Assembly (NCBI RefSeq): GCF_900156045.1
Contig: NZ_FTMX01000002.1
Span: forward strand, 806,001-870,000
DNA from: Peribacillus simplex
Lineage (GTDB): Bacteria; Bacillota; Bacilli; Bacillales; DSM-1321
Reading direction: 5' to 3'
Length of the DNA stretch: 64,000 bases
In this document: in pieces, positions 1-64,000 of the stretch
Position numbering within the stretch: the stretch's first letter is position 1
How the letters are laid out: each line of letters starts with the position of its first letter
The notes under the pieces: model-generated
Seen by the model: the letters and a program-made list of their open reading frames with translations, nothing else
What the model was told of the DNA's origin: nothing
Database searches by the model: none
Program-made: the position numbers and the translations under genes

Positions 1-759
1 GGACTCGGCATCGACCAATTCGATTCGTGCAATCGGGATTCCAGCAAGCATGATCCCATTAACCGCAGATACTGCCTGTTCGACGGTTGGAAATGAAGCT
101 CTCCCAGCCATGGTGACTTCAGGAATGCCATATACCTTTAAAGTCAGTTCAGTAAATACACCTAGCGTACCTTCAGAGCCGACAAACAAGCCATTCAAGT
201 GAATGCCTGAAGATGATTTTGTCGCTAAACTTCCGGAATGAATTACTTCACCATTTGCTAAAACCACTTCCAAATCCCTGACTTGATCGCGCATTATCCC
301 ATATTTGACCGAGGTCGTCCCACTTGCATTCGTAGCTGCCATCCCTCCCAATGTAGCATCGGCGCCAGGATCGACGGAAAAGAACAAACCGTATTTTTTT
401 AATTCTTTATTGAGTTGCGTCCTTGTCACACCTGGTTGGACCTTCACAAGGAAATCATTTTCCCTGATGTCCAATATTTGATTCATCAAGGACAAATCCA
501 GGGAAATGCCCCCTTTGACTGGAACGACATGCCCCTCCAAACTTGATCCTAATCCAAAAGGAATGACTGGTATTTCATGCTTATTCGCATACCGCATGAC
601 TGCACTGACTTCCGCAGTATCCCTTGGATAAATGACCATATCCGGTAAATGCGGAGTATGATATGATTCATCATGGCTGTGCTGTTCCAATAATGTTCCA
701 TTCACCGTTACTTGTTCTTCCGTCAGAATCTTCTTTAATTCTTCTATATAACCATTCAT
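1..759 (-). CDS. FAD-binding oxidase, glycolate oxidase subunit GlcD / D-lactate dehydrogenase type (3' part cut off by window edge)
   Basis: I translated the minus strand from an ATG at 759; it stays open for 253 codons to the window edge, so the C-terminal half is missing. A ribosome binding site (GAGGAGG) lies just upstream. The visible part is the FAD-binding (PCMH) domain of the GlcD family: a GLGSSLEGH segment at residues 69-77, DPGADATLGGMAATNASGT at 130-148 and VGSEGTLGVFTE at 193-204, all typical flavin-contact segments. Enzymes of this family oxidise 2-hydroxy acids such as glycolate or D-lactate; the exact substrate cannot be told from this half. It lies 83 bases downstream of the proC-like gene on the same strand and may share its transcript. 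Confidence 0.9.
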   Translation of the reverse strand, partial: MNGYIEELKKILTEEQVTVNGTLLEQHSHDESYHTPHLPDMVIYPRDTAEVSAVMRYANKHEIPVIPFGLGSSLEGHVVPVKGGISLDLSLMNQILDIRENDFLVKVQPGVTRTQLNKELKKYGLFFSVDPGADATLGGMAATNASGTTSVKYGIMRDQVRDLEVVLANGEVIHSGSLATKSSSGIHLNGLFVGSEGTLGVFTELTLKVYGIPEVTMAGRASFPTVEQAVSAVNGIMLAGIPIARIELVDAES

Positions 760-842
760 TATGCTGCCTCCTCTTTTTTACCAAACATTCTGAAAATATC
801 ACACATAATGAGATTGCCCGCTAATAGGCAATCCATCTTGCT

Positions 843-1649
843 TCACTTACTGAAACCTTTCGTTTTATCCGTGCAGGCCTTCATTGCCTGCAGAATGCTG
901 GATCTTAGCTGATTCTCTTCTAAAGACGCTACCGCAGCTATCGTTGAACCGCCAGGTGTGCAGACATCATCCTTTAAAGCAGCAGGATGTCTTTCCGTTT
1001 CGAGCACCATTTTAGCAGCACCCATTACAGCTTGTGCTGCCATTCGGTATGCTTGTTTTCTTGGAATGCCATCACGGACCCCTCCATCGGCCAAAGCCTC
1101 GATGAACATGTATACATAAGCAGGCGACGAACCGCTGATGGCCGGTACTGCGTCCATCAAATCTTCATGCAGGATTTCCGTTTTACCGAAACTATCCAGC
1201 AGTGCAGTCACTTCCTCTATATCAGCATCGGTAATTTGATCATTGATGCTCATGGCCGTCATGCCTTCACCGACAAGCGAAGGAGTGTTTGGCATCGTCC
1301 GGACAACCTTCACTTTTTTTCCGAAGCTGCTCTCAACTAAAGATATAGTGATCCCCGCTGCCATAGTGATAATCACAGCGTCTTCTTTCACATGATTCTT
1401 CACTTCCTCAAGCACATGCTTATGCATGGCAGGTTGGATCCCTAGAAAGAGAAAGTCGGCAAAACCGGCAACCTCTACATTATCCAAAGTGCCTTTAACG
1501 TTATATTTCGTGGTGATTTTAGTTTTGGTCTCAATACTTGCTGTACTGACCATGATACCTTCAGGCGAAATGACCTCTGCAAGCAACATGCCCTCAAGCA
1601 TTGCCTCACCCATTTTGCCGCATCCAATAAACCCGATTTTTTTATTCAT
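843..1649 (-). CDS. proC: Pyrroline-5-carboxylate reductase
   Basis: The 268-residue product has the usual P5C reductase length. It begins with the NAD(P)-binding segment GFIGCGKMGEAM (residues 6-17) and ends with the family signature around PGGSTIAAVASLEE. P5C reductase makes L-proline from pyrroline-5-carboxylate with NADPH, the last step of proline synthesis. Bacillaceae often carry several paralogues (ProG, ProH, ProI, ComER types); which one this is cannot be settled here. The hydroxyproline/proline catabolic island starts about 17 kb away, so this copy might rather serve osmotic or recycling needs. It is followed on the same strand by the GlcD-like oxidase. Confidence 0.92.
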   Translation of the reverse strand: MNKKIGFIGCGKMGEAMLEGMLLAEVISPEGIMVSTASIETKTKITTKYNVKGTLDNVEVAGFADFLFLGIQPAMHKHVLEEVKNHVKEDAVIITMAAGITISLVESSFGKKVKVVRTMPNTPSLVGEGMTAMSINDQITDADIEEVTALLDSFGKTEILHEDLMDAVPAISGSSPAYVYMFIEALADGGVRDGIPRKQAYRMAAQAVMGAAKMVLETERHPAALKDDVCTPGGSTIAAVASLEENQLRSSILQAMKACTDKTKGFSK

Positions 1650-1836
1650 ATCTTACACTTCCAATCATAAGTTCATCTATATTCCTTCTGATTTATTATA
1701 TCGGATTTGATAATTGGAAACACGTTGGAGATATTAAACAGGAAGGAATTGGTGGTTACTGGTCGAATTACTTAAGTGTTATGGATGAACCTTAATATTC
1801 ACCTTTAGGCAATTGAAATTTTCAGCGAAAAAACCG

Positions 1837-1866
1837 TTGACTAAATGGTCATTTCAGATTTATAAT
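1837..1866 (+). promoter_or_regulatory. Strong sigma-A-type promoter of the DHA2 efflux pump
   Basis: TTGACT (1837-1842) and TATAAT (1861-1866) are separated by 18 bases, close to the sigma-A consensus. It lies about 60 bases upstream of the pump start at 1924. Confidence 0.75.
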
Positions 1867-1882
1867 TTTGACCTATTAGTCA
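1838..1882. promoter_or_regulatory. Pair of inverted operator-like sites around the pump promoter
   Basis: TGACTAAATGGTCA (1838-1851) covers the -35 box and TGACCTATTAGTCA (1869-1882) lies just after the -10 box. Each is an imperfect palindrome (TGAC...GTCA). The reverse complement of the second, TGACTAATAGGTCA, differs from the first at only two of 14 bases. This layout is what a TetR- or MarR-type repressor of a drug pump would need. No such regulator gene lies beside the pump in this window. Confidence 0.65.
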
Positions 1883-1893
1883 CAAACGAATAA

Positions 1894-3489
<1,596 letters not shown>

Positions 3490-3503
3490 AAATATGCTCG
3501 GGA

Positions 3504-3534
3504 CCGGCTGAAATATTCAGCCGGCCCTTTTTTA
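3504..3534 (+). terminator. Rho-independent terminator of the DHA2 pump gene
   Basis: The arms CCGGCTGAA (3504-3512) and TTCAGCCGG (3516-3524) are perfect complements and are followed by CCC and a run of six T. Confidence 0.85.
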
Positions 3535-3601
3535 ATCCCTTCGTGTTTCTTTTTCATTGATAAGGGAAATTTACCTGTATGAGACTAAATGGAGTGATAC
3601 T

Positions 3602-4228
3602 ATGATAAACCATTCAATTTTACCTGCCGATTTTTATCAGCGGCCCACGCTTGAACTGGCAAAATCCCTTCTTGGCTGCCTCATTGTAAAAGAAACAGCG
3701 GATGGAACCGCTTCTGGATTCATTGTTGAAACAGAAGCATATATTGGACCTGGGGACAGGGCCGCACATAGTTTTGGAAATAGAAGAACAAAACGGACGG
3801 AAGTGATGTTCGGAAATTCCGGTTTGATATATACATACGTCATGCACACACATACACTGGTCAATGTCGTAAGCGGCGGGCCTGAAAATCCGGAAGCCAT
3901 TTTAATCCGGGCTGTTGAACCCTATTCCGGGCTTGAGTTAATGCATGAAAGACGCGGAATTGCCGATATTCGTAAATGGACCGATGGACCTGGGAAGCTA
4001 ACAAAGGCACTGGGCATCACCATGGATGATTATGGTCGATCATTTACGGATCCCCCTCTATATCTAGCTGCCGGAAAACAGCCTGAACACATATCCAGCG
4101 GCCCCCGCGTCGGAATCGACAACTCCGGGGCAGCAAAAGATTATCCTTGGCGTTTCTGGGTTACCGATAATCCGTTTATATCCCGTAAAAACCTAATTAA
4201 TAAAGCTGTGTTGAAAAATAAACCATGA
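3602..4228 (+). CDS. DNA-3-methyladenine glycosylase, AAG/MPG type
   Basis: The product (208 residues from this start) is a member of the alkyladenine DNA glycosylase family, which excises alkylated purines in base-excision repair. Typical family segments are LLGCLIVKET near residue 19, VETEAYIGPGDRAAHSFGNRRTKR with the catalytic-region Glu, and the GPGKLTKALGI segment. An in-frame ATG exists at 3557, but the ATG at 3602 has a well-placed GGAGTG and gives the normal family N-terminus, so I prefer 3602. B. subtilis YxlJ is the comparable protein. The gene stands alone between two hairpins. Confidence 0.9.
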   Translation: MINHSILPADFYQRPTLELAKSLLGCLIVKETADGTASGFIVETEAYIGPGDRAAHSFGNRRTKRTEVMFGNSGLIYTYVMHTHTLVNVVSGGPENPEAILIRAVEPYSGLELMHERRGIADIRKWTDGPGKLTKALGITMDDYGRSFTDPPLYLAAGKQPEHISSGPRVGIDNSGAAKDYPWRFWVTDNPFISRKNLINKAVLKNKP

Positions 4229-4232
4229 TTTT

Positions 4233-4292
4233 ATCCCCTCTAAGTGAACTGTGTAAATTCTGTGGATGTTACACAGTTCACTTAGAGGGGAT
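4233..4292. repeat. Perfect 24-bp inverted repeat, probable bidirectional terminator
   Basis: The arms 4233-4256 and 4269-4292 are exact reverse complements with a 12-base loop. It starts 5 bases after the glycosylase stop codon and is flanked by T-rich sequence (TTTTA before and after), so it can act as a terminator in either direction. The stem is unusually long for an ordinary terminator. Confidence 0.8.
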
Positions 4293-4505
4293 TTTACTTT
4301 GTCCGCAATCATCCCGAAATCCATTATCAACAAGTCGTGAATGAAAGATTATGAATATAGTTAATGAAAGCCATGGCCTTAAAAGGAACAAGGCTTAAAT
4401 TGAAGTAATACTAAATTCTTCCAAACTTATACATTAAATTATTCAAGTACCCTCAATACCCCTAATGCAATTTCCATAATTTCCCTACCTGTTCAACTTC
4501 CAACC
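4293..4505. other. Intergenic stretch with no recognised feature
   Basis: Between the long hairpin and the permease regulatory region I find no open frame with a ribosome binding site, no hairpin terminator and no RNA gene. Confidence 0.5.
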
Positions 4506-4555
4506 TATTACCCCGGTAATAATAAATTGACTTCCTTCTATTGCGAACCTAATAT
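4506..4555 (+). promoter_or_regulatory. Promoter with an upstream palindrome, driving the permease pair
   Basis: TTGACT (4527-4532) and TAATAT (4550-4555) are spaced by 17 bases. Directly upstream lies the palindrome TATTACC-CC-GGTAATA (4506-4521), only five bases before the -35 box. This is a position suited to an activator or a metal-type regulator. The regulator is not identified. Confidence 0.65.
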
Positions 4556-4584
4556 AGTTAAGTCAGCAATATGGAAGGTGGTTT

Positions 4585-5466
4585 ATGATGAACGTTCAGG
4601 CCCTTTTGCAAATGAATACAATTTTTATTAGTATCCTAATTGAATCCCTTCCCTTCATTTTACTGGGAGTCCTTATATCTGGAATCATCCAAATGTTTGT
4701 GTCAGAAGAGATGATTGCAAAAATCATTCCGAAAAATCCGATCTTATCTGTTCTATCCGCAATAGGTGCAGGAGTCTTTTTTCTTGCGTGCGAGTGCGGG
4801 ATCGTCCCGATTACCCGCCGTTTGATCGCCAAAGGGGTTCCTCTTTCAGCGGCCATTGCCTTTATGCTTTCTGCACCCATTCTGAATCCGATCGTCCTGT
4901 TTTCCACCTATATAGCGTTTGGCAATAGCTGGAGCATGGTTTTCTATCGTGCCGGAATTGCATTCGTGGTCGTCCTGATCATTGCATGCATCCTGTCTTT
5001 TCAATTCAAGACAAATCAGCTTAAACAGGAACATATCGAACATATTCACCACCATAAACTTACATTTAAAGACAAAATAACGGGGATGTTTAAACACTCG
5101 ATTGAAGAGTTCTTTTCTGTTGGAAAATACTTAATCATTGGTGCACTGCTGGCAGCTGCCATTCAAACGTTTTTGAAAACATCCCTATTGCTTGAAATTG
5201 GGCAAGGAAAACTATCCGGGAATGCAGTCATGATGGCTTTGTCCTATGTCATGTCCTTGTGTTCCCAAGCGGACGCCTTTGTTGCAAGTTCTTTTAGAAG
5301 TACCTTCTCGCCCTCTTCACTAGTTGCTTTTCTTGTATTTGGGGCCATGTTTGATATTAAAAATACGATCATGCTTTTAGGTACCTTCAAAACAAAATTC
5401 GTTTTATGTTTGATGGCCTATATATTCATTTCCGTCTTAGGCCTAACTTTATTGTTTATTTCTTAA
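4585..5466 (+). CDS. Predicted permease, UPF0718/DUF318 family (YcgR-like)
   Basis: The 293-residue membrane protein carries hallmark segments of this permease family: a LLGVLISGIIQMFV helix near the start, ACECGIVPITRRLIAKGVPLSAAIAFMLSAPILNP (about residues 69-103) and a second-half repeat with LCSQADAFVASSF. The conserved Cys-rich CECG and CSQADAF segments suggest a metal or thiol role. In B. subtilis the pair YcgR-YcgQ has the same organisation. Two overlapping ATGs (4585, 4588) follow a GAAGGTGG site. The next gene starts 15 bases downstream, so they form an operon. Transported substrate is unknown. Confidence 0.85.
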   Translation: MMNVQALLQMNTIFISILIESLPFILLGVLISGIIQMFVSEEMIAKIIPKNPILSVLSAIGAGVFFLACECGIVPITRRLIAKGVPLSAAIAFMLSAPILNPIVLFSTYIAFGNSWSMVFYRAGIAFVVVLIIACILSFQFKTNQLKQEHIEHIHHHKLTFKDKITGMFKHSIEEFFSVGKYLIIGALLAAAIQTFLKTSLLLEIGQGKLSGNAVMMALSYVMSLCSQADAFVASSFRSTFSPSSLVAFLVFGAMFDIKNTIMLLGTFKTKFVLCLMAYIFISVLGLTLLFIS

Positions 5467-5481
5467 AGAGGGTGTTTTTAA

Positions 5482-6318
5482 ATGGGAAGATTATTCATAT
5501 TACTTGGACTTACTTTTTTATTCATGCACTTACACGCCTCAGGGAATATATCGAAATACATTAATATGGAATATTCATATGTTTCACAGATTGCCATCTA
5601 TATACTGGCAATATTCACGTTAATGGGATCTTACTTATATTTTAAGGAGGATAATCAAAAAGAATGTGTTGATTGTCAGTGCGGACATGATCACTCCCAG
5701 GAAAATAAGAAATGGAAAAGGAACCTTACTTACTTCCTATACCTCATTCCCATTTTAACTGGTCTCTTTTTGCCTGTTGCCACTATGGACTCCAATATTG
5801 TAGAAAAAAAAGGATTTCATTTTCCAGTATATGAAGACTCAGATGAATATAGCCAGCATCAATTCTTGCAGCCGGATACGAGTCTTTATTATGGCAAGGA
5901 TGACTATTTAACTTTAATGGATAACTCTCTCAAAGGCTTGGTTGATCGTGATAGTCTTCAATTAACAGATGAAATCTACCTAAACGATTTAGAAGCCATC
6001 TATTACTCTCCTGGAAAGTTCACTGGCAAGCAAATAACGTTAACCGGATTTTCGTACAATTCAAATGAGCTAGCCAAAAACCAGGTATTCCTTTTCCGGT
6101 TTGGGGTCATTCACTGTGTCGCGGACTCTGGGGTATTCGGTATGCTAATCGAATTTCCTGAAGGAATGCATCCTAAAAATGATGAGTGGTATTCCGTGAC
6201 AGGTGAATTGGAATCCATTTATTATCAGCCATTCAAGAAAACCATTCCCCTGCTCAAAGTATCATCACATAATAAAATCGCTGAACCGGATGATCCCTAT
6301 GTTTATAGACAATATTAA
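5482..6318 (+). CDS. TIGR03943-family membrane protein (YcgQ-like), partner of the permease
   Basis: This 278-residue protein has two N-terminal membrane segments, a short Cys/His-rich linker (ECVDCQCGHDHS, about residues 68-79), a third membrane segment near residue 95, and a soluble C-terminal domain of about 180 residues. The layout matches the TIGR03943 family, which almost always sits beside a DUF318 permease. The CxxCxCxHxH linker looks like a metal-binding site. An AAAGAGGGTG site precedes the ATG. A hairpin at 6333-6361 ends the operon. Function is not known; metal-linked transport or assembly is inference from the linker and the partner. Confidence 0.8.
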   Translation: MGRLFILLGLTFLFMHLHASGNISKYINMEYSYVSQIAIYILAIFTLMGSYLYFKEDNQKECVDCQCGHDHSQENKKWKRNLTYFLYLIPILTGLFLPVATMDSNIVEKKGFHFPVYEDSDEYSQHQFLQPDTSLYYGKDDYLTLMDNSLKGLVDRDSLQLTDEIYLNDLEAIYYSPGKFTGKQITLTGFSYNSNELAKNQVFLFRFGVIHCVADSGVFGMLIEFPEGMHPKNDEWYSVTGELESIYYQPFKKTIPLLKVSSHNKIAEPDDPYVYRQY

Positions 6319-6332
6319 AAAATGAATCATGG

Positions 6333-6366
6333 AAAGGTAAGGATATGCTATCCTTACCTTTCTTTT
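6333..6366 (+). terminator. Terminator of the permease/TIGR03943 operon
   Basis: A perfect 13-bp stem (6333-6345 with 6349-6361) and a three-base loop are followed by CTTTTT. Confidence 0.85.
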
Positions 6367-6603
6367 TAATTTCCTTTAACTTCTATTTTATGAAAAGCTC
6401 TTTTTATCCATTTATGCGAAATTCCAGTATGGCCCCCTTACACTCCACCTTAATCCCACAAACCCCCAATTCCCTGTGCAAGATTACATGAAAAATGACG
6501 AAAAAGTTGAATTTTATTTATATGGGTCATGTTTTTTATATTCCATACCCTTATAATATAAATGCTACATATTTTTTTACCACATCAGGAGGAACTTTCC
6601 TAA

Positions 6604-7785
6604 ATGAACAATTCTAAAAACTCTTTCATTCTTGCAGGAACCATTATAGGTACCCTAGTGGCAGGCACTTCTGCTTATGCTGGTTCTTATCAAGTTAAAT
6701 CAGGGGACACCCTTGATGGAATCTCTAAAGCTAATCATACAACTGTCCAAGCATTAAAGTCTCAAAACCATTTGACTAGTAACCTCATTTTTCCCGGCCA
6801 AGTCTTGAAGGTTAATAACCTTAACAACCATACAGATAAAAATATAGATAAAACCGAAAAACATGTGGTTAAACTGGGGGATACTTTATCAAAAATTGCT
6901 AAAAAGTATAACCTTTCCCTTAGTGCCCTGCTTAAATTAAACAATGATATTTCTAATTCGGATCGCATTTATATTGGCCAATCCATCCGAGTTTCCGGAA
7001 AAGCCCCTGTATCCAGCTCTACGGCTAAAAACAATCCTTCTAATGCTACATATAGGGTCAAATCCGGTGACACCCTGGACAAAATTGCTAGAGTCAATAA
7101 TATGACTGTCAAACAATTAAAGTCTAAAAACAATTTGACTAGTAACCTTATTTTTCCCGGCCAGGTCTTGAAGGTTAATACACTTAACAACAATACGAAT
7201 ACGAATAATAGTAAAAATACAACAAAAGTTTATGTGGTTAAATTAGGGGATTCCTTATCAACAATCGCTAAAAGATATAACCTTTCCCTTAGTGCCTTAC
7301 TTAAAATTAACCCTAATATTTCCAATTCAAATCGTATTCGTATCGGCCAATCCATCCGGGTTTCCGGACAAGTCTCAGCATCTTCAATTAAAAAACCGTC
7401 CAAATCGACCAAGGCGGATCAAGTTTTGGCTGCTGGCGCTAAGTATATGGGAGCCAGGTATGTTTACGGTGCGAGCACTTCACGCACTGATGTATTTGAT
7501 TGCTCTTCATTCACATTAAGGGCCTTCCAAAGTGCAGGTGTTTCATTGCCTCGAACTTCAATGGCACAATCACAAGTTGGTACAACTGTATCTTCAAAAT
7601 CCCTCCAAAAAGGGGATTTAGTATTTTTCGATACCAACAATGATGGTGTAATCAATCATGTGGGAATTTATGCCGGTAATGGTCAAATGCTGAATGCTTC
7701 CACATCTAAAGGTGTTTCCTACGCTAACATCAACAGTTCTTACTGGGGACCTAGCTTTGTAAAGGCAGTCCGAGTTCTTAACTAA
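6604..7785 (+). CDS. Secreted LysM / NlpC-P60 peptidoglycan endopeptidase (LytE/CwlS-like)
   Basis: The 393-residue preprotein has a signal peptide ending near AYA-GS (residue 25), four LysM domains (about 29-70, 87-130, 150-191, 210-253) joined by Asn/Ser/Thr-rich linkers, and a C-terminal NlpC/P60 domain (about 272-393). The catalytic Cys is C300 in FDCSSF and the His is H352 in NHVGIY. Such enzymes bind septal or lateral wall by LysM and cleave the D-Glu-DAP (DL) bond of peptides. LysM 1 and 3 are close copies of each other, as are 2 and 4, so a two-LysM module has been duplicated. An AGGAGG site precedes the ATG; TATAAT lies at 6552-6557. Confidence 0.92.
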   Translation: MNNSKNSFILAGTIIGTLVAGTSAYAGSYQVKSGDTLDGISKANHTTVQALKSQNHLTSNLIFPGQVLKVNNLNNHTDKNIDKTEKHVVKLGDTLSKIAKKYNLSLSALLKLNNDISNSDRIYIGQSIRVSGKAPVSSSTAKNNPSNATYRVKSGDTLDKIARVNNMTVKQLKSKNNLTSNLIFPGQVLKVNTLNNNTNTNNSKNTTKVYVVKLGDSLSTIAKRYNLSLSALLKINPNISNSNRIRIGQSIRVSGQVSASSIKKPSKSTKADQVLAAGAKYMGARYVYGASTSRTDVFDCSSFTLRAFQSAGVSLPRTSMAQSQVGTTVSSKSLQKGDLVFFDTNNDGVINHVGIYAGNGQMLNASTSKGVSYANINSSYWGPSFVKAVRVLN

Positions 7786-7821
7786 ATAATGATATGGCAT
7801 TAAATGCCTTGATAAAAGAGC

Positions 7822-7860
7822 AAAAAGCGTGTTTTGATAAACTATCATACACGCTTTTTT
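7822..7860 (+). terminator. Terminator of the LysM endopeptidase gene
   Basis: The arms AAAAAGCGTGT (7822-7832) and ACACGCTTTTT (7849-7859) are exact complements with A and T tails. Confidence 0.85.
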
Positions 7861-8206
7861 GCGTATAATAATGTCAAATGGGCTCTGATTATTGTTGAGA
7901 TTTTCTTTATTTGATTCTATTAATCACGCTAATGATAAATTTTCACGCATTTTTTATGCCCACTTATCTACAGAAAAGCCGACTGTAAAAGAATGGTTTT
8001 CTTCACTTAGAAAAAATGGATATTTTTCATATTACTCTTATTTTAAAAATTCTCGGTTTCAATTTTGAAATGACAGTGACCAATATTGATATATCCTGAT
8101 TACTTTTCGAACTTGTATTCTTGTCCTTGTTCGGGCCGTATGGATATAGTAATCCCCAATATATCCCGAATTCTTATACGCTATACAGTATCTACATTCC
8201 CAACAA
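7861..8206. other. Intergenic stretch, no gene recognised
   Basis: AT-rich DNA without a credible start/ribosome-binding-site pair in either strand. Confidence 0.5.
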
Positions 8207-8240
8207 CAAAAGGCCTTCATAACAGAAGACCTTTCTTTAA
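8207..8240. terminator. Hairpin downstream of the decarboxylase gene
   Basis: AAAGGCCTTC and GAAGACCTTT pair with one mismatch across a seven-base loop. It lies about 150 bases beyond the decarboxylase stop. A terminator role is likely but the T-run is weak. Confidence 0.45.
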
Positions 8241-8261
8241 AAATCGTTCCAGCTTGATTTC

Positions 8262-8385
8262 AAAAATCCGCTCCCTTTCCGCCGACTGTCTGCCAAGCCT
8301 CCTCAGCGCAAGCGCCTGTGGGGTCTCGGCTAGCCAGTTATTCGGCAGGAGTGTCGCATGGTTCGGCGTGAGAGCATTTCGAACA
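8262..8385 (-). repeat. Dispersed intergenic repeat, copy 1
   Basis: The reverse complement of 8264-8313 matches 46867-46918 at about 46 of 50 aligned bases with two small gaps, so this is a repeat seen twice in the window. The wider GC-rich segment, with GAGACCCCACAGGCGC and GAGGAGGCTT on the minus strand, resembles an intergenic element I recall from many Bacillaceae genomes. It ends just before the decarboxylase stop codon. It encodes nothing obvious. Confidence 0.7.
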
Positions 8386-8390
8386 TGGCA

Positions 8391-10067
8391 TTACTTTAGT
8401 TTCTCTTGTTTTTCAAGATACTGCCTCATTTTTTGCAAATATTCCGGGGCATCCATTTGATCTTTCACGACCAGCTCTATAAGGCAAAGTTTATCGGCGT
8501 TCTGAGCATTTGTAATGGCATCATCCAGTTCACCATTCGTCTCGACTCTTGCTGTAAATGCCTCTTGACCAAACGCTTCAGCCAGTTTTGTATAATCCCA
8601 CTCTGGTATCTCGTTGTATTTCTGTTTTTCTATATCGACTTTTACGTTCAAGAATTTTTCGATCGTGTACCCGTTATTGTTGAGAATAAACACGATGGGC
8701 TTGCAGCCGTTCTCCAGCATCGAGCTTATTTCCTGTGCTGTCAGCTGTATCGAACCGTCCCCGGTAAACAAAAGAACACGCCGGTTTCTATCCGCTATAC
8801 AAGCACCGAAAGCTGCGGGCGTCGCATATCCGATGCTTTGCCAGCCTCCCTGGGCTATGTAGGTCGCCCCTTTCGGCAACCTGACCTGTGACATGCCATA
8901 AGAGAATGTTCCTGTTTCCGTGACCACAATATCATTTTCTTTCAACATTTGCTGAATTCGAGGATAATAGGAAGCCGCTTTCAGTGGTGCTGATGGGTCT
9001 TCCACCATTGTGTCATACGGAAACGAGATGTTTCCAGCAGATTCATTCTGTCGGTAACCAATGTCCTGAAGCGCAGTTAAAATTTCCTCCGCACCGACAT
9101 TCATATAACTGGCTTCCCCCACTTTTAATGTGTCAGGTTGAATTTCCACCATTTTTAACGGGTTAAGCTTTGCTGTACCTTTGGAAGTATTGACGTCTGA
9201 CCACACAGTACCAACGGCTATGATGAAATCCGCTTCTTCAACAGTCTGAGTTACATCCTTACTTCCGAAAGCTCCGCCGTAAACACCAATATACTGGGGA
9301 TGGCTCTCATCAAACCCGCTTTTCCCCTGCATTAACGAAGCAACAGGAACATTTAACCTCTCAGCGAGCTCCAGTACGGGTTTCTGCAGGTTATAACGAA
9401 GTGTTTTCATGTCGACAAGGAGAACCGCTTTGTTTACATGTTCTAGCATCCCTTTTATATGCTTCACTGCTGACTGCAGCGCATTGACATTCGACATGGC
9501 CACATTTTCAGAAGTCTCACCGTGAGAAACCAACGTTTTTTCAACAAGATCGATAGCCACTACCAAATAAACGGGCTTTTTCTTTTCTTTCGCGATTCTG
9601 ATAGCAGCGGGTATCTCCCTAGCTGCATTTTCTGGTGTAAGAATTGCCGTATAACTGGTGATATGCTCATAAACCTTACGGAAAACATCAAAATCTCCAT
9701 TCATTAACGTATGATGGGCAAGCTCCTTCTCCTGTTGCATCATGGACTTTGGCGAGCCGACAATATGTATGAGCGGCACATTTTCACTGTACGCGCCAGC
9801 GATTGCATTACATGCGCTCATTTCACCGACACCAAAGGTGGTGATTAGTGCCGAAATTCCCTTCACACGGGCATAAGCGTCCGCAGCGTATCCAGCATTG
9901 AGTTCATTTCGTCCATTAATAAACTCGATCCCATCGTAATCTTCCAAAGTATCTAGCAATGAGAAATTATAGTCTCCAGGCACACCAAAAATCTCCGTAA
10001 TGCCTTCTGCTTTTAAGCAGTTGTATAAATATTGTCCCAAGGTTCTTTTTTCAGCCAAGTCAATCAC
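8391..10067 (-). CDS. ipdC: Thiamine-diphosphate alpha-keto acid decarboxylase (indolepyruvate/phenylpyruvate/pyruvate decarboxylase type)
   Basis: The 558-residue protein fits the pyruvate/indolepyruvate decarboxylase family in length and layout. The N-terminal ThDP-activating Glu is E55 in GRNELNAGYAADAYAR, the paired catalytic His lie in KELAHHTL, and the ThDP-binding motif GDGS...NNN is in the C-terminal third (FTGDGSIQLTAQE). Such enzymes release CO2 from branched or aromatic 2-keto acids to give aldehydes, the step leading to 3-methylbutanal, phenylethanol or indole-3-acetic acid. Substrate specificity cannot be read from sequence alone. It is divergent from a TyrR-like regulator, which favours an aromatic substrate. 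A GGAGTGATTG site precedes the ATG. Confidence 0.85.
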   Translation of the reverse strand: MIDLAEKRTLGQYLYNCLKAEGITEIFGVPGDYNFSLLDTLEDYDGIEFINGRNELNAGYAADAYARVKGISALITTFGVGEMSACNAIAGAYSENVPLIHIVGSPKSMMQQEKELAHHTLMNGDFDVFRKVYEHITSYTAILTPENAAREIPAAIRIAKEKKKPVYLVVAIDLVEKTLVSHGETSENVAMSNVNALQSAVKHIKGMLEHVNKAVLLVDMKTLRYNLQKPVLELAERLNVPVASLMQGKSGFDESHPQYIGVYGGAFGSKDVTQTVEEADFIIAVGTVWSDVNTSKGTAKLNPLKMVEIQPDTLKVGEASYMNVGAEEILTALQDIGYRQNESAGNISFPYDTMVEDPSAPLKAASYYPRIQQMLKENDIVVTETGTFSYGMSQVRLPKGATYIAQGGWQSIGYATPAAFGACIADRNRRVLLFTGDGSIQLTAQEISSMLENGCKPIVFILNNNGYTIEKFLNVKVDIEKQKYNEIPEWDYTKLAEAFGQEAFTARVETNGELDDAITNAQNADKLCLIELVVKDQMDAPEYLQKMRQYLEKQEKLK

Positions 10068-10313
10068 TCCTTCAATCGATTACTCTCTACTTTATTTATA
10101 CCCAAACATAAGTAGGTTAACCGTAAATATCCATATCCTTAAGGTAGGTTTGCTACTCTATTACTCTAGTTTTAGCTTTGATGAATGAAGTGATTGAGAC
10201 TATTTCTCGTATAAAAAACGATTCAATTCCAAATCGAAATATCTGAAAATTCTTGATTTCACCTCTATTTTTGATTTATATTTGAATCACCGGAACAGTG
10301 GATAAGGGGGAAA
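10068..10313. other. Divergent intergenic region between decarboxylase and regulator
   Basis: It contains short palindromes GGTTAACC (10115-10122) and CCTTAAGG (10137-10144) but no long operator. I searched both strands for the sigma-54 pattern (GG, ten bases, GC) and found none convincing. Confidence 0.5.
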
Positions 10314-11717
10314 ATGATGAGTGATAACAATATCAAAAAAGTTTTGGAATGCATCATCAACACATCCAATAATAATATTACCGTGACCGATGAAAAAGGA
10401 TTCATTTTATTCACGAATCCTAACCATTGGTGGATATATGGAATCGAACCGGAACATTATCTGGGAAAATCCGTGTACCAGCTCGAAACGGAAGGAATCC
10501 TTTCACCGTCGATTTCCGCGATGGTATTGAAAAAGAAAACTCCTGTCCAGATCATGCAGCATACGAAGACGGGAAAAATCGTCATGTCGACTGCCTATCC
10601 CATCTTTGATGATGATGGTGAATTGATTCGTGTCGTCAGCTACGCCCAAGATCAAACTGAAATCAGGAACCTCCAGGATCAGTACGGTCAATTGGAGAAA
10701 AAGATACAAGAATACCAATCGGAGGTCGAGGAACTTAGGGAACAGGAGGAGCTGATCTATCGCAGCAAGGAAATGCGGCAAATCGCCAAAACGATACACC
10801 GTGTTTCCAAAACGGATGCGACAGTCATGCTTCTTGGTGAATCCGGTGTGGGAAAGAGCGTATTCGCCCGCCGGCTGCATAATCAGAGTTACCGCAGCAA
10901 AGAGCCATTCATCGAAGTCAACTGCAGTACCATCCCAGAAAGTCTCTTTGAATCTGAAATGTTTGGATATGAAGCGGGATCCTTCACCGGAGCGCAGAAG
11001 CAAGGGAAGCAAGGGCTAGTAGAACAAGCAGATAATGGTACCCTATTTCTGGATGAAATCGGTGAGCTTCCGCTGGATATGCAAGTTAAATTATTAAATG
11101 TCCTGCAAGAGAAGACTTTTAAAAGGGTGGGCGGAAAAAAAGAGCATAAGATAGATTTTCGGCTTGTAACGGCAACCAATCAAAACCTTGAGGAAATGGT
11201 GGAAAAGGGAACATTCAGGCTCGATTTGTATTATCGCTTAAATGTGATTCCCATCCAAATACCGCCATTACGAGAAAGAAAAGAAGATATTGCCATCTTA
11301 ATCAATCATAATCTCGAAATCATCAACAAGAAATACAAGTCAGATAAGAAATTGCACCCTTCCACTTACGAAATACTGATTCAGCATAAATGGTCAGGAA
11401 ACGTGCGTGAATTGGAAAACCTGATTGAACGGCTCATTTTGACCTCGGAAGACTCCATCATTTTCCCTGGCTTTCTCCCCTCCCATTTCCATGGACAAGA
11501 ATCTTTTGAGAAAATAGATGATACCCTAATGATTGACGATATGATGGTTGATGATAGTGATCTCAATACCGCCCTCGAACAAGTGGAAAAATGGATGATG
11601 ATGAAAGCGAGTAAAAAATGTAAGTCCACATATGAAATGGCAAAATTCTTAGGGATCAGCCAACCTTCCGTCGTCAGGAAAATGAAGAAATATAAAGGTC
11701 ATCTGCCGATTAAGTAA
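10314..11717 (+). CDS. Sigma-54-dependent transcriptional activator, PAS-AAA+-TyrR-like HTH
   Basis: The 467-residue protein has an N-terminal PAS sensor (about 8-115), a coiled-coil linker (about 118-147), an AAA+ domain and a C-terminal helix-turn-helix. Walker A is GESGVGKS (175-182), Walker B is TLFLDEIG (243-250), and the sigma-54 contact loop is GSFTGA (222-227), a one-residue variant of GAFTGA. The last 25 residues (STYEMAKFLGISQPSVVRKMKKY) look like the TyrR-type HTH. It lies divergent from the keto acid decarboxylase and probably controls it; in Enterobacter, TyrR controls ipdC. The start follows a strong AAGGGGG site. A shared hairpin at 11741-11775 separates it from cobT. Confidence 0.9.
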   Translation: MMSDNNIKKVLECIINTSNNNITVTDEKGFILFTNPNHWWIYGIEPEHYLGKSVYQLETEGILSPSISAMVLKKKTPVQIMQHTKTGKIVMSTAYPIFDDDGELIRVVSYAQDQTEIRNLQDQYGQLEKKIQEYQSEVEELREQEELIYRSKEMRQIAKTIHRVSKTDATVMLLGESGVGKSVFARRLHNQSYRSKEPFIEVNCSTIPESLFESEMFGYEAGSFTGAQKQGKQGLVEQADNGTLFLDEIGELPLDMQVKLLNVLQEKTFKRVGGKKEHKIDFRLVTATNQNLEEMVEKGTFRLDLYYRLNVIPIQIPPLRERKEDIAILINHNLEIINKKYKSDKKLHPSTYEILIQHKWSGNVRELENLIERLILTSEDSIIFPGFLPSHFHGQESFEKIDDTLMIDDMMVDDSDLNTALEQVEKWMMMKASKKCKSTYEMAKFLGISQPSVVRKMKKYKGHLPIK

Positions 11718-11740
11718 AAGTGAACAGAAAGAATCCATAA

Positions 11741-11775
11741 AAATAGGAGACCATCGCAATGAAGGTCTCCTATTT
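11741..11775. terminator. Bidirectional terminator between the activator gene and cobT
   Basis: A perfect 12-bp stem (11741-11752 with 11764-11775) lies between two convergent genes, with A/T tails on both sides. Confidence 0.85.
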
Positions 11776-11776
11776 C

Positions 11777-12823
11777 TTACTTATTTGACACGCCTGCAGA
11801 TTCAAATGTTGCCATTTCTTTAATGACCAATGTCGCTGCCTTTAGGATGGGGTATGATAGGGCAGCCCCTGTTCCTTCCCCGATTCTCATTCCCACATCG
11901 AGGATCGGCTCCTTGCCAAGCAGTTCTATGGCCGTTCCATGACCAGGTTCTGCAGATCGATGTCCAACAAACATATAATCGGCTGCACGTCCTGAAATCA
12001 GGTTTGCCAATACAGCAGCCGTGGTTGTAATGAAACCATCAACAAGAATGGGTATACGGTTATTCGCTGCAGCTAGCATGGCCCCTGCCATACCTGCAAT
12101 TTCGAACCCGCCGATTTTCATCAAAATATTGATTGGATCATCAGGATTTGGATTTCTTAATGAAATCGCTTCTTCAATTATTCTTCGCTTATGTATAATG
12201 CCTTCTGACTTCAATCCTGTTCCCTGCCCCACTAGTGATTCTACGCTTTTCCCGCTTACGACTGAGATGATGGCGGTACTGGAAGTCGTATTTCCGATTC
12301 CCATTTCACCAAGAATCAGGCAATTCGTACCACGGGCAATCATTTTCTGTGCACGGTCATATCCAATTTCAAGCGCTTGAATTACTTCTTCCTTTGTCAT
12401 CGCCTCTTCCTTATAAAAGTTTCTGGTTCCATTGCGGACTTTTCTCGAAGTTAACCCGGGTGCTTCGATATCTGCATCGATCCCTATATCGACAATGTCC
12501 AAGTAAGCATCTATCGCGCGGCTTAATACATTGATGGCAGCACCGTCATTCAGGAAATTTAGTGCCATTTGTTCCGTCACTTCTTTTGGATAAGCCGAAA
12601 TCCCTTCTTCCGTAATTCCATGGTCGGCCGCAAACACGATCACCCCCGGTTTCGAAATGTCCGGAAATGCCTCTCCTGTCATCTTGGCCAGTTCGATTAT
12701 CCATTCTTCAAGCCTTCCTAAACTTCCCTGAGGAACCGTCAGCGAATCGACATGTCCTTTAACCTGCCTTCCCATTTCTTCATCCAGCATCGGGATGGAG
12801 ATGGCAGCTAACCCATTCGTCAT
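11777..12823 (-). CDS. cobT: Nicotinate-nucleotide--dimethylbenzimidazole phosphoribosyltransferase
   Basis: CobT transfers phosphoribose from nicotinate mononucleotide to the lower-ligand base of cobalamin. The 348-residue product has the family length and characteristic segments: PQGSLGRLE near residue 32, FAADHGITEEGISAYP, GEMGIGNTTSSTA, and VGHRSAEPGH followed by a Gly-rich C-terminus with RIGEGTGAAL. A GTG start at 12838 is also open, but the GGGGGG stretch is well spaced before the ATG at 12823. No other cobalamin gene and no cobalamin riboswitch is visible nearby, so it may serve salvage with imported corrinoids. Confidence 0.93.
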   Translation of the reverse strand: MTNGLAAISIPMLDEEMGRQVKGHVDSLTVPQGSLGRLEEWIIELAKMTGEAFPDISKPGVIVFAADHGITEEGISAYPKEVTEQMALNFLNDGAAINVLSRAIDAYLDIVDIGIDADIEAPGLTSRKVRNGTRNFYKEEAMTKEEVIQALEIGYDRAQKMIARGTNCLILGEMGIGNTTSSTAIISVVSGKSVESLVGQGTGLKSEGIIHKRRIIEEAISLRNPNPDDPINILMKIGGFEIAGMAGAMLAAANNRIPILVDGFITTTAAVLANLISGRAADYMFVGHRSAEPGHGTAIELLGKEPILDVGMRIGEGTGAALSYPILKAATLVIKEMATFESAGVSNK

Positions 12824-12935
12824 ATGTATACCCCCCACAATCCAAAATGAAAAACCTTAACCACAGGAAAAGGTTCTTATCCATCATCTGCTATAAATAC
12901 AATTTAGTCCATTAATTATCCTCTTGGCTTTCCAT

Positions 12936-13481
12936 TTACTTCGGCACTCCCATTTCATTTAATGGGTAGATACGAAATTTAACTTTGCCCAATAGTGATT
13001 TCTCAGAAATAAAACCAAATCTTCTTCCATCCCAACTATTTCGCCGATTATCCCCCATGACAAATAAATGACCGGCAGGTACCCTGGATTTCCCAAGTAA
13101 ATCACTCAGGGTGAAATTCTCCGTCAGATTTTCTTCAGGTGGAAGTTCCCCCTTATTTGTTTTCAAATATGGTTCCGTATACTTCTTCCCATTGATATAT
13201 AAGACATCATCTTTCATTTCGACGCTGTCACCTGGTAAGCCGATCACCCTTTTTATATAATTCTCATCCGCGTCCGGAGCATAAAATACGACCATATCGA
13301 AGCGCTCCGGCTTTCCGATTTTAGCTACCACTATCCGGTCATCATTTTCATAAGTCGGCTCCATTGATTCACCTTTTACTGTAACTGGTGTAAATAAAAA
13401 CTGTTGGCAAATGAACACGATCATTAAAGCGAATAAGATAGATTTCAACCATGAGAGCACTTCGCTTTTCATATTCTTCAT
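12936..13481 (-). CDS. sip: Type I signal peptidase
   Basis: This membrane-anchored peptidase removes signal peptides from exported proteins. From the preferred ATG at 13481 (preceded by GGGAGGGAGT) it is 181 residues, the size of B. subtilis SipS/SipT. A single N-terminal membrane helix (about 11-28) precedes the catalytic Ser39 in GESMEP; the catalytic Lys is K77 in YIKRVIG; GDNRRNSWDGR is the conserved C-terminal box. An upstream in-frame start at 13529 would add 16 residues without a good ribosome binding site. Bacillaceae carry several sip paralogues. Confidence 0.92.
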   Translation of the reverse strand: MKNMKSEVLSWLKSILFALMIVFICQQFLFTPVTVKGESMEPTYENDDRIVVAKIGKPERFDMVVFYAPDADENYIKRVIGLPGDSVEMKDDVLYINGKKYTEPYLKTNKGELPPEENLTENFTLSDLLGKSRVPAGHLFVMGDNRRNSWDGRRFGFISEKSLLGKVKFRIYPLNEMGVPK

Positions 13482-13699
13482 AAGGACTCCCTCCCATCCA
13501 TTGTGAACGGCTTTGGCTTGCAGCTCCAAAAATAATTCTTTAGTTCTGTTTATCCCTTATGCTTGTTTTTATCGTCTGTGATTTTTAGAAGAGATACTCC
13601 AAAAGAAATATCTGGAAAAATTGTAACATATCCTTTTATAGCTTGCGAGAATAATCATTTTTAATAAGAGGAGTAAAGAGCAAAACTCAAATCATGAAA

Positions 13700-13729
13700 A
13701 AAAGGATAGCGAGTTTTAGCTATCCTTTT
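13700..13729 (-). terminator. Terminator of the nitroreductase gene
   Basis: An 11-bp perfect stem (13700-13710 with 13719-13729); on the minus strand it is followed by a run of eight T. Confidence 0.85.
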
Positions 13730-13757
13730 AACATAGTACAAATATTGTTCCAAAACC

Positions 13758-14465
13758 TTAGTATTTATTCCAAGTCAATACATCATCAAGTGGCAAACGG
13801 ACTTTTTCAAAGCCTGCTTTAGTTCCTTTTCCAATGGAAATTAACATGACAGGTTTGAAGTTTTCCGGTACATTGAATGCATCCACAAATTTGGCTTCAT
13901 TGAACCCACCCATTGGGACTGTATCGTATCCTTTTGCTTTTGCTGCCAACATGATCTGCATGGAAACCAAACCACCGTCAATCATGGCTACACTTAAAGC
14001 CTTATCAGCGGAAAAGTTTCCGTAATTATGCAGTATAGAGGCTACATATGGCTCTTTGATTTCATTCTTCATGATTCCTTTATTGACTAATTCACCATAA
14101 ATCCGCTCTGCATTTTTGTAACCTTCTATATCAGCTAAAACAGCAATGACAGCAGATGCATCGACGATTTGTTGTTGGTTATTGGCGATGGGGAGCAATT
14201 CTTGTTGGGTTTGCTTATCTTGGATCACAAGGAATCTCCACGGCTGTAAATTGGAAGAAGACGGTGCTTGAATCGCAATATCCAAGATTTCGCGAATTTC
14301 CTCTTCAGTCATCACGTATTCAGCATCGTACTGGCGAACAGATCTCCGCTCTTTTGCTACCGTAATGAAGTCCGTATCATTAAGGACTTTGGGTTTTTCT
14401 AGCGGTATATTCAACTCTTTCGATTTATTTAGGTACTCTTCTTTACTCATTATATTTTTTGTCAT
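13758..14465 (-). CDS. Nitroreductase-family FMN oxidoreductase
   Basis: The 235-residue protein belongs to the FMN-dependent nitroreductase fold. Early motif RRSVRQYD (about residues 40-47), then APSSSNLQPWRFLVI and the C-terminal VPMGGF...SIGKGTK segments match the family. These enzymes reduce nitro compounds, quinones or related electrophiles with NAD(P)H. Its promoter overlaps two palindromes and the upstream gene encodes an Rrf2 regulator, which suggests induction by an electrophile, nitrosative or redox stress signal. GGAGGTCATT precedes the ATG. Confidence 0.88.
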   Translation of the reverse strand: MTKNIMSKEEYLNKSKELNIPLEKPKVLNDTDFITVAKERRSVRQYDAEYVMTEEEIREILDIAIQAPSSSNLQPWRFLVIQDKQTQQELLPIANNQQQIVDASAVIAVLADIEGYKNAERIYGELVNKGIMKNEIKEPYVASILHNYGNFSADKALSVAMIDGGLVSMQIMLAAKAKGYDTVPMGGFNEAKFVDAFNVPENFKPVMLISIGKGTKAGFEKVRLPLDDVLTWNKY

Positions 14466-14485
14466 TTATAATGACCTCCATTTAA

Positions 14486-14525
14486 CTGTAATTAATACAG
14501 GAACAGTATATAACGCATACTGTTC
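14486..14525. promoter_or_regulatory. Two adjoining palindromic operators upstream of the nitroreductase
   Basis: CTGTA-ATTAA-TACAG (14486-14500) is followed directly by a 9-7-9 palindrome with arms GAACAGTAT (14501-14509) and ATACTGTTC (14517-14525). The second covers the space between the -35 and -10 boxes. The adjacent Rrf2 protein is the natural candidate to bind them. Confidence 0.7.
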
Positions 14526-14534
14526 TTTTGTCAA
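14505..14534 (-). promoter_or_regulatory. Promoter of the nitroreductase gene
   Basis: Read on the minus strand, TTGACA (14534-14529) and TATACT (14510-14505) are spaced by 18 bases. Confidence 0.75.
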
Positions 14535-14546
14535 ATACAGTTTAAG

Positions 14547-14575
14547 AAAAACGAAACCATGTCAGTTTCGTTTTT
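14547..14575 (-). terminator. Terminator of the Rrf2 regulator gene
   Basis: AAAAACGAAAC and GTTTCGTTTTT form an 11-bp stem with a seven-base loop just after the regulator stop codon. Confidence 0.8.
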
Positions 14576-14579
14576 CACA

Positions 14580-15005
14580 TTAAGATTTTGAAAGTAAATC
14601 AGCAATCGTCTTCTGCTCCAAGCCTTGTATAATCCAGCTTTCCATCTCATTTTTTAAACCGCATAAAGCTTCGCGTGAAGATGGTTGAAAGCATTTCTTA
14701 TCATTCACATCAAGAAAGCCCTTTGAAAAAGGTTCGGATTTAATTGCAGCGTATATATCTGCAAGAATGATTTGTTCGGGATTTTTGGCAAGTGAATATC
14801 CCCCATCCCTGCCTTCCTTTGCTTGAATCAGCCCTGCCTTCACTAAATTACTTAATATTTTTCTAAGAAAACCTGACTCTGAATCAAGCTTATCAGCCAA
14901 TTTATTACTATTGCATAATCCATCATGATCAGCAAGAACAAGCAGGGCTTGTACTGCAAGACTAAACCACATTATGCTGGAAACCTTCTCTGACATTTCT
15001 TTCAC
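14580..15005 (-). CDS. Rrf2-family transcriptional regulator (YwnA-like)
   Basis: A 141-residue winged-helix protein with the Rrf2 layout: an N-terminal helix (AVQALLVLADHD), recognition region (NSNKLADKLDSESGFLRKILSNLVKAGLIQAKEGRDGGYSLAK) and a C-terminal dimerisation part. There are two Cys (in KKCFQPS and EALCGLK), fewer than the three-Cys cluster of iron-sulfur Rrf2 proteins, so it probably does not bind a cluster in the standard way. A strong GAGAGGTGAAAG site precedes the ATG. It lies upstream of the nitroreductase, whose promoter carries palindromes it likely recognises. Confidence 0.88.
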   Translation of the reverse strand: MKEMSEKVSSIMWFSLAVQALLVLADHDGLCNSNKLADKLDSESGFLRKILSNLVKAGLIQAKEGRDGGYSLAKNPEQIILADIYAAIKSEPFSKGFLDVNDKKCFQPSSREALCGLKNEMESWIIQGLEQKTIADLLSKS

Positions 15006-15256
15006 CTCTCCCCTCTACTTTAAACTATTTTTCGATGAATATACAATGCTGCATCGAACAAACCTGCCAAAATCTCTTTTTAATGAACCTAATCAGGAAA
15101 ACCCTTTTTGGAACGCTGAATCCCTTCCAAATCTATCCTTCCAATACCTGCTTTTCATCATTTTTAAAAAATAATTAGACAAATTACTTGTCTTACAAAT
15201 TATTTCTTTGGGAATATGTTAAACTTATTTAATAGAATAGCTCAGGAAGTGGATGA

Positions 15257-16213
15257 ATGATGCTGAAAACAATAAATGAACAAATGGATAAAATCATGCC
15301 TCTCATCACTCCGTTAAGCGTGGTGATTGGGGTATTATTGGCCGAACATCTAATGGATTACACCTTTCTTGTTCCATGGATATTTGCCTTCATAACATTT
15401 TCCGGAAGTTTAGGCTCCAACTTTAAATCTTTGCAGCAGGCTGTCACCCACCCTTTACCTGTTTTCATCGTATTGCTCATCCTTCATATGCTCATGCCTA
15501 TTTGGGCCTTTGGTCTCGGCCACTTAGTGTTTCATGGTGATGCTTTCACGATTACCGGACTAGTCCTGGCTGTAGTGATTCCAACCGGTGTCACCAGTAT
15601 GATCTGGGTATCCATTTATAATGGGAATGCCGTACTTGCCCTAACCATCATCTTGATCGACACCCTACTCTCGCCATTCATCGTTCCTTACAGTGTTTCC
15701 CTTCTTGGAGGCGGTTCGATCGAAATGGATTTGGGGTCGATTGTGAAAGGATTAATCGGAATGGTCGTTCTTCCCTCCATGCTTGCCATGTTCTTGAATC
15801 AGGCTACAAAAGGGAAAATACAATATACACTATCCCCCCGCTTAGCTCCATTTTCCAAGATAAGCGTTGGAATCGTAGTCATATTGAACAGTTCAAAAAT
15901 CGCTCCTTACTTAACCCATTTCGATAAGAAATTAATGATCATGGCCTTCCTGGTTTTGTTCATAGCAGCTTCAGGGTATGCCCTTTCTTGGATGGTCGGT
16001 GCATATTTAAGATGGGAAAAGGGGGATATCATCACCTTGACATTTACAGGCGGTATGCGAAACATCAGTGCTGGAGCCGTCCTTGCAACCACCTATTTCC
16101 CTGCTGCCGTCGCTGTTCCCGTTGTACTTGGCATGCTGTTTCAACAAATGCTTGCCTCCTTTTTTGGCTATGTCATGGAAAAGCATTTTCATCGCGGGGT
16201 GAATGAAGGGTGA
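15257..16213 (+). CDS. Bile acid:sodium symporter (BASS) family transporter
   Basis: This 318-residue membrane protein resembles the BASS family, with the paired Pro/Gly-rich crossover region VIPTGVTSMIWVSIYNGN in the first half and FTGGMRNISAGAVLATTYFP in the second half. BASS proteins move organic anions (bile acids, pyruvate, pantoate and others) with sodium; the physiological substrate here is unknown. Start codons ATG ATG follow an AGGAAG site. It is a single gene, upstream of and possibly co-transcribed with the FMN reductase. Confidence 0.85.
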   Translation: MMLKTINEQMDKIMPLITPLSVVIGVLLAEHLMDYTFLVPWIFAFITFSGSLGSNFKSLQQAVTHPLPVFIVLLILHMLMPIWAFGLGHLVFHGDAFTITGLVLAVVIPTGVTSMIWVSIYNGNAVLALTIILIDTLLSPFIVPYSVSLLGGGSIEMDLGSIVKGLIGMVVLPSMLAMFLNQATKGKIQYTLSPRLAPFSKISVGIVVILNSSKIAPYLTHFDKKLMIMAFLVLFIAASGYALSWMVGAYLRWEKGDIITLTFTGGMRNISAGAVLATTYFPAAVAVPVVLGMLFQQMLASFFGYVMEKHFHRGVNEG

Positions 16214-16331
16214 TCCGCAGAATGATAATTTCTCAAGCATCCTTTTTCCCTTTCATTTATATTCCAATTATAATAGGTAAGTGGAACACATTTACATGAT
16301 TATCCATTACAAATCCTTGGAGGTATTGAAG

Positions 16332-16877
16332 ATGAAAGTTGTTGCAATAGTGGGAAGTATTCGTAAAGAGTCTTACAACCTTAAACTAGCAAAATATATT
16401 CAAACTAGATATCAAGATCGGTTTGATCTCGAAATCTTGAACATTCGGGATTTACCTTTTTATGATCAAGATATTGAAAATGACCCTCCATCAGTTGTAA
16501 AAGAATTTAAAAGCAAAGTGGCCGAAGCAGATGCGGTCTTGTGGGTAACACCTGAATACAATGCTACGATTCCAGGCGTATTGGGCAATGCAATCGATTG
16601 GTTATCACGTGTCGATAAAGTCTTGATCGGCAAACCCTCATGGATCATGGGTGCATCAATGGGGCAATTAGGCACGGTTAAAGCTCAATTGCATTTGCGT
16701 GAGATCCTATTCGCATTAGGCATCTCCTCCCCGCTCCTTCCCGGAAATGAAGTATATGTTGGAGCAGTGCATGACAAAATCGATAACGAAGGCAGGCTTA
16801 CACATGAGTCGACTGTCCAGTTTATCGATACGGTCGTCGATAACTTCATTAGCTGGTATAATCATCATACTCGTTAA
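16332..16877 (+). CDS. NAD(P)H-dependent FMN reductase
   Basis: The 181-residue flavodoxin-like protein starts MKVVAIVGSIRKESYNLKLAKY, the FMN phosphate loop of NADPH-dependent FMN reductases, and has the flavin-contact segment WVTPEYNATIPGVLGNAIDWLSR and KPSWIMGASMGQLGT. An in-frame ATG at 16281 would add 17 residues, but GGAGG lies at the right distance from the ATG at 16332. Members act on FMN, quinones or azo dyes. A hairpin at 16887-16926 separates it from the convergent gdh. Confidence 0.9.
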   Translation: MKVVAIVGSIRKESYNLKLAKYIQTRYQDRFDLEILNIRDLPFYDQDIENDPPSVVKEFKSKVAEADAVLWVTPEYNATIPGVLGNAIDWLSRVDKVLIGKPSWIMGASMGQLGTVKAQLHLREILFALGISSPLLPGNEVYVGAVHDKIDNEGRLTHESTVQFIDTVVDNFISWYNHHTR

Positions 16878-16886
16878 TGCTTTTTT

Positions 16887-16926
16887 AACAAGAATCCCAG
16901 TAGGAATGATTGCTGGGATTCTTGTT
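16887..16926. terminator. Hairpin between convergent FMN reductase and gdh genes
   Basis: A perfect 14-bp stem (16887-16900 with 16913-16926). The T-runs are modest, but the position between converging genes supports a terminator. Confidence 0.7.
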
Positions 16927-16945
16927 GCTTCAAATTAAACTAAAT

Positions 16946-17731
<786 letters not shown>

Positions 17732-17746
17732 TTAATCACCCTCCAA

Positions 17747-18601
17747 TTAACTTTTTGCCAACCCGAGCATAATCCCAGCTATGATGATCAAGATAATTCC
17801 AATTACAATTCCAATTAGTTGGCGCTTCGTTTTCTTTTCACGTAAAATGATGATCCCGCCAATAGTTGAGATGACTATGCCCATTTGCGAAAGGGAAAAA
17901 CTAGTAGCCACTCCCACACGGGGCTGGGATATGAATAAAAACATGTTCCCTGCAGCCCATATTAATCCCGGAATGATATTGCGAATCGTATATTTGTTAA
18001 ACGGTTTATGTTTAAAAGTCAATAATAGACCGCCTATTACCATCCCTATCGCTTGAGGGAACAACGCTGACCACCCGTCAACATCAAAAAGACGGGCCAC
18101 GACCACATAAACCAAATAACCGAATGTCGAGATGAGGAGAATTACGATTCCTTTCTTCAAGTTTCCCGACTTGCCCTCTTTCGATTCTTTATCTTCCAAG
18201 GAGGTCAAGACGATTCCTATAATAATGAAGACCAAAGCCAAAACGCCTAAAATAATCGCTTTCATTGTAGACCATTCGTTAAAAACTATGACCCCGAATA
18301 AAGTGGTTGAAATGAGCTGCAATCCTGTTGATATTGGCATGGTTTTGGAAACTCCCATTAAATCAATGCTCTTAAGCTGATTAGCTTGTCCAACGGCCCA
18401 AAACAATCCAGATACGACTCCGACTCCAAACACCAGGAATGACAACTTAATGTCTGCGAAAATATAAACACCAATTGAAAAAATCAAGGCGCCAATCGTT
18501 GTACCTAGTGTTTGACTATAGGGTCCACCCCCGAGTTTCACATTAAATAAAACGATGCTTCCCCAGAATAATGCCGGCAAGAGAGCTAATAATATATCCA
18601 T
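17747..18601 (-). CDS. glcU: Glucose uptake protein GlcU
   Basis: A ten-helix carrier of the glucose/ribose porter (drug/metabolite transporter superfamily), 284 residues from the preferred ATG. It begins MDILLALLPALFWGSIVLFNVKLGG, typical of GlcU. An upstream in-frame start at 18721 would add 40 soluble residues with no support; TGGGGGTTG precedes the ATG at 18601. It is paired with gdh, which oxidises the imported glucose. CATATTA on the minus strand (18668-18662) resembles a sigma-G -10 box, but I cannot find a convincing -35 partner. Confidence 0.92.
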   Translation of the reverse strand: MDILLALLPALFWGSIVLFNVKLGGGPYSQTLGTTIGALIFSIGVYIFADIKLSFLVFGVGVVSGLFWAVGQANQLKSIDLMGVSKTMPISTGLQLISTTLFGVIVFNEWSTMKAIILGVLALVFIIIGIVLTSLEDKESKEGKSGNLKKGIVILLISTFGYLVYVVVARLFDVDGWSALFPQAIGMVIGGLLLTFKHKPFNKYTIRNIIPGLIWAAGNMFLFISQPRVGVATSFSLSQMGIVISTIGGIIILREKKTKRQLIGIVIGIILIIIAGIMLGLAKS

Positions 18602-18721
18602 TTTCAACCCCCATATATGTAAGTTCAAAACTAAGCAGGAAATTTCATTTTGTCTTCTTTTTAATATGTTCGCATTATTTGAAATGACCCTTGGAAATTT
18701 TATGAAATGTTTCCGCAACAC

Positions 18722-18750
18722 AAAAAGGGCTGTAGAATGCAGCCCTTTTT
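18722..18750 (-). terminator. Terminator upstream of glcU
   Basis: AAAAAGGGCTG (18722-18732) and CAGCCCTTTTT (18740-18750) form a perfect stem. On the minus strand it follows the small open frame at 18773-19009. Confidence 0.8.
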
Positions 18751-18772
18751 GATGATAGTGATATTATTGCAG

Positions 18773-19009
18773 CTACTCACCATGTTGATGGTGTTGCATG
18801 TCCATTTCCGAATCATCACCGACCTTGAAATAATCACTTTCCCAAACAGCCGTCGTGCCGATAATGATGATGGAGAACAGGAGGGTCAGATAAAAAGGAG
18901 CAAATCCCCTCCCACTTTTGGATTCTTCTACACCCTCTCTTTTTATATAAAAAGTCACAAAGAATATACTGGCAAGGTACTCTGTTGAAGCATAATTGTA
19001 AATAGCCAA
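18773..19009 (-). CDS. Possible small membrane protein with His-rich tail
   Basis: A 78-codon frame ends in an acidic, His-rich tail (GDDSEMDMQHHQHGE) after one clear membrane segment (YLTLLFSIIIIGTTAVW). The following terminator supports a transcribed gene. The first codon would be TTG without a good ribosome binding site, so the true start may lie further in, and the frame may be shorter. I do not recognise the family. Confidence 0.4.
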   Translation of the reverse strand: MAIYNYASTEYLASIFFVTFYIKREGVEESKSGRGFAPFYLTLLFSIIIIGTTAVWESDYFKVGDDSEMDMQHHQHGE

Positions 19010-19175
19010 ATATGAAAAGTTTGGTTGGCTGTTAGATTTTTATTTTTTTAAACTGATGATATTAAGGCGTAGACAACAAGTAATGCATGATCCGGCATTC
19101 AGTATCCCAATACCGAATCAAATAATGATCTTGCTCACCTCTCAACCGTAGCAGTCCAAGGTTCCTTATAGGAAT

Positions 19176-20225
19176 CTATTCTTGATAACAATTGAATTTT
19201 ACCTTGGAATATTTAAGCAAAAATCCATTCGATAATGGATCGTCTCGATGAATATAAAACTCATGTTTCCCCATGATATAGGCATTGCCGGTAATCTCAG
19301 GTATAACTGCTTTAAAATGACCTACTGTTGTTTCCTCTAACAAACGTCCTTTAAATGCAGTTTCAATTATGCCTTCCGTTACAAATTCCTCATTCAATGA
19401 AAGCTGTTCAATTGCGTGCATTCGTGCCAATTGGGCCGATAATCCGGTCCCACAGGCTGACCGCGCAACCTGACCGTCGCCAAAGACGGCTACATTCTTT
19501 GTGTGAACTCCCTCATTATTTGACCCATCTAGAAACAGGACCAAATCCACCTTGTTAATTTCGCTTTTTAGCGGATGCTCCACCTTGATCTGTTGATTGA
19601 TTGCATCTCGGATTTTCTTCCCTATTTCCCCCAGTTTATCTGCATTTTCCGGAACTAAGTCCAACCCAATATCATTGCAATAGACAAACCCAAAGAAGCT
19701 TCCGCCGAAAGAAATATCCACATAAATATCGCCAAGCTCTTCTACAAACACCTTTATTTCCTCTCCCCAATAGAAAGCTGGGACATTCACAAATGATACG
19801 CTTTCCACCCTGTTGTTTTTCCGCTTTGCACAAACCTTTACCAATCCTGCAGGAGTGTCAAGTGTCAGGAAGACTTCGTCCCCCTCTTTTTTGATAATTC
19901 CCGTTTCCAATAGGGCAGTGGTCACCCCAATGGTGCCATGACCGCACATATTTAGGTAGGCTTGGGTATCCATAAATACCACTCCAATATCTGCAGCAGG
20001 ATTCACAGGCTCTAATAACACAGCGCCAAACATATCCCTATGGCCTCTTGGCTCGAGGATTAAGCTCGAGCGGATATAATCACATTCTTCGATTAGTTTC
20101 TTCTTTTTTTCCAACATGGTTCTGCCTTCTATTTTTGGGAGCCCTTCCACTACAATTCTGGTTGGATCACCCATTGTATGTGTATCAATCGTTTTGACGA
20201 TTAAATCGTTTTCATTTTCTATCAT
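19176..20225 (-). CDS. Proline racemase superfamily enzyme, Cys/Cys type (proline racemase or 4-hydroxyproline 2-epimerase)
   Basis: The 349-residue protein carries both catalytic Cys of the racemase/epimerase type: C94 in LNMCGHGTIG and C258 in SACGTGLSAQ. Cys/Cys members invert the alpha carbon of proline or trans-4-hydroxyproline; dehydratase members have Thr in place of the first Cys. The neighbours (pyrroline-2-carboxylate reductase type, proline dehydrogenase, P5C dehydrogenase) place it in proline/hydroxyproline use. AGGAGGAATAAGC precedes the ATG. A 20-bp palindrome at 20304-20323 and an rpiR relic lie immediately upstream. Confidence 0.88.
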   Translation of the reverse strand: MIENENDLIVKTIDTHTMGDPTRIVVEGLPKIEGRTMLEKKKKLIEECDYIRSSLILEPRGHRDMFGAVLLEPVNPAADIGVVFMDTQAYLNMCGHGTIGVTTALLETGIIKKEGDEVFLTLDTPAGLVKVCAKRKNNRVESVSFVNVPAFYWGEEIKVFVEELGDIYVDISFGGSFFGFVYCNDIGLDLVPENADKLGEIGKKIRDAINQQIKVEHPLKSEINKVDLVLFLDGSNNEGVHTKNVAVFGDGQVARSACGTGLSAQLARMHAIEQLSLNEEFVTEGIIETAFKGRLLEETTVGHFKAVIPEITGNAYIMGKHEFYIHRDDPLSNGFLLKYSKVKFNCYQE

Positions 20226-20303
20226 GCTTATTCCTCCTTCTTACTTGCTTCCTTAGTATAGAACGACTACTTTCAACTACTTTTCGAACCACCCTGAATC
20301 CAA

Positions 20304-20323
20304 AAAGGAATATTTATACCTTT
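20304..20323. promoter_or_regulatory. RpiR-type operator, copy 1
   Basis: AAAGGAATATTTATACCTTT is a near-perfect palindrome. Two relatives of exactly the same length occur at 25994-26013 and 32375-32394, each between an rpiR gene or relic and its neighbour. Confidence 0.7.
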
Positions 20324-20385
20324 CTATTTAAAAAATAAAGGCATGGAGAAGCGTTTATTTGCTTTGTCCATACCTTATCTTTTGA

Positions 20386-20622
20386 TTATTCCGAAATAAT
20401 TTTATATTCTAATAATGATTTTACCCCGATACTTGATTTTTTGAATCGAGGTTTTCGAATGTCTTTCCCTAATTCAATGACAATCGCCGCTACCAATGCA
20501 ATGATCGGTATGAAGGTAAAGTGTTTTTCACTTGGTTTTACCTTTAGTAGGACGTTGTTAAAACCGGCAATTGGACATGACAAATAATCGGGACATGAAG
20601 AAGCCTTTACTCTGACCAACAC
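20386..20622 (-). pseudogene. Relic of an RpiR-type regulator (SIS-domain end only)
   Basis: The 78-codon frame matches the C-terminal part of the intact RpiR protein at 32470-33384: DYLSCPI, then a lysine-rich segment, E-K-H/Y-F, PIIALV and IELGK align in order. The HTH and most of the sugar-isomerase domain are absent. I read it as the decayed remainder of a second rpiR gene that once stood before the racemase gene, in the same position the intact rpiR has before its OCD neighbour. Confidence 0.75.
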
Positions 20623-20703
20623 ACTTGGTTTTCTTCCGGAATATGTCTAGCTCCTACTCCCTGTCACATTACAATGCCCCTTTCTGAATAGATACTACTT
20701 TTA

Positions 20704-21681
20704 TTAATGGGTAATTTCACATCTTTCCACTAATTTAGTGTAAACAGCAATAGAAAGTGCGATATCTAAGACACCGGATCCGACACTTTCATAGAGCGTG
20801 ATTTCTTGCTCATTTTCTCTTTTTGAAATTTTTCCAGTTAGCACATCTCCCACCGTACCTGACACTTTGTCTTTGGTAATCTTTCCTTGTTCGAATGGAA
20901 TCAAAATATCACCGGCGGCTTCCCATAAACCCTCAACGTGTTCCGTGATTACTTTATCCGATTTCAGTACTGTTTCTGTATCAATTTCCTGCATAAAAGA
21001 GGTAAAAGAACCAATCGCGTTGATATGTGTACCTGGTTTGACTGAACTTCCTTTAAAAACAGGAGTGAGTGAGGTAGTACAAGTACAGATGATATCAGAG
21101 GATGACACGCACTCGTCAGCCGTTTTAGCCGCAATGATTTTATATGGCCGATTTTTAATCTTTTCAATTCTTTCAATAAAACTTTCTACTCGTTCAGGAT
21201 TAATATCATACACGTAAAGTTCCTCAATAGGTCGAATTTCTTGGATGGCCAATACTTGAGAGAACGCTTGGAGTCCTGAGCCGATAACTCCTAGTTTGTT
21301 GGCATCTTCTCTTGCCATTAAGTCAGTAGCGATTGCTGCACTGCCGCCTGTTTTGATGGCAGTCAGATAGTTCGCATCAATGAGTGCTTGAAGTTCGCCA
21401 GTTTCAGCTGAATATAAGCTTATTTTAGAGATTGTACTAGGCAGACCTTTTTTCAAATTCCCAGGGAAAACAGATGAGAATTTTGATCCGAAGAAAGGTT
21501 TGTTCGTACAATTAGCGACTAACCATTGTCCCACATTTTTTTCGCCGCGAATAGGCATAAAAATACGGTTTCCTGCATAAATTTCCCCTTTAACACAATC
21601 TTCATAAGCCTCCTTGATAACAGGGAGAACCAATTCCATCTCAAGTATATTTTGTACTTGTTCTTCTGTAATTTGTCGCAT
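20704..21681 (-). CDS. Ornithine cyclodeaminase/mu-crystallin family reductase, probable pyrroline-2-carboxylate reductase
   Basis: The 325-residue protein shows the OCD family pattern: MRQITEEQVQNILEMELVLPVIKEAYEDC at the start, a central TAIKTGGSAAIATDLMAREDA and the dinucleotide-binding loop LGVIGSGLQAFSQVLAI. Some members of this family reduce the cyclic imine pyrroline-2-carboxylate to L-proline, the step that follows dehydration of trans-3-hydroxyproline. It lies 148 bases after the Ser/Cys racemase-superfamily gene on the same strand, so a dehydratase-reductase pair is plausible. Alternatives are alanine dehydrogenase or ketimine reductase activity. GGAGGATATT precedes the ATG. Confidence 0.82.
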   Translation of the reverse strand: MRQITEEQVQNILEMELVLPVIKEAYEDCVKGEIYAGNRIFMPIRGEKNVGQWLVANCTNKPFFGSKFSSVFPGNLKKGLPSTISKISLYSAETGELQALIDANYLTAIKTGGSAAIATDLMAREDANKLGVIGSGLQAFSQVLAIQEIRPIEELYVYDINPERVESFIERIEKIKNRPYKIIAAKTADECVSSSDIICTCTTSLTPVFKGSSVKPGTHINAIGSFTSFMQEIDTETVLKSDKVITEHVEGLWEAAGDILIPFEQGKITKDKVSGTVGDVLTGKISKRENEQEITLYESVGSGVLDIALSIAVYTKLVERCEITH

Positions 21682-21829
21682 AATATCCTCCTTATATTTA
21701 AATAGTGTCTATTATTATATAAATTTTACTTTTTTGAAATTTGTATAACTATGATGGATTTTGGTTAATTTTTTATACAAAAACCAATTACTACTATTTA
21801 TATATTCAGTTTAATTTTCAAAAACTCCC

Positions 21830-22882
21830 TTATGCCCAAATATCTCCTATACTGAATCCGTTAGGAAAAGGATCCGTTGGATCAAGTACATAAGTGTTAA
21901 ATCCAGTAATCCACGCCTGGCCTTTAACAGTTGGAACGACAGCTTTATAGTCACCGATTTTAACCTCATCAACAAGACGACCATTATATACTGTCCCTAA
22001 TATCCCTTCGTGTCGGAAATCTTGATTTATTTTCAATTCACCCTTCGCATACAAGGTAGCCATCTTTGCACAAGTTCCAGTTCCGCAAGGACACCTATCC
22101 AAAGCACCTGTCCATGTAGAAGAGTCATTCCAGTCAAGATCTCCGGAAGCAACATTTACGACATTTTTCCAGTCTGCTTCCGGATTAGAAGAAGGCCCTG
22201 AAAGCTGGGAAATCGTTATTCCGACCCCTGGATAATCTGGATGTTCTACGGGTAATTGCTCCTGAGCTGCTTTACGTATCATAGATGAAATACGGGCAAT
22301 TTCATGTCCATGTTCAGGAATAAGTTCAAGTCCTTCAAATTGACGAACATCAGCAATTACATAGAACATCCCTCCCCATCCTACATCCACCTTTACTTTT
22401 CCTAAATGAGGTACATCAATTTCTGCATCGATATATGGTGCAAAAGCCGGAACATTCTTAAATGTTACGTTCGTCACTTTACCATTTGAACATTCTGCTT
22501 TTACACGAATAAGTCCAGCAGGAGCTTCGAGTGTTAGCTCAGTAACCGGCTCCTTCATTGGCAGCATGCCCGTTTCCAAAAGTACTGTAACAACAGCGAT
22601 GGTATTACCACCAGACATAACTGGATATTCAACCTGCTCCATAATAATGTAACCGGCATCCGCCTCTGGATGCTTAGGCGGTACGATAAGGTTACAACAA
22701 AGAGGAGGATACCCCCTCGGTTCCCTTAACATAAGCATTCTTAGCTGGTCATCGTTTTCCTGTAGCCAACGCATCTGTTCATAAACTGTATTTCCAGGTA
22801 TATGAGGAACTCCTCCAGTAATTACACGCATTGGTTCACCTGAATGAGTATCTACTGCGTGAATCATTCTTTTAAAACTCAT
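21830..22882 (-). CDS. Proline racemase superfamily enzyme, Ser/Cys type (hydroxyproline dehydratase/epimerase candidate)
   Basis: The 350-residue protein is in the proline racemase superfamily but its first catalytic position is Ser90 in PVMSGGNTI, where racemases have CGHGT; even the usual His is replaced. The second catalytic Cys is C266 in CPCGTGTCAK. Known subgroups use Cys/Cys for racemases and epimerases and Thr/Cys for trans-3-hydroxyproline dehydratase; Ser/Cys proteins are less well defined. Paired with an OCD-type reductase, a hydroxyproline dehydratase or epimerase role is the best inference. The ATG follows AGGAGTGATT. Confidence 0.83.
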   Translation of the reverse strand: MSFKRMIHAVDTHSGEPMRVITGGVPHIPGNTVYEQMRWLQENDDQLRMLMLREPRGYPPLCCNLIVPPKHPEADAGYIIMEQVEYPVMSGGNTIAVVTVLLETGMLPMKEPVTELTLEAPAGLIRVKAECSNGKVTNVTFKNVPAFAPYIDAEIDVPHLGKVKVDVGWGGMFYVIADVRQFEGLELIPEHGHEIARISSMIRKAAQEQLPVEHPDYPGVGITISQLSGPSSNPEADWKNVVNVASGDLDWNDSSTWTGALDRCPCGTGTCAKMATLYAKGELKINQDFRHEGILGTVYNGRLVDEVKIGDYKAVVPTVKGQAWITGFNTYVLDPTDPFPNGFSIGDIWA

Positions 22883-23049
22883 ATCTAATCACTCCTATGC
22901 TTTTATTCCATATTCATTAAATATTAACTTCCTGACCAATCCCTAAATTTTCAGCTTTTTTATATACATAATTACCAATAGAGGCATCGAACAAGGCCAT
23001 TTACCGGTTTTAATAGAATAAGACTGTCATTTTTCAGTACTTTTGTTTT

Positions 23050-23880
23050 CTCAGATAATAAAATCGGATAATAGGATCACCTCATGATCTTTAACCCAAC
23101 CTTTTTCCATCGAATCTATAATATCACCACACTCTATCTTTCCTTGTTCCGAATCAATATTATGATAACCGGCTTGATCAAACAAAGTTTGCGGCAATTC
23201 TCTCATATTACTTTTGTAAGATCCTTGCCCATACAACTAACTTATTTTTATAGAGCTCCGTATCGTCCGGAAGTACTGGAGAGATGGATGTAGTTGCAGT
23301 AATAATGATTTCTGAATTTCGAACCAGCTCACTTTTATCTGTAACCGGTATAATTTCAACTTCTTTATTCGAAATAATTCGAAACTTTCGAATAAGCGAC
23401 TTTATTTTTTCCGAAGATCGATTATATAAATAAAATCTTTTTACAGAAGTAGCTGATTAAGCCGCAATAAGCTGGTACAATCCCTGCATTCTAGTTCCTA
23501 CTAAACCAGACTGTTTCAGCATTTTTCATAAGACTCCGCATAGCAACTCCAGAAACGGCAGCTGTTTATATCGCTGTCAAAATTGTGCCGTTTATTATAG
23601 ATAATAAATTACCCGTTTCTCTATCGTTTATTAACAATAAGCCATGTGTTACCGGACTATCGGTTTTGTAATTTGATGAGTAGGAAGTGACTACTTTTAG
23701 TCCGATGCAATAGTCAACAAAACAGGGCATTATCAGCAGATTATCTTCGCCCTTTACTTCTGAAAAAGTGCGGGCTGGCATCACAAAATCTTTATTCGCA
23801 TATTTGCCTCTTCAATTACATTTATTACTTCTTCCATTGACAGGGAACTTTCGACGTCCTTTTCTGAAAGTAATAACAAA
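23050..23880 (-). pseudogene. Decayed ornithine-cyclodeaminase-family gene, copy A
   Basis: Minus-strand fragments in order match OCD proteins. Near 23880 is LLLSEKDVESSLSMEEVINVIEEA. At 23784-23566 come PARTFSEVKGEDNLLIMPCFVDY and GLKVVTSYSSN, ending in LLSIINGTILTAI. Around 23310 is a Val-Ala-Val-Ile-Met-Ile-Ser stretch, and at 23236-23051 MRELPQTLFDQAGYHNID and CGDIIDSMEKGW. Stops and frameshifts separate them, so no full protein is possible. It sits between the Ser/Cys enzyme and the first MFS transporter and represents a third OCD-type enzyme lost from the island. Confidence 0.8.
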
Positions 23881-23908
23881 AAAACGCCTCTTTACTACAA
23901 CTAATCAT

Positions 23909-25285
23909 TTAAACTGTCTCTCTCTTAGGATTAAGCTCACTGCCAGGTTTACTGCTAGGTTTGTTTAAAGCACTTGTCTCTGCCAGAGTCATATTCCTGG
24001 TCTCTGGAGCCATCACGAATGAAATTAAAAACCCTATAAAAAACAGGGCTGCACAGCAGTACATGGTGACAGCAATCCCGTATGTACTCAAGATGAGTGG
24101 AAATAAAAATGTACTCAGAGAGGCACCAATCCGACTCACGCCGGTGCCAAATCCAACAGCTGTTCCTCTAATTTTTGTCGGAAACAATTCATTTGGATAA
24201 ATCCATTGGTGGATATTCATACTAGTGTTGAAAATACCATAAATGATAAACAGCGAAATGGTGAAGGCAAATGACATCTGCCAGCTTGACGTTATCCCTA
24301 ATATCACTAAAACAACCGCGGAGACTAAAAACGGCCAAATTAGCACTGGTCTTCTTCCGATTTTCTCTACCAGAAATACTGCCGGCAATAATCCGACTAA
24401 ATAGAAGAGGCTCATAATCGCAGAACCCAGATACTCCTTGTTTCCATCCGCAAATCCAAATTCCCCTAATACTTGAGGGATGTAGGTTGCAATCGCAAAG
24501 GCAGGAGCCACTTGAAGCGTCCAAAATAGGGCGATGAAGAGGGTCCACTTTCCATACCCATTTTTAAACATGTCCATAAATGACGTCTTTTCTTTCGTTT
24601 CCAAGGACTCGGAGAGGACCACACCTTTTCCAAAGACCCCTTGAATGATTGCGTTGGCTTCTTTTTCTTTTCCCTTACTTGCCAGCCAAAGAGGGGATTC
24701 TGGCATCTTTAAGCGGCCAAGTAAAAGAATGAGCGCCGGAACGGCACTGCTTGCAAGCATCCAGCGCCAGCTGTCCTCACCCAGACCCAGCATCCAATAC
24801 CCCACCAAGAAGGATGCACCGTAGCCAACATACCACAGGGCAATTAGTCCGCCAAGCAAGGCGCCCCGCTGCTTGCGAGGGGCAAACTCCGCCATATACG
24901 TAGCGGAAATCGGATTATCAGCACCCACTGCAACCCCTAAAATAAAACGTAAAATGATAAGCTGTACCGGGTCATTCACAAAAAACTGGGGAATCGAGGC
25001 AAGGACAAAAACGGCTAAATCGAGAAGAAACATCGTCTTTCGTCCAATAAGATCCGTTAAGTAGCCCCCAATTATTCCGCCAAAAAACATCCCGACATAC
25101 ATAGCCATTGCGATCATACCAACTACGGTTAACGACATATCAAACTGGGGCTGTAAAACGGCCAGGGCCACTGCAATGATACCAATAATGTACCCATCAA
25201 TAAAGGCTCCTCCGCCGGTATAAAAAAACATTTGGTAGTGAAATTTACCCAAAGGCATTTCTTCAAGTGTGCGAACTTTATTCAT
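23909..25285 (-). CDS. MFS transporter, sugar/aromatic-acid porter type, paralogue 1
   Basis: From the ATG at 25285 (GGAGGGGAG just before it) the product is 458 residues, exactly the length of its paralogue at 27198-28574; an upstream in-frame start at 25384 would add 33 unrelated residues. Twelve membrane segments are expected. The motifs GYLTDLIGRKTMF, PESPLWLASKGKEKEA, GRRPVLIW and APETRNM are those of the metabolite:H+ symporters. The two copies are very similar over their whole length. In motif GADNPISATYMAEF (122-134) this copy has N124, S127 and A128 where the other has Tyr, Ala and Gly. Its place in the island suggests uptake of a proline or hydroxyproline compound. Confidence 0.85.
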   Translation of the reverse strand: MNKVRTLEEMPLGKFHYQMFFYTGGGAFIDGYIIGIIAVALAVLQPQFDMSLTVVGMIAMAMYVGMFFGGIIGGYLTDLIGRKTMFLLDLAVFVLASIPQFFVNDPVQLIILRFILGVAVGADNPISATYMAEFAPRKQRGALLGGLIALWYVGYGASFLVGYWMLGLGEDSWRWMLASSAVPALILLLGRLKMPESPLWLASKGKEKEANAIIQGVFGKGVVLSESLETKEKTSFMDMFKNGYGKWTLFIALFWTLQVAPAFAIATYIPQVLGEFGFADGNKEYLGSAIMSLFYLVGLLPAVFLVEKIGRRPVLIWPFLVSAVVLVILGITSSWQMSFAFTISLFIIYGIFNTSMNIHQWIYPNELFPTKIRGTAVGFGTGVSRIGASLSTFLFPLILSTYGIAVTMYCCAALFFIGFLISFVMAPETRNMTLAETSALNKPSSKPGSELNPKRETV

Positions 25286-25454
25286 AACTCCCCTCCAAAA
25301 TTCAGAATATTTATTAAAAAACAAATTATTCATCAACCCATTTTTTCCAATCATTAAGAGTCTTTCAATATTTTGCTTTGGCAACCGGCAGCAGTTGGTT
25401 CAAGATGTCTTCCTGCTTGATCGTGCTTCAGGGGAGTACGTCATAAAGATGCTT

Positions 25455-25905
25455 ACTTACCATTGATGATGTCTCCTAGATTAAGAACATCCTCCTTCAG
25501 ATAAAACACCATCTCGTACTGCAAACTTACTTTTTCTATATTGATAACGTTTACATTTAACTCAAGTTGCAATTCTTTTGCGAATTGCTTCGTTTTAATT
25601 TTCCTTTTTTAAACATGCCTGTTGCAGCCATTAGCTAAATTTTATTGGGATACCTACCCCAATGATTCCTATGCTGACTGAGGCAACGCTTGGTATAGCT
25701 GCAAAATATCGGCTCTTCAGTTTCAAGCCCTCCCAATGAATGACCAATTTAAAAGTTGGATTACTTCTTTGTGACGATTGTTCAAACGTTCCAAATGTAC
25801 GATTCTATACCTTCAGCTTGAATTCTGTCCTCTTGTGAGAAGTAAATAAAACTGATCCTTTTTACTTTGAGCTAGTTTTGCAAGCTTCTCAACAGTACTC
25901 ATAAC
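25455..25905 (-). pseudogene. Decayed ornithine-cyclodeaminase-family gene, copy B
   Basis: The DNA aligns piecewise with the intact OCD gene at 31224-32294. 25455-25530 matches 31385-31450 (GATGATGTCTCCTAGATTA is shared word for word), 25540-25635 matches 31660-31800 (AACGTTTACATTTA and TCTTTTGCGAATTG shared) and 25720-25880 matches 32090-32250. Large internal deletions and stops have removed most of the gene. Its promoter and operator (25951-26013) are still recognisable. Confidence 0.82.
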
Positions 25906-25950
25906 ACCTCCTTTTCTGTTTGAATTATCTAAAAATTTAACTTTAGATGT

Positions 25951-25979
25951 ATATTAGCATCAAATAGACTCGATGCAAA
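25951..25979 (-). promoter_or_regulatory. Remnant promoter of OCD relic copy B
   Basis: On the minus strand TTTGCA (25979-25974) and TAATAT (25956-25951) are spaced by 17 bases, the same geometry and much the same sequence as the promoter at 32332-32360. Confidence 0.6.
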
Positions 25980-25993
25980 CCTTTTTTTTGAAA

Positions 25994-26013
25994 AAAGGTA
26001 TAATTATTCCTTT
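25994..26013. promoter_or_regulatory. RpiR-type operator, copy 2
   Basis: AAAGGTATAATTATTCCTTT is a palindrome lying 14 bases upstream of the relic -35 box, the same distance as in copy 3. Confidence 0.7.
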
Positions 26014-26045
26014 TGAATTAAAAAAAAATATTGCCTTATACGTTT

Positions 26046-26330
26046 CAAATGGCTACAGCTTCCATAATTCCAATAATTGGTATTGCTATAAAATGCTTTT
26101 CACCGTCACTACCTAACGATTCAAATATTTTAGATCTTATTTTATTATTTATGGACATATTAACTGTTTCTGATTTAGGCGATTAAGCTGATGTTGAGAC
26201 AACAACAGTCATTCCTCTTATAAAGGCCTCGGGATATGGAAGTTTTAAGGAATTTGATAAGGAATTTCACCCAAATACTATATTTAGTTTTTTCAACATG
26301 GTAGGATCACAAAAGTCGTTTTCGAGTGAT
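26046..26330. pseudogene. Scrambled relic of an rpiR regulator gene
   Basis: On the minus strand about 26046-26110 reads GEKHFIAIPIIGIMEAVAI, matching the SIS-domain end of the intact RpiR (GEKYFTIMPIIALVESIVV). On the plus strand about 26155-26275 reads LTVSDLGD, a stop, then ADVETTTVIPLIKASGYGSFKEFDKEFH, matching the RpiR helix-turn-helix (FTVKELARNANVGTTTVLRL...). The two parts now face opposite directions, so the gene has been both truncated and inverted. Confidence 0.75.
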
Positions 26331-26398
26331 AATAGTAAACCCTATTGATCAATAAATATTTGCTGGAATGAAAATGAGAAATTGGGATTCATTCAACA

Positions 26399-26580
26399 AT
26401 TGCGCCCTTAATTGAATAACAAAGTTTCAATTAACTGGTTTATTTAAGTAAAGAAAAAGCTGCCTTAAAGCAACCCAGATTTTAAGTTCGCGCACTCTCT
26501 CAATTTTAATATATTTCTCTAAATAAACAGTTTTCAATTAAGGTCTTTTTAAGTAAAGGAAAGTGACGAAATTAGGGTAA
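26399..26580. repeat. Dispersed intergenic repeat-like sequence
   Basis: GCGCCCTTAATTGAATAA (26402-26419) resembles CGTTAGTTGAAGAA found at 33983-33996 and 44207-44220. A second half-similar stretch (TTCAATTAA...TTTAAGTAAAG) recurs within the segment, near 26429 and 26535. It looks like worn copies of an intergenic element; no coding is visible. Confidence 0.4.
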
Positions 26581-26680
26581 AATAATGTTTTAGCCATTTG
26601 AAAAACTTATTAAAATTAACAAGAAATTTATTCTTTAGTTTCGTTTCTTTCATGGCACTTTATATATTATAGTGAAACTT

Positions 26681-26842
26681 TCAAGTAGTTACTAAAGTAG
26701 AACAATAATCACTAAAGTAAACTACTTCTGAAAGAATCTTACAACCCTTGATTTTGTCAAAAGCTTCTTTTGCTTCTTTTTCTTCAGCAAACTCAAACAT
26801 TGTGGTATTATTTTTTTCTGAATAAACAGTGATTACCCACAT
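26681..26842 (-). CDS. Small conserved-looking protein of unknown function (53 residues)
   Basis: The minus-strand frame starts MWVITVYSEKNNTTMFEFAEEKEAKEAFDKIKGCKILSEVVYFSDY and has a strong GGAGG eight to ten bases before the ATG. The pattern (short beta strand, FEF, then a Glu/Lys/Ala helix, then strand) looks like a compact folded protein rather than chance. I believe similar proteins occur in other Bacillaceae but cannot confirm it here. No function can be given. It is intact although surrounded by decayed genes. Confidence 0.7.
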   Translation of the reverse strand: MWVITVYSEKNNTTMFEFAEEKEAKEAFDKIKGCKILSEVVYFSDYCSTLVTT

Positions 26843-27197
26843 CTTAAAAAATCCTCCAACTAATATTTGTAATTCTTTTTCTTTATCATCATTGACAAAT
26901 TATACATGAAAGAGGTGATTTTTATATTTAGTTAGCAATTTGTCACTTATCAATCTAAAAATTCAATTTCTTCAGATCGGTTTATAAGGGAAATTGTAAT
27001 GCTATTTCTATATTTAGTATCGTGGAAGTTATACATTTGATTAGAAAAATAGATTAATTGAGACTAGTCTGTTATCCTTACATAAACGCTTATCAAAGTT
27101 TATTAACTTTCCGCCATTCGCTATGCACCTACACCTAAAAGAAGGACTATTGTAGGGTTTTCTGCATATCTTCTTGAAGATATACCCCTTACTTTTA
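26843..27197. other. Intergenic stretch downstream of the second MFS gene
   Basis: AT-rich. A short hairpin ATATCTTC-AA-GAAGATAT lies at about 27166-27183, close to the MFS stop codon, without a T-run. No gene recognised. Confidence 0.5.
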
Positions 27198-28574
27198 TTA
27201 AATAATCTTTTTCCCTGAATTTGATTGGTAGCTAAGTTTATTGGTTCTTTTGTTTAATGTACTTGTTTCGGCTAAGCTCATATTTCGGGTCTCTGGCGCC
27301 ATTACCAATGAAACTAGAAAACCTATAAAAAAGAGACCGGCACAGATATAGAGAGTGACCCCCAATCCATACTTGCTTAAAATCACCGGAAACAAAAATG
27401 TACTCAAAGAAGAACCAATGCGGCTTACACCTGTCCCAAATCCTAGGGCTGTTCCTCGAATCTTCGTTGGAAACAATTCATTGGGATAAATCCATTGGTG
27501 AATACTCATCCCGGTGTTAAAAATACCATAAATAACAAATAACATAATCGTAAATGCAAAGGACATATGCCAACTTGATGTAAGGCCGAGTGTAGTTAAA
27601 ATAATCGCTGACACTAAGAAGGGCCAGATTAAGACCGGTCTTCTTCCGATTTTCTCGACTAAATAAAGGGCGGGGAATAAGCCTACTATATAAAACAGAC
27701 TCATAATGGCCGAGCCTAAATATTCTTTGTTTCCATCCGCGAAGCCAAATAGACCTAATACTTCAGGGATATAGGTAGCGATCGCAAAGGAAGGGGCCAC
27801 TTGAAGCGTCCAGAATAAGGCAATAAAGATGGTCCACTTGCCATACCCATTCTTAAACATATCCATAAAAGACGTCTTTTCTTCTGCTTCAAAGGACTCG
27901 GAGAGGACCACGTTTTTTCCAAAAATCCCTTGAACAATCCCATTTGCCTCTTTTTCTCTTCCTTTACTCGCGAGCCAAAGAGGAGATTCTGGCATCTTTA
28001 AACGAGCGAGTAAAATAATAATGGCAGGAAGGGCACTGCTCGCCAACATCCAACGCCAGCTATCCTCACCTAGCGCCAACATAAAATATCCGACCAAGTA
28101 AGACACGCCGTAGCCCACATACCATAATGCAACTAGCCCACCAAGCAAAGCTCCCCGGTTCTTTTTAGGCGCAAACTCTGCCATATACGTGCCCGCAATT
28201 GGATAATCAGCACCAACCGCCAGGCCTAAAATAAAGCGTAAAATGATGAGTTGCATGGGGTCTTGTGCAAAATATTGGAGAACGGAGGCAATTACGAAAA
28301 CCACTAAATCCAAAATAAACATCGTCTTTCGCCCAATCAAATCCGTTAAATATCCTCCAAGGATTCCGCCAAAAAACATGCCGACTAACGCCGCCATTCC
28401 TACCAGACCAACGGTTGTCAAGGACAGGTCAAACTGTGGCTGCAAAACGGCTAAAGCAACTGCGATGATCCCAATGATGTACCCATCAATAAAGGCTCCA
28501 CCGCCGGTGTAGAAAAACATTTGAAAATGAAATTTACGTAAAGGCATTTCTTCGAGTGTACGTATTTGATTCAT
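27198..28574 (-). CDS. MFS transporter, sugar/aromatic-acid porter type, paralogue 2
   Basis: This 458-residue carrier is the close duplicate of the product of 23909-25285, starting MNQIRTLEEMPLRKFHFQMFF behind a GGGAGGGGAAC ribosome binding site. It retains the common family reading GADYPIAGTYMAEF near residue 122, so it is probably closer to the ancestral function than paralogue 1. It lies 102 bases after the P5C dehydrogenase gene on the same strand; a hairpin at 28618-28669 in that gap may lower read-through. It most likely imports the substrate of the put-type operon. Confidence 0.86.
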   Translation of the reverse strand: MNQIRTLEEMPLRKFHFQMFFYTGGGAFIDGYIIGIIAVALAVLQPQFDLSLTTVGLVGMAALVGMFFGGILGGYLTDLIGRKTMFILDLVVFVIASVLQYFAQDPMQLIILRFILGLAVGADYPIAGTYMAEFAPKKNRGALLGGLVALWYVGYGVSYLVGYFMLALGEDSWRWMLASSALPAIIILLARLKMPESPLWLASKGREKEANGIVQGIFGKNVVLSESFEAEEKTSFMDMFKNGYGKWTIFIALFWTLQVAPSFAIATYIPEVLGLFGFADGNKEYLGSAIMSLFYIVGLFPALYLVEKIGRRPVLIWPFLVSAIILTTLGLTSSWHMSFAFTIMLFVIYGIFNTGMSIHQWIYPNELFPTKIRGTALGFGTGVSRIGSSLSTFLFPVILSKYGLGVTLYICAGLFFIGFLVSLVMAPETRNMSLAETSTLNKRTNKLSYQSNSGKKII

Positions 28575-28617
28575 AGTTCCCCTCCCAACTTTAGAAAATT
28601 AACCCATTATCTATTGG

Positions 28618-28669
28618 ATGAAAAGCCTACTCCCCCCTATTAGATAAGGGAGGAATGTAAGCTTTTCAT
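28618..28669. terminator. Hairpin between P5C dehydrogenase and MFS genes
   Basis: ATGAAAAGCCTAC (28618-28630) pairs with GTAAGCTTTTCAT (28657-28669) with one mismatch. The T-run is short (CTTTTC), so it could be a partial terminator or an mRNA processing/stability element. Confidence 0.55.
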
Positions 28670-28676
28670 TACCTTC

Positions 28677-30248
28677 TTAGTGTTGAATCGTGTGGAGCTT
28701 TCCTTGACTGAACAGTTTGAGGTAGTCATAACTGCCTGCTTTAGAATCCGTGCCGGATAAGTTAAACCCACCGAATGGATGAACACCGACCAGTGCACCG
28801 GTCACATTGCGGTTAATGTATAAGTTTCCGCAGTACATACGCTCAATCGCTTGGTTAATCCTTTCTTCGTTAGAGGAGAAGAAACCGCCTGTTAGGCCAT
28901 ATTCTGTATTATTGTAAATCTCAATTGCTTCTTCCCAATCTTTCGCTTTGGCAATCGTAAGGACAGGTCCGAAGATTTCTTCTTGCATAATCGTACTGTT
29001 TGGCTCGGCATCAATGAAAATGGTAGGTTGAATATAGTAACCTTCTTCACTGCCTGTAACGCCACCTAATACTAACTTCGCCTCTTTTTTTCCAATCTCA
29101 ATGTAGTTAAGAATCGTATTAAAGGCTTTTTGATCAATAACTGGGCCCACACAATAGTTTTCTTCTCCGTTTCCTAGTTTAAGCTCACTCGCTAACAGAA
29201 TGACTTTCTGAATTAATTCATCATATACACTTTCTACAATAATCGCACGCGAGCCAGCTGAACATTTTTGTCCTTGGAAACTGAACGCGGAGGAAACAAT
29301 GGATTTAGCAGCTGCATCTAAGTCCGCCGTTTCATCGATTACAATGCCATCTTTCCCGCCCATTTCAGCATTGACGCGTTTGATCCATTTTTGTCCTTTC
29401 GCTGTTTTTCCAGCGAGTTCATTAATATGAAGACCGACATCTTTCGATCCAGTGAAACTAATAAAGCGTGTAAGAGGATGACCCGTGATATAGTCGCCCA
29501 TGATGGATGAATCACCAGGTATAAAGTTGATTACTCCTTTAGGCAGGCCGATTTCTTCCATTAACTCCACAAATTTATAGGCAATAATGGGTGTCACAGA
29601 AGCCGGCTTTAGGAGCGTTGTATTTCCCGTTACAACAGCTGATACCGTTAAACCTGTACAAATGGCCAATGGGAAGTTCCAAGGCGGAACAATAAAGCCG
29701 ACCCCTAATGGGATATACGTCAGTCTATTTGTTTCAGCCGGGATTCGTTTTACATAATGTGTATCCTCTTCCAATTGGATCATAGATCTTCCGTAGTATT
29801 CCATAAAGTCAATGGCCTCTGACACTTCTGCATCAGCTTCTTCGTAGTTTTTACCTGCTTCTAATATTAAAACAGCTGAGAATTCATGACGTTTTTTTCT
29901 CATTAAATCGGCAGCTTTGAATAAATAATCAGCGCGCTTCTCAGGACGTACTTGTTTCCACGTTCCGAAGGTGTTCGTTGCCGTTTGGATCGCTGTCTCT
30001 GCCATTTCACGGTCCACTTTACTCATATAACCGATGATTTCATCTGTCTTTCCTGGGTTAATCGAGGTAATCTTCTCCTCCGTATAAATCTTTTCTCCTC
30101 CGATAATAACAGGATAGTCTTTTCCTAATTCTTGCCGGAAGGATAGGATTGCTTCTTTTAAAGCTTGGACCTCACGGTCTTTTGAAAAGTCTGTATTAGG
30201 TTCGTTTGTGAAGGTATCCAATTTTAGTGTTTGTAGCATATTTGACAT
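28677..30248 (-). CDS. putC: L-glutamate gamma-semialdehyde (P5C) dehydrogenase
   Basis: The 523-residue aldehyde dehydrogenase oxidises glutamate semialdehyde to glutamate with NAD, the second step of proline breakdown. Family marks are PPWNFPLAI (cofactor pocket), FTGSKDVG, the catalytic-region Glu in NAEMGGKDGIV, the catalytic Cys in FQGQKCSAGSRAI, and EEIFGPVLTI near the end. It has a 20-30 residue N-terminal extension like B. subtilis PutC/RocA. It is 23 bases after putB with a clear AGGAGGAAAAAAC site, so both are co-translated from one message. Confidence 0.94.
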   Translation of the reverse strand: MSNMLQTLKLDTFTNEPNTDFSKDREVQALKEAILSFRQELGKDYPVIIGGEKIYTEEKITSINPGKTDEIIGYMSKVDREMAETAIQTATNTFGTWKQVRPEKRADYLFKAADLMRKKRHEFSAVLILEAGKNYEEADAEVSEAIDFMEYYGRSMIQLEEDTHYVKRIPAETNRLTYIPLGVGFIVPPWNFPLAICTGLTVSAVVTGNTTLLKPASVTPIIAYKFVELMEEIGLPKGVINFIPGDSSIMGDYITGHPLTRFISFTGSKDVGLHINELAGKTAKGQKWIKRVNAEMGGKDGIVIDETADLDAAAKSIVSSAFSFQGQKCSAGSRAIIVESVYDELIQKVILLASELKLGNGEENYCVGPVIDQKAFNTILNYIEIGKKEAKLVLGGVTGSEEGYYIQPTIFIDAEPNSTIMQEEIFGPVLTIAKAKDWEEAIEIYNNTEYGLTGGFFSSNEERINQAIERMYCGNLYINRNVTGALVGVHPFGGFNLSGTDSKAGSYDYLKLFSQGKLHTIQH

Positions 30249-30271
30249 GTTTTTTCCTCCTAAAATGTTTT

Positions 30272-31186
30272 TTATTTAAAAGTATTTTTTAATACAAACG
30301 AGACATTTTCAGGTCGTTCCGCAAGTCTGCGCATAAAATAGCCGAACCAATCCGTCCCGTAAGGGACATATACGCGCACTTTATACCCGAGATTAGCTAA
30401 TTTCTTTTGAAGATCCGAACGAATCCCGTATAGCATTTGAAATTCGAACTGCGTTTTTGGAATGCCCTGTTGCTCGGTAAATTGAATCACTTTCTCCACC
30501 ATGACATCATCATGAGTCGCAATGCCTGCATAGTTCCCATTTAACAAATGCGTTTTAATGATTTTTTCATAGTTTTTGTCCACGTCACTTTTTTTCGGAA
30601 AGGCCACACTGATGGGTTCTTTATAAGCCCCCTTGACTAACCGGAGGTTGGCATTGTATCGATTCAAGTCATGAATGTCTTCTTCTGTTCGATACAGATA
30701 AGCTTGAATAACGGTACCAATATTTTCGTACTCTTTTCTCAGTTCTTTATAAATATCCAATGTCAATTGACAGTGCGAATAATCTTCCATTTCAATACGG
30801 ACAAAGTTTCCATATACTCGAGCTCGATCCAAAATCAGCTTGAGATTTTGAATACATAAGTCCTTACTGATATCTAATCCAAGTGATGTAATCTTGACGG
30901 AGAGATTACTGTCGATTCCACTCTCATGAATGGCATCAAGGGTCTTTAAACAATTTTCTGTTGCTTCCAATGCGGCTTCAACCGTGAACACATATTCACC
31001 TAGGTAGTTCAGCATGGCAACCATGCCATTTTGATTAATCTTACGCACACATTCAATCGCTTGTTCCGTGACATCTCCAGCCACAAAACGTCTAGCACCA
31101 AACTTAAGTCCATATTTTTTGGCCATCTTATTGGCCGTCTTATTCTTAGCAAGCGTCTGAAAAGTATTGCTTAACAATTTCTCCAT
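30272..31186 (-). CDS. putB: Proline dehydrogenase
   Basis: The 304-residue FAD enzyme (TIM-barrel, monofunctional type) converts proline to P5C. Typical segments are the YLGEYV strand, SVKITSLGLDIS, VRIEMEDYSHC, RLVKGAYKEP, ATHDD, EFQMLYGIR and VRVYVPYGTDWFGYFMRRLAERPEN at the C-terminus. The ATG at 31186 is preceded by GGGGGGCAG; an upstream in-frame ATG at 31204 overlaps that site. It lies between the OCD gene and putC in an apparent operon. No putR-type regulator is present; RpiR is the only regulator in the island. Confidence 0.94.
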   Translation of the reverse strand: MEKLLSNTFQTLAKNKTANKMAKKYGLKFGARRFVAGDVTEQAIECVRKINQNGMVAMLNYLGEYVFTVEAALEATENCLKTLDAIHESGIDSNLSVKITSLGLDISKDLCIQNLKLILDRARVYGNFVRIEMEDYSHCQLTLDIYKELRKEYENIGTVIQAYLYRTEEDIHDLNRYNANLRLVKGAYKEPISVAFPKKSDVDKNYEKIIKTHLLNGNYAGIATHDDVMVEKVIQFTEQQGIPKTQFEFQMLYGIRSDLQKKLANLGYKVRVYVPYGTDWFGYFMRRLAERPENVSFVLKNTFK

Positions 31187-31223
31187 TCTGCCCCCCCATT
31201 TCATATGCCCCCCTATTCAACTT

Positions 31224-32294
31224 TTACAGCCAATGTGGATGCTCCCATAAAGCTAAATCCTTACCAACGCCTTTTTCTTTAGCACTTTTGTAGACACGAT
31301 ATGCCTCCGAAACATCGTGGATCGACATCCCGATTGGATTAAATAATATTTTTTGCTTAGGACATTCTCTACCAGTAACTTTACCGTTGATGATGTCTCC
31401 TAGATTATGAACATCCTCTTCAGACAGTACACCATCTCGTACTGCACGGTAACTTACGTCTACTCCGTGATGCTTCACATGTTCGAAATCATCCACGACG
31501 ACTTTATCATAATGAACTAATTCTTTTGGATCAGTATCCCAGAAAGAAATTTCAGAGTGGAATGCTCCTTCTTTTAGCCACTCTCCTTTTACATAAGGGA
31601 AAGTTGACATTGTTGCCGTAATAACAATATCTGATTCTCGAATGGCTTCTTCTGCACTCGCTGCATTGACAACGTTTACATTTAGCTCTAATTCCATTTC
31701 TTTTGCGAATTGTTTTGTTTTCTCCTCATTCAAATCGAATACTTTAATTTGCTCAATTTGATTTTTAAACACGCCTGTTACAGCCATTAACTGTGTTCTA
31801 CTTTGGACACCTGCTCCAATAATACCTACTGTACGCGAATCCGGGTTAGCAAGATATTTCGCAGCTATTCCAGTTGCTGCTCCAGTTCTCATAGCGCTTA
31901 CAATTGTTCCATCCATAATTGCTAGTGGAAAACCATTATGAGGATCGGAGAGAATAATAATAGCAGAAGCTCTCGGTTGTCCAATTTTTCTTGGGTTTTC
32001 AGGCATGCTTGGAATCCATTTCATTCCCGCTACATCAATCTCACCTCCAAGAAAAGAAGGCATCGTCATTATTCTTCCTCTTGTCTCTTCTGTTTCAGGT
32101 CCTCCCCAGCGAATGACCGGTTTAGAAGGTTGGACTACCTCGTTGCGACCGTGTAATTCAAAAGACTTTTGAATCGCCTCAAGTGTACCATCCATGTCCA
32201 GACCACCAGCTTCGATGCAGTCTTCCTGTGAGAGATAGATAAAACCAACTCGTTTATTTTGCTGTACATTGTCTAGTATTTTAACTGTACTCAT
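31224..32294 (-). CDS. Ornithine cyclodeaminase/mu-crystallin family reductase, second intact copy
   Basis: The 356-residue protein is longer than the OCD family member at 20704-21681 and belongs to a different branch (IYLSQEDCIEAGGLDMDGTLEAIQKSFELH, then GIIGAGVQSRTQLMAV as dinucleotide loop and AMRTGAATGIAAKYL). As the first gene of the OCD-putB-putC operon it probably feeds proline into the dehydrogenase, for example by reducing pyrroline-2-carboxylate. Ornithine cyclodeaminase, which yields proline directly, is an alternative that fits equally well. It has its own promoter with an upstream palindrome. Confidence 0.83.
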   Translation of the reverse strand: MSTVKILDNVQQNKRVGFIYLSQEDCIEAGGLDMDGTLEAIQKSFELHGRNEVVQPSKPVIRWGGPETEETRGRIMTMPSFLGGEIDVAGMKWIPSMPENPRKIGQPRASAIIILSDPHNGFPLAIMDGTIVSAMRTGAATGIAAKYLANPDSRTVGIIGAGVQSRTQLMAVTGVFKNQIEQIKVFDLNEEKTKQFAKEMELELNVNVVNAASAEEAIRESDIVITATMSTFPYVKGEWLKEGAFHSEISFWDTDPKELVHYDKVVVDDFEHVKHHGVDVSYRAVRDGVLSEEDVHNLGDIINGKVTGRECPKQKILFNPIGMSIHDVSEAYRVYKSAKEKGVGKDLALWEHPHWL

Positions 32295-32331
32295 ATTAAC
32301 TCTCCTTTTTTTGAATTATTTGATAATTCGT

Positions 32332-32360
32332 ATATTAGCACCATTTAGATTCAATGTAAA
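32332..32360 (-). promoter_or_regulatory. Promoter of the OCD-putB-putC operon
   Basis: On the minus strand TTTACA (32360-32355) and TAATAT (32337-32332) are spaced by 17 bases. The same module, slightly changed, precedes OCD relic B. Confidence 0.75.
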
Positions 32361-32374
32361 CCATTTTATTTAAA

Positions 32375-32394
32375 AAAGGTTCTTTTGTTCCTTT
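32375..32394. promoter_or_regulatory. RpiR-type operator, copy 3
   Basis: AAAGGTTCTTTTGTTCCTTT lies 14 bases upstream of the -35 box, an activator-like position, and directly downstream of the intact rpiR gene. Confidence 0.72.
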
Positions 32395-32411
32395 CTAGAG
32401 TTTAATTAACA

Positions 32412-32468
32412 AAAAAAAGACATTACATGTAAATTTCTAATGAAATTACAATAATAATGTCTTTTTTT
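32412..32468 (-). terminator. Terminator of the rpiR gene
   Basis: A-rich AAAAAAAGACATTA (32412-32425) pairs exactly with TAATGTCTTTTTTT (32455-32468). Confidence 0.8.
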
Positions 32469-32469
32469 A

Positions 32470-33384
32470 TTAATCTACTATAACTTTCTTTTCTTTCAAT
32501 GTTTCCACTAAGTTTGTTATTTGTTGAATTGAAGTTTTCGAATTCCTTTTTCCTAATTCCACTACAATCGATTCTACGAGAGCAATAATTGGCATTATTG
32601 TGAAATATTTTTCCCCAGTTTCGACTTTTAAAATAACCTTTGAAAATGTGGAGATAGGACACGACAAATAATCCGTAATTAATACAATGGGGATCCCTTG
32701 CTTGTAGGCTACACTTGCAGCGTCAATTGTCCGTTGTGGATATGGGGAAAACCCAAATACAATCATTACTTCGTTTTCTTTAAACTGTAATATTCGTTCA
32801 AACATCGACTCACTATCGTAACTGAGCTGTCTCGTGTTTGAGTGAAATTCTTCGATGAGGAGTTCTAAGTAAATAGCAACTGCTTTATAAGGTCTTAATC
32901 CGAGTAAATTAATTCTCGCAGCATTTGCGATTAGGTCCATAGCATCTCTGAAATTTTCAACCAACTGAGGGTTAAGTGATTTATTTAGCAATTGAACCCC
33001 TTCTTGCCAAACATTTGATAGCGTCTTATAGTCTTTGTCTTCATCATTACCTCCAAAAGACGCCTGCACATTTTCCCACTTGTCAGAGTAATCCCTTTGA
33101 ATTTCATGAAACTGTTTTTTCAACTCAAAAAAGCTATCGTAACCTAACGTCTTTACTAACCGTAAAACAGTTGTTGTACCTACATTAGCATTTCGGGCCA
33201 ATTCCTTAACTGTAAACATTTCAATATCTTTATGATTTTGCAGTATGTAATCACATAACTGCTTCTGTTTATTTGGCAAGTTATCTTTTATAAAAATGAT
33301 GTGATCCAACACATTGTTGTTTTCCTGAACTTTATTCACTATTCCACCTACTTTCGTTGTAAAATTCCCTTCATAATCTTTCAT
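32470..33384 (-). CDS. RpiR/MurR-family transcriptional regulator
   Basis: The 304-residue protein has the RpiR layout: an N-terminal HTH (MFTVKELARNANVGTTTVLRLVKTLGYDSFFELKKQF, about residues 54-90) and a C-terminal SIS domain (about 120-290). SIS domains bind phosphosugars or other small acids; in this setting the ligand is more likely a proline derivative. It is transcribed in the same direction as the OCD-putB-putC operon and separated from it by its terminator, the 20-bp palindrome and the operon promoter. Relics of two further rpiR genes are at 20386-20622 and 26046-26330. Confidence 0.9.
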   Translation of the reverse strand: MKDYEGNFTTKVGGIVNKVQENNNVLDHIIFIKDNLPNKQKQLCDYILQNHKDIEMFTVKELARNANVGTTTVLRLVKTLGYDSFFELKKQFHEIQRDYSDKWENVQASFGGNDEDKDYKTLSNVWQEGVQLLNKSLNPQLVENFRDAMDLIANAARINLLGLRPYKAVAIYLELLIEEFHSNTRQLSYDSESMFERILQFKENEVMIVFGFSPYPQRTIDAASVAYKQGIPIVLITDYLSCPISTFSKVILKVETGEKYFTIMPIIALVESIVVELGKRNSKTSIQQITNLVETLKEKKVIVD

Positions 33385-33960
33385 ATAATTATCTATTTAT
33401 AAATTACTCATAGGTAATGTTTATTTAATCATAACATAGTATAAGCCTTTTCTTCATTCCGCATGCGACATTAATGTAAACAACAAATACTTTGTCGGAC
33501 CCTTGAAGCAGGCTGAATTACATTTGGCTTACCTGCCACTGACCCATAACCTATAGCAGGACCTATTTCTTCTTGCATGGTTTTCTTAATAAGAATCTTT
33601 CCTATTCGGTCCATCACACGTAAGGCTGTAGCCCGGCTATTTTATCTTGAATAAGAACCTACTTTCCCCATAATAAGGGTTGCTAAAACCGTTCCTTCCC
33701 TTATAGAATAAGCTAATCGCAACATCCTCATATTTTTCTATAATGACCTTGGTATTTATTTGTCAACGTAAAATGGGCTCAAATTTTGGATACTCACTTG
33801 CTTTATCTATTGTAAATAATTTCGATTCTGATAAATCTCTTATTCTTGGAGCAAATTTAAACACTAATAAAAGGGTCAATCCGAAATTTGGGCTGTGTAA
33901 CCGGCTGTGTCTGTTTTAGGCCTTCATAGTTATTGTGAATTTAATGAGTTTTTAATTAAT
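33385..33960. other. Intergenic DNA with probable decayed coding sequence
   Basis: Around 33480-33730 the minus strand has protein-like stretches in two frames (for example EKYEDVAISLFYKGRNGFSNPYYG and ATALRVMDRIGKILIKKTMQEE) broken by stops. I cannot assign a family. Confidence 0.4.
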
Positions 33961-33962
33961 GT

Positions 33963-34024
33963 TCTTCTTCAGCTATAGGGGGCGTTAGTTGAAGAAAATA
34001 CAGCTGTAGGGCTGTATTTTTATT
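33963..34024. repeat. Small hairpin-bearing repeat
   Basis: TTCTTCAGCTA and TAGTTGAAGAA form an imperfect inverted repeat ending at 33996, followed at once by a terminator-like hairpin AAATACAGC-GCTGTATTT (33996-34004 with 34011-34019) and TTTTA. The word CGTTAGTTGAAGAA recurs at 44207-44220. Confidence 0.5.
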
Positions 34025-34195
34025 TATAAGATTATAAATAAAGAAAACCATATTTAGGTTATAGACATAAGGAGTTCGGAAAACGAATCTTTCATCCAAT
34101 GATGTTCAGGAACCAACTGACCCGAAGCAACACCTTCAAATCCCCAGGTGTTTCTAACTAAATGCATTAACCAAGTTGTTTGGAACGGGTTTGCG

Positions 34196-34245
34196 AGACT
34201 GCGGGAAAAGCGTGTTCAAAGGAGACCCCCGAAGGCGCCCAAGTT
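34196..34245. repeat. Fragment of a second Bacillaceae-type intergenic repeat
   Basis: GAGACTGCGGGAAAAGCGTG and GGAGACCCCCGAAGGCGC resemble parts of a GC-rich element I recall as common between Bacillaceae genes (GACTCCTGCGGGAAAAGCG...GGAGACCCCGCAGGCGC). Only one fragment is present in this window, so this rests on memory. Confidence 0.4.
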
Positions 34246-34262
34246 GTACAAGCAATAAAAAA

Positions 34263-34301
34263 ACTGTAGACAAACTCGATTTCTTCGAATTTGCCTACAG
34301 T
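34263..34301 (-). terminator. Terminator of kimA, member of a repeated hairpin family
   Basis: Arms 34263-34279 and 34285-34301 pair with two wobble positions. The arm sequence ACTGTAG-CAAACTCGA recurs in the hairpin at 46650-46693. Confidence 0.75.
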
Positions 34302-34332
34302 CTGGGCTTCTATATTTCTTAGATAATGGAAC

Positions 34333-36159
34333 TTACTTCTTCAAATGATATGGCACAGTCGTAATAACCACATTTCTTCTATAAAGTAAGTAGGCACGAA
34401 TGAGTAAACTTGATTGGTTATGAAGAATATTGTGCCAGCCCTTCTTCGGAATGAATTGGGGGATGATCACCGTAACTCTATAATTGGCTTCACTCGCCTT
34501 ATGTTCAACCGTATCCACAAATTTCGTTAATGGCTGAATGATGCTTCTGTAATAAGAATTCAAAGTGACGAGTCTGACATCCGGCTGCCATTTTTTCCAT
34601 TTTTCTTCGAATTTCTTTTCATCTTCTCTTTCAAAAGCTACATATACGGCAATGACCTGATCCGCTGAAAGAGATTTAGCATAATTTAAAGAGTTCTCAA
34701 CCACATGAGTAATACCGGCCACAGGTACGATAATGATATTTCCTTCAATTGGCAAGATCGGCTCACATGTTGTAATCCTTAGTTGGTCACCAACTGCTTC
34801 ATAATGCTTTCTGATTCGATGAAAAATTAACAGGATGATAGGTAAAAAAATCAAAACAGGCCAAACCTGAGTAAACTTGGTCAAGAAGAAAATCATCGTG
34901 ACGATAAAGCTAATCATGGCACCAATTGAATTAATGGTTAATTTCAACATCCAGCCTTTTGGCTTTTCGCGAATCCATTTAACAATCATCCCGGTCTGGG
35001 ACAGAGTAAATGGAATGAATACACCAACGGCATAAAGCGGAATGAGATTTTCTGTATGTCCTTCAAATGAGACTATTAAGATGATCGATGCAAGCCCCAG
35101 TATGATTATTCCATTGGAATACCCTAATCGGTCCCCTCTGATCGTAAACGCCCTTGGTATGAATTTATCCTTCGCTAGATTTACCGCAAGCAGAGGGAAG
35201 GCCGAATAGCCAGTATTGGCCGCAAGTATCAAGATCAATGCAGTCGTACCTTGAATGAAGAAATACATGAAATTCCGTCCAAAGATCTCTTCAGCAATCT
35301 GGGAGACGACCGTTACCTCCGCGCTTGGAACAATGCTTAAATAATAGGCTAAGAATACGATTCCCGAAAATAATACAGCTAGTAAGGAACCCATCGCTAT
35401 TAAAGTTTTCGCCGCATTATTCGGGGCCGGATCTTTAAAGTTAGGGATTGCATTGGAAATAGCTTCGACTCCTGTCAATGCGGAACTTCCAGATGCAAAT
35501 GCTCTTAGCAGTATGAATAAACTGATGCCCGCTACCGGAGTCCCGATGGGCGTGTGCAATTCCGGTGAAACTCCCCCAGTCAAAATCTTGTAAATCCCGA
35601 CACCAATCAAGATGAACAATGCTAAAACGAATAGGTATACCGGATAGGCCAAAACAGAGGCCGACTCCGTAACCCCCCTCAGGTTCAGGATTGTAAGCAG
35701 AATGACGAAAATGATGGCTATGATGACATTATATGAATGCAGGCCGGGAAAAGCGGACGTGATAGCATCCGTACCTGCTGAAACACTAACAGCCACAGTT
35801 AATATATAATCCACCAATAAGGATCCTCCAGCTATCAGCCCTGGATTGACTCCTAAATTGTTTTTTGAAACCACATAGGCCCCCCCGCCATGCGGATAAG
35901 CGAAAATGATTTGTCTATAGGACAAAATCAAGGCGGTTAACAGGATCAATACTCCGATTGCGATAGGGATGGAATACCAGAATGCTGTAGCACCGATTGT
36001 GATCAGAACGATCAATATTTGCTCAGGTCCATAAGCAACCGAAGACAAAGCATCAGAAGATAATATCGCCAAAGCCTTTGTTTTGTTAAGCTTTTGTTCA
36101 CCAAGTGCATTTGATTTTAAAGGTCTCCCAATCAAGAACCTTTTTATAGAAGATAACAC
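34333..36159 (-). CDS. kimA: High-affinity potassium importer KimA (YdaO)
   Basis: The 608-residue protein has an APC-fold membrane part of 12 segments (about 1-450) and a cytosolic USP-like domain (about 470-608). It matches B. subtilis KimA closely at the N-terminus (SIKRFLIGRPLKS), in the SSDALSSVAYGPEQIL helix, VEAISNAIP and at the end (PQFIPKKGWHNILHNQS, PYHLKK). KimA imports K+ with protons and is shut down by cyclic di-AMP at RNA and protein level. The c-di-AMP riboswitch upstream (36314-36432) confirms the assignment. Confidence 0.95.
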   Translation of the reverse strand: MLSSIKRFLIGRPLKSNALGEQKLNKTKALAILSSDALSSVAYGPEQILIVLITIGATAFWYSIPIAIGVLILLTALILSYRQIIFAYPHGGGAYVVSKNNLGVNPGLIAGGSLLVDYILTVAVSVSAGTDAITSAFPGLHSYNVIIAIIFVILLTILNLRGVTESASVLAYPVYLFVLALFILIGVGIYKILTGGVSPELHTPIGTPVAGISLFILLRAFASGSSALTGVEAISNAIPNFKDPAPNNAAKTLIAMGSLLAVLFSGIVFLAYYLSIVPSAEVTVVSQIAEEIFGRNFMYFFIQGTTALILILAANTGYSAFPLLAVNLAKDKFIPRAFTIRGDRLGYSNGIIILGLASIILIVSFEGHTENLIPLYAVGVFIPFTLSQTGMIVKWIREKPKGWMLKLTINSIGAMISFIVTMIFFLTKFTQVWPVLIFLPIILLIFHRIRKHYEAVGDQLRITTCEPILPIEGNIIIVPVAGITHVVENSLNYAKSLSADQVIAVYVAFEREDEKKFEEKWKKWQPDVRLVTLNSYYRSIIQPLTKFVDTVEHKASEANYRVTVIIPQFIPKKGWHNILHNQSSLLIRAYLLYRRNVVITTVPYHLKK

Positions 36160-36230
36160 GAAGTAGTCACCACCATATTTAATTTATAAGTTTATGTTAC
36201 CCAGCTGTAGCAAAAAACAAGACGAAATAG

Positions 36231-36270
36231 AAAAATGCCTACAAGTCATAGCTAAATAGACCTGTAGACA
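36231..36270 (-). terminator. Expression-platform terminator of the kimA riboswitch
   Basis: On the minus strand TGTCTACAGGTC pairs with GACTTGTAGGCA using G-U pairs, followed by TTTTT. It lies between aptamer and gene. Confidence 0.75.
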
Positions 36271-36313
36271 TCAATTTTTTTGTCTAACAAGCTCCACCTT
36301 CCTTCTCATATAA

Positions 36314-36432
36314 CGCTTACGAGGTTAGCTGTCGGATTCGGACCTAAGAGTAGCCCTACCTTGAAAGGATTCACCCCTTGGATTGTAGTAACAATCCCAA
36401 TAACGGGTCCCCCGCACCATAAGGTTTAAGCG
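36314..36432 (-). ncRNA. Cyclic di-AMP (ydaO/yuaA) riboswitch
   Basis: Read on the minus strand the closing stem is CGCTTA (36432-36427) with TAAGCG (36319-36314). Between them lie the conserved segments GGTGCGGGGGACCC, GGGGTGAATCC, GGTAGGG, GTCCGAATCCGACAGCTAACC and the CTCGTAAGCG end, as in the ydaO family. Binding of c-di-AMP favours the terminator at 36231-36270 and stops kimA transcription. Confidence 0.92.
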
Positions 36433-36457
36433 ATTTAGAAATATGAAACTGTTGATT

Positions 36458-36486
36458 ATCATACTCCCGTGAAATGGAAAAGTAAA
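36458..36486 (-). promoter_or_regulatory. Promoter of the kimA riboswitch transcript
   Basis: On the minus strand TTTACT (36486-36481) and TATGAT (36463-36458) are spaced by 17 bases, about 25 bases before the aptamer. Confidence 0.7.
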
Positions 36487-36802
36487 TGAAAATTTTGCAC
36501 AGAAATATAATTTTTTTTTGTATGCGAGGTTTTATTCTTGACGTATATTACATAAGTCATGCAAACACATGGTTCGAAGGGAGGAAAGGAGGTAAGTAAA
36601 CGTCTAAAAAGAAAATAATCACGGAGTCAATGAACGAAAGATGGTCAAAAAGGAAAAAAATAATCTCCACATGGAGATCGTGAAGGACGAATAGTAACAA
36701 ACTGCCCCCAGCTTGAATCTTTAAACTTGCATTGATTTTCGCTTCCCGATTCCACTTTCATTCCCGTACAACCGGGGACATTATCCCACTGATTCACCCT
36801 AT
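36487..36802. other. Intergenic DNA between kimA and the gtrA-type gene
   Basis: It contains a strong plus-strand AAGGAGG (36586-36592). The frame after it reads through Lys/Arg-rich codons (SKKKIITESMNERWSKRKKIISTW) but would need an ACG start, so it is at best a broken micro-gene. Otherwise nothing is recognised. Confidence 0.45.
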
Positions 36803-37258
36803 TTAGTTCCTTCCTTCTTGAATTGGTCTCAAATTGCTTTTTTTAAAGACAAAGTATTTCTGGCCAATATAGTTAAGGACTGTGTAAAAAATTGCTCCTA
36901 TCAGCACAGCCACATTTTGTTGTATCGGTAAATGAACGGATCCTTCCATTGATTCTGCAATAGCTTGGCCTAAAGAATAAGCGGCGGAATAACAAATCAG
37001 GATGACGCAAAAGAAACGTGCAACCCCTCTCCGCCATTCTATATCGCTTTTAAAGGTAAAAGTCCTGTTCAAAAGAAAACTCGTTACAGCTCCCGTACCA
37101 TTACCGATAAAGGTGGAGACCCAGTAAGAGAATTCAAGAACATTCATGAGAAAAAGCATGATGGAAAGTCCAACCGCTGTATTGACTATCCCAACCAATA
37201 AAAAGCGGATAAAGGAGTTAGTGTGTTTTAGATAGTTTTTCAATACTGTTCCGTTCAT
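36803..37258 (-). CDS. GtrA-family membrane protein (putative flippase)
   Basis: A 151-residue protein with four membrane segments and the GtrA family start FIRFLLVGIVNTAVGLSIMLFLMNV. GtrA proteins are thought to flip undecaprenyl-linked sugars or help polymer glycosylation. It overlaps the preceding glycosyltransferase gene by 41 bases, so the two are translationally linked. With the YkoT- and YkoS-like genes it forms an envelope glycosylation operon. Confidence 0.88.
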   Translation of the reverse strand: MNGTVLKNYLKHTNSFIRFLLVGIVNTAVGLSIMLFLMNVLEFSYWVSTFIGNGTGAVTSFLLNRTFTFKSDIEWRRGVARFFCVILICYSAAYSLGQAIAESMEGSVHLPIQQNVAVLIGAIFYTVLNYIGQKYFVFKKSNLRPIQEGRN

Positions 37259-38240
37259 TGTCTAGTTGCTCCCGTTTTTTTAAATCGAGCGGATTAAATA
37301 GATCCAGATCAACTATATATTTAGGTCGGCGTTTGGATTCATTGTAGATTTTACCGATATATTCCCCGATCAAGCCGACAGCAATCAACTGCAGTCCACC
37401 GATCAACCATATGGAGGTGATCAATGAGGTCCAGCCAGTTTCGGTCTGCCCATAAAATTTTAACCATAAAAAGTAAGACCCAAACAGTAAGCTAATGAAA
37501 AAGGAAAGACATCCTAGCCATAATACAAGCCGAATCGGTGTAACTGAAAAGGAAGTAATGCCATCAAGCGCAAAAGCAACCATCTTCTTGAATGGATATT
37601 TCGTTTCCCCAGCCAATCTTTCTTTTCGGTCATAATAAACAGAGTCCGTCTTAAACCCAATGAGCGGTACGATCCCCCGTAAAAAGAGATTCGTTTCATC
37701 AAATCGTTCCAACTCCGCGATCGCCCTTTTACTCATTAGCCGGAAATCAGCATGATTATAGACAAGGTTAACCCCCATCTTGTTCATCATTTTATAAAAA
37801 CCAGTAGCAGATGTTCGTTTGAAAAATGAATCAAGGTCCCTTTTCTGGCGGACACCGTATACAATTTCACACCCTTCATTGAATTTCCGAATGAATTCAG
37901 GGATGACTTGAATATCATCCTGCAAATCTGCATCAATGGAAATCACACAATCGGAGGCTTCCTTGGCTGTAAACAATCCTGCCAAGAGTGCATTCTGATG
38001 TCCTGCATTCCGGGAAAGCTTTAGCCCACGAACAAATTCATTATTAATCGTTTCCTTATAAATGATTTTCCATGTTTGATCTTTACTTCCATCATCGACC
38101 AATAGAATTTTACTTTGACCAGAAACAACGTTTTCTTCGACTAACCCCCTCACCAATCCACAAAGCTGGGAAATGGTATCCTGCAATACGCTTTCTTCGT
38201 TATAACAAGGTACAACAATCGTTAGTATCGGTGAATTCAC
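37218..38240 (-). CDS. Family 2 glycosyltransferase, membrane-anchored (YkoT/GtrB-like)
   Basis: The 340-residue protein has an N-terminal GT-A domain with VVPCYNEE, DDGSKD and SIDADLQDD (DXD-type metal site, about residues 90-98), then two C-terminal membrane segments (about 240-300), as in polyprenyl-phosphate glucose synthases (GtrB, CsbB, YkoT). It probably charges undecaprenyl phosphate with a sugar for transfer to a wall polymer. It lies 15 bases after the ykoS-like gene and overlaps the gtrA-type gene. Confidence 0.9.
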   Translation of the reverse strand: MNSPILTIVVPCYNEESVLQDTISQLCGLVRGLVEENVVSGQSKILLVDDGSKDQTWKIIYKETINNEFVRGLKLSRNAGHQNALLAGLFTAKEASDCVISIDADLQDDIQVIPEFIRKFNEGCEIVYGVRQKRDLDSFFKRTSATGFYKMMNKMGVNLVYNHADFRLMSKRAIAELERFDETNLFLRGIVPLIGFKTDSVYYDRKERLAGETKYPFKKMVAFALDGITSFSVTPIRLVLWLGCLSFFISLLFGSYFLWLKFYGQTETGWTSLITSIWLIGGLQLIAVGLIGEYIGKIYNESKRRPKYIVDLDLFNPLDLKKREQLDNERNSIEKLSKTH

Positions 38241-38255
38241 TCTATTCCCCTCTTT

Positions 38256-39926
38256 TCACATGACTCTGTATAAATAAATTTTCCATACGCTTCCTTTTTT
38301 CGTGAAAATCCTATCTAGTACCAATCCGTTTTCCTTCGCGTTGTTGATTGGTATGGCAGAAAATATATACTTGCCACCTAATCCTTTAAACGCATCCATA
38401 TTAAGGTCTAAATTTTTCAGCTCTTTCTTCGAGCTTTTCTTGAACATATAATGCTTCCCAAGTTCATCGGTAAATAGGTAACAGCGTCCTCCCCATTCAT
38501 CAAAGTAGATTCTGATGTTTTTATTCTTAGCCAATTCGTTTTCAATTATTTGACGAAATTGATGTTTGTAAGTAAGCGGATAGAAATTGTTATAGCTATC
38601 TAGTGTGTAAAATCCATTAAATTGTGCAATTGCGGGATGCAGCCCAATGCTGGCAACACGATATTCTTCCTGTGGAAGATCAATATGATCTTTTATTTCC
38701 CGAAAAAGGCTTTCTGAATAGAACTCTTTATAAGAAGGTTTTTTATTGTGAGTGATTTCTTCATTGAAACCCATTAAGATCATAATTTGAACGGCGATGA
38801 AAATAGAAAGGGTTTTCTTAGCGTAATCGCTGTGTTCCCAAATGATTTTTATCGCTAGGGCAAACCCCACGTAAATGACCATCGGCCTTAAAAAGTGAAA
38901 TCTGGCAAAATTAAATGTATCGAGGGTGTGAAACCTTTCCGTTAAAGGAAGCCAGCCTTTATAAAACCAAAATGCATACCATGCTGAGAGCATAAAATTC
39001 AAGCAAAATAAAAAAACATATACCTTTTCCTGTCTCCACAGTTTTTTGGTCAGAATAATATAAAGGGCAAAGACGGTAAGCGGCAGGATGATAAGCGCAT
39101 GTACAGTCATGACATGCGTATGGCCAAGCACGAAATTTTTGAATGTAAGCTTAATGACCCACTCGAGGGGCAGCCTTGCGTGAAAATATTCATCTCTGCT
39201 GTTTGGCTCCGAATCGAAAATGAATGAAGAAACCAAACGATACTCCACCATTCCAAAAATGACGGTCATATACACGATTGAAAGAAGAAACGTTATATTC
39301 CACCCTTTTCTCCTGATCACATCAGTTAGCCAAAGAAACCCCATTGCAACAAGGAAAAAGAAAAAGCCAAGTACGATGCTTGAATAAAGCGGTAAAAGTG
39401 TAAGGACCAAATAATTCTTCCAAGAATGGTCCTTGCTGCGAATATTCAAAAAAGCCCAAAGTGCAAGCGGCATCCCAAGTGTACTGAGCATTCCCGAAGG
39501 CCAAAATGGGGTAAGGGCAAAGGCTAAGGATGTTCCTACCCTAATCCAGCCTGATCGGCTTCCTGTAACCAAGTGTTTCTTTAATAAGATATACATACCA
39601 AAGAATGCAATAAACCTTGTTAATGCCTGGCTTATTGCATATGCAACCATTGTTGGAAAAAGTGAATGCAGCCACACGATAATACTGAACTCACTGCCAA
39701 AAGCATTTCGGGGCAGTCCGTTCATTATCTGGGGGATTTTGGCGTCTATTGGACCGAATAACTCACCGCTTTCCGAAAGGACTTTATACCAGGCAAGATT
39801 GGAATCCAAATTATCATGTACGCGAATATGCGCATTTTCCCCAAGGATGAATAAAGGAGAAAGATATAAAACAATGACGAGTAAGGCAAAAAGGATCTGT
39901 ACTCTCTCTTGATTTTCAATTGGCAA
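38256..39926 (-). CDS. Polytopic membrane protein, DUF6044/YkoS-like (putative sugar transferase)
   Basis: About 556 residues with 10-12 membrane segments and a soluble tail, resembling B. subtilis YkoS, which also lies beside YkoT. Such multi-membrane proteins are candidates for the enzyme that moves the lipid-linked sugar onto a wall polymer outside the cell. I place the start at the TTG at 39926 because AGAGGTG sits at the right distance; an upstream in-frame start at 39974 lacks one. The Asp pair in RVHDNLDSN near the first external loop resembles catalytic Asp positions of GT-C enzymes, which is inference. Confidence 0.8.
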   Translation of the reverse strand: MPIENQERVQILFALLVIVLYLSPLFILGENAHIRVHDNLDSNLAWYKVLSESGELFGPIDAKIPQIMNGLPRNAFGSEFSIIVWLHSLFPTMVAYAISQALTRFIAFFGMYILLKKHLVTGSRSGWIRVGTSLAFALTPFWPSGMLSTLGMPLALWAFLNIRSKDHSWKNYLVLTLLPLYSSIVLGFFFFLVAMGFLWLTDVIRRKGWNITFLLSIVYMTVIFGMVEYRLVSSFIFDSEPNSRDEYFHARLPLEWVIKLTFKNFVLGHTHVMTVHALIILPLTVFALYIILTKKLWRQEKVYVFLFCLNFMLSAWYAFWFYKGWLPLTERFHTLDTFNFARFHFLRPMVIYVGFALAIKIIWEHSDYAKKTLSIFIAVQIMILMGFNEEITHNKKPSYKEFYSESLFREIKDHIDLPQEEYRVASIGLHPAIAQFNGFYTLDSYNNFYPLTYKHQFRQIIENELAKNKNIRIYFDEWGGRCYLFTDELGKHYMFKKSSKKELKNLDLNMDAFKGLGGKYIFSAIPINNAKENGLVLDRIFTKKGSVWKIYLYRVM

Positions 39927-40097
39927 AATATACACCTCTTTACCAAATTCATATATCCTTAATATTTGCTTCAAAAGTAAATCTATTCTATTTCAGGGAT
40001 TTATTTTAACCTATTTTGAAATAGGTCAACCAATGACCACATAAAATGAAGGGTAGAACAAAAAGCATATTAAAGAACCTTAAAAAGGGGCTGGGCT

Positions 40098-40961
40098 ATG
40101 ATAAAGAAAGCGGTGATTCCAGCAGCCGGTTTAGGAACACGATTTTTACCTGCCACGAAAGCTCAACCAAAGGAAATGCTGCCGATTGTCGATAAGCCGA
40201 CCATTCAATATATTATCGAGGAAGCTGTACAATCGGGGATTACAGATATTATCATCGTTACGGGTAAAAACAAACGTGCCATCGAAGATCATTTTGATAA
40301 ATCCATTGAACTTGAAATGCTTCTGCAATTGAAAGGTCAAAATGATCTGCTTAAGATCGTGGAGAACATTTCCAACATGGTGGATATCCACTATGTAAGA
40401 CAAAAAGAACCTTTGGGTCTAGGGCATGCAGTATTATGTGCCAAAACTTTTATCGGAGACGAACCTTTTGCCGTCCTGTTAGGGGATGATATTGTGGATA
40501 GCCAGGTTCCAGCCTTGAAGCAGTTGATGGAACGGTATAACAAGGTTCGTACGAGCATTATCGGATGTAAGGAAGTGTCACCTGCCGATATCTCCAAGTA
40601 TGGGATCGTAAATTTCCAAGAACGATATGAAGATTTATTTCTAGTAAGAAACTTGGTGGAAAAACCAAAAATGGAGGATGCACCATCAACACAGGCGATT
40701 ATTGGCCGGTATATTTTATCACCTGCGATTTTTGAAATCCTTGAAACCGTACAGCCGGATCGGAAGGGGGAAATCCAGCTTACCGAAGCTTTAGACCTTT
40801 TGTTAGAAAAGGAACCATTATACTCTTATATCATCGAAGGAAATCGATATGACGTCGGCGATAAATTCGGCTTCCTCCAGGCTTCATTAGATTTTGCCAT
40901 GAAACGACCTGAACTTCGTGATCAGCTAATAACATATTTAAGGCAGCTTTTCCCTTCATGA
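40098..40961 (+). CDS. galU: UTP--glucose-1-phosphate uridylyltransferase
   Basis: The 287-residue enzyme makes UDP-glucose, donor for wall glycosylation. It begins KAVIPAAGLGTRFLPATKAQPKEMLPIVDKPTIQYI (nucleotide-binding signature), with LGDDIVDS in the metal site and VEKP in the sugar site. B. subtilis GtaB/YngB/YtdA are homologues. An AAAAGGGGCTGGGCT site precedes the ATG. It is divergent from the YkoS-YkoT-GtrA operon and likely supplies its sugar donor. Confidence 0.93.
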   Translation: MIKKAVIPAAGLGTRFLPATKAQPKEMLPIVDKPTIQYIIEEAVQSGITDIIIVTGKNKRAIEDHFDKSIELEMLLQLKGQNDLLKIVENISNMVDIHYVRQKEPLGLGHAVLCAKTFIGDEPFAVLLGDDIVDSQVPALKQLMERYNKVRTSIIGCKEVSPADISKYGIVNFQERYEDLFLVRNLVEKPKMEDAPSTQAIIGRYILSPAIFEILETVQPDRKGEIQLTEALDLLLEKEPLYSYIIEGNRYDVGDKFGFLQASLDFAMKRPELRDQLITYLRQLFPS

Positions 40962-40977
40962 AATGAATATGGCCCAC

Positions 40978-41012
40978 GCCCAATTACCTAGAGGTGATTG
41001 GGCTATTTCCAC
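40978..41012 (+). terminator. Terminator of galU
   Basis: GCCCAAT and ATTGGGC with inner pairs form a hairpin followed by TATTTCC. Confidence 0.7.
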
Positions 41013-41015
41013 ATC

Positions 41016-41180
41016 GGATTCACCCCTTTGGTTGTAAAATGATCCACTAACATATCCCCTTACCAAAATCTCTAAGCAAAATATAACTGTTTATTACTTC
41101 CGTGAAATGTAAAAGCAGGTGAAAATGTTCGACATAGAAAGAATAATTTATTATCAGTGAGGTTATGTTGATAACGTATC
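41016..41180 (-). repeat. Degraded half copy of the kimA riboswitch and its upstream region
   Basis: On the minus strand 41077-41016 keeps GCTTA, GG, GGGG, GTTA, TGG and GGGGTGAATCC in the order and spacing of the 5' half of the riboswitch at 36432-36362. Further upstream, 41085-41180 aligns with 36446-36545 (AACTGTT, CCGTGAAATG, TGAAAAT, GAGGTT, ACGTAT). The 3' half of the aptamer and any target gene are missing, so it cannot work as a switch. Confidence 0.7.
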
Positions 41181-41231
41181 TTTCATTATTGATCCTAACG
41201 ACGATATCCAGAAAGGGTTGTTGAAAAACAT

Positions 41232-41372
41232 ATGCACAAAAAAACTAATAATCCAATAATATCCGATGATTTTTTAGATCAAGTGGTTAAGGAAATCAAT
41301 GCACAATTTGGCGGGCCAATTAATGAAAAAAATGATCGTTTCCTGCATGGGGACGATGAAGAAAGAACTTGA
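41232..41372 (+). CDS. Small acidic protein of unknown function (46 residues)
   Basis: The frame reads MHKKTNNPIISDDFLDQVVKEINAQFGGPINEKNDRFLHGDDEERT and is followed after 35 bases by a good terminator. An AAAGGG lies about 15 bases before the ATG, which is far for a ribosome binding site. The composition looks like a soluble small protein. I do not recognise it. Confidence 0.55.
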   Translation: MHKKTNNPIISDDFLDQVVKEINAQFGGPINEKNDRFLHGDDEERT

Positions 41373-41407
41373 ATCCCACATCATTAATCCAACGCTTTCA
41401 TGAAAGA

Positions 41408-41438
41408 CTCTGGCTCTATTCACCCAGGGTTTTTTTTT
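41408..41438 (+). terminator. Terminator after the 46-residue gene
   Basis: CTCTGG (41408-41413) pairs with CCAGGG (41424-41429) and is followed by nine T. Confidence 0.75.
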
Positions 41439-41566
41439 GCTAAATTATGAAACTTTATTTTCCCATTGAATTATCCGCCCTTTCTTTAACGACTTGTCCA
41501 AACCGATTTAGCTTATCCTCATAGAATGATTACATATAATTATTTTAAAGAAGGGGAAAAACTTCA

Positions 41567-42961
41567 TTGAGCCACGCTGATGATGTCTTCCGCACTTCTC
41601 CAAAGGTTCCAAAAGGAAGGCTGATTTCCGGACATACAAAGGAGTTTCAAACTGATCCCATTGGCTTTCTGACCCGATTGGCCAAGGAATATGGGGAAGT
41701 CGCTAAATTCCGTTTAGGACCATTCCAAAATGTTTATCACATTATGAATCCTGATTTAATAAAACAAATACTCGTAACAAAACAAAAATCCTTCATCAAA
41801 TCCAAGGACTTCAATGTTTTAAAACCGCTTATCGGTGAAGGTCTACTTACAAGCGAAAAAGACTTTCATATGCGACAGAGAAGGCTTATCCAACCCTCTT
41901 TCAAAAAGACTCATATTAGCCAATACGCCAAGGATATGGTTGATACCACAATGGATTTTATATCAACTTGGCAACATGATGATGAACGGATAATAACGAA
42001 GGATATGATGAACATCACTCTCGGGATAATCAGCAAGACCATGTTCAGCATGGAATTCAAGGATGGGTATGAAATTGTTGGGAAACCGCTGGAAACTGCA
42101 TTAAGAATAGCAGTCAAAAGGATGAGAAAGATTGTCCGTATGCCATTATGGGTACCGACTAAAATCAACCGTGAATATAAAAAGGCGATACAAAGGCTTG
42201 ATAAAGTGATTTACGGCATTATTGAAAAACGGAAAAACGACACAGTAAAACATGAAGACATGCTTGGGATCCTGATGGACGCCCGTGATGCCGAAGACGG
42301 ATTGGGTACGGCAAGACATCAGATCCGTGATGAATTAATGACATTTTTTCTTGCTGGTCATGAAACGACAGCAACTGCTCTTTCCTGGGCACTGTATGAA
42401 ATTTCGAAACATCAAGAAATTCAATCCAAGCTTTTCAGTGAAGTGAATAGCATAATCGGTCAGCGGACACCTAAGCCTGAAGATTTCATGAAATTACCAT
42501 ACACTCAAAATATCATTCATGAAACACTTCGCGTTTACCCGCCACTGTATATTTTATCCCGTGATGTGGCGGAGGATGTCGTAATAGGAGGGTATCGCTT
42601 CAAAAAAGGCGATATGATTCTAATAAGTTCTTATTTGATGCAGCATAATCCAGAGTATTTTGATCAACCTGAATCATTTATTCCAGAACGATTTGAAAAT
42701 AACTTTTTGAAAAGCCTGCCCGCGTTCGCTTACTTTCCATTTGGCGGAGGGCCTCGGGTTTGTATCGGCAATCATTTTGCCATGATGGAAGCGGTACTTG
42801 TCCTGGCCTGCATTGCCCAACGATATAGGATAAAGCTTGCTCCTGACCATCATGAAGTAACCCCCCTTCCGTCCCTTACACTCAGACCAAAGAATGGACT
42901 GCGCATGGTGATAAAAGAAAGGGATGCAGAAGCCTTCGAACCTGGAGCATCCAATTTTTGA
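41567..42961 (+). CDS. Cytochrome P450
   Basis: The 464-residue monooxygenase has the three P450 marks: the oxygen-activation helix FFLAGHETTATALSW, the ExxR motif in ETLRVYPP and the heme loop FPFGGGPRVCIG with the axial Cys at residue 399. It lacks a fused reductase, so it needs a separate redox partner, none of which is seen nearby. The sequence resembles long-chain/fatty-acid type bacterial P450s. The start is a TTG at 41567 preceded by GAAGGGG; no better start is available. Substrate unknown. Confidence 0.92.
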   Translation: MSHADDVFRTSPKVPKGRLISGHTKEFQTDPIGFLTRLAKEYGEVAKFRLGPFQNVYHIMNPDLIKQILVTKQKSFIKSKDFNVLKPLIGEGLLTSEKDFHMRQRRLIQPSFKKTHISQYAKDMVDTTMDFISTWQHDDERIITKDMMNITLGIISKTMFSMEFKDGYEIVGKPLETALRIAVKRMRKIVRMPLWVPTKINREYKKAIQRLDKVIYGIIEKRKNDTVKHEDMLGILMDARDAEDGLGTARHQIRDELMTFFLAGHETTATALSWALYEISKHQEIQSKLFSEVNSIIGQRTPKPEDFMKLPYTQNIIHETLRVYPPLYILSRDVAEDVVIGGYRFKKGDMILISSYLMQHNPEYFDQPESFIPERFENNFLKSLPAFAYFPFGGGPRVCIGNHFAMMEAVLVLACIAQRYRIKLAPDHHEVTPLPSLTLRPKNGLRMVIKERDAEAFEPGASNF

Positions 42962-43058
42962 AGGATTAAGAATGATCAAATAAAAATAACGTTCATATTG
43001 GTTCGAATAACTCCTATAACAGGCTGGCCTATTCTTTTTAGAAAGGAGGGATGAATAA

Positions 43059-43232
43059 ATGTATATGCTCCATTCACCACGAAAGGGAATCATCCACACT
43101 GAATTGCATTATATAGGGATGGCCTCACAGGTATATACCGGTTATTTGGAATTTATAAGCGAAATTGAACCGATACAAGAAACTGAAAGCCTACAGCCGG
43201 CCCCTCTCCTCTTTTTATATGAGAACGGATAG
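43059..43232 (+). CDS. Small protein of unknown function (57 residues)
   Basis: An exceptionally good ribosome binding site (GAAAGGAGGG, 43041-43050) is eight bases before the ATG. The product begins MYMLHSPRKGIIHTELHYIGMASQVYTGYLEFISEIEP and ends in a hydrophobic FLYENG. It follows the P450 gene by about 100 bases and could be co-transcribed. I do not recognise a family. A second overlapping ATG at 43051 leads to only 22 codons and is too close to the GGAGG. Confidence 0.6.
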   Translation: MYMLHSPRKGIIHTELHYIGMASQVYTGYLEFISEIEPIQETESLQPAPLLFLYENG

Positions 43233-43385
43233 TCTCGTTAACTTTTCCTATATTAAAGAAAACCGACCTTGAAAGTAACGGGTTCTGATACCTGTCTTAA
43301 ACTATTTATTTGTTCTAAAAAATGTATGTTATTATGTACAACTATTTACACCGAGTTTTTGCGGTGATTTTAATATATTTCAATA
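43233..43385. other. Intergenic DNA after the small gene
   Basis: A weak hairpin ACACCG...CGGTGA (about 43349-43369) is the only structure seen. Confidence 0.4.
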
Positions 43386-43413
43386 AAAAAAGCACAGTTT
43401 TTTAAACTGTGCT
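43384..43413 (-). terminator. Terminator of the RibD-like reductase gene
   Basis: AGCACAGTTT and AAACTGTGCT pair perfectly around TTT; on the minus strand seven T follow. Confidence 0.85.
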
Positions 43414-43526
43414 CTTCCTTATATTTATCTTTATTAACTTATTGTACTAAAGCTCACCGTTAGTTATATAAACATCAAACGGTTTTCAGTAATAAATGAT
43501 AGTTGAAAAGGTAAAGATGAGGATAA

Positions 43527-44054
43527 TTATTTTTTTATATAATGAAGCATAGCAAGTTGACCTAATTTTTCTACTTTGGTCAATGTGTAGTTTAAAGTAA
43601 TATCATCTCCCATATAAAGGGAGATTCCTTTCCCTAAAATAATAGGTGCAATGGATAGTTGGAATTCATCAATTAAATTTTCTTTAAAAAATTCACGAGC
43701 TAAGTTTCCTCCACCAATTAACCATATATCTTTACCAGGCTTTTGTTTTATATTTTTAATGAAAGTTTTGACATCTTCATCAATAAATGAAGCATACTCA
43801 TCTGATCCACTAACAGATTTAGAAAATACATAATTTTCATACTCACTATAAGGATAATTTATATCAAATCCACGAATGACATCATAAGTTCCTTTTCCCA
43901 TAACAACAGTGTCAATTCTTTCCAGCAACGAATTGTAGCCGGAATCTCCTTCTACTTCTGTTGATTCTAACCACTCCAATGTACCATCATCATTTGCAAT
44001 ATAGCCATCAATTGAAGTACCAATGTAAAAAATAATGTTACGCTTTTTTTTCAT
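43527..44054 (-). CDS. Dihydrofolate reductase family protein (RibD C-terminal domain, YyaP-like)
   Basis: The 175-residue single-domain protein has the DHFR-like fold of RibD reductases: YIGTSIDGYIA at the start, VMGKGTYDVI and WLIGGGNLAREFF, the NADPH-binding GGG loop. Such free-standing domains are common in Bacillus (YyaP, YwjB) and their substrates are not known. The ATG at 44054 follows AGGGGGATC; an in-frame ATG at 44108 would add 18 residues without support. It stands alone with its own terminator. Confidence 0.88.
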   Translation of the reverse strand: MKKKRNIIFYIGTSIDGYIANDDGTLEWLESTEVEGDSGYNSLLERIDTVVMGKGTYDVIRGFDINYPYSEYENYVFSKSVSGSDEYASFIDEDVKTFIKNIKQKPGKDIWLIGGGNLAREFFKENLIDEFQLSIAPIILGKGISLYMGDDITLNYTLTKVEKLGQLAMLHYIKK

Positions 44055-44108
44055 CAACCAACTGATCCCCCTCGGAACATAAACTTGATTTTTCTTCAAA
44101 TAAACCAT

Positions 44109-45260
44109 CCTGTAATTCCATTGATACTTCCTCTAGGTAAGATACCATTCTTAACAAGATTAATTCTCCACTAAATTTAATTCCTCCTTCTTTTACTAAC
44201 CTGCGCCGTTAGTTGAAGAAGAAAAAAGTATTCCAATGATTAAATTGAGCTTCTTTTAAGGAAATCCCATTATATAATTGGCGACCATCATTAATAAATT
44301 ATATCTTCAAAATAATACACTTTATCGGCAATTCCTAAACGCTGAGCAGGTGTTTCCTTTGTTTCACCTGACTTAACTTAAATGGATTGCAGCAGTTATA
44401 ATATGTTCTAAGGATTTTAATAGCCATTGAGTAGGACTAAAATTCTAATATATATATTATTTTCCATCTCCTCTGGATATTACTAAAGGCCTTTCTAATA
44501 ATGATGAACTTCATCGGATTTCCTGTAGACAGGCATTTAGATTGATCACTAGCTTTTACGATTAATCTGGATAAATGTTCATCGTCCAATTTCGAGGAAC
44601 CAGCAATAACGTCATATAGCGGCTACCACGGTGTCCATTGCGATGGGATGCTCGGTCTTGTTAGATTTATGAATACGATAAGGCGTCCCATCATGTGTGC
44701 AATTTTTGTTTCAATAAAATTTGTAAGTAGATCATTTGCGTTCCATATACTCAACAGTTAAATCATACACCTAGAGTTCCTCTAACCCACTATCTTTCGC
44801 CCATTCCTTTAAATTCACTATAAGCATCTTCTCTAAAGAGCGTTTTGTCAAAATCATTTACGCGTTTCTTCTTGAATTTCATTTGAAAAAGCCTTCTGAA
44901 TTGCCGCTTTCAAAACCATATCATCATCGCTGAAATTAAGCCACTTGTCCGTTTTTATCATCTGCTTAATTAAAAACAACTGTGCCATCGTCATAAATGT
45001 ATGGAAACCTTTAACCCATCTACATACAAAAAATCACCTATCAGTTTGCTTTTTGTTTGATTCATTTCATAAAATCCTAATATTTTTAGATAATAAAGAC
45101 TACTCCTTCTTTTCTGATTAGGAATCTATTCCAATTCACCTGCCTAAATTGACATTCTTCCGATTCATGATATATTAATATAGTTACTTTAGCGCGGAAA
45201 AGCGTTCAATAATAGAAGGACTTTTTAGTTTTACTTTTAGACTATTTTATTAAAATAATG
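44109..45260. other. Long intergenic region with decayed coding DNA
   Basis: A repeat-like word is at 44201-44220. Between about 44560 and 45000 the minus strand carries protein-like pieces in shifting frames. From upstream to downstream these are MTMAQLFLIKQMIKTDKWLNFSDDDMVLKAAIQKAFSNEIQEE (start at 45000), then LKEWAKDSGLEEL and LTVEYMERK, then DGTPYRIHKSNKTEHPIAMDTVVAAI. They are broken by stops. This is a pseudogene of a family I cannot name. The rest shows nothing. Confidence 0.55.
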
Positions 45261-45279
45261 AATGAAAGGCATGAATAAA

Positions 45280-46611
45280 ATGGAGAAGACTCATCAAGAT
45301 TTAAAAAAGGGCCTATTGCCGAGGCATGTCCAGTTCATTGCTTTAGCAGGTATGATAGGAACAGGGATTTTTAAGGGGAGCTCCGATACATTAAATATGG
45401 CAGGTCCAAGTGTTGTAATAGCCTATATAATAGGGGGGCTATTATTATTTATTGTAATGGCCGCATTAGGAGAGATGGCAACCGCTTTTCCTAATTTGAA
45501 CGTACAACATCTCATTAATAAAGCTTTTGGGTTTCAACTATCCTTCATAGTCGGATGGCTCTATTGGTTTAATTGGATTATCGTAATCATTGTAGAAATA
45601 GTCGCTGCCGGCAGTTTTCTACAATTTTGGTTTCCTACTGTGCCATTATGGTTGTTAAGCATACTTTGCGCTTCAGTAATTATTGGAATTAATTTGTTTC
45701 AAGTAAAATACTATGGAGAACTCGAATTTTGGTTCGCAGGAATTAAAATAATAACCTTAATTGCCTTTATTATTTTAGGAGCTTTGATCCTGCTAGGACT
45801 TTTTCCTAGTTCGGCTTCATTTTCTAATTACACGGAACATGGTGGTTTTTTCCCCAAAGGAATTGACGGAATGTTAAGTGCACTTTTAGTGGTAATGTTT
45901 TCATATGGGGGCGCAGAATTAATTGGTGTAGCCGTCACGGAAACAAAAGATAGTCAGCGGGTCATACCAAAAATAATTAAAGGAACAGTATGGCGGGTGA
46001 TCCTATTCTATGTCTTGCCGATACTAATTATTTGTGGGGTAATACCTTGGAACCAAGTAAGTACTGAAGTAAGTCCTTTCGTTCAGGTTTTCAGCTTATC
46101 GGGTCTTCCCGGAGCAGCCGATATTATGAATTTCGTTCTTTTAACCGCTGTCTTATCAGCTGCAAATTCAGGTATATACGCTACCTCAAGGACATTGTTC
46201 ACTCTCTCCCAGAATGGGGAAGCGCCTAAGGCATTTTTAAAGGCAACCAAAAAGGGTATCCCGCTTAATGGTATATTTTTAACTACATTATGTATATTGG
46301 CTGGTGTATTTTTATCCTATTTGACTCCCGACCTGATTCTAAGCTACCTTATGGCGATTCCTGGATTCACGGTTTTATTATTATGGATCAGCATTTGTTC
46401 CGCGCAATTGAAGCTGCGTAATCAATACACTGGTAAACCAGGTTTCCGGGTAAAATGGTACCCATATACAACTATATTAGCCATCACTGCTTTAAGCATT
46501 ATCTTTTTGGCATTTATCTTTAATAAGCAAAACATCATTGGGACCACAGTGTGTCTTGTCACGTTAGCAATATTTATCCTTCTCTCTTTTATTGTCAAAC
46601 AAAAAAAATAG
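45280..46611 (+). CDS. Amino acid permease (APC superfamily)
   Basis: The product (443 residues from ATG 45280) has 12 membrane segments and the amino acid transporter start HVQFIALAGMIGTGIFKGSSDTLNMAGPSVVIAYIIGG, with the helix-1 GxGIF motif, and the ETKDSQRVIPKIIKG loop after helix 6. It resembles the GabP/AnsP/ProY group of proton-linked permeases; the substrate is not predictable. In-frame ATGs at 45262 and 45271 exist, but AAAGG is best spaced for 45280. A hairpin terminator at 46650-46693 follows. Confidence 0.87.
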   Translation: MEKTHQDLKKGLLPRHVQFIALAGMIGTGIFKGSSDTLNMAGPSVVIAYIIGGLLLFIVMAALGEMATAFPNLNVQHLINKAFGFQLSFIVGWLYWFNWIIVIIVEIVAAGSFLQFWFPTVPLWLLSILCASVIIGINLFQVKYYGELEFWFAGIKIITLIAFIILGALILLGLFPSSASFSNYTEHGGFFPKGIDGMLSALLVVMFSYGGAELIGVAVTETKDSQRVIPKIIKGTVWRVILFYVLPILIICGVIPWNQVSTEVSPFVQVFSLSGLPGAADIMNFVLLTAVLSAANSGIYATSRTLFTLSQNGEAPKAFLKATKKGIPLNGIFLTTLCILAGVFLSYLTPDLILSYLMAIPGFTVLLLWISICSAQLKLRNQYTGKPGFRVKWYPYTTILAITALSIIFLAFIFNKQNIIGTTVCLVTLAIFILLSFIVKQKK

Positions 46612-46649
46612 ATGTATTATTATCCCCCTAATTTTTATAGAGGGATTTC

Positions 46650-46697
46650 AGACTGTAGGCAAACTCGATGAAAGTCGAGTTTGCCTACAGTCTTTTT
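46650..46697 (+). terminator. Terminator of the amino acid permease gene, repeated hairpin family
   Basis: Perfect 19-bp arms (46650-46668 and 46675-46693) enclose TGAAAG and are followed by five T. The arm sequence is shared with the kimA terminator at 34263-34301. Confidence 0.9.
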
Positions 46698-46866
46698 AGT
46701 GTTAGAAAAATTTGAAAGACGATGAGCCAAACTGGCGTTTCTTTACATTTGTCTAAGTCTGGCGGTCCCATCAATAGAAATGGTCTCACCCCTAACCATG
46801 ATTTTAAAACAAACTTGGGTTACGCCTTTTGGGATGAAACCCTCTTTGGATTGAAGAAATTTGGCC

Positions 46867-46918
46867 GCTTGCTTTGATGAGGCTTGGGCAGACAGTCCGG
46901 CGGAAAGGGAGCAGATTT
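46867..46918 (+). repeat. Dispersed intergenic repeat, copy 2
   Basis: It matches the reverse complement of 8264-8313 at about 46 of 50 aligned bases; for example GGCGGAAAGGGAGC occurs in both. It lies between the permease and the GntR gene. Confidence 0.75.
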
Positions 46919-47059
46919 CTTAAATCAACTGCAACTTTTATCTGAAGAATAAAAGAGAAACAAATTTGGATTTAAATACCCCGTTTGCTCCATTTTCCAT
47001 ATACATATGTTAAAATAACCAATGAACCAATCATCCTACAAATTTTCGAGGTGTGTATA

Positions 47060-47737
47060 TTGACCATATCTAAAACAAATCGCTTATCACTTGTAGAGCA
47101 AGTCGTTTCCCAAATCGAATCGTTAATCGAATCAGGTGAATGGAAAATTGGAAATCAAATCCCCCCTGAAATGGATTTGATCCAACAGTTCGATGTAAGC
47201 AGAAATACGTTAAGAGAAGCTGTACGATCACTTGTTTATGCAGGTCTTTTAGTAACGAAACAAGGGAAAGGAACATTCGTAAGGTCATCAAGTGCCTTGG
47301 GGGCTGCATTTGAAAGAAGGATCCAGCAGTCAAGTATATTGGAAACGTTAGAGGTCCGTCATGCCCTTGAAAGAGAGGGAGCTCAGTTAGCGGCATTAAG
47401 ACGTAATCAAGAAGATATAGAACGATTGCGGTTTCATATATCAGCATGCAGTAAAGCTGCCGGGGCAAAGGATATCAAGGCTTACGAAGAAGCCGATATA
47501 CAGTTACATAAATCGATTATGGCTTCATCACATAATGATTTATTGATTGATTTGTACGAACATATGGAACACTCCCTGCATGAATCCATCCATCAGATAG
47601 TGGAGATGAGTTCTGATGTGAACTTTCATTTGAACATTCATTGCAATCTTGTAGATGCCATCATCGAACAAGATGCGAACCGGGCAATCGAAACAGTGAA
47701 TGAATACATTGCACAATTCAAAAAATCTTTAGAGTGA
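47060..47737 (+). CDS. GntR-family regulator, FadR subfamily
   Basis: The 225-residue protein has an N-terminal winged HTH (SLVEQVVSQIESLIESGEWKIGNQIPPEMDLIQQFDVSRNTLREAVRSLVYAGLLVTKQGKGTFV) and a helical FCD ligand domain with the metal-binding pattern Asp/His (AYEEADIQLHKSIM ... HLNIHCNLVDAI). I place the start at TTG 47060 behind a GAGGTGTG site; an earlier in-frame ATG at 46985 lacks one. FCD domains bind small carboxylic acids. The CynX-type transporter gene follows 14 bases downstream, so it is the likely target. Confidence 0.88.
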   Translation: MTISKTNRLSLVEQVVSQIESLIESGEWKIGNQIPPEMDLIQQFDVSRNTLREAVRSLVYAGLLVTKQGKGTFVRSSSALGAAFERRIQQSSILETLEVRHALEREGAQLAALRRNQEDIERLRFHISACSKAAGAKDIKAYEEADIQLHKSIMASSHNDLLIDLYEHMEHSLHESIHQIVEMSSDVNFHLNIHCNLVDAIIEQDANRAIETVNEYIAQFKKSLE

Positions 47738-47751
47738 GTAAGGAGAAGATT

Positions 47752-48978
47752 ATGGGCATTAATCAAGCGGCAAATCAACTAGAACAAACAAAAATGGATA
47801 TTAAACCCAAGGTTGGACTACTCATCATCGGAATCATTCTTCTTGGGGCAAACCTGAGGGCTCCCTTAACATCTGTTGGCCCCCTTGTCACTTCAATCCG
47901 TGATAACCTGGGGATATCCAATACATTATCAGGTTCATTAACGACATTGCCTTTGCTTTCTTTCGCTTTATTATCACCATTTGCCCCTAGGATAGCACGG
48001 CGTTTTGGAATGGAGCTTACACTTTTCCTTTCCTTGATATTATTAACAATCGGGATTGGGGTACGCTCAGTTGGCGGAGTGCCGACATTGTTCATGGGGA
48101 CCATTTTAATTGGTTTAGCCATTGCTATCGGCAATGTATTGTTACCCAGTCTGATTAAGCATAACTTTGCCAGGAATATCGGTTTGATGACGGGGACCTA
48201 TGCTGTTTCCATGAATTTATGTGGCGCAATAGGTTCCGGGATCAGCATTCCCCTTGCTTCTTCATCAGGATTGGGATGGGCTGGTGCCCTTGGATGTTGG
48301 GGAATCTTATCACTTATTACAGTTTTCTTATGGATGCCGCAATTAAGACGGCCATTCAAGTCAGGTAAGGATGTACAAACGGTACAAAAGGATAAAAAGA
48401 TTAACTTATGGCGTTCTGGTTTAGCCTGGCAGATAACATTCTTCATGGGATTGCAATCGTTTATTTTCTATACAGTAATTACCTGGATGCCGGAAATCCT
48501 GGAGCAAAAAGGCCTGAACGCTGATGAGGCTGGCTGGATGCTATCCATCATGCAGCTTGCCGTCATTCCCATAACATTCCTTGTGCCAATATTAGCTGGA
48601 CGCCTACAAAGTCAGCGCCTGTTAGTGGTCCCGCCTGTCGTCTTCCTTATCGCAGGGATATTAGGCATATTATATGGAAGCACCCTGTTCATACCAGTAT
48701 GCGTGATATTGATCGGAATTGGAGTAGGAACCATATTCAGTTTATCCATGATGTTCTTTAGTCTTCGAACACAAAGCACCCATGAGGCGACGGAATTATC
48801 AGGTATGGCTCAATCATTCGGGTACCTCTTAGCTGCCATTGGACCAGTATTATTCGGATTGCTTCATGACATTACACACAGCTGGACAGTTCCCTTATTG
48901 ATGTTGGCCGCAATATCGGCACTTATTTTCATTGTTGGAATGCGTGCAGGAAATAATGAATATGTAACCACTCAATAA
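47752..48978 (+). CDS. MFS transporter, CynX/NimT family (YycB-like)
   Basis: A 408-residue 12-helix carrier of the cyanate/nitroimidazole family: GANLRAPLTSVGPLV near residue 33, followed by FAPRIARRFGMELTLF. B. subtilis YycB is the comparable protein. The ATG at 47752 has AAGGAGAAG in front and lies 14 bases after the GntR stop, so both are one operon. The substrate is unknown; family members export or import small polar compounds. Confidence 0.87.
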   Translation: MGINQAANQLEQTKMDIKPKVGLLIIGIILLGANLRAPLTSVGPLVTSIRDNLGISNTLSGSLTTLPLLSFALLSPFAPRIARRFGMELTLFLSLILLTIGIGVRSVGGVPTLFMGTILIGLAIAIGNVLLPSLIKHNFARNIGLMTGTYAVSMNLCGAIGSGISIPLASSSGLGWAGALGCWGILSLITVFLWMPQLRRPFKSGKDVQTVQKDKKINLWRSGLAWQITFFMGLQSFIFYTVITWMPEILEQKGLNADEAGWMLSIMQLAVIPITFLVPILAGRLQSQRLLVVPPVVFLIAGILGILYGSTLFIPVCVILIGIGVGTIFSLSMMFFSLRTQSTHEATELSGMAQSFGYLLAAIGPVLFGLLHDITHSWTVPLLMLAAISALIFIVGMRAGNNEYVTTQ

Positions 48979-49000
48979 AGCCAGTCATGAAATTTTGTAA

Positions 49001-49036
49001 AACAACCATACTTCTATAAGATGGTTGTTTTTTTGT
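49001..49036 (+). terminator. Terminator of the GntR-CynX operon
   Basis: AACAACCAT (49001-49009) pairs with ATGGTTGTT (49021-49029), then a run of T. Confidence 0.85.
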
Positions 49037-49106
49037 CTTTCTTGGATTCTGTTCCACTTTATAAATATTGTGAATTTAAAACTTCAAACGAATGATATAA
49101 ATATAG

Positions 49107-49138
49107 GAGCCGTTGCTTCTGTTGAGCAACGGCCTTTT
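49107..49138. terminator. Additional hairpin
   Basis: GCCGTTGCT and AGCAACGGC form a perfect 9-bp stem followed by CTTTTC. No gene precedes it directly. Confidence 0.6.
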
Positions 49139-49182
49139 CATCTGGTCTTATCCGTCACCCTGACACTGCAAAAAAGAAGATT

Positions 49183-49220
49183 AGAAAAAAGACGTACAAT
49201 GTGAATCGCACGCCTTTTTA
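49183..49220 (-). terminator. Terminator of yhbH
   Basis: On the minus strand AAAAGGCGTGCGA pairs with TTGTACGTCTTTT using G-U pairs, ending in T6. Confidence 0.65.
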
Positions 49221-49268
49221 ACCTACAATTATTTTGTTCTGAAAGGTTCACTTACCACGTTTCCCTTT

Positions 49269-50438
49269 TTATGCATACTTCTTACTTTCCTCATCTTTAA
49301 AAAAGCTCTTCATTGCGTGGAAAACGTCAGCCTTTTGCTTAAGAATATAGTACCTGAATTTTTCATTATCGATATTTTTATAAGCTGTCATCAATGTCGA
49401 ATGACGATTGTATTGATTGACTTCCCCATACCCGAACATATTGGATACCTTCATGAGTTCTTCAACAAGCTTAACGCATCGGACGTTATCTGATGTTAGG
49501 TTATCACCATCGGAAAAGTGAAACGGATAGATATTAAACTTCGCGGGGTCATATTTATGATCAATAAGTTCTAATGCTTTTCGGTATACGGACGAACAAA
49601 TCGTACCGCCGCTTTCCCCTTTTGAAAAGAAATCCTCTTCCGGAACAACTTTCGCTTCAGTATGATGGGCAATGAACTCGATTTCCACCGTCTCATATTT
49701 TGTCCGCAAGAAACGGTTCATCCAAAAGAAAAAGCTTCGAGCCATATATTTTTCCCATAACCCCATACTTCCGGAAGTATCCATCATTGCCAGTACAACT
49801 GCTTTGGAATCAGGTTTCTGAATCTCATTCCAGGTTTTGAATTTAAAGTCTTCCTTATAAATAGGATGAAAACCTGGGTTCCCCGTTAAGGCGTTCCGTT
49901 TAAAAGCCGATATCATCGTTTTCTTTTTATCGATATTTCCCATTAGGCCTGTCTTGCGGATATCGTTGAATTCGATGTGTTCAAGCGTGTGCTCCGCATG
50001 TTCTTTCTTCTGAAGATTAGGGAGTTCCAATTGACTGAACAGGGCTTCCTCCAATTCCATCATCGACACTTCAGCTTCATAATAATCCTCGCCGGCCTTG
50101 TCACCTGCACCTTGGCCCTTACCGGCCCCGGCATCGGACGGTGAGCCATCCCTTGCGACCACATCCCCCACTTTACTGTCTCCATCGCCTTGCCCTACAT
50201 GTTTGTTTTTATCATAGTTATATCGAATTTTGTATTCATCCAAGGAGCGAATGGGAATCTTGATAACATCCCGGCCATTTGACATTACGATGCTTTCTTC
50301 TGAAATTAAATCAGGCAAATTATTCTTGATCGCTTCCTGCACCTTTTCCTGATGACGTTGTTGATCATCATAACCTTTCCGATGGAGGGACCAATTTTCC
50401 TGTGAGATAACATACTGTTGATTACTCTCTTCCGACAT
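49269..50438 (-). CDS. yhbH: Sporulation protein YhbH (DUF444, von Willebrand-like)
   Basis: The 389-residue protein is the DUF444/YhbH partner commonly found next to prkA. The MIDAS-type segment [25 protein letters not shown] (about residue 215) marks a von Willebrand A fold, and a Gly/Asp-rich low-complexity linker (about 83-117, [12 protein letters not shown]...[15 protein letters not shown]) precedes it. In B. subtilis yhbH is transcribed in sporulating mother cells. AAGGGGGGAAGAG precedes the ATG. prkA lies 1.2 kb upstream on the same strand, with small genes in between. Confidence 0.93.
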
Positions 50439-50721
50439 TCTCTTCCCCCCTTAAAAATGTTTGCACGCTTTTCATCATTCCTTCATATAATAAGTTAGTG
50501 TGGGAATACCCACATCATTCCGGTTTTCCAATGAAAAATACAGTGCGAAAAAACGGATTAAAAGAAAAGTATTACTCTATCTTATGCAGCGATGCAGGAT
50601 AATTTACAACAAAATTCAATAATGGATGTTTGCCTATGAATTAGACAAGTCCTGACAAGGGCGTTATGGGCCCTTTAAGGTTTTTATTCTAAATGTTACT
50701 GCAAAATAAGTATTTCAAGAC
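50439..50721. other. Upstream region of yhbH
   Basis: A small hairpin TGTGGG-AATA-CCCACA lies at 50499-50514. I could not find a convincing sigma-E promoter. No gene is seen. Confidence 0.45.
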
Positions 50722-50760
50722 AAAGAACAGACTTGAAGATTATCAGGTCTGTTCTTTTTT
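50722..50760 (+). terminator. Hairpin with T-run, no obvious parent gene
   Basis: AGAACAGAC and GTCTGTTCT pair and are followed by T6 on the plus strand. No plus-strand gene lies before it, which leaves room for an unrecognised short transcript from 50440-50720. Confidence 0.6.
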
Positions 50761-50880
50761 AAAGCAGGTTTTATTTGTCGGATTAAAGGATAACTTAAAA
50801 TATCTTTTTGAACTTAGCCATGTAATTGATTTGCAAAACAGAGACTTCCAAGGACATCATTAAAAAGAAATGATACAACA

Positions 50881-50920
50881 AAAAGGGTGTCCCAGTAGTT
50901 TTTCTGGACACCCCTTTTAA
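50881..50920 (-). terminator. Terminator of the 59-residue acidic gene
   Basis: AAAAGGGTGTCC pairs with GGACACCCCTTTT; it follows the small minus-strand gene. Confidence 0.75.
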
Positions 50921-50951
50921 ACAGATAGAATGATTCTGGTTGTGATTTTCG

Positions 50952-51131
50952 TCAATCTTTATCTTCCTCTATTTCATGTTGAACTGTACCTGGGCGTTTA
51001 TCCCACTCTTTCAATTCTTCATTCGTCCTTTGATTTTCCATCTGCTTTCCAAGCTCTTTCATCTCTTCATAGTCCTTAGCCATGGAGCTATTTTCCGGAA
51101 CATGTTCTTTTTTCAATTCCTCTTTACTCAT
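50952..51131 (-). CDS. Small charged protein of unknown function (59 residues)
   Basis: The minus-strand frame begins MSKEELKKEHVPENSSMAKDYEEMKELGKQMENQRTNEELKEWDK and has a strong AGAGGTGATGG before the ATG and a terminator after the stop. It is highly charged, Glu/Lys-rich and probably helical. The open frame on the other strand (50976-51224) is its shadow. Position between prkA and yhbH could hint at a sporulation role, but that is a guess. Confidence 0.7.
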   Translation of the reverse strand: MSKEELKKEHVPENSSMAKDYEEMKELGKQMENQRTNEELKEWDKRPGTVQHEIEEDKD

Positions 51132-51249
51132 TTGCCATCACCTCTACTTATTGATACCCAATATTTCCAAATCCAAAACGTAACATATCTAATGAAAATA
51201 TGGGGTATAGATAAAACATTATGAGCAAATGTAAGGAGGTGCAAGAAGT

Positions 51250-51459
51250 TTGCAAACAACTACCCTTTATGTTAAGGAAGCAACGTCAGAAGGCCCGATT
51301 TTAAACCTGGAGTCCATACTTTTGAAAACGGAAGGTGTGGAACGTGCGATCATCGATGTTGATGATGGGGAAATTAAAATCGATCATAGCGAAGACAAAC
51401 TATCACCGAATCAACTTATTACACTTATTGAGCAGTATGGCTTGAATGTAACTAAATAA
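51250..51459 (+). CDS. Small HMA-fold-like protein without the CxxC metal site
   Basis: The 69-residue product looks like a heavy-metal-associated (copper chaperone) fold: strand TTLYVK, helix NLESILLKTEGVERAIID, strand DGEIKIDH and helix SPNQLITLIEQYGLNV. The metal loop where MxCxxC belongs reads KEATSEGPIL, without Cys, so it should not bind copper in the usual way. The start is a TTG at 51250 after AAGGAGGTG. A long terminator at 51466-51507 follows. Confidence 0.75.
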   Translation: MQTTTLYVKEATSEGPILNLESILLKTEGVERAIIDVDDGEIKIDHSEDKLSPNQLITLIEQYGLNVTK

Positions 51460-51465
51460 AAATCA

Positions 51466-51510
51466 AAAGCACCGGGCACCCTTCCATTCTGTAGGGCCCG
51501 GTGCTTTGTT
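51466..51510 (+). terminator. Terminator of the HMA-like gene
   Basis: AAAGCACCGGGC (51466-51477) pairs exactly with GCCCGGTGCTTT (51496-51507). Confidence 0.85.
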
Positions 51511-51587
51511 TCGTTCATTATTTCCATTACTTATCAAATCACCCTTTAGCACCTTCAATAGACGCACCTTATACAAAAGGGAATAAA

Positions 51588-51611
51588 CCCCTGCCCGATA
51601 TGGGGCAGGGG
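51588..51611 (-). terminator. Terminator of prkA
   Basis: CCCCTGCCC (51588-51596) pairs with GGGCAGGGG (51603-51611); on the minus strand TTTATT follows. Confidence 0.8.
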
Positions 51612-51625
51612 CAAAAAATTATGGA

Positions 51626-53521
51626 TTACCGATTTAACAAGCTGCCCACATAGCGCAGCAAATCATTGGCTGAAGTCGAATTATATCCGTGCTCGTCGAT
51701 AAGTCTCGTGATGACCTCGTTCACTTTCTTCAGTTGCCTTTCGTCTGGTGTCTTCGTTGAAGTTGTGATCTTAACGACATCCTTCAAATCCGCGAATAGT
51801 TTTTTCTGGATTGCTTCCCGTAAACGATCATGGGAATTATAATCGAATCGCTTCCCTTTACGCGCATATGCAGAAATGCGAATCAATATTTCTTCGCGGA
51901 ATGCTTTTTTTGCATTCTCGGATATTCCAATTTGCTCTTCTATCGAGCGCATCAATTTTTCATCAGGGTTGATTTCCTCCCCGGTCAATGGATCGCGCAG
52001 CCTGGATTTATTGCAGTATGCTTCGACATTATCAAGATAGTTATCCATGAGGATCTTCGCCGACTCTTCATACGAATAAACAAATGCCTTTTGCACTTCA
52101 TTTTTTGCAATGGCATCGTATTCTTTACGTGCCAGTGAGATGAAATTCAAATACCTCTCCCGAAGTTCGTTCGTAATGGACGGATGCTGGTCAAGGCCTG
52201 CTTTTAATGACATAAGTACATCCAAAGCATTAATGGACGGATTTTCCTTACGAATGATCGTAGAGGAAATTCGGTTAATCACGTAACGCGGATCGATTCC
52301 GCTCATGCCTTCGTCCTGGTATTCTTTTTTCAATTCAGTGATGTCTGCGGAATTAAATCCTTCGACATTTTCCCCATCATAAAGCCTCATCTTTTTCACT
52401 AAATCAATATCGCCCTTTTTTGGATCCTTCAGGCGGGTCATGATGCTGAAGATTGCCGCCACCCTTAATGTATGCGGAGCTATATGAACATCCGAGACAT
52501 CACTTTCACGGATCATTTTTTCATAAATCTTTTCTTCCTCGGTAACCTTAAGATTATATGGAATAGGCATGACAATGATACGGGAATGCAATGCTTCATT
52601 TTTCTTGTTGGAAATGAACGCTTTATACTCCGTTTCATTCGTATGAGCCACGATGAGTTCATCTGCACTGATCAATGCAAAACGGCCTGCTTTAAAATTC
52701 CCCTCTTGTGTCAATGATAACAAATGCCATAAGAACTTCTCATCACACTTCAGCATCTCCTGGAACTCCATCATCCCGCGGTTCGCCTTATTCAGCTCGC
52801 CATCAAAGCGATAGGCACGCGGATCTGATTCCGATCCGTATTCGGCAATGGTCGAAAAATCGATGCTGCCCGTCAAATCAGCAATATCCTGTGACTTAGG
52901 GTCTGAAGGACTGAATGTTCCAATTCCAACACGCTTATCCTCTGAAAGGAAAATACGCTCGACCATCACATCTTCAATCCTGCTTCCATACTCCTGTTCT
53001 AACCTCATTACATTCAGCGGCGATAGGTTTCCTTCAATCCGGATGCCATATTCTTCATAAAAATCATCCCGTAAATACTGCGGAATAAGATGCAGTGGAT
53101 CTTCATGCATCGGGCATCCTTTTATTGCATAAATCGCACCAGAGTCTTTTAACGAATAATTTTCAAGTCCACGCTTCAGTAAAGAAACGAGTGTGGATTT
53201 CCCACCTGACACTGGACCCATGAGAAGCAATATCCGCTTACGGACATCGAGCCGTTTTGCCGCCGGATGGAAATATTCCTCGATGAGCCTTTCCAGTGAA
53301 TCCTCCAGGCCAAACAACTGACCGCTGAAAAAATTGTATTTCTTTGTTCCATTTACTTCCTCTATCCCTGCATCTCTGATCATGTTGTATACACGTGAAT
53401 GAGCAGATTGAGCAACTAAAGGCGTTTCTTTCAATATTTCTAAGTACTCTGCGAAGGTGCCTTCCCACTTCAGCTTCTGTTCATCTTCTCTAAATTTTTC
53501 GATTTTCTTTAAAATATCCAT
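51626..53521 (-). CDS. prkA: Serine protein kinase PrkA (AAA+ core)
   Basis: From the ATG at 53521 (GGGGGAGG before it) the product has 631 residues, the same as B. subtilis PrkA. It has an AAA+ module with Walker A GPVSGGKST (about residue 101) and a C-terminal region with kinase-like features. PrkA acts in sporulation in B. subtilis and has been described both as a kinase and as an AAA+ protease. An in-frame start at 53581 would lie within the promoter and is not used. A sigma-E-like promoter and a palindrome lie upstream. Confidence 0.95.
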   Translation of the reverse strand: MDILKKIEKFREDEQKLKWEGTFAEYLEILKETPLVAQSAHSRVYNMIRDAGIEEVNGTKKYNFFSGQLFGLEDSLERLIEEYFHPAAKRLDVRKRILLLMGPVSGGKSTLVSLLKRGLENYSLKDSGAIYAIKGCPMHEDPLHLIPQYLRDDFYEEYGIRIEGNLSPLNVMRLEQEYGSRIEDVMVERIFLSEDKRVGIGTFSPSDPKSQDIADLTGSIDFSTIAEYGSESDPRAYRFDGELNKANRGMMEFQEMLKCDEKFLWHLLSLTQEGNFKAGRFALISADELIVAHTNETEYKAFISNKKNEALHSRIIVMPIPYNLKVTEEEKIYEKMIRESDVSDVHIAPHTLRVAAIFSIMTRLKDPKKGDIDLVKKMRLYDGENVEGFNSADITELKKEYQDEGMSGIDPRYVINRISSTIIRKENPSINALDVLMSLKAGLDQHPSITNELRERYLNFISLARKEYDAIAKNEVQKAFVYSYEESAKILMDNYLDNVEAYCNKSRLRDPLTGEEINPDEKLMRSIEEQIGISENAKKAFREEILIRISAYARKGKRFDYNSHDRLREAIQKKLFADLKDVVKITTSTKTPDERQLKKVNEVITRLIDEHGYNSTSANDLLRYVGSLLNR

Positions 53522-53558
53522 TAAGGAACCTCCCCCTGTCACTTTCAGAGAATACTTA

Positions 53559-53594
53559 AATCTATGCTCCAAGTCTGACAAACATGTCAGACTT
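53559..53594 (-). promoter_or_regulatory. Sigma-E-like promoter of prkA overlapped by a perfect palindrome
   Basis: On the minus strand ACATGTT (53587-53581) and CATAGATT (53566-53559) are 14 bases apart, close to the sigma-E consensus (KMATATT, 14, CATACANT). A palindrome with exact 10-base arms (53571-53580 and 53585-53594) around AACA covers the -35 box, a possible repressor site. Confidence 0.65.
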
Positions 53595-53775
53595 TAAAAA
53601 GTGGCCGGGCATTGTTTTGAATCCCCTTTGTATCTCCATGTATCGAAAAAGGCTTAATCATTGAGAAATGATGATAAATATGCCGGCAAGAAAATTTGTG
53701 TGCACTCCTGCTAAAAATTAGGGTATACTAAGCCTATACTTAAGTGGGACAATATGGGTAAAAGGAGGTCACAAC

Positions 53776-53865
53776 ATGGGCACAGTTATTATTGTTGGAG
53801 TTGCTATTACATTTTTAGCCGCTATCTTCACTGCCGGGTATGAAGATAAACCAGGTGTGAAATAA
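53776..53865 (+). CDS. 29-residue single-pass membrane micro-protein
   Basis: MGTVIIVGVAITFLAAIFTAGYEDKPGVK consists of one membrane helix and a short charged tail. AAAGGAGGTCAC before the ATG is near-perfect, and a strong hairpin terminator follows at 53894-53935, so this is very probably a real gene. Function unknown. Confidence 0.75.
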   Translation: MGTVIIVGVAITFLAAIFTAGYEDKPGVK

Positions 53866-53893
53866 AAAAATAACAGCCTTTTCTTAAATTCCA

Positions 53894-53935
53894 AAAAGGG
53901 GGACAGCAAATTAAATTTGCCGTCCCCTTTTTTGC
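53894..53935 (+). terminator. Terminator of the micro-protein gene
   Basis: A long stem with an AAATT-rich top (GGGGGACAGCAAATT pairing with AATTTGCCGTCCCC) ends in T6. Confidence 0.85.
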
Positions 53936-54032
53936 ATCCTCATCAATATAAATAGAAAGAAGCACCTTCGAGGTCATTCAACGAAAGTAATAGCTTATTG
54001 GAGCATGACTTTCAATGAAGTGGCTTCATCAT

Positions 54033-55667
54033 TCATCCAGCGTTCTTTTTATCAGTTTGAGATGCAATGTTGTTCTCCATCAATCTTAAGTCTTCATTTA
54101 CCCTTTGTCCTTGTTCCAAATATTCTGTTTGGAATCCACTCTTTATTGCCCAACTATAAAACCCTAGAGATAAACATGTAATGATGACCATATCCCAGCC
54201 AAATGGGATTATGTTTAGTCCACCAAACTTTTCACTGCCTAAGTATGAAACGGTCATCATACAAAGTAAGTAAACAACCATCCAAAGCCCTGCTGAAAAG
54301 TTTTGACGGAATCCCTTCCACTTTATTTTTGATTGATAATAGAAATAAACGGGAAGACCAATCATAATGATAAATAATACTTGTCCTGTCAGTGGCCATC
54401 TTGCCCAATACAGAACCAAAGAGGCAAAAACAAAGCCCAGTGGTGCAATGATGCTTAATCCTTTTAGACGTAATGGTCTGTATAAATTCTGACCTGTGCG
54501 CCTTAATGTCATAACTGTTACTGGACCTGTAATATAAGAGACTAATGTCGCAACCGAGATAACCTCTGCCAAAACGCCCCAGCCTCTAAACATGAATAAA
54601 AAGAAGAAAGAAACACCTAGATTAAAAAACATGGCTTGACGAGGGATACCATAAAGTGGATGCAGTTTTCCAAAAACGCTTGGCAAATATTTATTCTTTT
54701 CCATTCCATAAAGCATTCGTGACGTTGTCGCCGTGTATGTTATTCCTGTCCCGGAAGGAGAAATAAACGCATCCACATATAGTAAAATAACTAACCAGTT
54801 TATGCCTAGAACAATTGCTAAGTCAGCAAACGGTGAATTGAAATTCAAATGTTGCCATCCGTTCACGATCATGGATGGATCCACGGCTCCAATAAACGCA
54901 ACCTGTAATAAAACATAGATGACCGTTGCAATTAAAATGGATCCAATTACTGCAATTGGGATCGAACGTCCAGGATTCTTTGCCTCACCTGCCATATTAA
55001 TTGGACTTTGAAACCCATTAAATGCAAAGATGATACCAGAAGTTGCTACAGCAGTAAGTACACTTGCCCAACCATTGGGAGCGATACTTCCTGCAGAGGT
55101 AAAATTGGATCCATGAAACCCGGCAAATAAAAGTGACCCAATCGTAAGTCCAGGGATAATAACCTTAAAGACTGTAATAAATGAATTAGCTTTCGAAAAC
55201 AAACTAACTGTCCAGTAATTCAATAAAAAGTAGACGATCAATAAGGCAGAGGCAATTGCCAAGCCTTCCCCAGTAAGACTTCCGTTTTCTACTAATCCAT
55301 GTGTCCACCGTGCCCATTCCCATGACCATGAGCTCATATATTGAACAGAAGCGATCGCTTCAACTGGAATTACGGAAACGATTGCAATCCAGTTTGCCCA
55401 ACCTGCAAGAAACCCTAAAAATGAACCATGAGAGTATTGCGTGTATTTTACCATTCCCCCAGCTTCAGGAAACATAGACCCTAATTCACTGTAAGAAAGT
55501 GCGATAAATAAAATAACGACCATCCCGATAATCCAAGAGATAATGGCAGCTGGTCCTGCAATTTGTGCCGCTCTCCAAGCTCCGAATAACCAACCTGAGC
55601 CAATTATGGACCCTAGTCCTACCATCGTTAACGAAAATGTTCCCATCTTTCGCTGCAAATTATTCAT
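54033..55667 (-). CDS. APC-superfamily amino acid permease (probably glutamine/glutamate-linked)
   Basis: The 544-residue, 12-helix permease starts MVGLGSIIGSGWLFGAWRAAQIAGPAAIISWIIG, a typical APC helix-1 region, and has SELGSMFPEAGGMVKYTQYSHG after helix 2. It follows the glutaminase gene by 163 bases on the same strand. In B. subtilis glsA is paired with glnT, a carrier of a different (AgcS) family; here an APC permease takes that place. That makes glutamine or glutamate the likely substrate, by context only. Its C-terminal tail is soluble and charged. Confidence 0.82.
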   Translation of the reverse strand: MNNLQRKMGTFSLTMVGLGSIIGSGWLFGAWRAAQIAGPAAIISWIIGMVVILFIALSYSELGSMFPEAGGMVKYTQYSHGSFLGFLAGWANWIAIVSVIPVEAIASVQYMSSWSWEWARWTHGLVENGSLTGEGLAIASALLIVYFLLNYWTVSLFSKANSFITVFKVIIPGLTIGSLLFAGFHGSNFTSAGSIAPNGWASVLTAVATSGIIFAFNGFQSPINMAGEAKNPGRSIPIAVIGSILIATVIYVLLQVAFIGAVDPSMIVNGWQHLNFNSPFADLAIVLGINWLVILLYVDAFISPSGTGITYTATTSRMLYGMEKNKYLPSVFGKLHPLYGIPRQAMFFNLGVSFFFLFMFRGWGVLAEVISVATLVSYITGPVTVMTLRRTGQNLYRPLRLKGLSIIAPLGFVFASLVLYWARWPLTGQVLFIIMIGLPVYFYYQSKIKWKGFRQNFSAGLWMVVYLLCMMTVSYLGSEKFGGLNIIPFGWDMVIITCLSLGFYSWAIKSGFQTEYLEQGQRVNEDLRLMENNIASQTDKKNAG

Positions 55668-55830
55668 ATGTTCATCACCATGCTTTCCAAAATTATTCCT
55701 TTATAAAGGTCTTAAAGTAATTGGATTTATGATTGGTCTCAAGTACATCCAACTGAATCTTAATGTAATTGCTGCATTACATCACCTCTTGTAAAATATT
55801 ACTTTTTTATAAGAACAAATTTTATTACTT

Positions 55831-56853
55831 TTAGAAAATACTTAAATCCCATTCCTGTGCCATTTGTTTCAATAACATACTACCTGTTACGCTATTCCCA
55901 TATTCATCGATGGCAGGTCCGTAAATACCAATGCCACATCCATCTTGAAAAGGCATACCGCTTCTGGCACTTGGAGGAACTAATGCCATAATCCCGCCAG
56001 ATACTCCACTTTTGGCTGGCACGCCAACAAAAGCCGCAAATTTCCCCGAAGCATTGTACATTCCACAAGTAAGCATTAATGCTTTGGCCAGCTTAGCCAC
56101 TTTTTTAGGGAGTACTTGTTCTTTACGGATAGGATGGTATCCATCTTGTGCAAGAATCAGTCCAAGCAAGGCTATGTCTTCTGTGGTTACTTCTATGGAA
56201 CATTGCTTGAGGTAAACCTCTAAAGCTTCCTCTACATCCGATTCTAAATAATTCGTCTCTTTTAAATAATGAGCTAAAGCTCTATTTCTATGGGAAGTTT
56301 GCCACTCAGATTGATACACTTCCTCATTGATGGTCGGGCGCTTCCCTAACAAATTTTCAAATAATGCATAGAGAAATTCCAATTTCTTTTGTGAAGAATC
56401 CCCTGGGAGAAGCGATGCTATGGTAATCGCCCCTGCATTTATCATAGGATTAAACGGTTTTCCCGGCTTATGCATTTCTAAACGAATTATTGAATTGAAA
56501 GCATCCCCAGTTGGTTCCACATCGACCCTCTCTAACACATAAGAAATGCCGCAACCCAAGCATGCGGCTATAAAGCTGAGCACCTTTGAAATACTTTGCA
56601 GCGTGAAGGGGACTTCCCAATCCCCTGTCTTCATCATTGTTCCACCAGGCTCAAGTATGCAAATGCCCAATTTCGATAAATGTGCATTTCTCAAAGCCGG
56701 TATATAATTGGCGGTTTTCCCTTCAGCAGCAAAGGATCTGTAATGTGCTACCCATTCATCTAAGTCGGCTTTTCTTTGACTATTAACGTGAATGTCATAC
56801 TCTTTTGACAATTCTTCAATCACATTCTTCCACCTCTTCAGTTGTTGTATCAT
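55831..56853 (-). CDS. glsA: Glutaminase
   Basis: The 340-residue enzyme hydrolyses glutamine to glutamate and ammonia (serine-dependent beta-lactamase-like family). The catalytic SxxK is S87-K90 in PFTLQSISKVLSF; NPMINAGAI and the C-terminal GVSGGIMALVPP block are also typical. It is about 15-30 residues longer than most, mainly at the N-terminus (a KRWKNVIEELSKEYD helix). The gene is divergent from glnK-glnL, and a GlnL-type direct repeat at 57001-57016 is upstream, so it is very probably induced by glutamine through that system. Confidence 0.93.
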   Translation of the reverse strand: MIQQLKRWKNVIEELSKEYDIHVNSQRKADLDEWVAHYRSFAAEGKTANYIPALRNAHLSKLGICILEPGGTMMKTGDWEVPFTLQSISKVLSFIAACLGCGISYVLERVDVEPTGDAFNSIIRLEMHKPGKPFNPMINAGAITIASLLPGDSSQKKLEFLYALFENLLGKRPTINEEVYQSEWQTSHRNRALAHYLKETNYLESDVEEALEVYLKQCSIEVTTEDIALLGLILAQDGYHPIRKEQVLPKKVAKLAKALMLTCGMYNASGKFAAFVGVPAKSGVSGGIMALVPPSARSGMPFQDGCGIGIYGPAIDEYGNSVTGSMLLKQMAQEWDLSIF

Positions 56854-57000
56854 TATATTTTCTATATGAGCGTTTTACCGAATGCCATCAAGCTTACATG
56901 TAATAGATTCGATGAAAACATAATGAATATTCTAAAAATTGTTAAGCGCTTTCAAAAATGTCTATCTAAGATAATTTTAAATTGGGAACTACATAATCAT

Positions 57001-57016
57001 ACGAAAACCTACAAAA
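57001..57016 (-). promoter_or_regulatory. GlnL-type direct-repeat operator
   Basis: On the minus strand it reads TTTTGT-AGGT-TTTCGT. The published B. subtilis GlnL site is TTTTGT, four bases, TTTTGT, so this differs at one base. It lies about 150 bases upstream of glsA and on the same intergenic region as glnK. Confidence 0.75.
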
Positions 57017-57145
57017 TCAAAAAAATAAAAATCAAAAAAACCGTGATTTTTACACATGTTCCGTTACCATTTTTTGTGGATAGAAAAACAGATTGGTTTT
57101 GCCATAATTGGTTATAAGCCGTTCTATTCAGGAACAAAGTAAGCG

Positions 57146-57174
57146 TTGTATTGAGGCCGATGAAACTGTATACT
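57146..57174 (+). promoter_or_regulatory. Promoter of glnK-glnL
   Basis: TTGTAT (57146-57151) and TATACT (57169-57174) are spaced by 17 bases. Its -10 box lies inside the frame upstream of the TTG at 57205, so translation must start after it. Confidence 0.65.
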
Positions 57175-57204
57175 GATTTTTTAAACAAATTGGGAGGTGA
57201 CGAC

Positions 57205-58515
57205 TTGAATCTCAGTACGTTAATGAAAAAAGAGGTCAATATCCTTGCTTTGATGTTGTTAACAGTGCCGTTAGCAGGCGAATTGAGTTTTTATCCTTTA
57301 AATGAAACGTTCCGGGTAAGTTTTGGTCCGCCTGTACTTTTCTTCTTTTTACTATTATTACAGAAAACTCCTGCCATTTTTTCGGGCTTCCTGACAGGAA
57401 TAATGGTTGTGGTTTTTCGTATTCTAATAGATTTTTTCATGCATGATAGTTTTTCCTGGGCTTCCGCATTTCAATATCATTTTCCAAGTTTCTTTTTTTA
57501 TTTCACCTACTCCTTTCTTTTTTATTTAGTGAAAATCAATCGCTTTCAAAACCGATCGTTGATTATTGGATTTATTGGTCTTATTATCGAAATATTGTCT
57601 GACTCAATAGAATTGATCTTTCAATATATTGTATTAGAAACAACAATTACGTTAGGTTCACTAAACGAGATGATCATGATCGCATTCGCCCACAGTTTTA
57701 TCGTTTTAAGCTTTTTTAATATGATGAAACTATATGAAGCACAATCAAGGGAGCGGCAAATCAGAAAACAAAATGAACATATGCTGATGCTCATTTCCAA
57801 TTTATACGAGGAAACGATCCACTTAAAAAAAACATTAAAAAATGCAGAGAATATTACAAAAAAATCGTATGATTTGTATCGAGAATTAAAAGTACTGGAA
57901 AAACGGGAAAAGCAACATCATGTTCATACTGAGCCATATAGTCAAAAAGCATTGCGCATCGCGGGTGAAATGCATGAAGTCAAGAAAGATAATCAACGAA
58001 TTTTTGCTGGTCTCTCCAAATTGATTTCCAATGAGAGTTTTAAGGATTATATGAATGCTGCTGAACTTTTTCATTTAATTATCCGAATTAATGAAAAGTA
58101 TGCCTTATCACTAGGAAAGGATATTCATTTCGAATACTCATTAGATGGAACAAACGGTTCACATTATCACGTATATACCGTGTTATCTCTTTTCAATAAT
58201 TTAGTGGCTAATGCAGTGGAAGCAATTAAAGAAAAGGGAATCGTCCGTTTAAGTTTGTGTGAAATTCGCGACAATGTAGAATTTAAAGTCACTGATACAG
58301 GACCTGGAATTCCTCAAAAATATCAGACTGTCATATTCAAACCTGGATTCACTTCAAAATATGATCATTTAGGGACACCTTCAACAGGGATTGGTCTCTC
58401 TTATGTTAAAGAAGTCGTAAAAGAACTGGGAGGCGATATCCTGTTTGAGAATAGTTTTAACGGCGCCGTTTTTACAATAAAATTACCCATTCATAAGTTG
58501 ATCCAGAAAGGATGA
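57205..58515 (+). CDS. glnK: Glutamine-sensing histidine kinase GlnK (YcbA-like)
   Basis: From TTG 57205 (GGAGGTGA in front) the protein is 436 residues. The N-terminal half has five to six membrane segments, then a coiled coil (about 190-235) and the kinase part. The likely phosphoacceptor is the His in AGEMHEVKKDNQRI; the ATP-binding domain shows NNLVANAVEAI (N box), DTGPGIP (G1) and STGIGLSYV (G2). An ATG at 57151 is also in frame but lies before the promoter -10 box. The response regulator gene starts 4 bases after the stop. B. subtilis GlnK-GlnL activates glutamine use. Confidence 0.9.
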   Translation: MNLSTLMKKEVNILALMLLTVPLAGELSFYPLNETFRVSFGPPVLFFFLLLLQKTPAIFSGFLTGIMVVVFRILIDFFMHDSFSWASAFQYHFPSFFFYFTYSFLFYLVKINRFQNRSLIIGFIGLIIEILSDSIELIFQYIVLETTITLGSLNEMIMIAFAHSFIVLSFFNMMKLYEAQSRERQIRKQNEHMLMLISNLYEETIHLKKTLKNAENITKKSYDLYRELKVLEKREKQHHVHTEPYSQKALRIAGEMHEVKKDNQRIFAGLSKLISNESFKDYMNAAELFHLIIRINEKYALSLGKDIHFEYSLDGTNGSHYHVYTVLSLFNNLVANAVEAIKEKGIVRLSLCEIRDNVEFKVTDTGPGIPQKYQTVIFKPGFTSKYDHLGTPSTGIGLSYVKEVVKELGGDILFENSFNGAVFTIKLPIHKLIQKG

Positions 58516-58519
58516 TTCC

Positions 58520-59467
58520 ATGCGTTTTTTTATAACAGATGATGATTGCGCCATACGTTCAAACTTAAGCCAAATTATAGAGAATGAAGATTTAGGAGAA
58601 GTGGTGGAGGAAGCCGAGGATGGAATTCTTTTAGAAGGACATATTTTGAATTTAAAACAAATTGATATATTATTTATTGATTTATTAATGCCCATCCGGG
58701 ATGGCATTGAGACACTTCGGCATATAAAAAGTACATTTAACGGGAAAATAATAATGATTTCACAGGTTGAATCAAAGGAGCTGATTGGTGAGGCATACTC
58801 GCTTGGAATCGATTATTACATTACTAAGCCAATCAATCGTATTGAAATATTAACAGTCATCCGAAAAGTCATGGAACGCATTCATTTAGAAAGATCGATC
58901 ACAAATATCCAGGCGTCATTAAACAGTGTATTGAATTTTGAACAGCCAAAAGTTGATAAATCCAATAGTTTTCATGAAAAAAGTATAAGAGAGGTCGGTG
59001 AATTCCTTTTATCCGAATTAGGGATCGTTGGAGAAAATGGTGCCAAAGATTTAATGGACATGCTTCAATATTTATTTATGTATGAACGGACTTTTACTTT
59101 TGGAAAGAATTTCCCCACCCTTAAAGATATCTTTGTAGAAATCACTAAAAAAAAGCTCGGTACATCCGCTTTGCAGGTTGATATCAATCGGGAAATAAAG
59201 GCTGCCGAACAACGAATACGCAGAACGATTAACCATTCGTTAAATCATTTTGCTTCGCTTGGTTTAACGGATTTTTCAAATCCTAAGTTTGAAAATTACG
59301 CTTCTAAATTTTTTGATTTCACGGTCGTTCGCCAAAAGATGAAAGAACTGCAAAATGATTCAACAATAGTTCTTTCACCTACCCGGGTAAATACAAAAAA
59401 GTTCATTCAAGTATTTTATTTCGAAGCGAAACGATTGAATCCTGATGAAATAATTAGATATAAATAA
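58520..59467 (+). CDS. glnL: Response regulator GlnL (YcbB-like)
   Basis: The 315-residue regulator has a receiver domain (1-120) with the acidic pocket D7-D9, the phosphoacceptor D54 in FIDLLMPIRDG and K103 in ITKPINR, and a C-terminal DNA-binding domain of the YcbB type (about 190-300, RRTINHSLNHFASLGLTDFSNPKFENYASKFFDF). It binds direct repeats of TTTTGT type. AGAAAGGATG precedes the ATG. It is co-translated with glnK. Confidence 0.92.
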   Translation: MRFFITDDDCAIRSNLSQIIENEDLGEVVEEAEDGILLEGHILNLKQIDILFIDLLMPIRDGIETLRHIKSTFNGKIIMISQVESKELIGEAYSLGIDYYITKPINRIEILTVIRKVMERIHLERSITNIQASLNSVLNFEQPKVDKSNSFHEKSIREVGEFLLSELGIVGENGAKDLMDMLQYLFMYERTFTFGKNFPTLKDIFVEITKKKLGTSALQVDINREIKAAEQRIRRTINHSLNHFASLGLTDFSNPKFENYASKFFDFTVVRQKMKELQNDSTIVLSPTRVNTKKFIQVFYFEAKRLNPDEIIRYK

Positions 59468-59500
59468 TAAACAAAAAACTGCAGAAGCACTAAAACATAA

Positions 59501-59530
59501 AATCCCCTGAAAGATTTCAGGGGATTTTTG
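59501..59530. terminator. Bidirectional terminator between glnL and the siderophore permease gene
   Basis: AATCCCCTGAAA (59501-59512) pairs with TTTCAGGGGATT (59515-59526), then TTT. Confidence 0.85.
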
Positions 59531-59537
59531 CAAGATT

Positions 59538-60545
59538 TTATTTTTTCAACAATAAATACATGAAATAAGGAGCACCGATCAATGCAACCATGATACCTGC
59601 AGGAATCCCCTCGGGTTCAATCATATTACGGCCTATTGTATCGGCAAGCAACAATAGCCATCCACCAATTAAAATGGCAACCGGAATGAATAGTTGATTT
59701 CGAGGTCCTACCAAAGATTTTGCAATATGCGGGGCCATAAGACCAATGAATGCAATGCCGCCTGTAACAGAAACGGCAGCCGCGGCCAGTGCTACAGCCG
59801 TGATTAGCAAAACGATCCGCTCCTTTTCAATCGATACACCCACCCCAATTGCGACCGGTTCACTTAAACCAAGCAGATTCAAACGATTTGCTTTATATAA
59901 AGTGAATGGAATGAGAATGATTAACCATGGAAGAATTGCCCAAATAAAAGGCCAATCCGTGCCCCAGATATTTCCCGCCAACCATTTTGCGATGAAATCG
60001 ACTTTGGCTCGTTCAGCAGATGATATGAGGACAATCATCAGGCCTGAAAGCGCCATTGAAAAACCAACCCCGATCAACACTAACCGAACGGGTTCAAGGC
60101 CGCTCCTTCTCTTGAATGAGAGGATATATATTAAAAAGGCCGTCAATAACGCACCGATAAAACCGACAAGCGGAATCATATAAACAAACGAACCAGCATC
60201 AATCGGGAAAAACAGAAAGAAAGCGGCAATGGCAACACCTGCTCCTGAGTTGATTCCGATGATTCCGGGATCGGCTAAATCATTGCGTGTAATTCCTTGA
60301 AGGATGGCTCCCGACAGTGCAAGGGCCATTCCTGCTAAAAGGGTAATGATGATTCGGGGTAATCGGACGGAAAATAATATGAATTCCTCTTTAAATGTCC
60401 CTTGCCCGATAAGTGTTGGAATCAGTCGCCCTAAAGAAAGATTCGAATATCCCGAACACGTCCCTATAATGATCGTAATGATAATGAGTGCGGATAACGC
60501 ACCTACTATCCATCGCTGTTTTTTGACTAAAGCTGACTGGATCAT
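59538..60545 (-). CDS. Iron-siderophore ABC transporter permease, FecCD family (YfhA-like)
   Basis: The 335-residue protein has about ten membrane segments and FecCD motifs: LPRIIITLLAGMALALSGAILQGITRNDLADPGIIGINSGAG near the start and GGIAFIGLMAPHIAKSLVGP with the conserved Gly region that couples to the ATPase. It overlaps the preceding permease gene by four bases (ATGA), so the two are translated together and form a heterodimeric channel. Best match by organisation is the B. subtilis YfiY-YfiZ-YfhA hydroxamate/citrate-type siderophore system. Confidence 0.92.
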   Translation of the reverse strand: MIQSALVKKQRWIVGALSALIIITIIIGTCSGYSNLSLGRLIPTLIGQGTFKEEFILFSVRLPRIIITLLAGMALALSGAILQGITRNDLADPGIIGINSGAGVAIAAFFLFFPIDAGSFVYMIPLVGFIGALLTAFLIYILSFKRRSGLEPVRLVLIGVGFSMALSGLMIVLISSAERAKVDFIAKWLAGNIWGTDWPFIWAILPWLIILIPFTLYKANRLNLLGLSEPVAIGVGVSIEKERIVLLITAVALAAAAVSVTGGIAFIGLMAPHIAKSLVGPRNQLFIPVAILIGGWLLLLADTIGRNMIEPEGIPAGIMVALIGAPYFMYLLLKK

Positions 60546-61552
60546 GAAAATGCTTTACCTCCTTTACGCACGATTAGGAGGAAGAAAGGTAAACCTATCA
60601 TCGCAACAATCGCTACCACAGGTGTTTCATATGGAGAATTGATTGTACGGCCGATCGTATCGGCAAGTAGCATGAAAGTGGCTCCTAAAATCGCGGACAT
60701 AGGCAGGATGAATCGATAATCCGTACCCACGAAAGCCCGGACCATATGGGGGACCATTAACCCGATGAATACCAAATTTCCAACAAGTGCAACGGCAGCG
60801 CCTGCCAGGAGAATGATGACTACAAAGAGAACCGCCTTAATTTGTGTTGTCTTTTGACCTAATCCTACCGCCACTTCTTCACTTAAGCTTAGTATGGTGA
60901 GCTGTCTGGAAAAGATAAGGGAGATCAGGATGCCTATTAAAATGAAAGGGACGATTACACGAAGCTGGTCCCATGATGTTCCGATATTCCCGCCTGCAGT
61001 CCACATCGATACATCTTTTGATACTTTGAAATATATGCCGACGCCTTGCGAAACGGCAAAAAGGAATGCAGAGACTGCAGCACCAGCCAATACGATCCGT
61101 AAAGGAGAAAATCCTCCCTTTTTCATCGCACCGATCCCGAAAACCATGGTTGCCCCCACAGCGGAACCTATAAAACACGCAATCATGATCCCTAAATTAT
61201 TGGCATTTGGAATGAATGCCAAAGTAATGGCGAGACCTGCATTGGCTCCTGCCGTCAATCCAAGCAGCCCCGGATCAGCAAGTGGATTCCTAGTCATTCC
61301 CTGCATGATGGCACCGGAAACGGCAAGTGCTGCACCCACAAAGATTGCCCCCACTTCACGAGGGAAACGGATTTCCCGGATGATTGAAAGCTTTTCACCA
61401 GCAGCATTTGATGTCAGTGCTTGCCAGACATCTTTTACGGTAACATCCGCCGCCCCAAATGCCATTGAAATAATGAACATGCCTATGAATAGAGCGATCC
61501 CTATGATCAGTTTATATATAAATGGGATGAAACGTTGATTTTCATTAGTCAT
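60542..61552 (-). CDS. Iron-siderophore ABC transporter permease, FecCD family (YfiZ-like)
   Basis: The 336-residue partner permease shows FPREVGAIFVGAALAVSGAIMQGMTRNPLADPGLLGLTAGAN and GNLVFIGLMVPHMVRAFVGTDYR, the FecCD signature and coupling segments. It lies 66 bases after the binding-protein gene and overlaps the second permease gene by four bases. Confidence 0.92.
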   Translation of the reverse strand: MTNENQRFIPFIYKLIIGIALFIGMFIISMAFGAADVTVKDVWQALTSNAAGEKLSIIREIRFPREVGAIFVGAALAVSGAIMQGMTRNPLADPGLLGLTAGANAGLAITLAFIPNANNLGIMIACFIGSAVGATMVFGIGAMKKGGFSPLRIVLAGAAVSAFLFAVSQGVGIYFKVSKDVSMWTAGGNIGTSWDQLRVIVPFILIGILISLIFSRQLTILSLSEEVAVGLGQKTTQIKAVLFVVIILLAGAAVALVGNLVFIGLMVPHMVRAFVGTDYRFILPMSAILGATFMLLADTIGRTINSPYETPVVAIVAMIGLPFFLLIVRKGGKAFS

Positions 61553-61618
61553 CTGTCTCTCTCATCTCTTTTTTATAGAATAAAAGGAGAGGAATTGGAA
61601 TCCCTCTCCCTCGCTGTA

Positions 61619-62539
61619 TTATTTTCCAAGAAAACTTTTGGAAAAGAAGTCTAATTGGTATTCTAATGTTATTGGATCATTGAAGTAGAATTTTTTTGCA
61701 TCAGCTTCATATAGTTGATTGTTTTTAACGGCAGGTATGTTTTTAAACGTATCTGTTTGTTGGAATGAATTGTCCTGATCTTTGTTATTGCTCAAAATCA
61801 CATAATCACCGGCATAGTCTTTAAGGACTTCTAATGATAAAGCAAAGTAACCATCTTTCAATGCCGTTTCTTTTACCTTTTCAGGCATGCCCAATTTCAT
61901 TTCTTGATAAAGGATTTCCGTTCCACGGCCCCAATTATCGCCGTATACATAGAACTGCTTGTCAAACTTTTCAAAAACGGAAACGGTAGCATCTTCACCA
62001 ATTTTAGCCTTAATTTCATCACCAGTGGTTTTTGCCCGTTTTTTGAAATCATCCACCCATGCTTGGGCTTCTTTTTCTTTATTCAAAAGTTTACCGATTT
62101 CTACATGTTGTGTTAAATAGTCCACTTTTCCGTATGTATACGTTACAGTTGGAGCAATTTCCTTTAATTTATCAACATTTTTAATCGTTGATAAACCAAT
62201 GATTAAATCCGGATTCAACTCGATGATTTTTTCCAGGTTTTCGTCCGTCACTTCTTCGACATCTTTTAGCTCTTTAAAGTTCGGGTTCATTTTAGACCAC
62301 GAATCAACCCCTACAAGGTTAACATCCAATGCCATTACGTTACCTGCGAAAGAAGATAGTACTAAAACACGCTGAGGATCTGCAGGCACTTCAACAGGAC
62401 CATTTTCAGATTGGTACGTGATTGTACCTGATTTTTCCTTTTTTGAAGCAGTGCTTTTTTCTTTTTCGGTTGACTCGTTACCGCAAGCACTAATAATTAA
62501 CACTAACAGCAGAATAAACGGGATCATTATCTTTTTCAT
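61619..62539 (-). CDS. Siderophore-binding lipoprotein (YfiY-like)
   Basis: A 306-residue class III substrate-binding protein with a lipoprotein signal peptide: MKKIMIPFILLLVLIISAC, with the lipid-anchored Cys at residue 19. The mature part has EVPADPQRVLVLSSFAGNVMAL and ELNPDLIIGLS segments typical of siderophore receptors. The first 50 bases overlap, in another frame, the end of the ATPase gene. The ATG has GGAGATTTG 12 bases upstream. Ligand (schizokinen, ferric citrate or similar) is not certain. Confidence 0.92.
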   Translation of the reverse strand: MKKIMIPFILLLVLIISACGNESTEKEKSTASKKEKSGTITYQSENGPVEVPADPQRVLVLSSFAGNVMALDVNLVGVDSWSKMNPNFKELKDVEEVTDENLEKIIELNPDLIIGLSTIKNVDKLKEIAPTVTYTYGKVDYLTQHVEIGKLLNKEKEAQAWVDDFKKRAKTTGDEIKAKIGEDATVSVFEKFDKQFYVYGDNWGRGTEILYQEMKLGMPEKVKETALKDGYFALSLEVLKDYAGDYVILSNNKDQDNSFQQTDTFKNIPAVKNNQLYEADAKKFYFNDPITLEYQLDFFSKSFLGK

Positions 62540-63338
62540 TTGTTGTCAAATCTCCTTTTAATAAATTGTATGTGCTGCACATTGGTTTGTTCGTCCGTTG
62601 ATCTCGTCCGATTACCGCATCAATATGGAATACTTCCTTAAGCACTTCATGAGTGATGACTTCTTCACAATCTCCCGCTTTGACTATTTCCCCGTCCTTT
62701 AAGGCAATGATATAGTCGGCAAAGCGAGCAGCTTGGTTTAAATCATGAAGAACCATGACGATTGTACGTTCCTGTTCCACATTCAGCCTCTGTAATAATT
62801 CTAGAACCTCCAGTTGATGCGCCATGTCCAAATAGGTGGTCGGCTCATCAAGGAAGATTATTTCCGTTTCCTGGGCAAGGGCCATCGCAATCCAAACACG
62901 CTGGCGCTGACCTCCTGAAAGAGCATCAACCGGACGGAACTTGAAGTCTTTCGTGCCGGTCACTTCAAGTGCCCAATCAATCACATCATAGTCTTTTTGG
63001 GTGAGACGCCCAAAACCTTTTTGATAGGGAAAGCGCCCATATGATACGAGCTCCCCAACCGTCAATCCGCTTGCACTCTCGGGAGTCTGAGGAAGTATGG
63101 CCATTTTTCTTGCAAGGATCTTAGTGCTTTCTTTTGAAATATTCACCCCATCCAAAACAACCGAACCTGATTGATTTGGAATGATCCTGGTGATCGCTTT
63201 CAAAAGTGTCGATTTCCCACAACCATTTGAACCGATGATCGTTGTGATTTTTTTATCCGGAATTTTCACACTGAGATCTTTTACAATTAAACGTTCACCA
63301 TAACCAATTTCTAAATTCTCTGTATATAGGCGAACCAT
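62490..63338 (-). CDS. Siderophore ABC transporter ATPase (FecE/YusV-like)
   Basis: The 282-residue ATPase has Walker A GSNGCGKST (36-44), the ABC signature LSGGQRQRV, Walker B IIFLDEPTTYLD and the switch HDLNQAARFADY. In B. subtilis YusV energises several siderophore importers from a separate locus; here the ATPase is the first gene of the operon. The last 17 codons overlap the lipoprotein gene. Transcription starts at the Fur-controlled promoter just upstream. Confidence 0.93.
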   Translation of the reverse strand: MVRLYTENLEIGYGERLIVKDLSVKIPDKKITTIIGSNGCGKSTLLKAITRIIPNQSGSVVLDGVNISKESTKILARKMAILPQTPESASGLTVGELVSYGRFPYQKGFGRLTQKDYDVIDWALEVTGTKDFKFRPVDALSGGQRQRVWIAMALAQETEIIFLDEPTTYLDMAHQLEVLELLQRLNVEQERTIVMVLHDLNQAARFADYIIALKDGEIVKAGDCEEVITHEVLKEVFHIDAVIGRDQRTNKPMCSTYNLLKGDLTTNEKDNDPVYSAVSVNY

Positions 63339-63383
63339 TTTTCAACCTCCATTTACTGAAAAATAGGTAAGTAAAAAGTCAAA

Positions 63384-63398
63384 TGAAAATGATTATCA
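63384..63398 (-). promoter_or_regulatory. Fur box
   Basis: TGAAAATGATTATCA matches the Fur 7-1-7 consensus TGATAATNATTATCA at 14 of 15 positions. It lies between the -10 box and the ATPase start, so Fur-iron would block transcription. Confidence 0.88.
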
Positions 63399-63415
63399 TT
63401 ATCCATTACTTAATT

Positions 63416-63444
63416 ACTATAATTCTATCTATATATATTGTCAA
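63416..63444 (-). promoter_or_regulatory. Promoter of the siderophore importer operon
   Basis: On the minus strand TTGACA (63444-63439) and TATAGT (63421-63416) are spaced by 17 bases. Confidence 0.85.
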
Positions 63445-63524
63445 TGGTAATTTCATGGGTATATAAGAAGAACTTCTGACAGGATTTTTTGAGACGAACC
63501 GTATATACCTACTGACAAATGAAA

Positions 63525-63564
63525 GCAGTAAAGGTCCCGGAAACATTTCCGGGACCTCTACTGC
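63525..63564. terminator. Long hairpin downstream of the nitroreductase gene
   Basis: Arms of 19 bases (63525-63543 and 63546-63564) pair with one mismatch. It follows the NfrA-like gene on the minus strand and precedes the siderophore promoter, isolating the two units. Confidence 0.75.
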
Positions 63565-63623
63565 TTGGCTCATTGAAAGATGCCCCTTATGGGGAAGGCA
63601 AGAATATTCCTAATTTACAACAA

Positions 63624-64000
63624 TCAATGCTTCTTAAATCCTTGTTTCTCAACGTAATCTTTCATGTACAACCTGCTTTTCTTACCAAGCATTCCAGCCA
63701 TTTGCTCAGTCCAGGTGTCTTTTCGTTTACCATTAGTGCGAAGATCATAATAATTGGAAATCGTTTCATTATACGCTTCAAGTTGTCCGATGAACTCTTG
63801 CTTATCCTCCTGATATCCATTTTCATGATAGATATTGGCCAGCGGCAAACGCGGCTTTTTATCCGAACGGTTTTTCGGATATCCGACCACTAGACCGAAT
63901 AATGGTATAACGCGATGCGGTATATTCAAAATCGCTGACACTTCCGGGAGATTATTGCGGATCCCGCCTATATAGCAAATGCCAAGATCCATTGATTCTG
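63624..64000 (-). CDS. NADPH-dependent flavin/nitroreductase, NfrA type (N-terminal part cut off)
   Basis: The minus-strand frame enters at the window edge and ends at 63624, giving the last 125 or so residues. ESMDLGICYIGGIRNNLPEV, PLFGLVVGYP and LPLANIYHENGY are typical of the C-terminal half of NfrA/NfsA oxygen-insensitive nitroreductases, where the flavin and the dimer tail lie; the end KKSRLYMKDYVEKQGF is the C-terminal tail. It reduces FMN, nitro compounds or disulfides with NADPH. Confidence 0.9.
   Translation of the reverse strand, partial: ESMDLGICYIGGIRNNLPEVSAILNIPHRVIPLFGLVVGYPKNRSDKKPRLPLANIYHENGYQEDKQEFIGQLEAYNETISNYYDLRTNGKRKDTWTEQMAGMLGKKSRLYMKDYVEKQGFKKH

Follow-up and report, generated by a model that had tools for sequence, protein, structure and literature searches.

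RpiR-family proteins whose ligand is known mostly bind phosphosugars. Two activators of the family provide the closest comparisons: GlaR (YugA), which binds the region before its first target gene and activates the gal-lac operon of Lactococcus lactis (PMC6528599), and SpNanR, which activates the sialic acid genes of Streptococcus pneumoniae (PMC12713135). A trans-3-hydroxy-L-proline pathway of Bacilli has been defined by genome neighbourhoods (PMC4113996). The locus described here lies within a window of 64 kb (the whole stretch of DNA that was analysed) and shares with the GlaR system an RpiR-family regulator gene situated directly upstream of, and co-directional with, a target operon, which here is a predicted one; GlaR, however, serves a sugar pathway, and the passages that describe it mention no palindrome, give no spacing and report no relic modules, unlike the present case (PMC6528599). 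The likeness to SpNanR extends to a palindromic recognition sequence (18 bp in SpNanR, TCTGAAAGTACTTTTAGA) upstream of the promoter without overlap, and to several sites over one gene cluster, some of the SpNanR sites being cryptic; the SpNanR sequence differs from the one found here, its site stands some 55 bp ahead of the -35 box as compared with a gap of 14-15 nt here, and its effector is ManNAc-6-phosphate (PMC12713135). The repressor EcMurR is likewise an RpiR-family protein with two adjacent DNA sites, but those sites overlap the -35 and -10 elements (PMC12713135). The loci compared here have in common with the pathway of Bacilli a proline racemase family dehydratase, a pyrroline-2-carboxylate reductase of the ornithine cyclodeaminase (OCD) family and TRAP transporters; the passages on that pathway name no RpiR operator (PMC4113996).

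The features of the window, listed in the order in which the minus strand is read, are:

32470..33384, minus: rpiR, intact, 304 aa, HTH_6 and SIS domains, recognition helix VGTTTVLRLVK
32395..32474, minus: hairpin of -21.5 kcal/mol plus T-rich tail, predicted rpiR terminator, between the rpiR stop and W1
32375..32394, minus: site W1, AAAGGAACAAAAGAACCTTT, predicted RpiR operator
32332..32360, minus: promoter-like sequence TTTACA-17-TAATAT with TG before the -10, 14 nt from W1
31224..32294, minus: OCD1, ornithine cyclodeaminase/mu-crystallin family
30272..31204, minus: proline dehydrogenase family (Pfam Pro_dh)
28677..30248, minus: L-glutamate gamma-semialdehyde (P5C) dehydrogenase, exceeding the NCBIfam cut-off
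27198..28574, minus: MFS1 transporter
26151..26384, plus: rpiR relic of module 2, inverted piece (RpiR residues 54-132, 35% identity, E 3e-07)
26071..26104, minus: further, weak piece of the module 2 rpiR relic (E 0.46)
25994..26013, minus: site W2, AAAGGAATAATTATACCTTT, predicted RpiR operator
25951..25979, minus: promoter-like sequence TTTGCA-17-TAATAT, 14 nt from W2
25456..25892, minus: OCD1 relic, in pieces
23909..25285, minus: MFS2 transporter, open, homologous start at 25285, 80.6% identical to MFS1
21830..22882, minus: RacB, proline racemase family
20704..21681, minus: OCD2, ornithine cyclodeaminase family
20395..20592, minus: rpiR relic of module 3, C-terminal 66 residues
20304..20323, minus: site W3, AAAGGTATAAATATTCCTTT, with no promoter in the conserved register
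19176..20225, minus: RacA, proline racemase family, the intact gene after W3

The window RpiR scores 44.1 bits for the N-terminal HTH_6 domain (cut-off 28.3) and 44.5 bits for the C-terminal SIS domain (cut-off 25); no named NCBIfam subgroup accommodates it (best model 55.2 bits against a cut-off of 378), and by these domain scores it is assignable to the general MurR/RpiR family only. OCD1 is likely a pyrroline-2-carboxylate reductase. RacA and RacB both belong to the Pfam proline racemase family; a second test gave 338.7 against 550 for RacB and 319.5 against 540 for RacA. The hairpin at 32395..32474 did not appear in a stricter terminator pattern scan, which is not very sensitive. The first intact gene after W2 is MFS2; pattern scanning found no terminator between the two, and a looser fold-based scan of the same interval gave only weak candidates near 25709 (-7.3 to -9.3 kcal/mol).

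The pattern AAAGGN10CCTTT occurs in the window at 20304, 25994 and 32375 and nowhere else, as against a mean of 0.16 in shuffled sequence, none of 100 shuffles reaching three; as palindromes the three are unequal, with 8, 9 and 6 of 10 positions paired. An earlier note, made from the sequence alone, had reported these three 20-base palindromes and had placed each in the gap that separates an rpiR gene or relic from the gene or relic that follows, all of which is confirmed, on the minus strand. Its proposed search pattern, AAAGGWWN8WWCCTTT, is two bases too long, the inner stretch being 10 bases. The half-site pattern is common genome-wide: the 6.08-Mb genome holds 25 places versus 20 for the reversed control, a density of 0.26 per 64 kb, the unusual part being the occurrence of three within 12 kb. 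The half-site pattern alone was rejected as evidence on that count, and a relaxed core with up to three mismatches was at background (123 and 115 places versus 115 and 115). Because half-sites alone are common, other genomes were used as the test.

A weight matrix trained on the rpiR neighbourhoods of other genomes, leaving out the genome being scored, ranks the W1-W3 palindromes first to third in the 64 kb (26.8, 25.8 and 18.3; next 15.6). In each of five other loci the rpiR-linked site is likewise the top score; G438 and G411 belong to one genus, whose sites were in the training set for four of the five, and with both genomes left out the C131, C101 and G411 sites are still the best near their rpiR. 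Loci that were never in training also carry sites (L061, 21.6 and 19.1; L065, 16.5 twice; L078, 15.8). All eight loci whose RpiR has a VGTTTVxR helix, including one frameshifted rpiR copy (L076), carry, no more than 1 kb from rpiR, a site scoring at least 15.8, whereas none of 14 loci of a sister clade with VG[IV]STVxR has a site within 1 kb of rpiR, and none scores above 10.7. Outside these counts stand L051/L077, with a truncated RpiR lacking the helix and a site present, and L050, with an RpiR fragment lacking the helix and no site (best 11.2). A dyad-symmetric element is conserved at the regulator's orthologues in the loci compared and is absent where the recognition helix differs, a contrast that amounts to one evolutionary event, since the loci lacking the site form a single clade in the tree of these sequences (100/100). 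About 60 more orthologues, with Metabacillus, Priestia, Schinkia and Neobacillus among their genera, are represented by protein sequences only.

The matrix background, which derives from protein-selected loci only and excludes the last bases of each locus, has a maximum of 14.1 in 82 stretches of 2,850 bp. Outside those stretches one place in 280 kb exceeds 16 (L069 at 14586, 17.3, about 6.8 kb from rpiR). A 40-base composite allowing up to three mismatches matched 21 places in 397 genomes of the order, versus 10 for the reversed control; the sole perfect match lies at an rpiR (G411), and a stricter composite found two places in the 397 genomes, both in this window. No RpiR was present within the fetched flanks at 18 of the 21, nine of which comprise a repeat (G214, G190) and one sequence common to five genomes of the same genus. 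Across 398 genomes of the class, the RpiR proteins retrieved besides the window's own were all of the sister clade, and family searches of G142 and G392 yielded nothing new.

The promoter-like sequences at W1 and W2 match the hexamers at 9/12 and 8/12 positions. Promoter-like matches across this region are near chance (50 versus 42.2, sd 5.5). A promoter-like pair lies 14 nt (eight cases) or 15 nt (three cases) away at 11 of 13 sites, versus two (L086, L088) of the 22 look-alike sites from the rest of this genome and 5.9% of random window positions, under a single rule (at least 8/12 matches, gap of 14 or 15, spacer of 16-18, either strand) that was fixed only after the rpiR-linked sites had been seen. 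The in-register promoter is missing at W3 and at one of the two L061 sites. The look-alike L088 (matrix score 9.9), near which no rpiR is seen, has a 10/12 promoter 15 nt away. The 14-nt gap and 17-nt spacer that the earlier note gave for two cases are exact at 25994 and 32375, and four further records (G438, G411, a Cytobacillus plasmid and G142) show exactly 14 nt as well; survival of this distance holds for two of the three modules and fails in the racemase module (W3). In most copies the linker that joins the site to the -35 is rich in A.

With a gap of 14-15 nt the dyad falls near -60, on the upstream side of the promoter, which is an activator-like position; at the 11 sites the element lies upstream of the -35, without overlap and at a near-constant distance. 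In class I activation by Escherichia coli CRP, the dyad lies some 60 bp ahead of the start, at a fixed distance from the -35. The present sites share this geometry; CRP belongs to another protein family, and polymerase contact at the window sites would be an analogy. The W1 promoter is fair by itself (9/12 plus TG), and the activator is therefore not strictly required. The earlier note's prediction of an RpiR operator in an activator-like position gains from the matrix of other genomes picking exactly W1-W3, from the 8/8 versus 0/14 contrast and from the recurrence of the 14-nt gap in four records.

Modules 1 and 2 are duplicates, with 65% DNA identity over 344 aligned bases; within this stretch the sites W1 and W2 are identical at 15/20 positions and their promoters at 23/29. 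Site and promoter are thus only modestly better conserved than the flanks, and it is plausible, though not proven by this alignment, that the W2 relic copy has been kept by selection. The earlier note's description of a module repeated three times stands as regards the site, which is in all three, but the three are not simple copies of each other, since the relic at 20395-20592 resembles homologues in Schinkia and on a Cytobacillus plasmid more closely (61-65% over 65 residues) than it does the intact window gene (52%). Module 3 comes from a different rpiR lineage, with the site present all the same. The surrounding genes have decayed, as had been claimed, and relics were found, but the middle module has also undergone inversion (rpiR piece 26151-26384).

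We propose, with a probability of roughly 0.74, that the palindromes are operators of an RpiR-family activator (32470-33384) of (hydroxy)proline catabolism, which would have persisted in cis as redundant genes acting in trans were lost. RpiR is predicted to bind some 60 bases ahead of the likely transcription start and to activate genes for the breakdown of proline and 3-hydroxyproline; its effector would be a metabolite derived from (hydroxy)proline, not a phosphosugar, and the hairpin between rpiR and the site would terminate rpiR transcription. The repeated head of rpiR, operator, promoter and OCD1 probably spread by duplication and gene exchange. Extra copies of rpiR and OCD1 would decay because one regulator in trans would suffice, whereas the operator, being needed in cis, would remain ahead of whichever useful gene follows: here MFS2 and RacA, and in a second genome OCD2 and a TRAP-OCD-racemase cluster.

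RpiR could instead repress from the same operator, either through DNA looping or because it blocks an UP-element within the linker, A-rich in most copies, with an inducer releasing RpiR. RpiR repressors are known, EcMurR covering its promoter elements (PMC12713135), and the W1 promoter, with 9/12 matches and a TG extension, also speaks for this reading; but the site overlaps the promoter in none of 11 in-register cases, and the near-constant 14-15 nt, with the dyad near -60, is what polymerase contact would need, making repression unlikely. Binding by another regulator of the same pathway is conceivable insofar as RpiR binding here is a prediction from sequence. This reading is very unlikely, given that the site lies within 1 kb of an rpiR of one helix type in 8/8 loci, co-directional or divergent, while the target genes among those loci vary (OCD; TRAP; amidohydrolase with a peptide-type binding protein).

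That the three sites are alike through recent duplication alone, and functionless, would suit modules 1 and 2 (65% DNA identity over 344 bases; 80.6% between MFS1 and MFS2), yet it is highly improbable when all three are found by a matrix made from other genomes and module 3, of a different rpiR lineage, still has the site. The chance that the palindrome is a transcription terminator or RNA hairpin at the rpiR 3' end, to which its position after rpiR and the T that follows would lend themselves, is very small: a separate, stronger hairpin stands between the rpiR stop and the site in 7/8 cases (-12.6 to -22.5 kcal/mol; at W2, -10.2 kcal/mol), the palindromes themselves fold at -1.1 to -5.9 kcal/mol, and at L061 and L078 a divergent rpiR has the site on its upstream side. 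The terminator reading was rejected on these fold energies and the separate hairpin.

The activator reading supplies a concrete predicted operator sequence, geometry and regulon for this RpiR clade, on which we found no literature, judging by titles and the openings of abstracts, and it would tie an RpiR/SIS protein to an amino-acid pathway. A broader version, in which a mobile control head (rpiR, operator and promoter) moves from one member of the Bacilli to another and is trimmed time and again until operator and promoter are left, a dispersed hydroxyproline regulon being built as new genes are captured behind leftover operators of one RpiR activator sensing an amino-acid-derived ligand, is offered tentatively and is open to considerable doubt. 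Two genomes show predicted operators still fronting intact genes after the adjoining regulator and enzyme genes decayed, providing a snapshot of how a regulon may grow through duplication and trimming. The intact pathway genes behind sites beside rpiR or OCD1 relics are MFS2 and a racemase here, and OCD2 and TRAP genes in the second genome: on C95 of G438 the site and promoter are kept before an OCD1 stub, in which ACG replaces the start codon, and an intact OCD2, and those kept on C101 precede a stub of OCD1, a racemase fragment and dctPQM.

The pattern AAAGG-N10-CCTTT occurs exactly three times in the window (0.16 occurrences expected from shuffling; three reached in 0 of 100 shuffles), and the genes at all three palindromes lie on the minus strand:

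W3, 20304, minus-strand reading AAAGGTATAAATATTCCTTT: 8 of 10 positions pair; flanked by a relic of rpiR covering the C-terminal 66 residues and by a gene of the proline racemase family
W2, 25994, minus-strand reading AAAGGAATAATTATACCTTT: 9 of 10 positions pair; flanked by a partly inverted rpiR relic and an OCD1 (ornithine cyclodeaminase family) relic
W1, 32375, minus-strand reading AAAGGAACAAAAGAACCTTT: 6 of 10 positions pair; flanked by an intact rpiR gene (32470-33384; HTH_6 and SIS) and OCD1

Pattern count and gene map confirm the claim of the earlier note that each palindrome lies between an rpiR gene or relic and the next gene or relic. Downstream of OCD1 are genes for proline dehydrogenase, P5C dehydrogenase and an MFS transporter; the closest named homologue of the window RpiR is from Peribacillus simplex (96%). 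W1 and W2 are followed, after the 14 nt that had been reported for two of the palindromes, by TTTACA or TTTGCA, a 17-nt spacer and TAATAT. The half-site pattern alone is ordinary in the window's genome (25 places, 20 for the reversed control), and evidence from other genomes is therefore needed. A search of 397 genomes from the order for a 40-base composite of site, 14 nt and TTTACA, allowing up to 3 mismatches, gave 21 places, and 10 with the reversed control. Three of the 21 are at an RpiR gene or relic, the sole perfect match being one of them; the stricter composite with both hexamers occurs at two places in the 397 genomes, both in the window. Five genomes of genus g49 (L103-L107) have in common the sequence AAAGGAATTAATATTTCTTT-N14-TATACA; it lies in no long open frame, has no RpiR nearby and is perhaps another conserved element.

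Comparison of rpiR neighbourhoods in other genomes, aligned from the end of rpiR to the next gene, locates the element in genome G411, whose RpiR is 70% identical, beside three copies of rpiR in genome G438 (an intact one at 70%, one with a frameshift and a truncated one at 81%), and on a Cytobacillus oceanisediminis plasmid (RpiR 71%), with a gap to a -35-like hexamer of exactly 14 nt in 5 of 5. A symmetric weight matrix trained on those five non-window sites only ranks the window palindromes 1, 2 and 3 over the 64 kb (26.8, 25.8 and 18.3; fourth 15.6), which supports the proposal that the palindrome is an RpiR operator; judged from sequence, the element is very likely the operator of this RpiR clade. 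The fourth-best match (40808-40827, scored 15.4), inside an open reading frame that by eye is nucleotidyltransferase-like, is taken as chance.

With the full matrix, sites were found at three further RpiR loci outside the training set, all with a VGTTTVxR recognition helix:

L061, 10601-14046: RpiR 47-48% identical; site adjoins a DctM-type transporter gene
L065, 9101-14645: RpiR 39-41% identical; site adjoins genes for an amidohydrolase and a family-5 binding protein
L078, 9317-13300: RpiR 38% identical; site adjoins genes for OCD, aldehyde dehydrogenase and a Rieske oxygenase

Because these neighbours differ, predicted operators of this type reach beyond the breakdown of proline, and their clade is broader than proline catabolism. 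RpiR proteins at the examined loci have two recognition-helix types: a site scoring at least 15.8 lies within 1 kb of rpiR at 8 of 8 VGTTTVxR loci, whereas a score above 10.7 is reached within 1 kb at 0 of 14 VG[IV]STVxR loci. The top background score is 14.1 among 82 stretches of similar size; a single position in the 280-kb pool, at the end of a locus and not covered by those 82, scores 17.3. Because the VG[IV]STVxR type is one clade (support 100/100 in a tree rooted at its midpoint, the outgroups being too remote for placement), the contrast between helix types counts as a single evolutionary event and not as 22 separate ones. In L046 that type adjoins genes for an aldehyde dehydrogenase, a DHDPS-family protein and a flavin amine oxidoreductase, in L069 likewise by annotation, a neighbourhood consistent with the pathway for 4-hydroxyproline in PMC4113996. 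L046 (G000:C12:30000-48000) holds a second RpiR of the window's own genome (46%) and, alongside those three genes, an MFS gene 65% identical to the window transporter MFS1; a matrix scan of the locus gave no site.

Of the 13 rpiR-linked sites seen, eleven lie 14 or 15 nt from a pair of hexamers matching the sigma-A consensus at 8 or more of 12 positions. This register rule was chosen after the sites were seen; 2 of 22 look-alikes in the window's genome and 5.9% of random window positions also conform to it. The gap is 14 nt at W1, W2, the three G438 sites, G411, Cytobacillus and one L061 site, and 15 nt at two L065 sites and L078; W3 and the second L061 site have no such pair, and at L061, L065 and L078 the promoter matches are weak (8 to 9 of 12). 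In 7 of 8 alignable cases a hairpin with a T-rich tail (-12.6 to -22.5 kcal/mol) separates the rpiR stop from the site, and the palindromes by themselves form weak folds (-1.1 to -5.9 kcal/mol). Since the hairpin precedes the site and the promoter begins 14-15 nt beyond, the site is likely outside the rpiR transcript, ahead of the target promoter and not overlapping it; given a -35 hexamer in its usual place, we infer a dyad position near -60. Activation by RpiR from the element is likely. Known RpiR-family activators include GlaR (PMC6528599) and SpNanR, whose site is described as ~55 bp upstream of -35, in contrast to the 14-15 nt of window-type sites; for EcMurR, binding sites over the promoter are described (both PMC12713135). 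By sequence, the closest proteins of solved structure are distantly related members of the RpiR family (4ivn, E 3e-11). An extra AAAGG half-site abuts -35 in W2 (25980-25984, minus), G411 and the G438 contig C131 (L060, L075), is absent in the remaining copies, and recalls the degenerate half palindrome proposed near -35 for SpNanR in PMC12713135. A weak look-alike (L088 1501; G000:C11:469244-469263; matrix score 9.9), which lies in no long open frame, stands 15 nt from a 10/12 promoter TTGACG-17-TATTAT; it is either a chance match or a remote member of the regulon.

An OCD-family reductase together with proline dehydrogenase and P5C dehydrogenase would convert pyrroline-2-carboxylate to proline and then glutamate. 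Pyrroline-2-carboxylate is described as the dehydration product of 3-hydroxyproline (PMC4113996), and the Cytobacillus operon includes a short gene whose annotation is aconitase X; that family is reported to act as cis-3-hydroxy-L-proline dehydratase (PMC5144071). Both RacA and RacB belong to the racemase family, with scores below the cut-offs of the named enzymes. The effector of RpiR is probably a (hydroxy)proline metabolite; titles and abstract openings of open-licence papers yielded none on this regulator with proline or hydroxyproline.

The earlier note held that site and promoter distance had survived gene decay; both did at W2, and the site alone at W3, where no promoter stands in register. 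W2 has a weaker hairpin (-10.2 kcal/mol), which would have served a dead rpiR, and a whole site and promoter; W3 is the opposite, with its hairpin retained (-20.9 kcal/mol) and promoter absent. Beyond W2 the first intact gene is MFS2, with 80.6% identity to MFS1, and beyond W3 it is RacA; a pattern scan between 25994 and 25285 on the MFS2 strand gave no terminator-like site, and a looser scan from W2 to MFS2 weak candidates only, near 25709. In G438 (contamination estimate 5%), site and promoter persist on contigs C95 and C101. On C95 they precede an OCD1 stub (residues 2-120, ACG replacing the start codon) and then an intact OCD2 (96.6% identical to window OCD2); on C101 they are followed by an OCD1 stub, a fragment of a racemase gene, the dctPQM transporter genes, another OCD gene and a RacB (92% identical to window RacB). 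Among the matches listed, the window's genome and G438 each have one intact VGTTTVxR-type rpiR, and both match a pattern in which redundant trans genes are lost and cis sites retained. Operator salvage in decaying modules is well supported as a pattern and unproven as selection: W1 and W2 share 15/20 of the site, 11/14 of the linker and 23/29 of the promoter, the whole aligned stretch being 65% identical, and this comparison alone would be no proof of selection on the retained copy. Module 2, the unit around W2, is rearranged and not only mutated, because pieces of its rpiR relic (26151-26384, plus strand, E 3e-07) and, weakly, of its OCD relic (25669-25710, plus strand, E 0.06) are inverted with respect to the other parts. 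The rpiR relic of module 3, around W3 (20395-20592), is 61-65% identical over 65 residues to Schinkia and Cytobacillus-plasmid RpiR and 52% to the intact window RpiR, which makes a separate origin of module 3 probable. G438 belongs to another family of the order, and the high identity of its genes (L077, L076) to OCD2 (20704-21681) and RacB (21830-22882) suggests recent gene exchange of the pathway.
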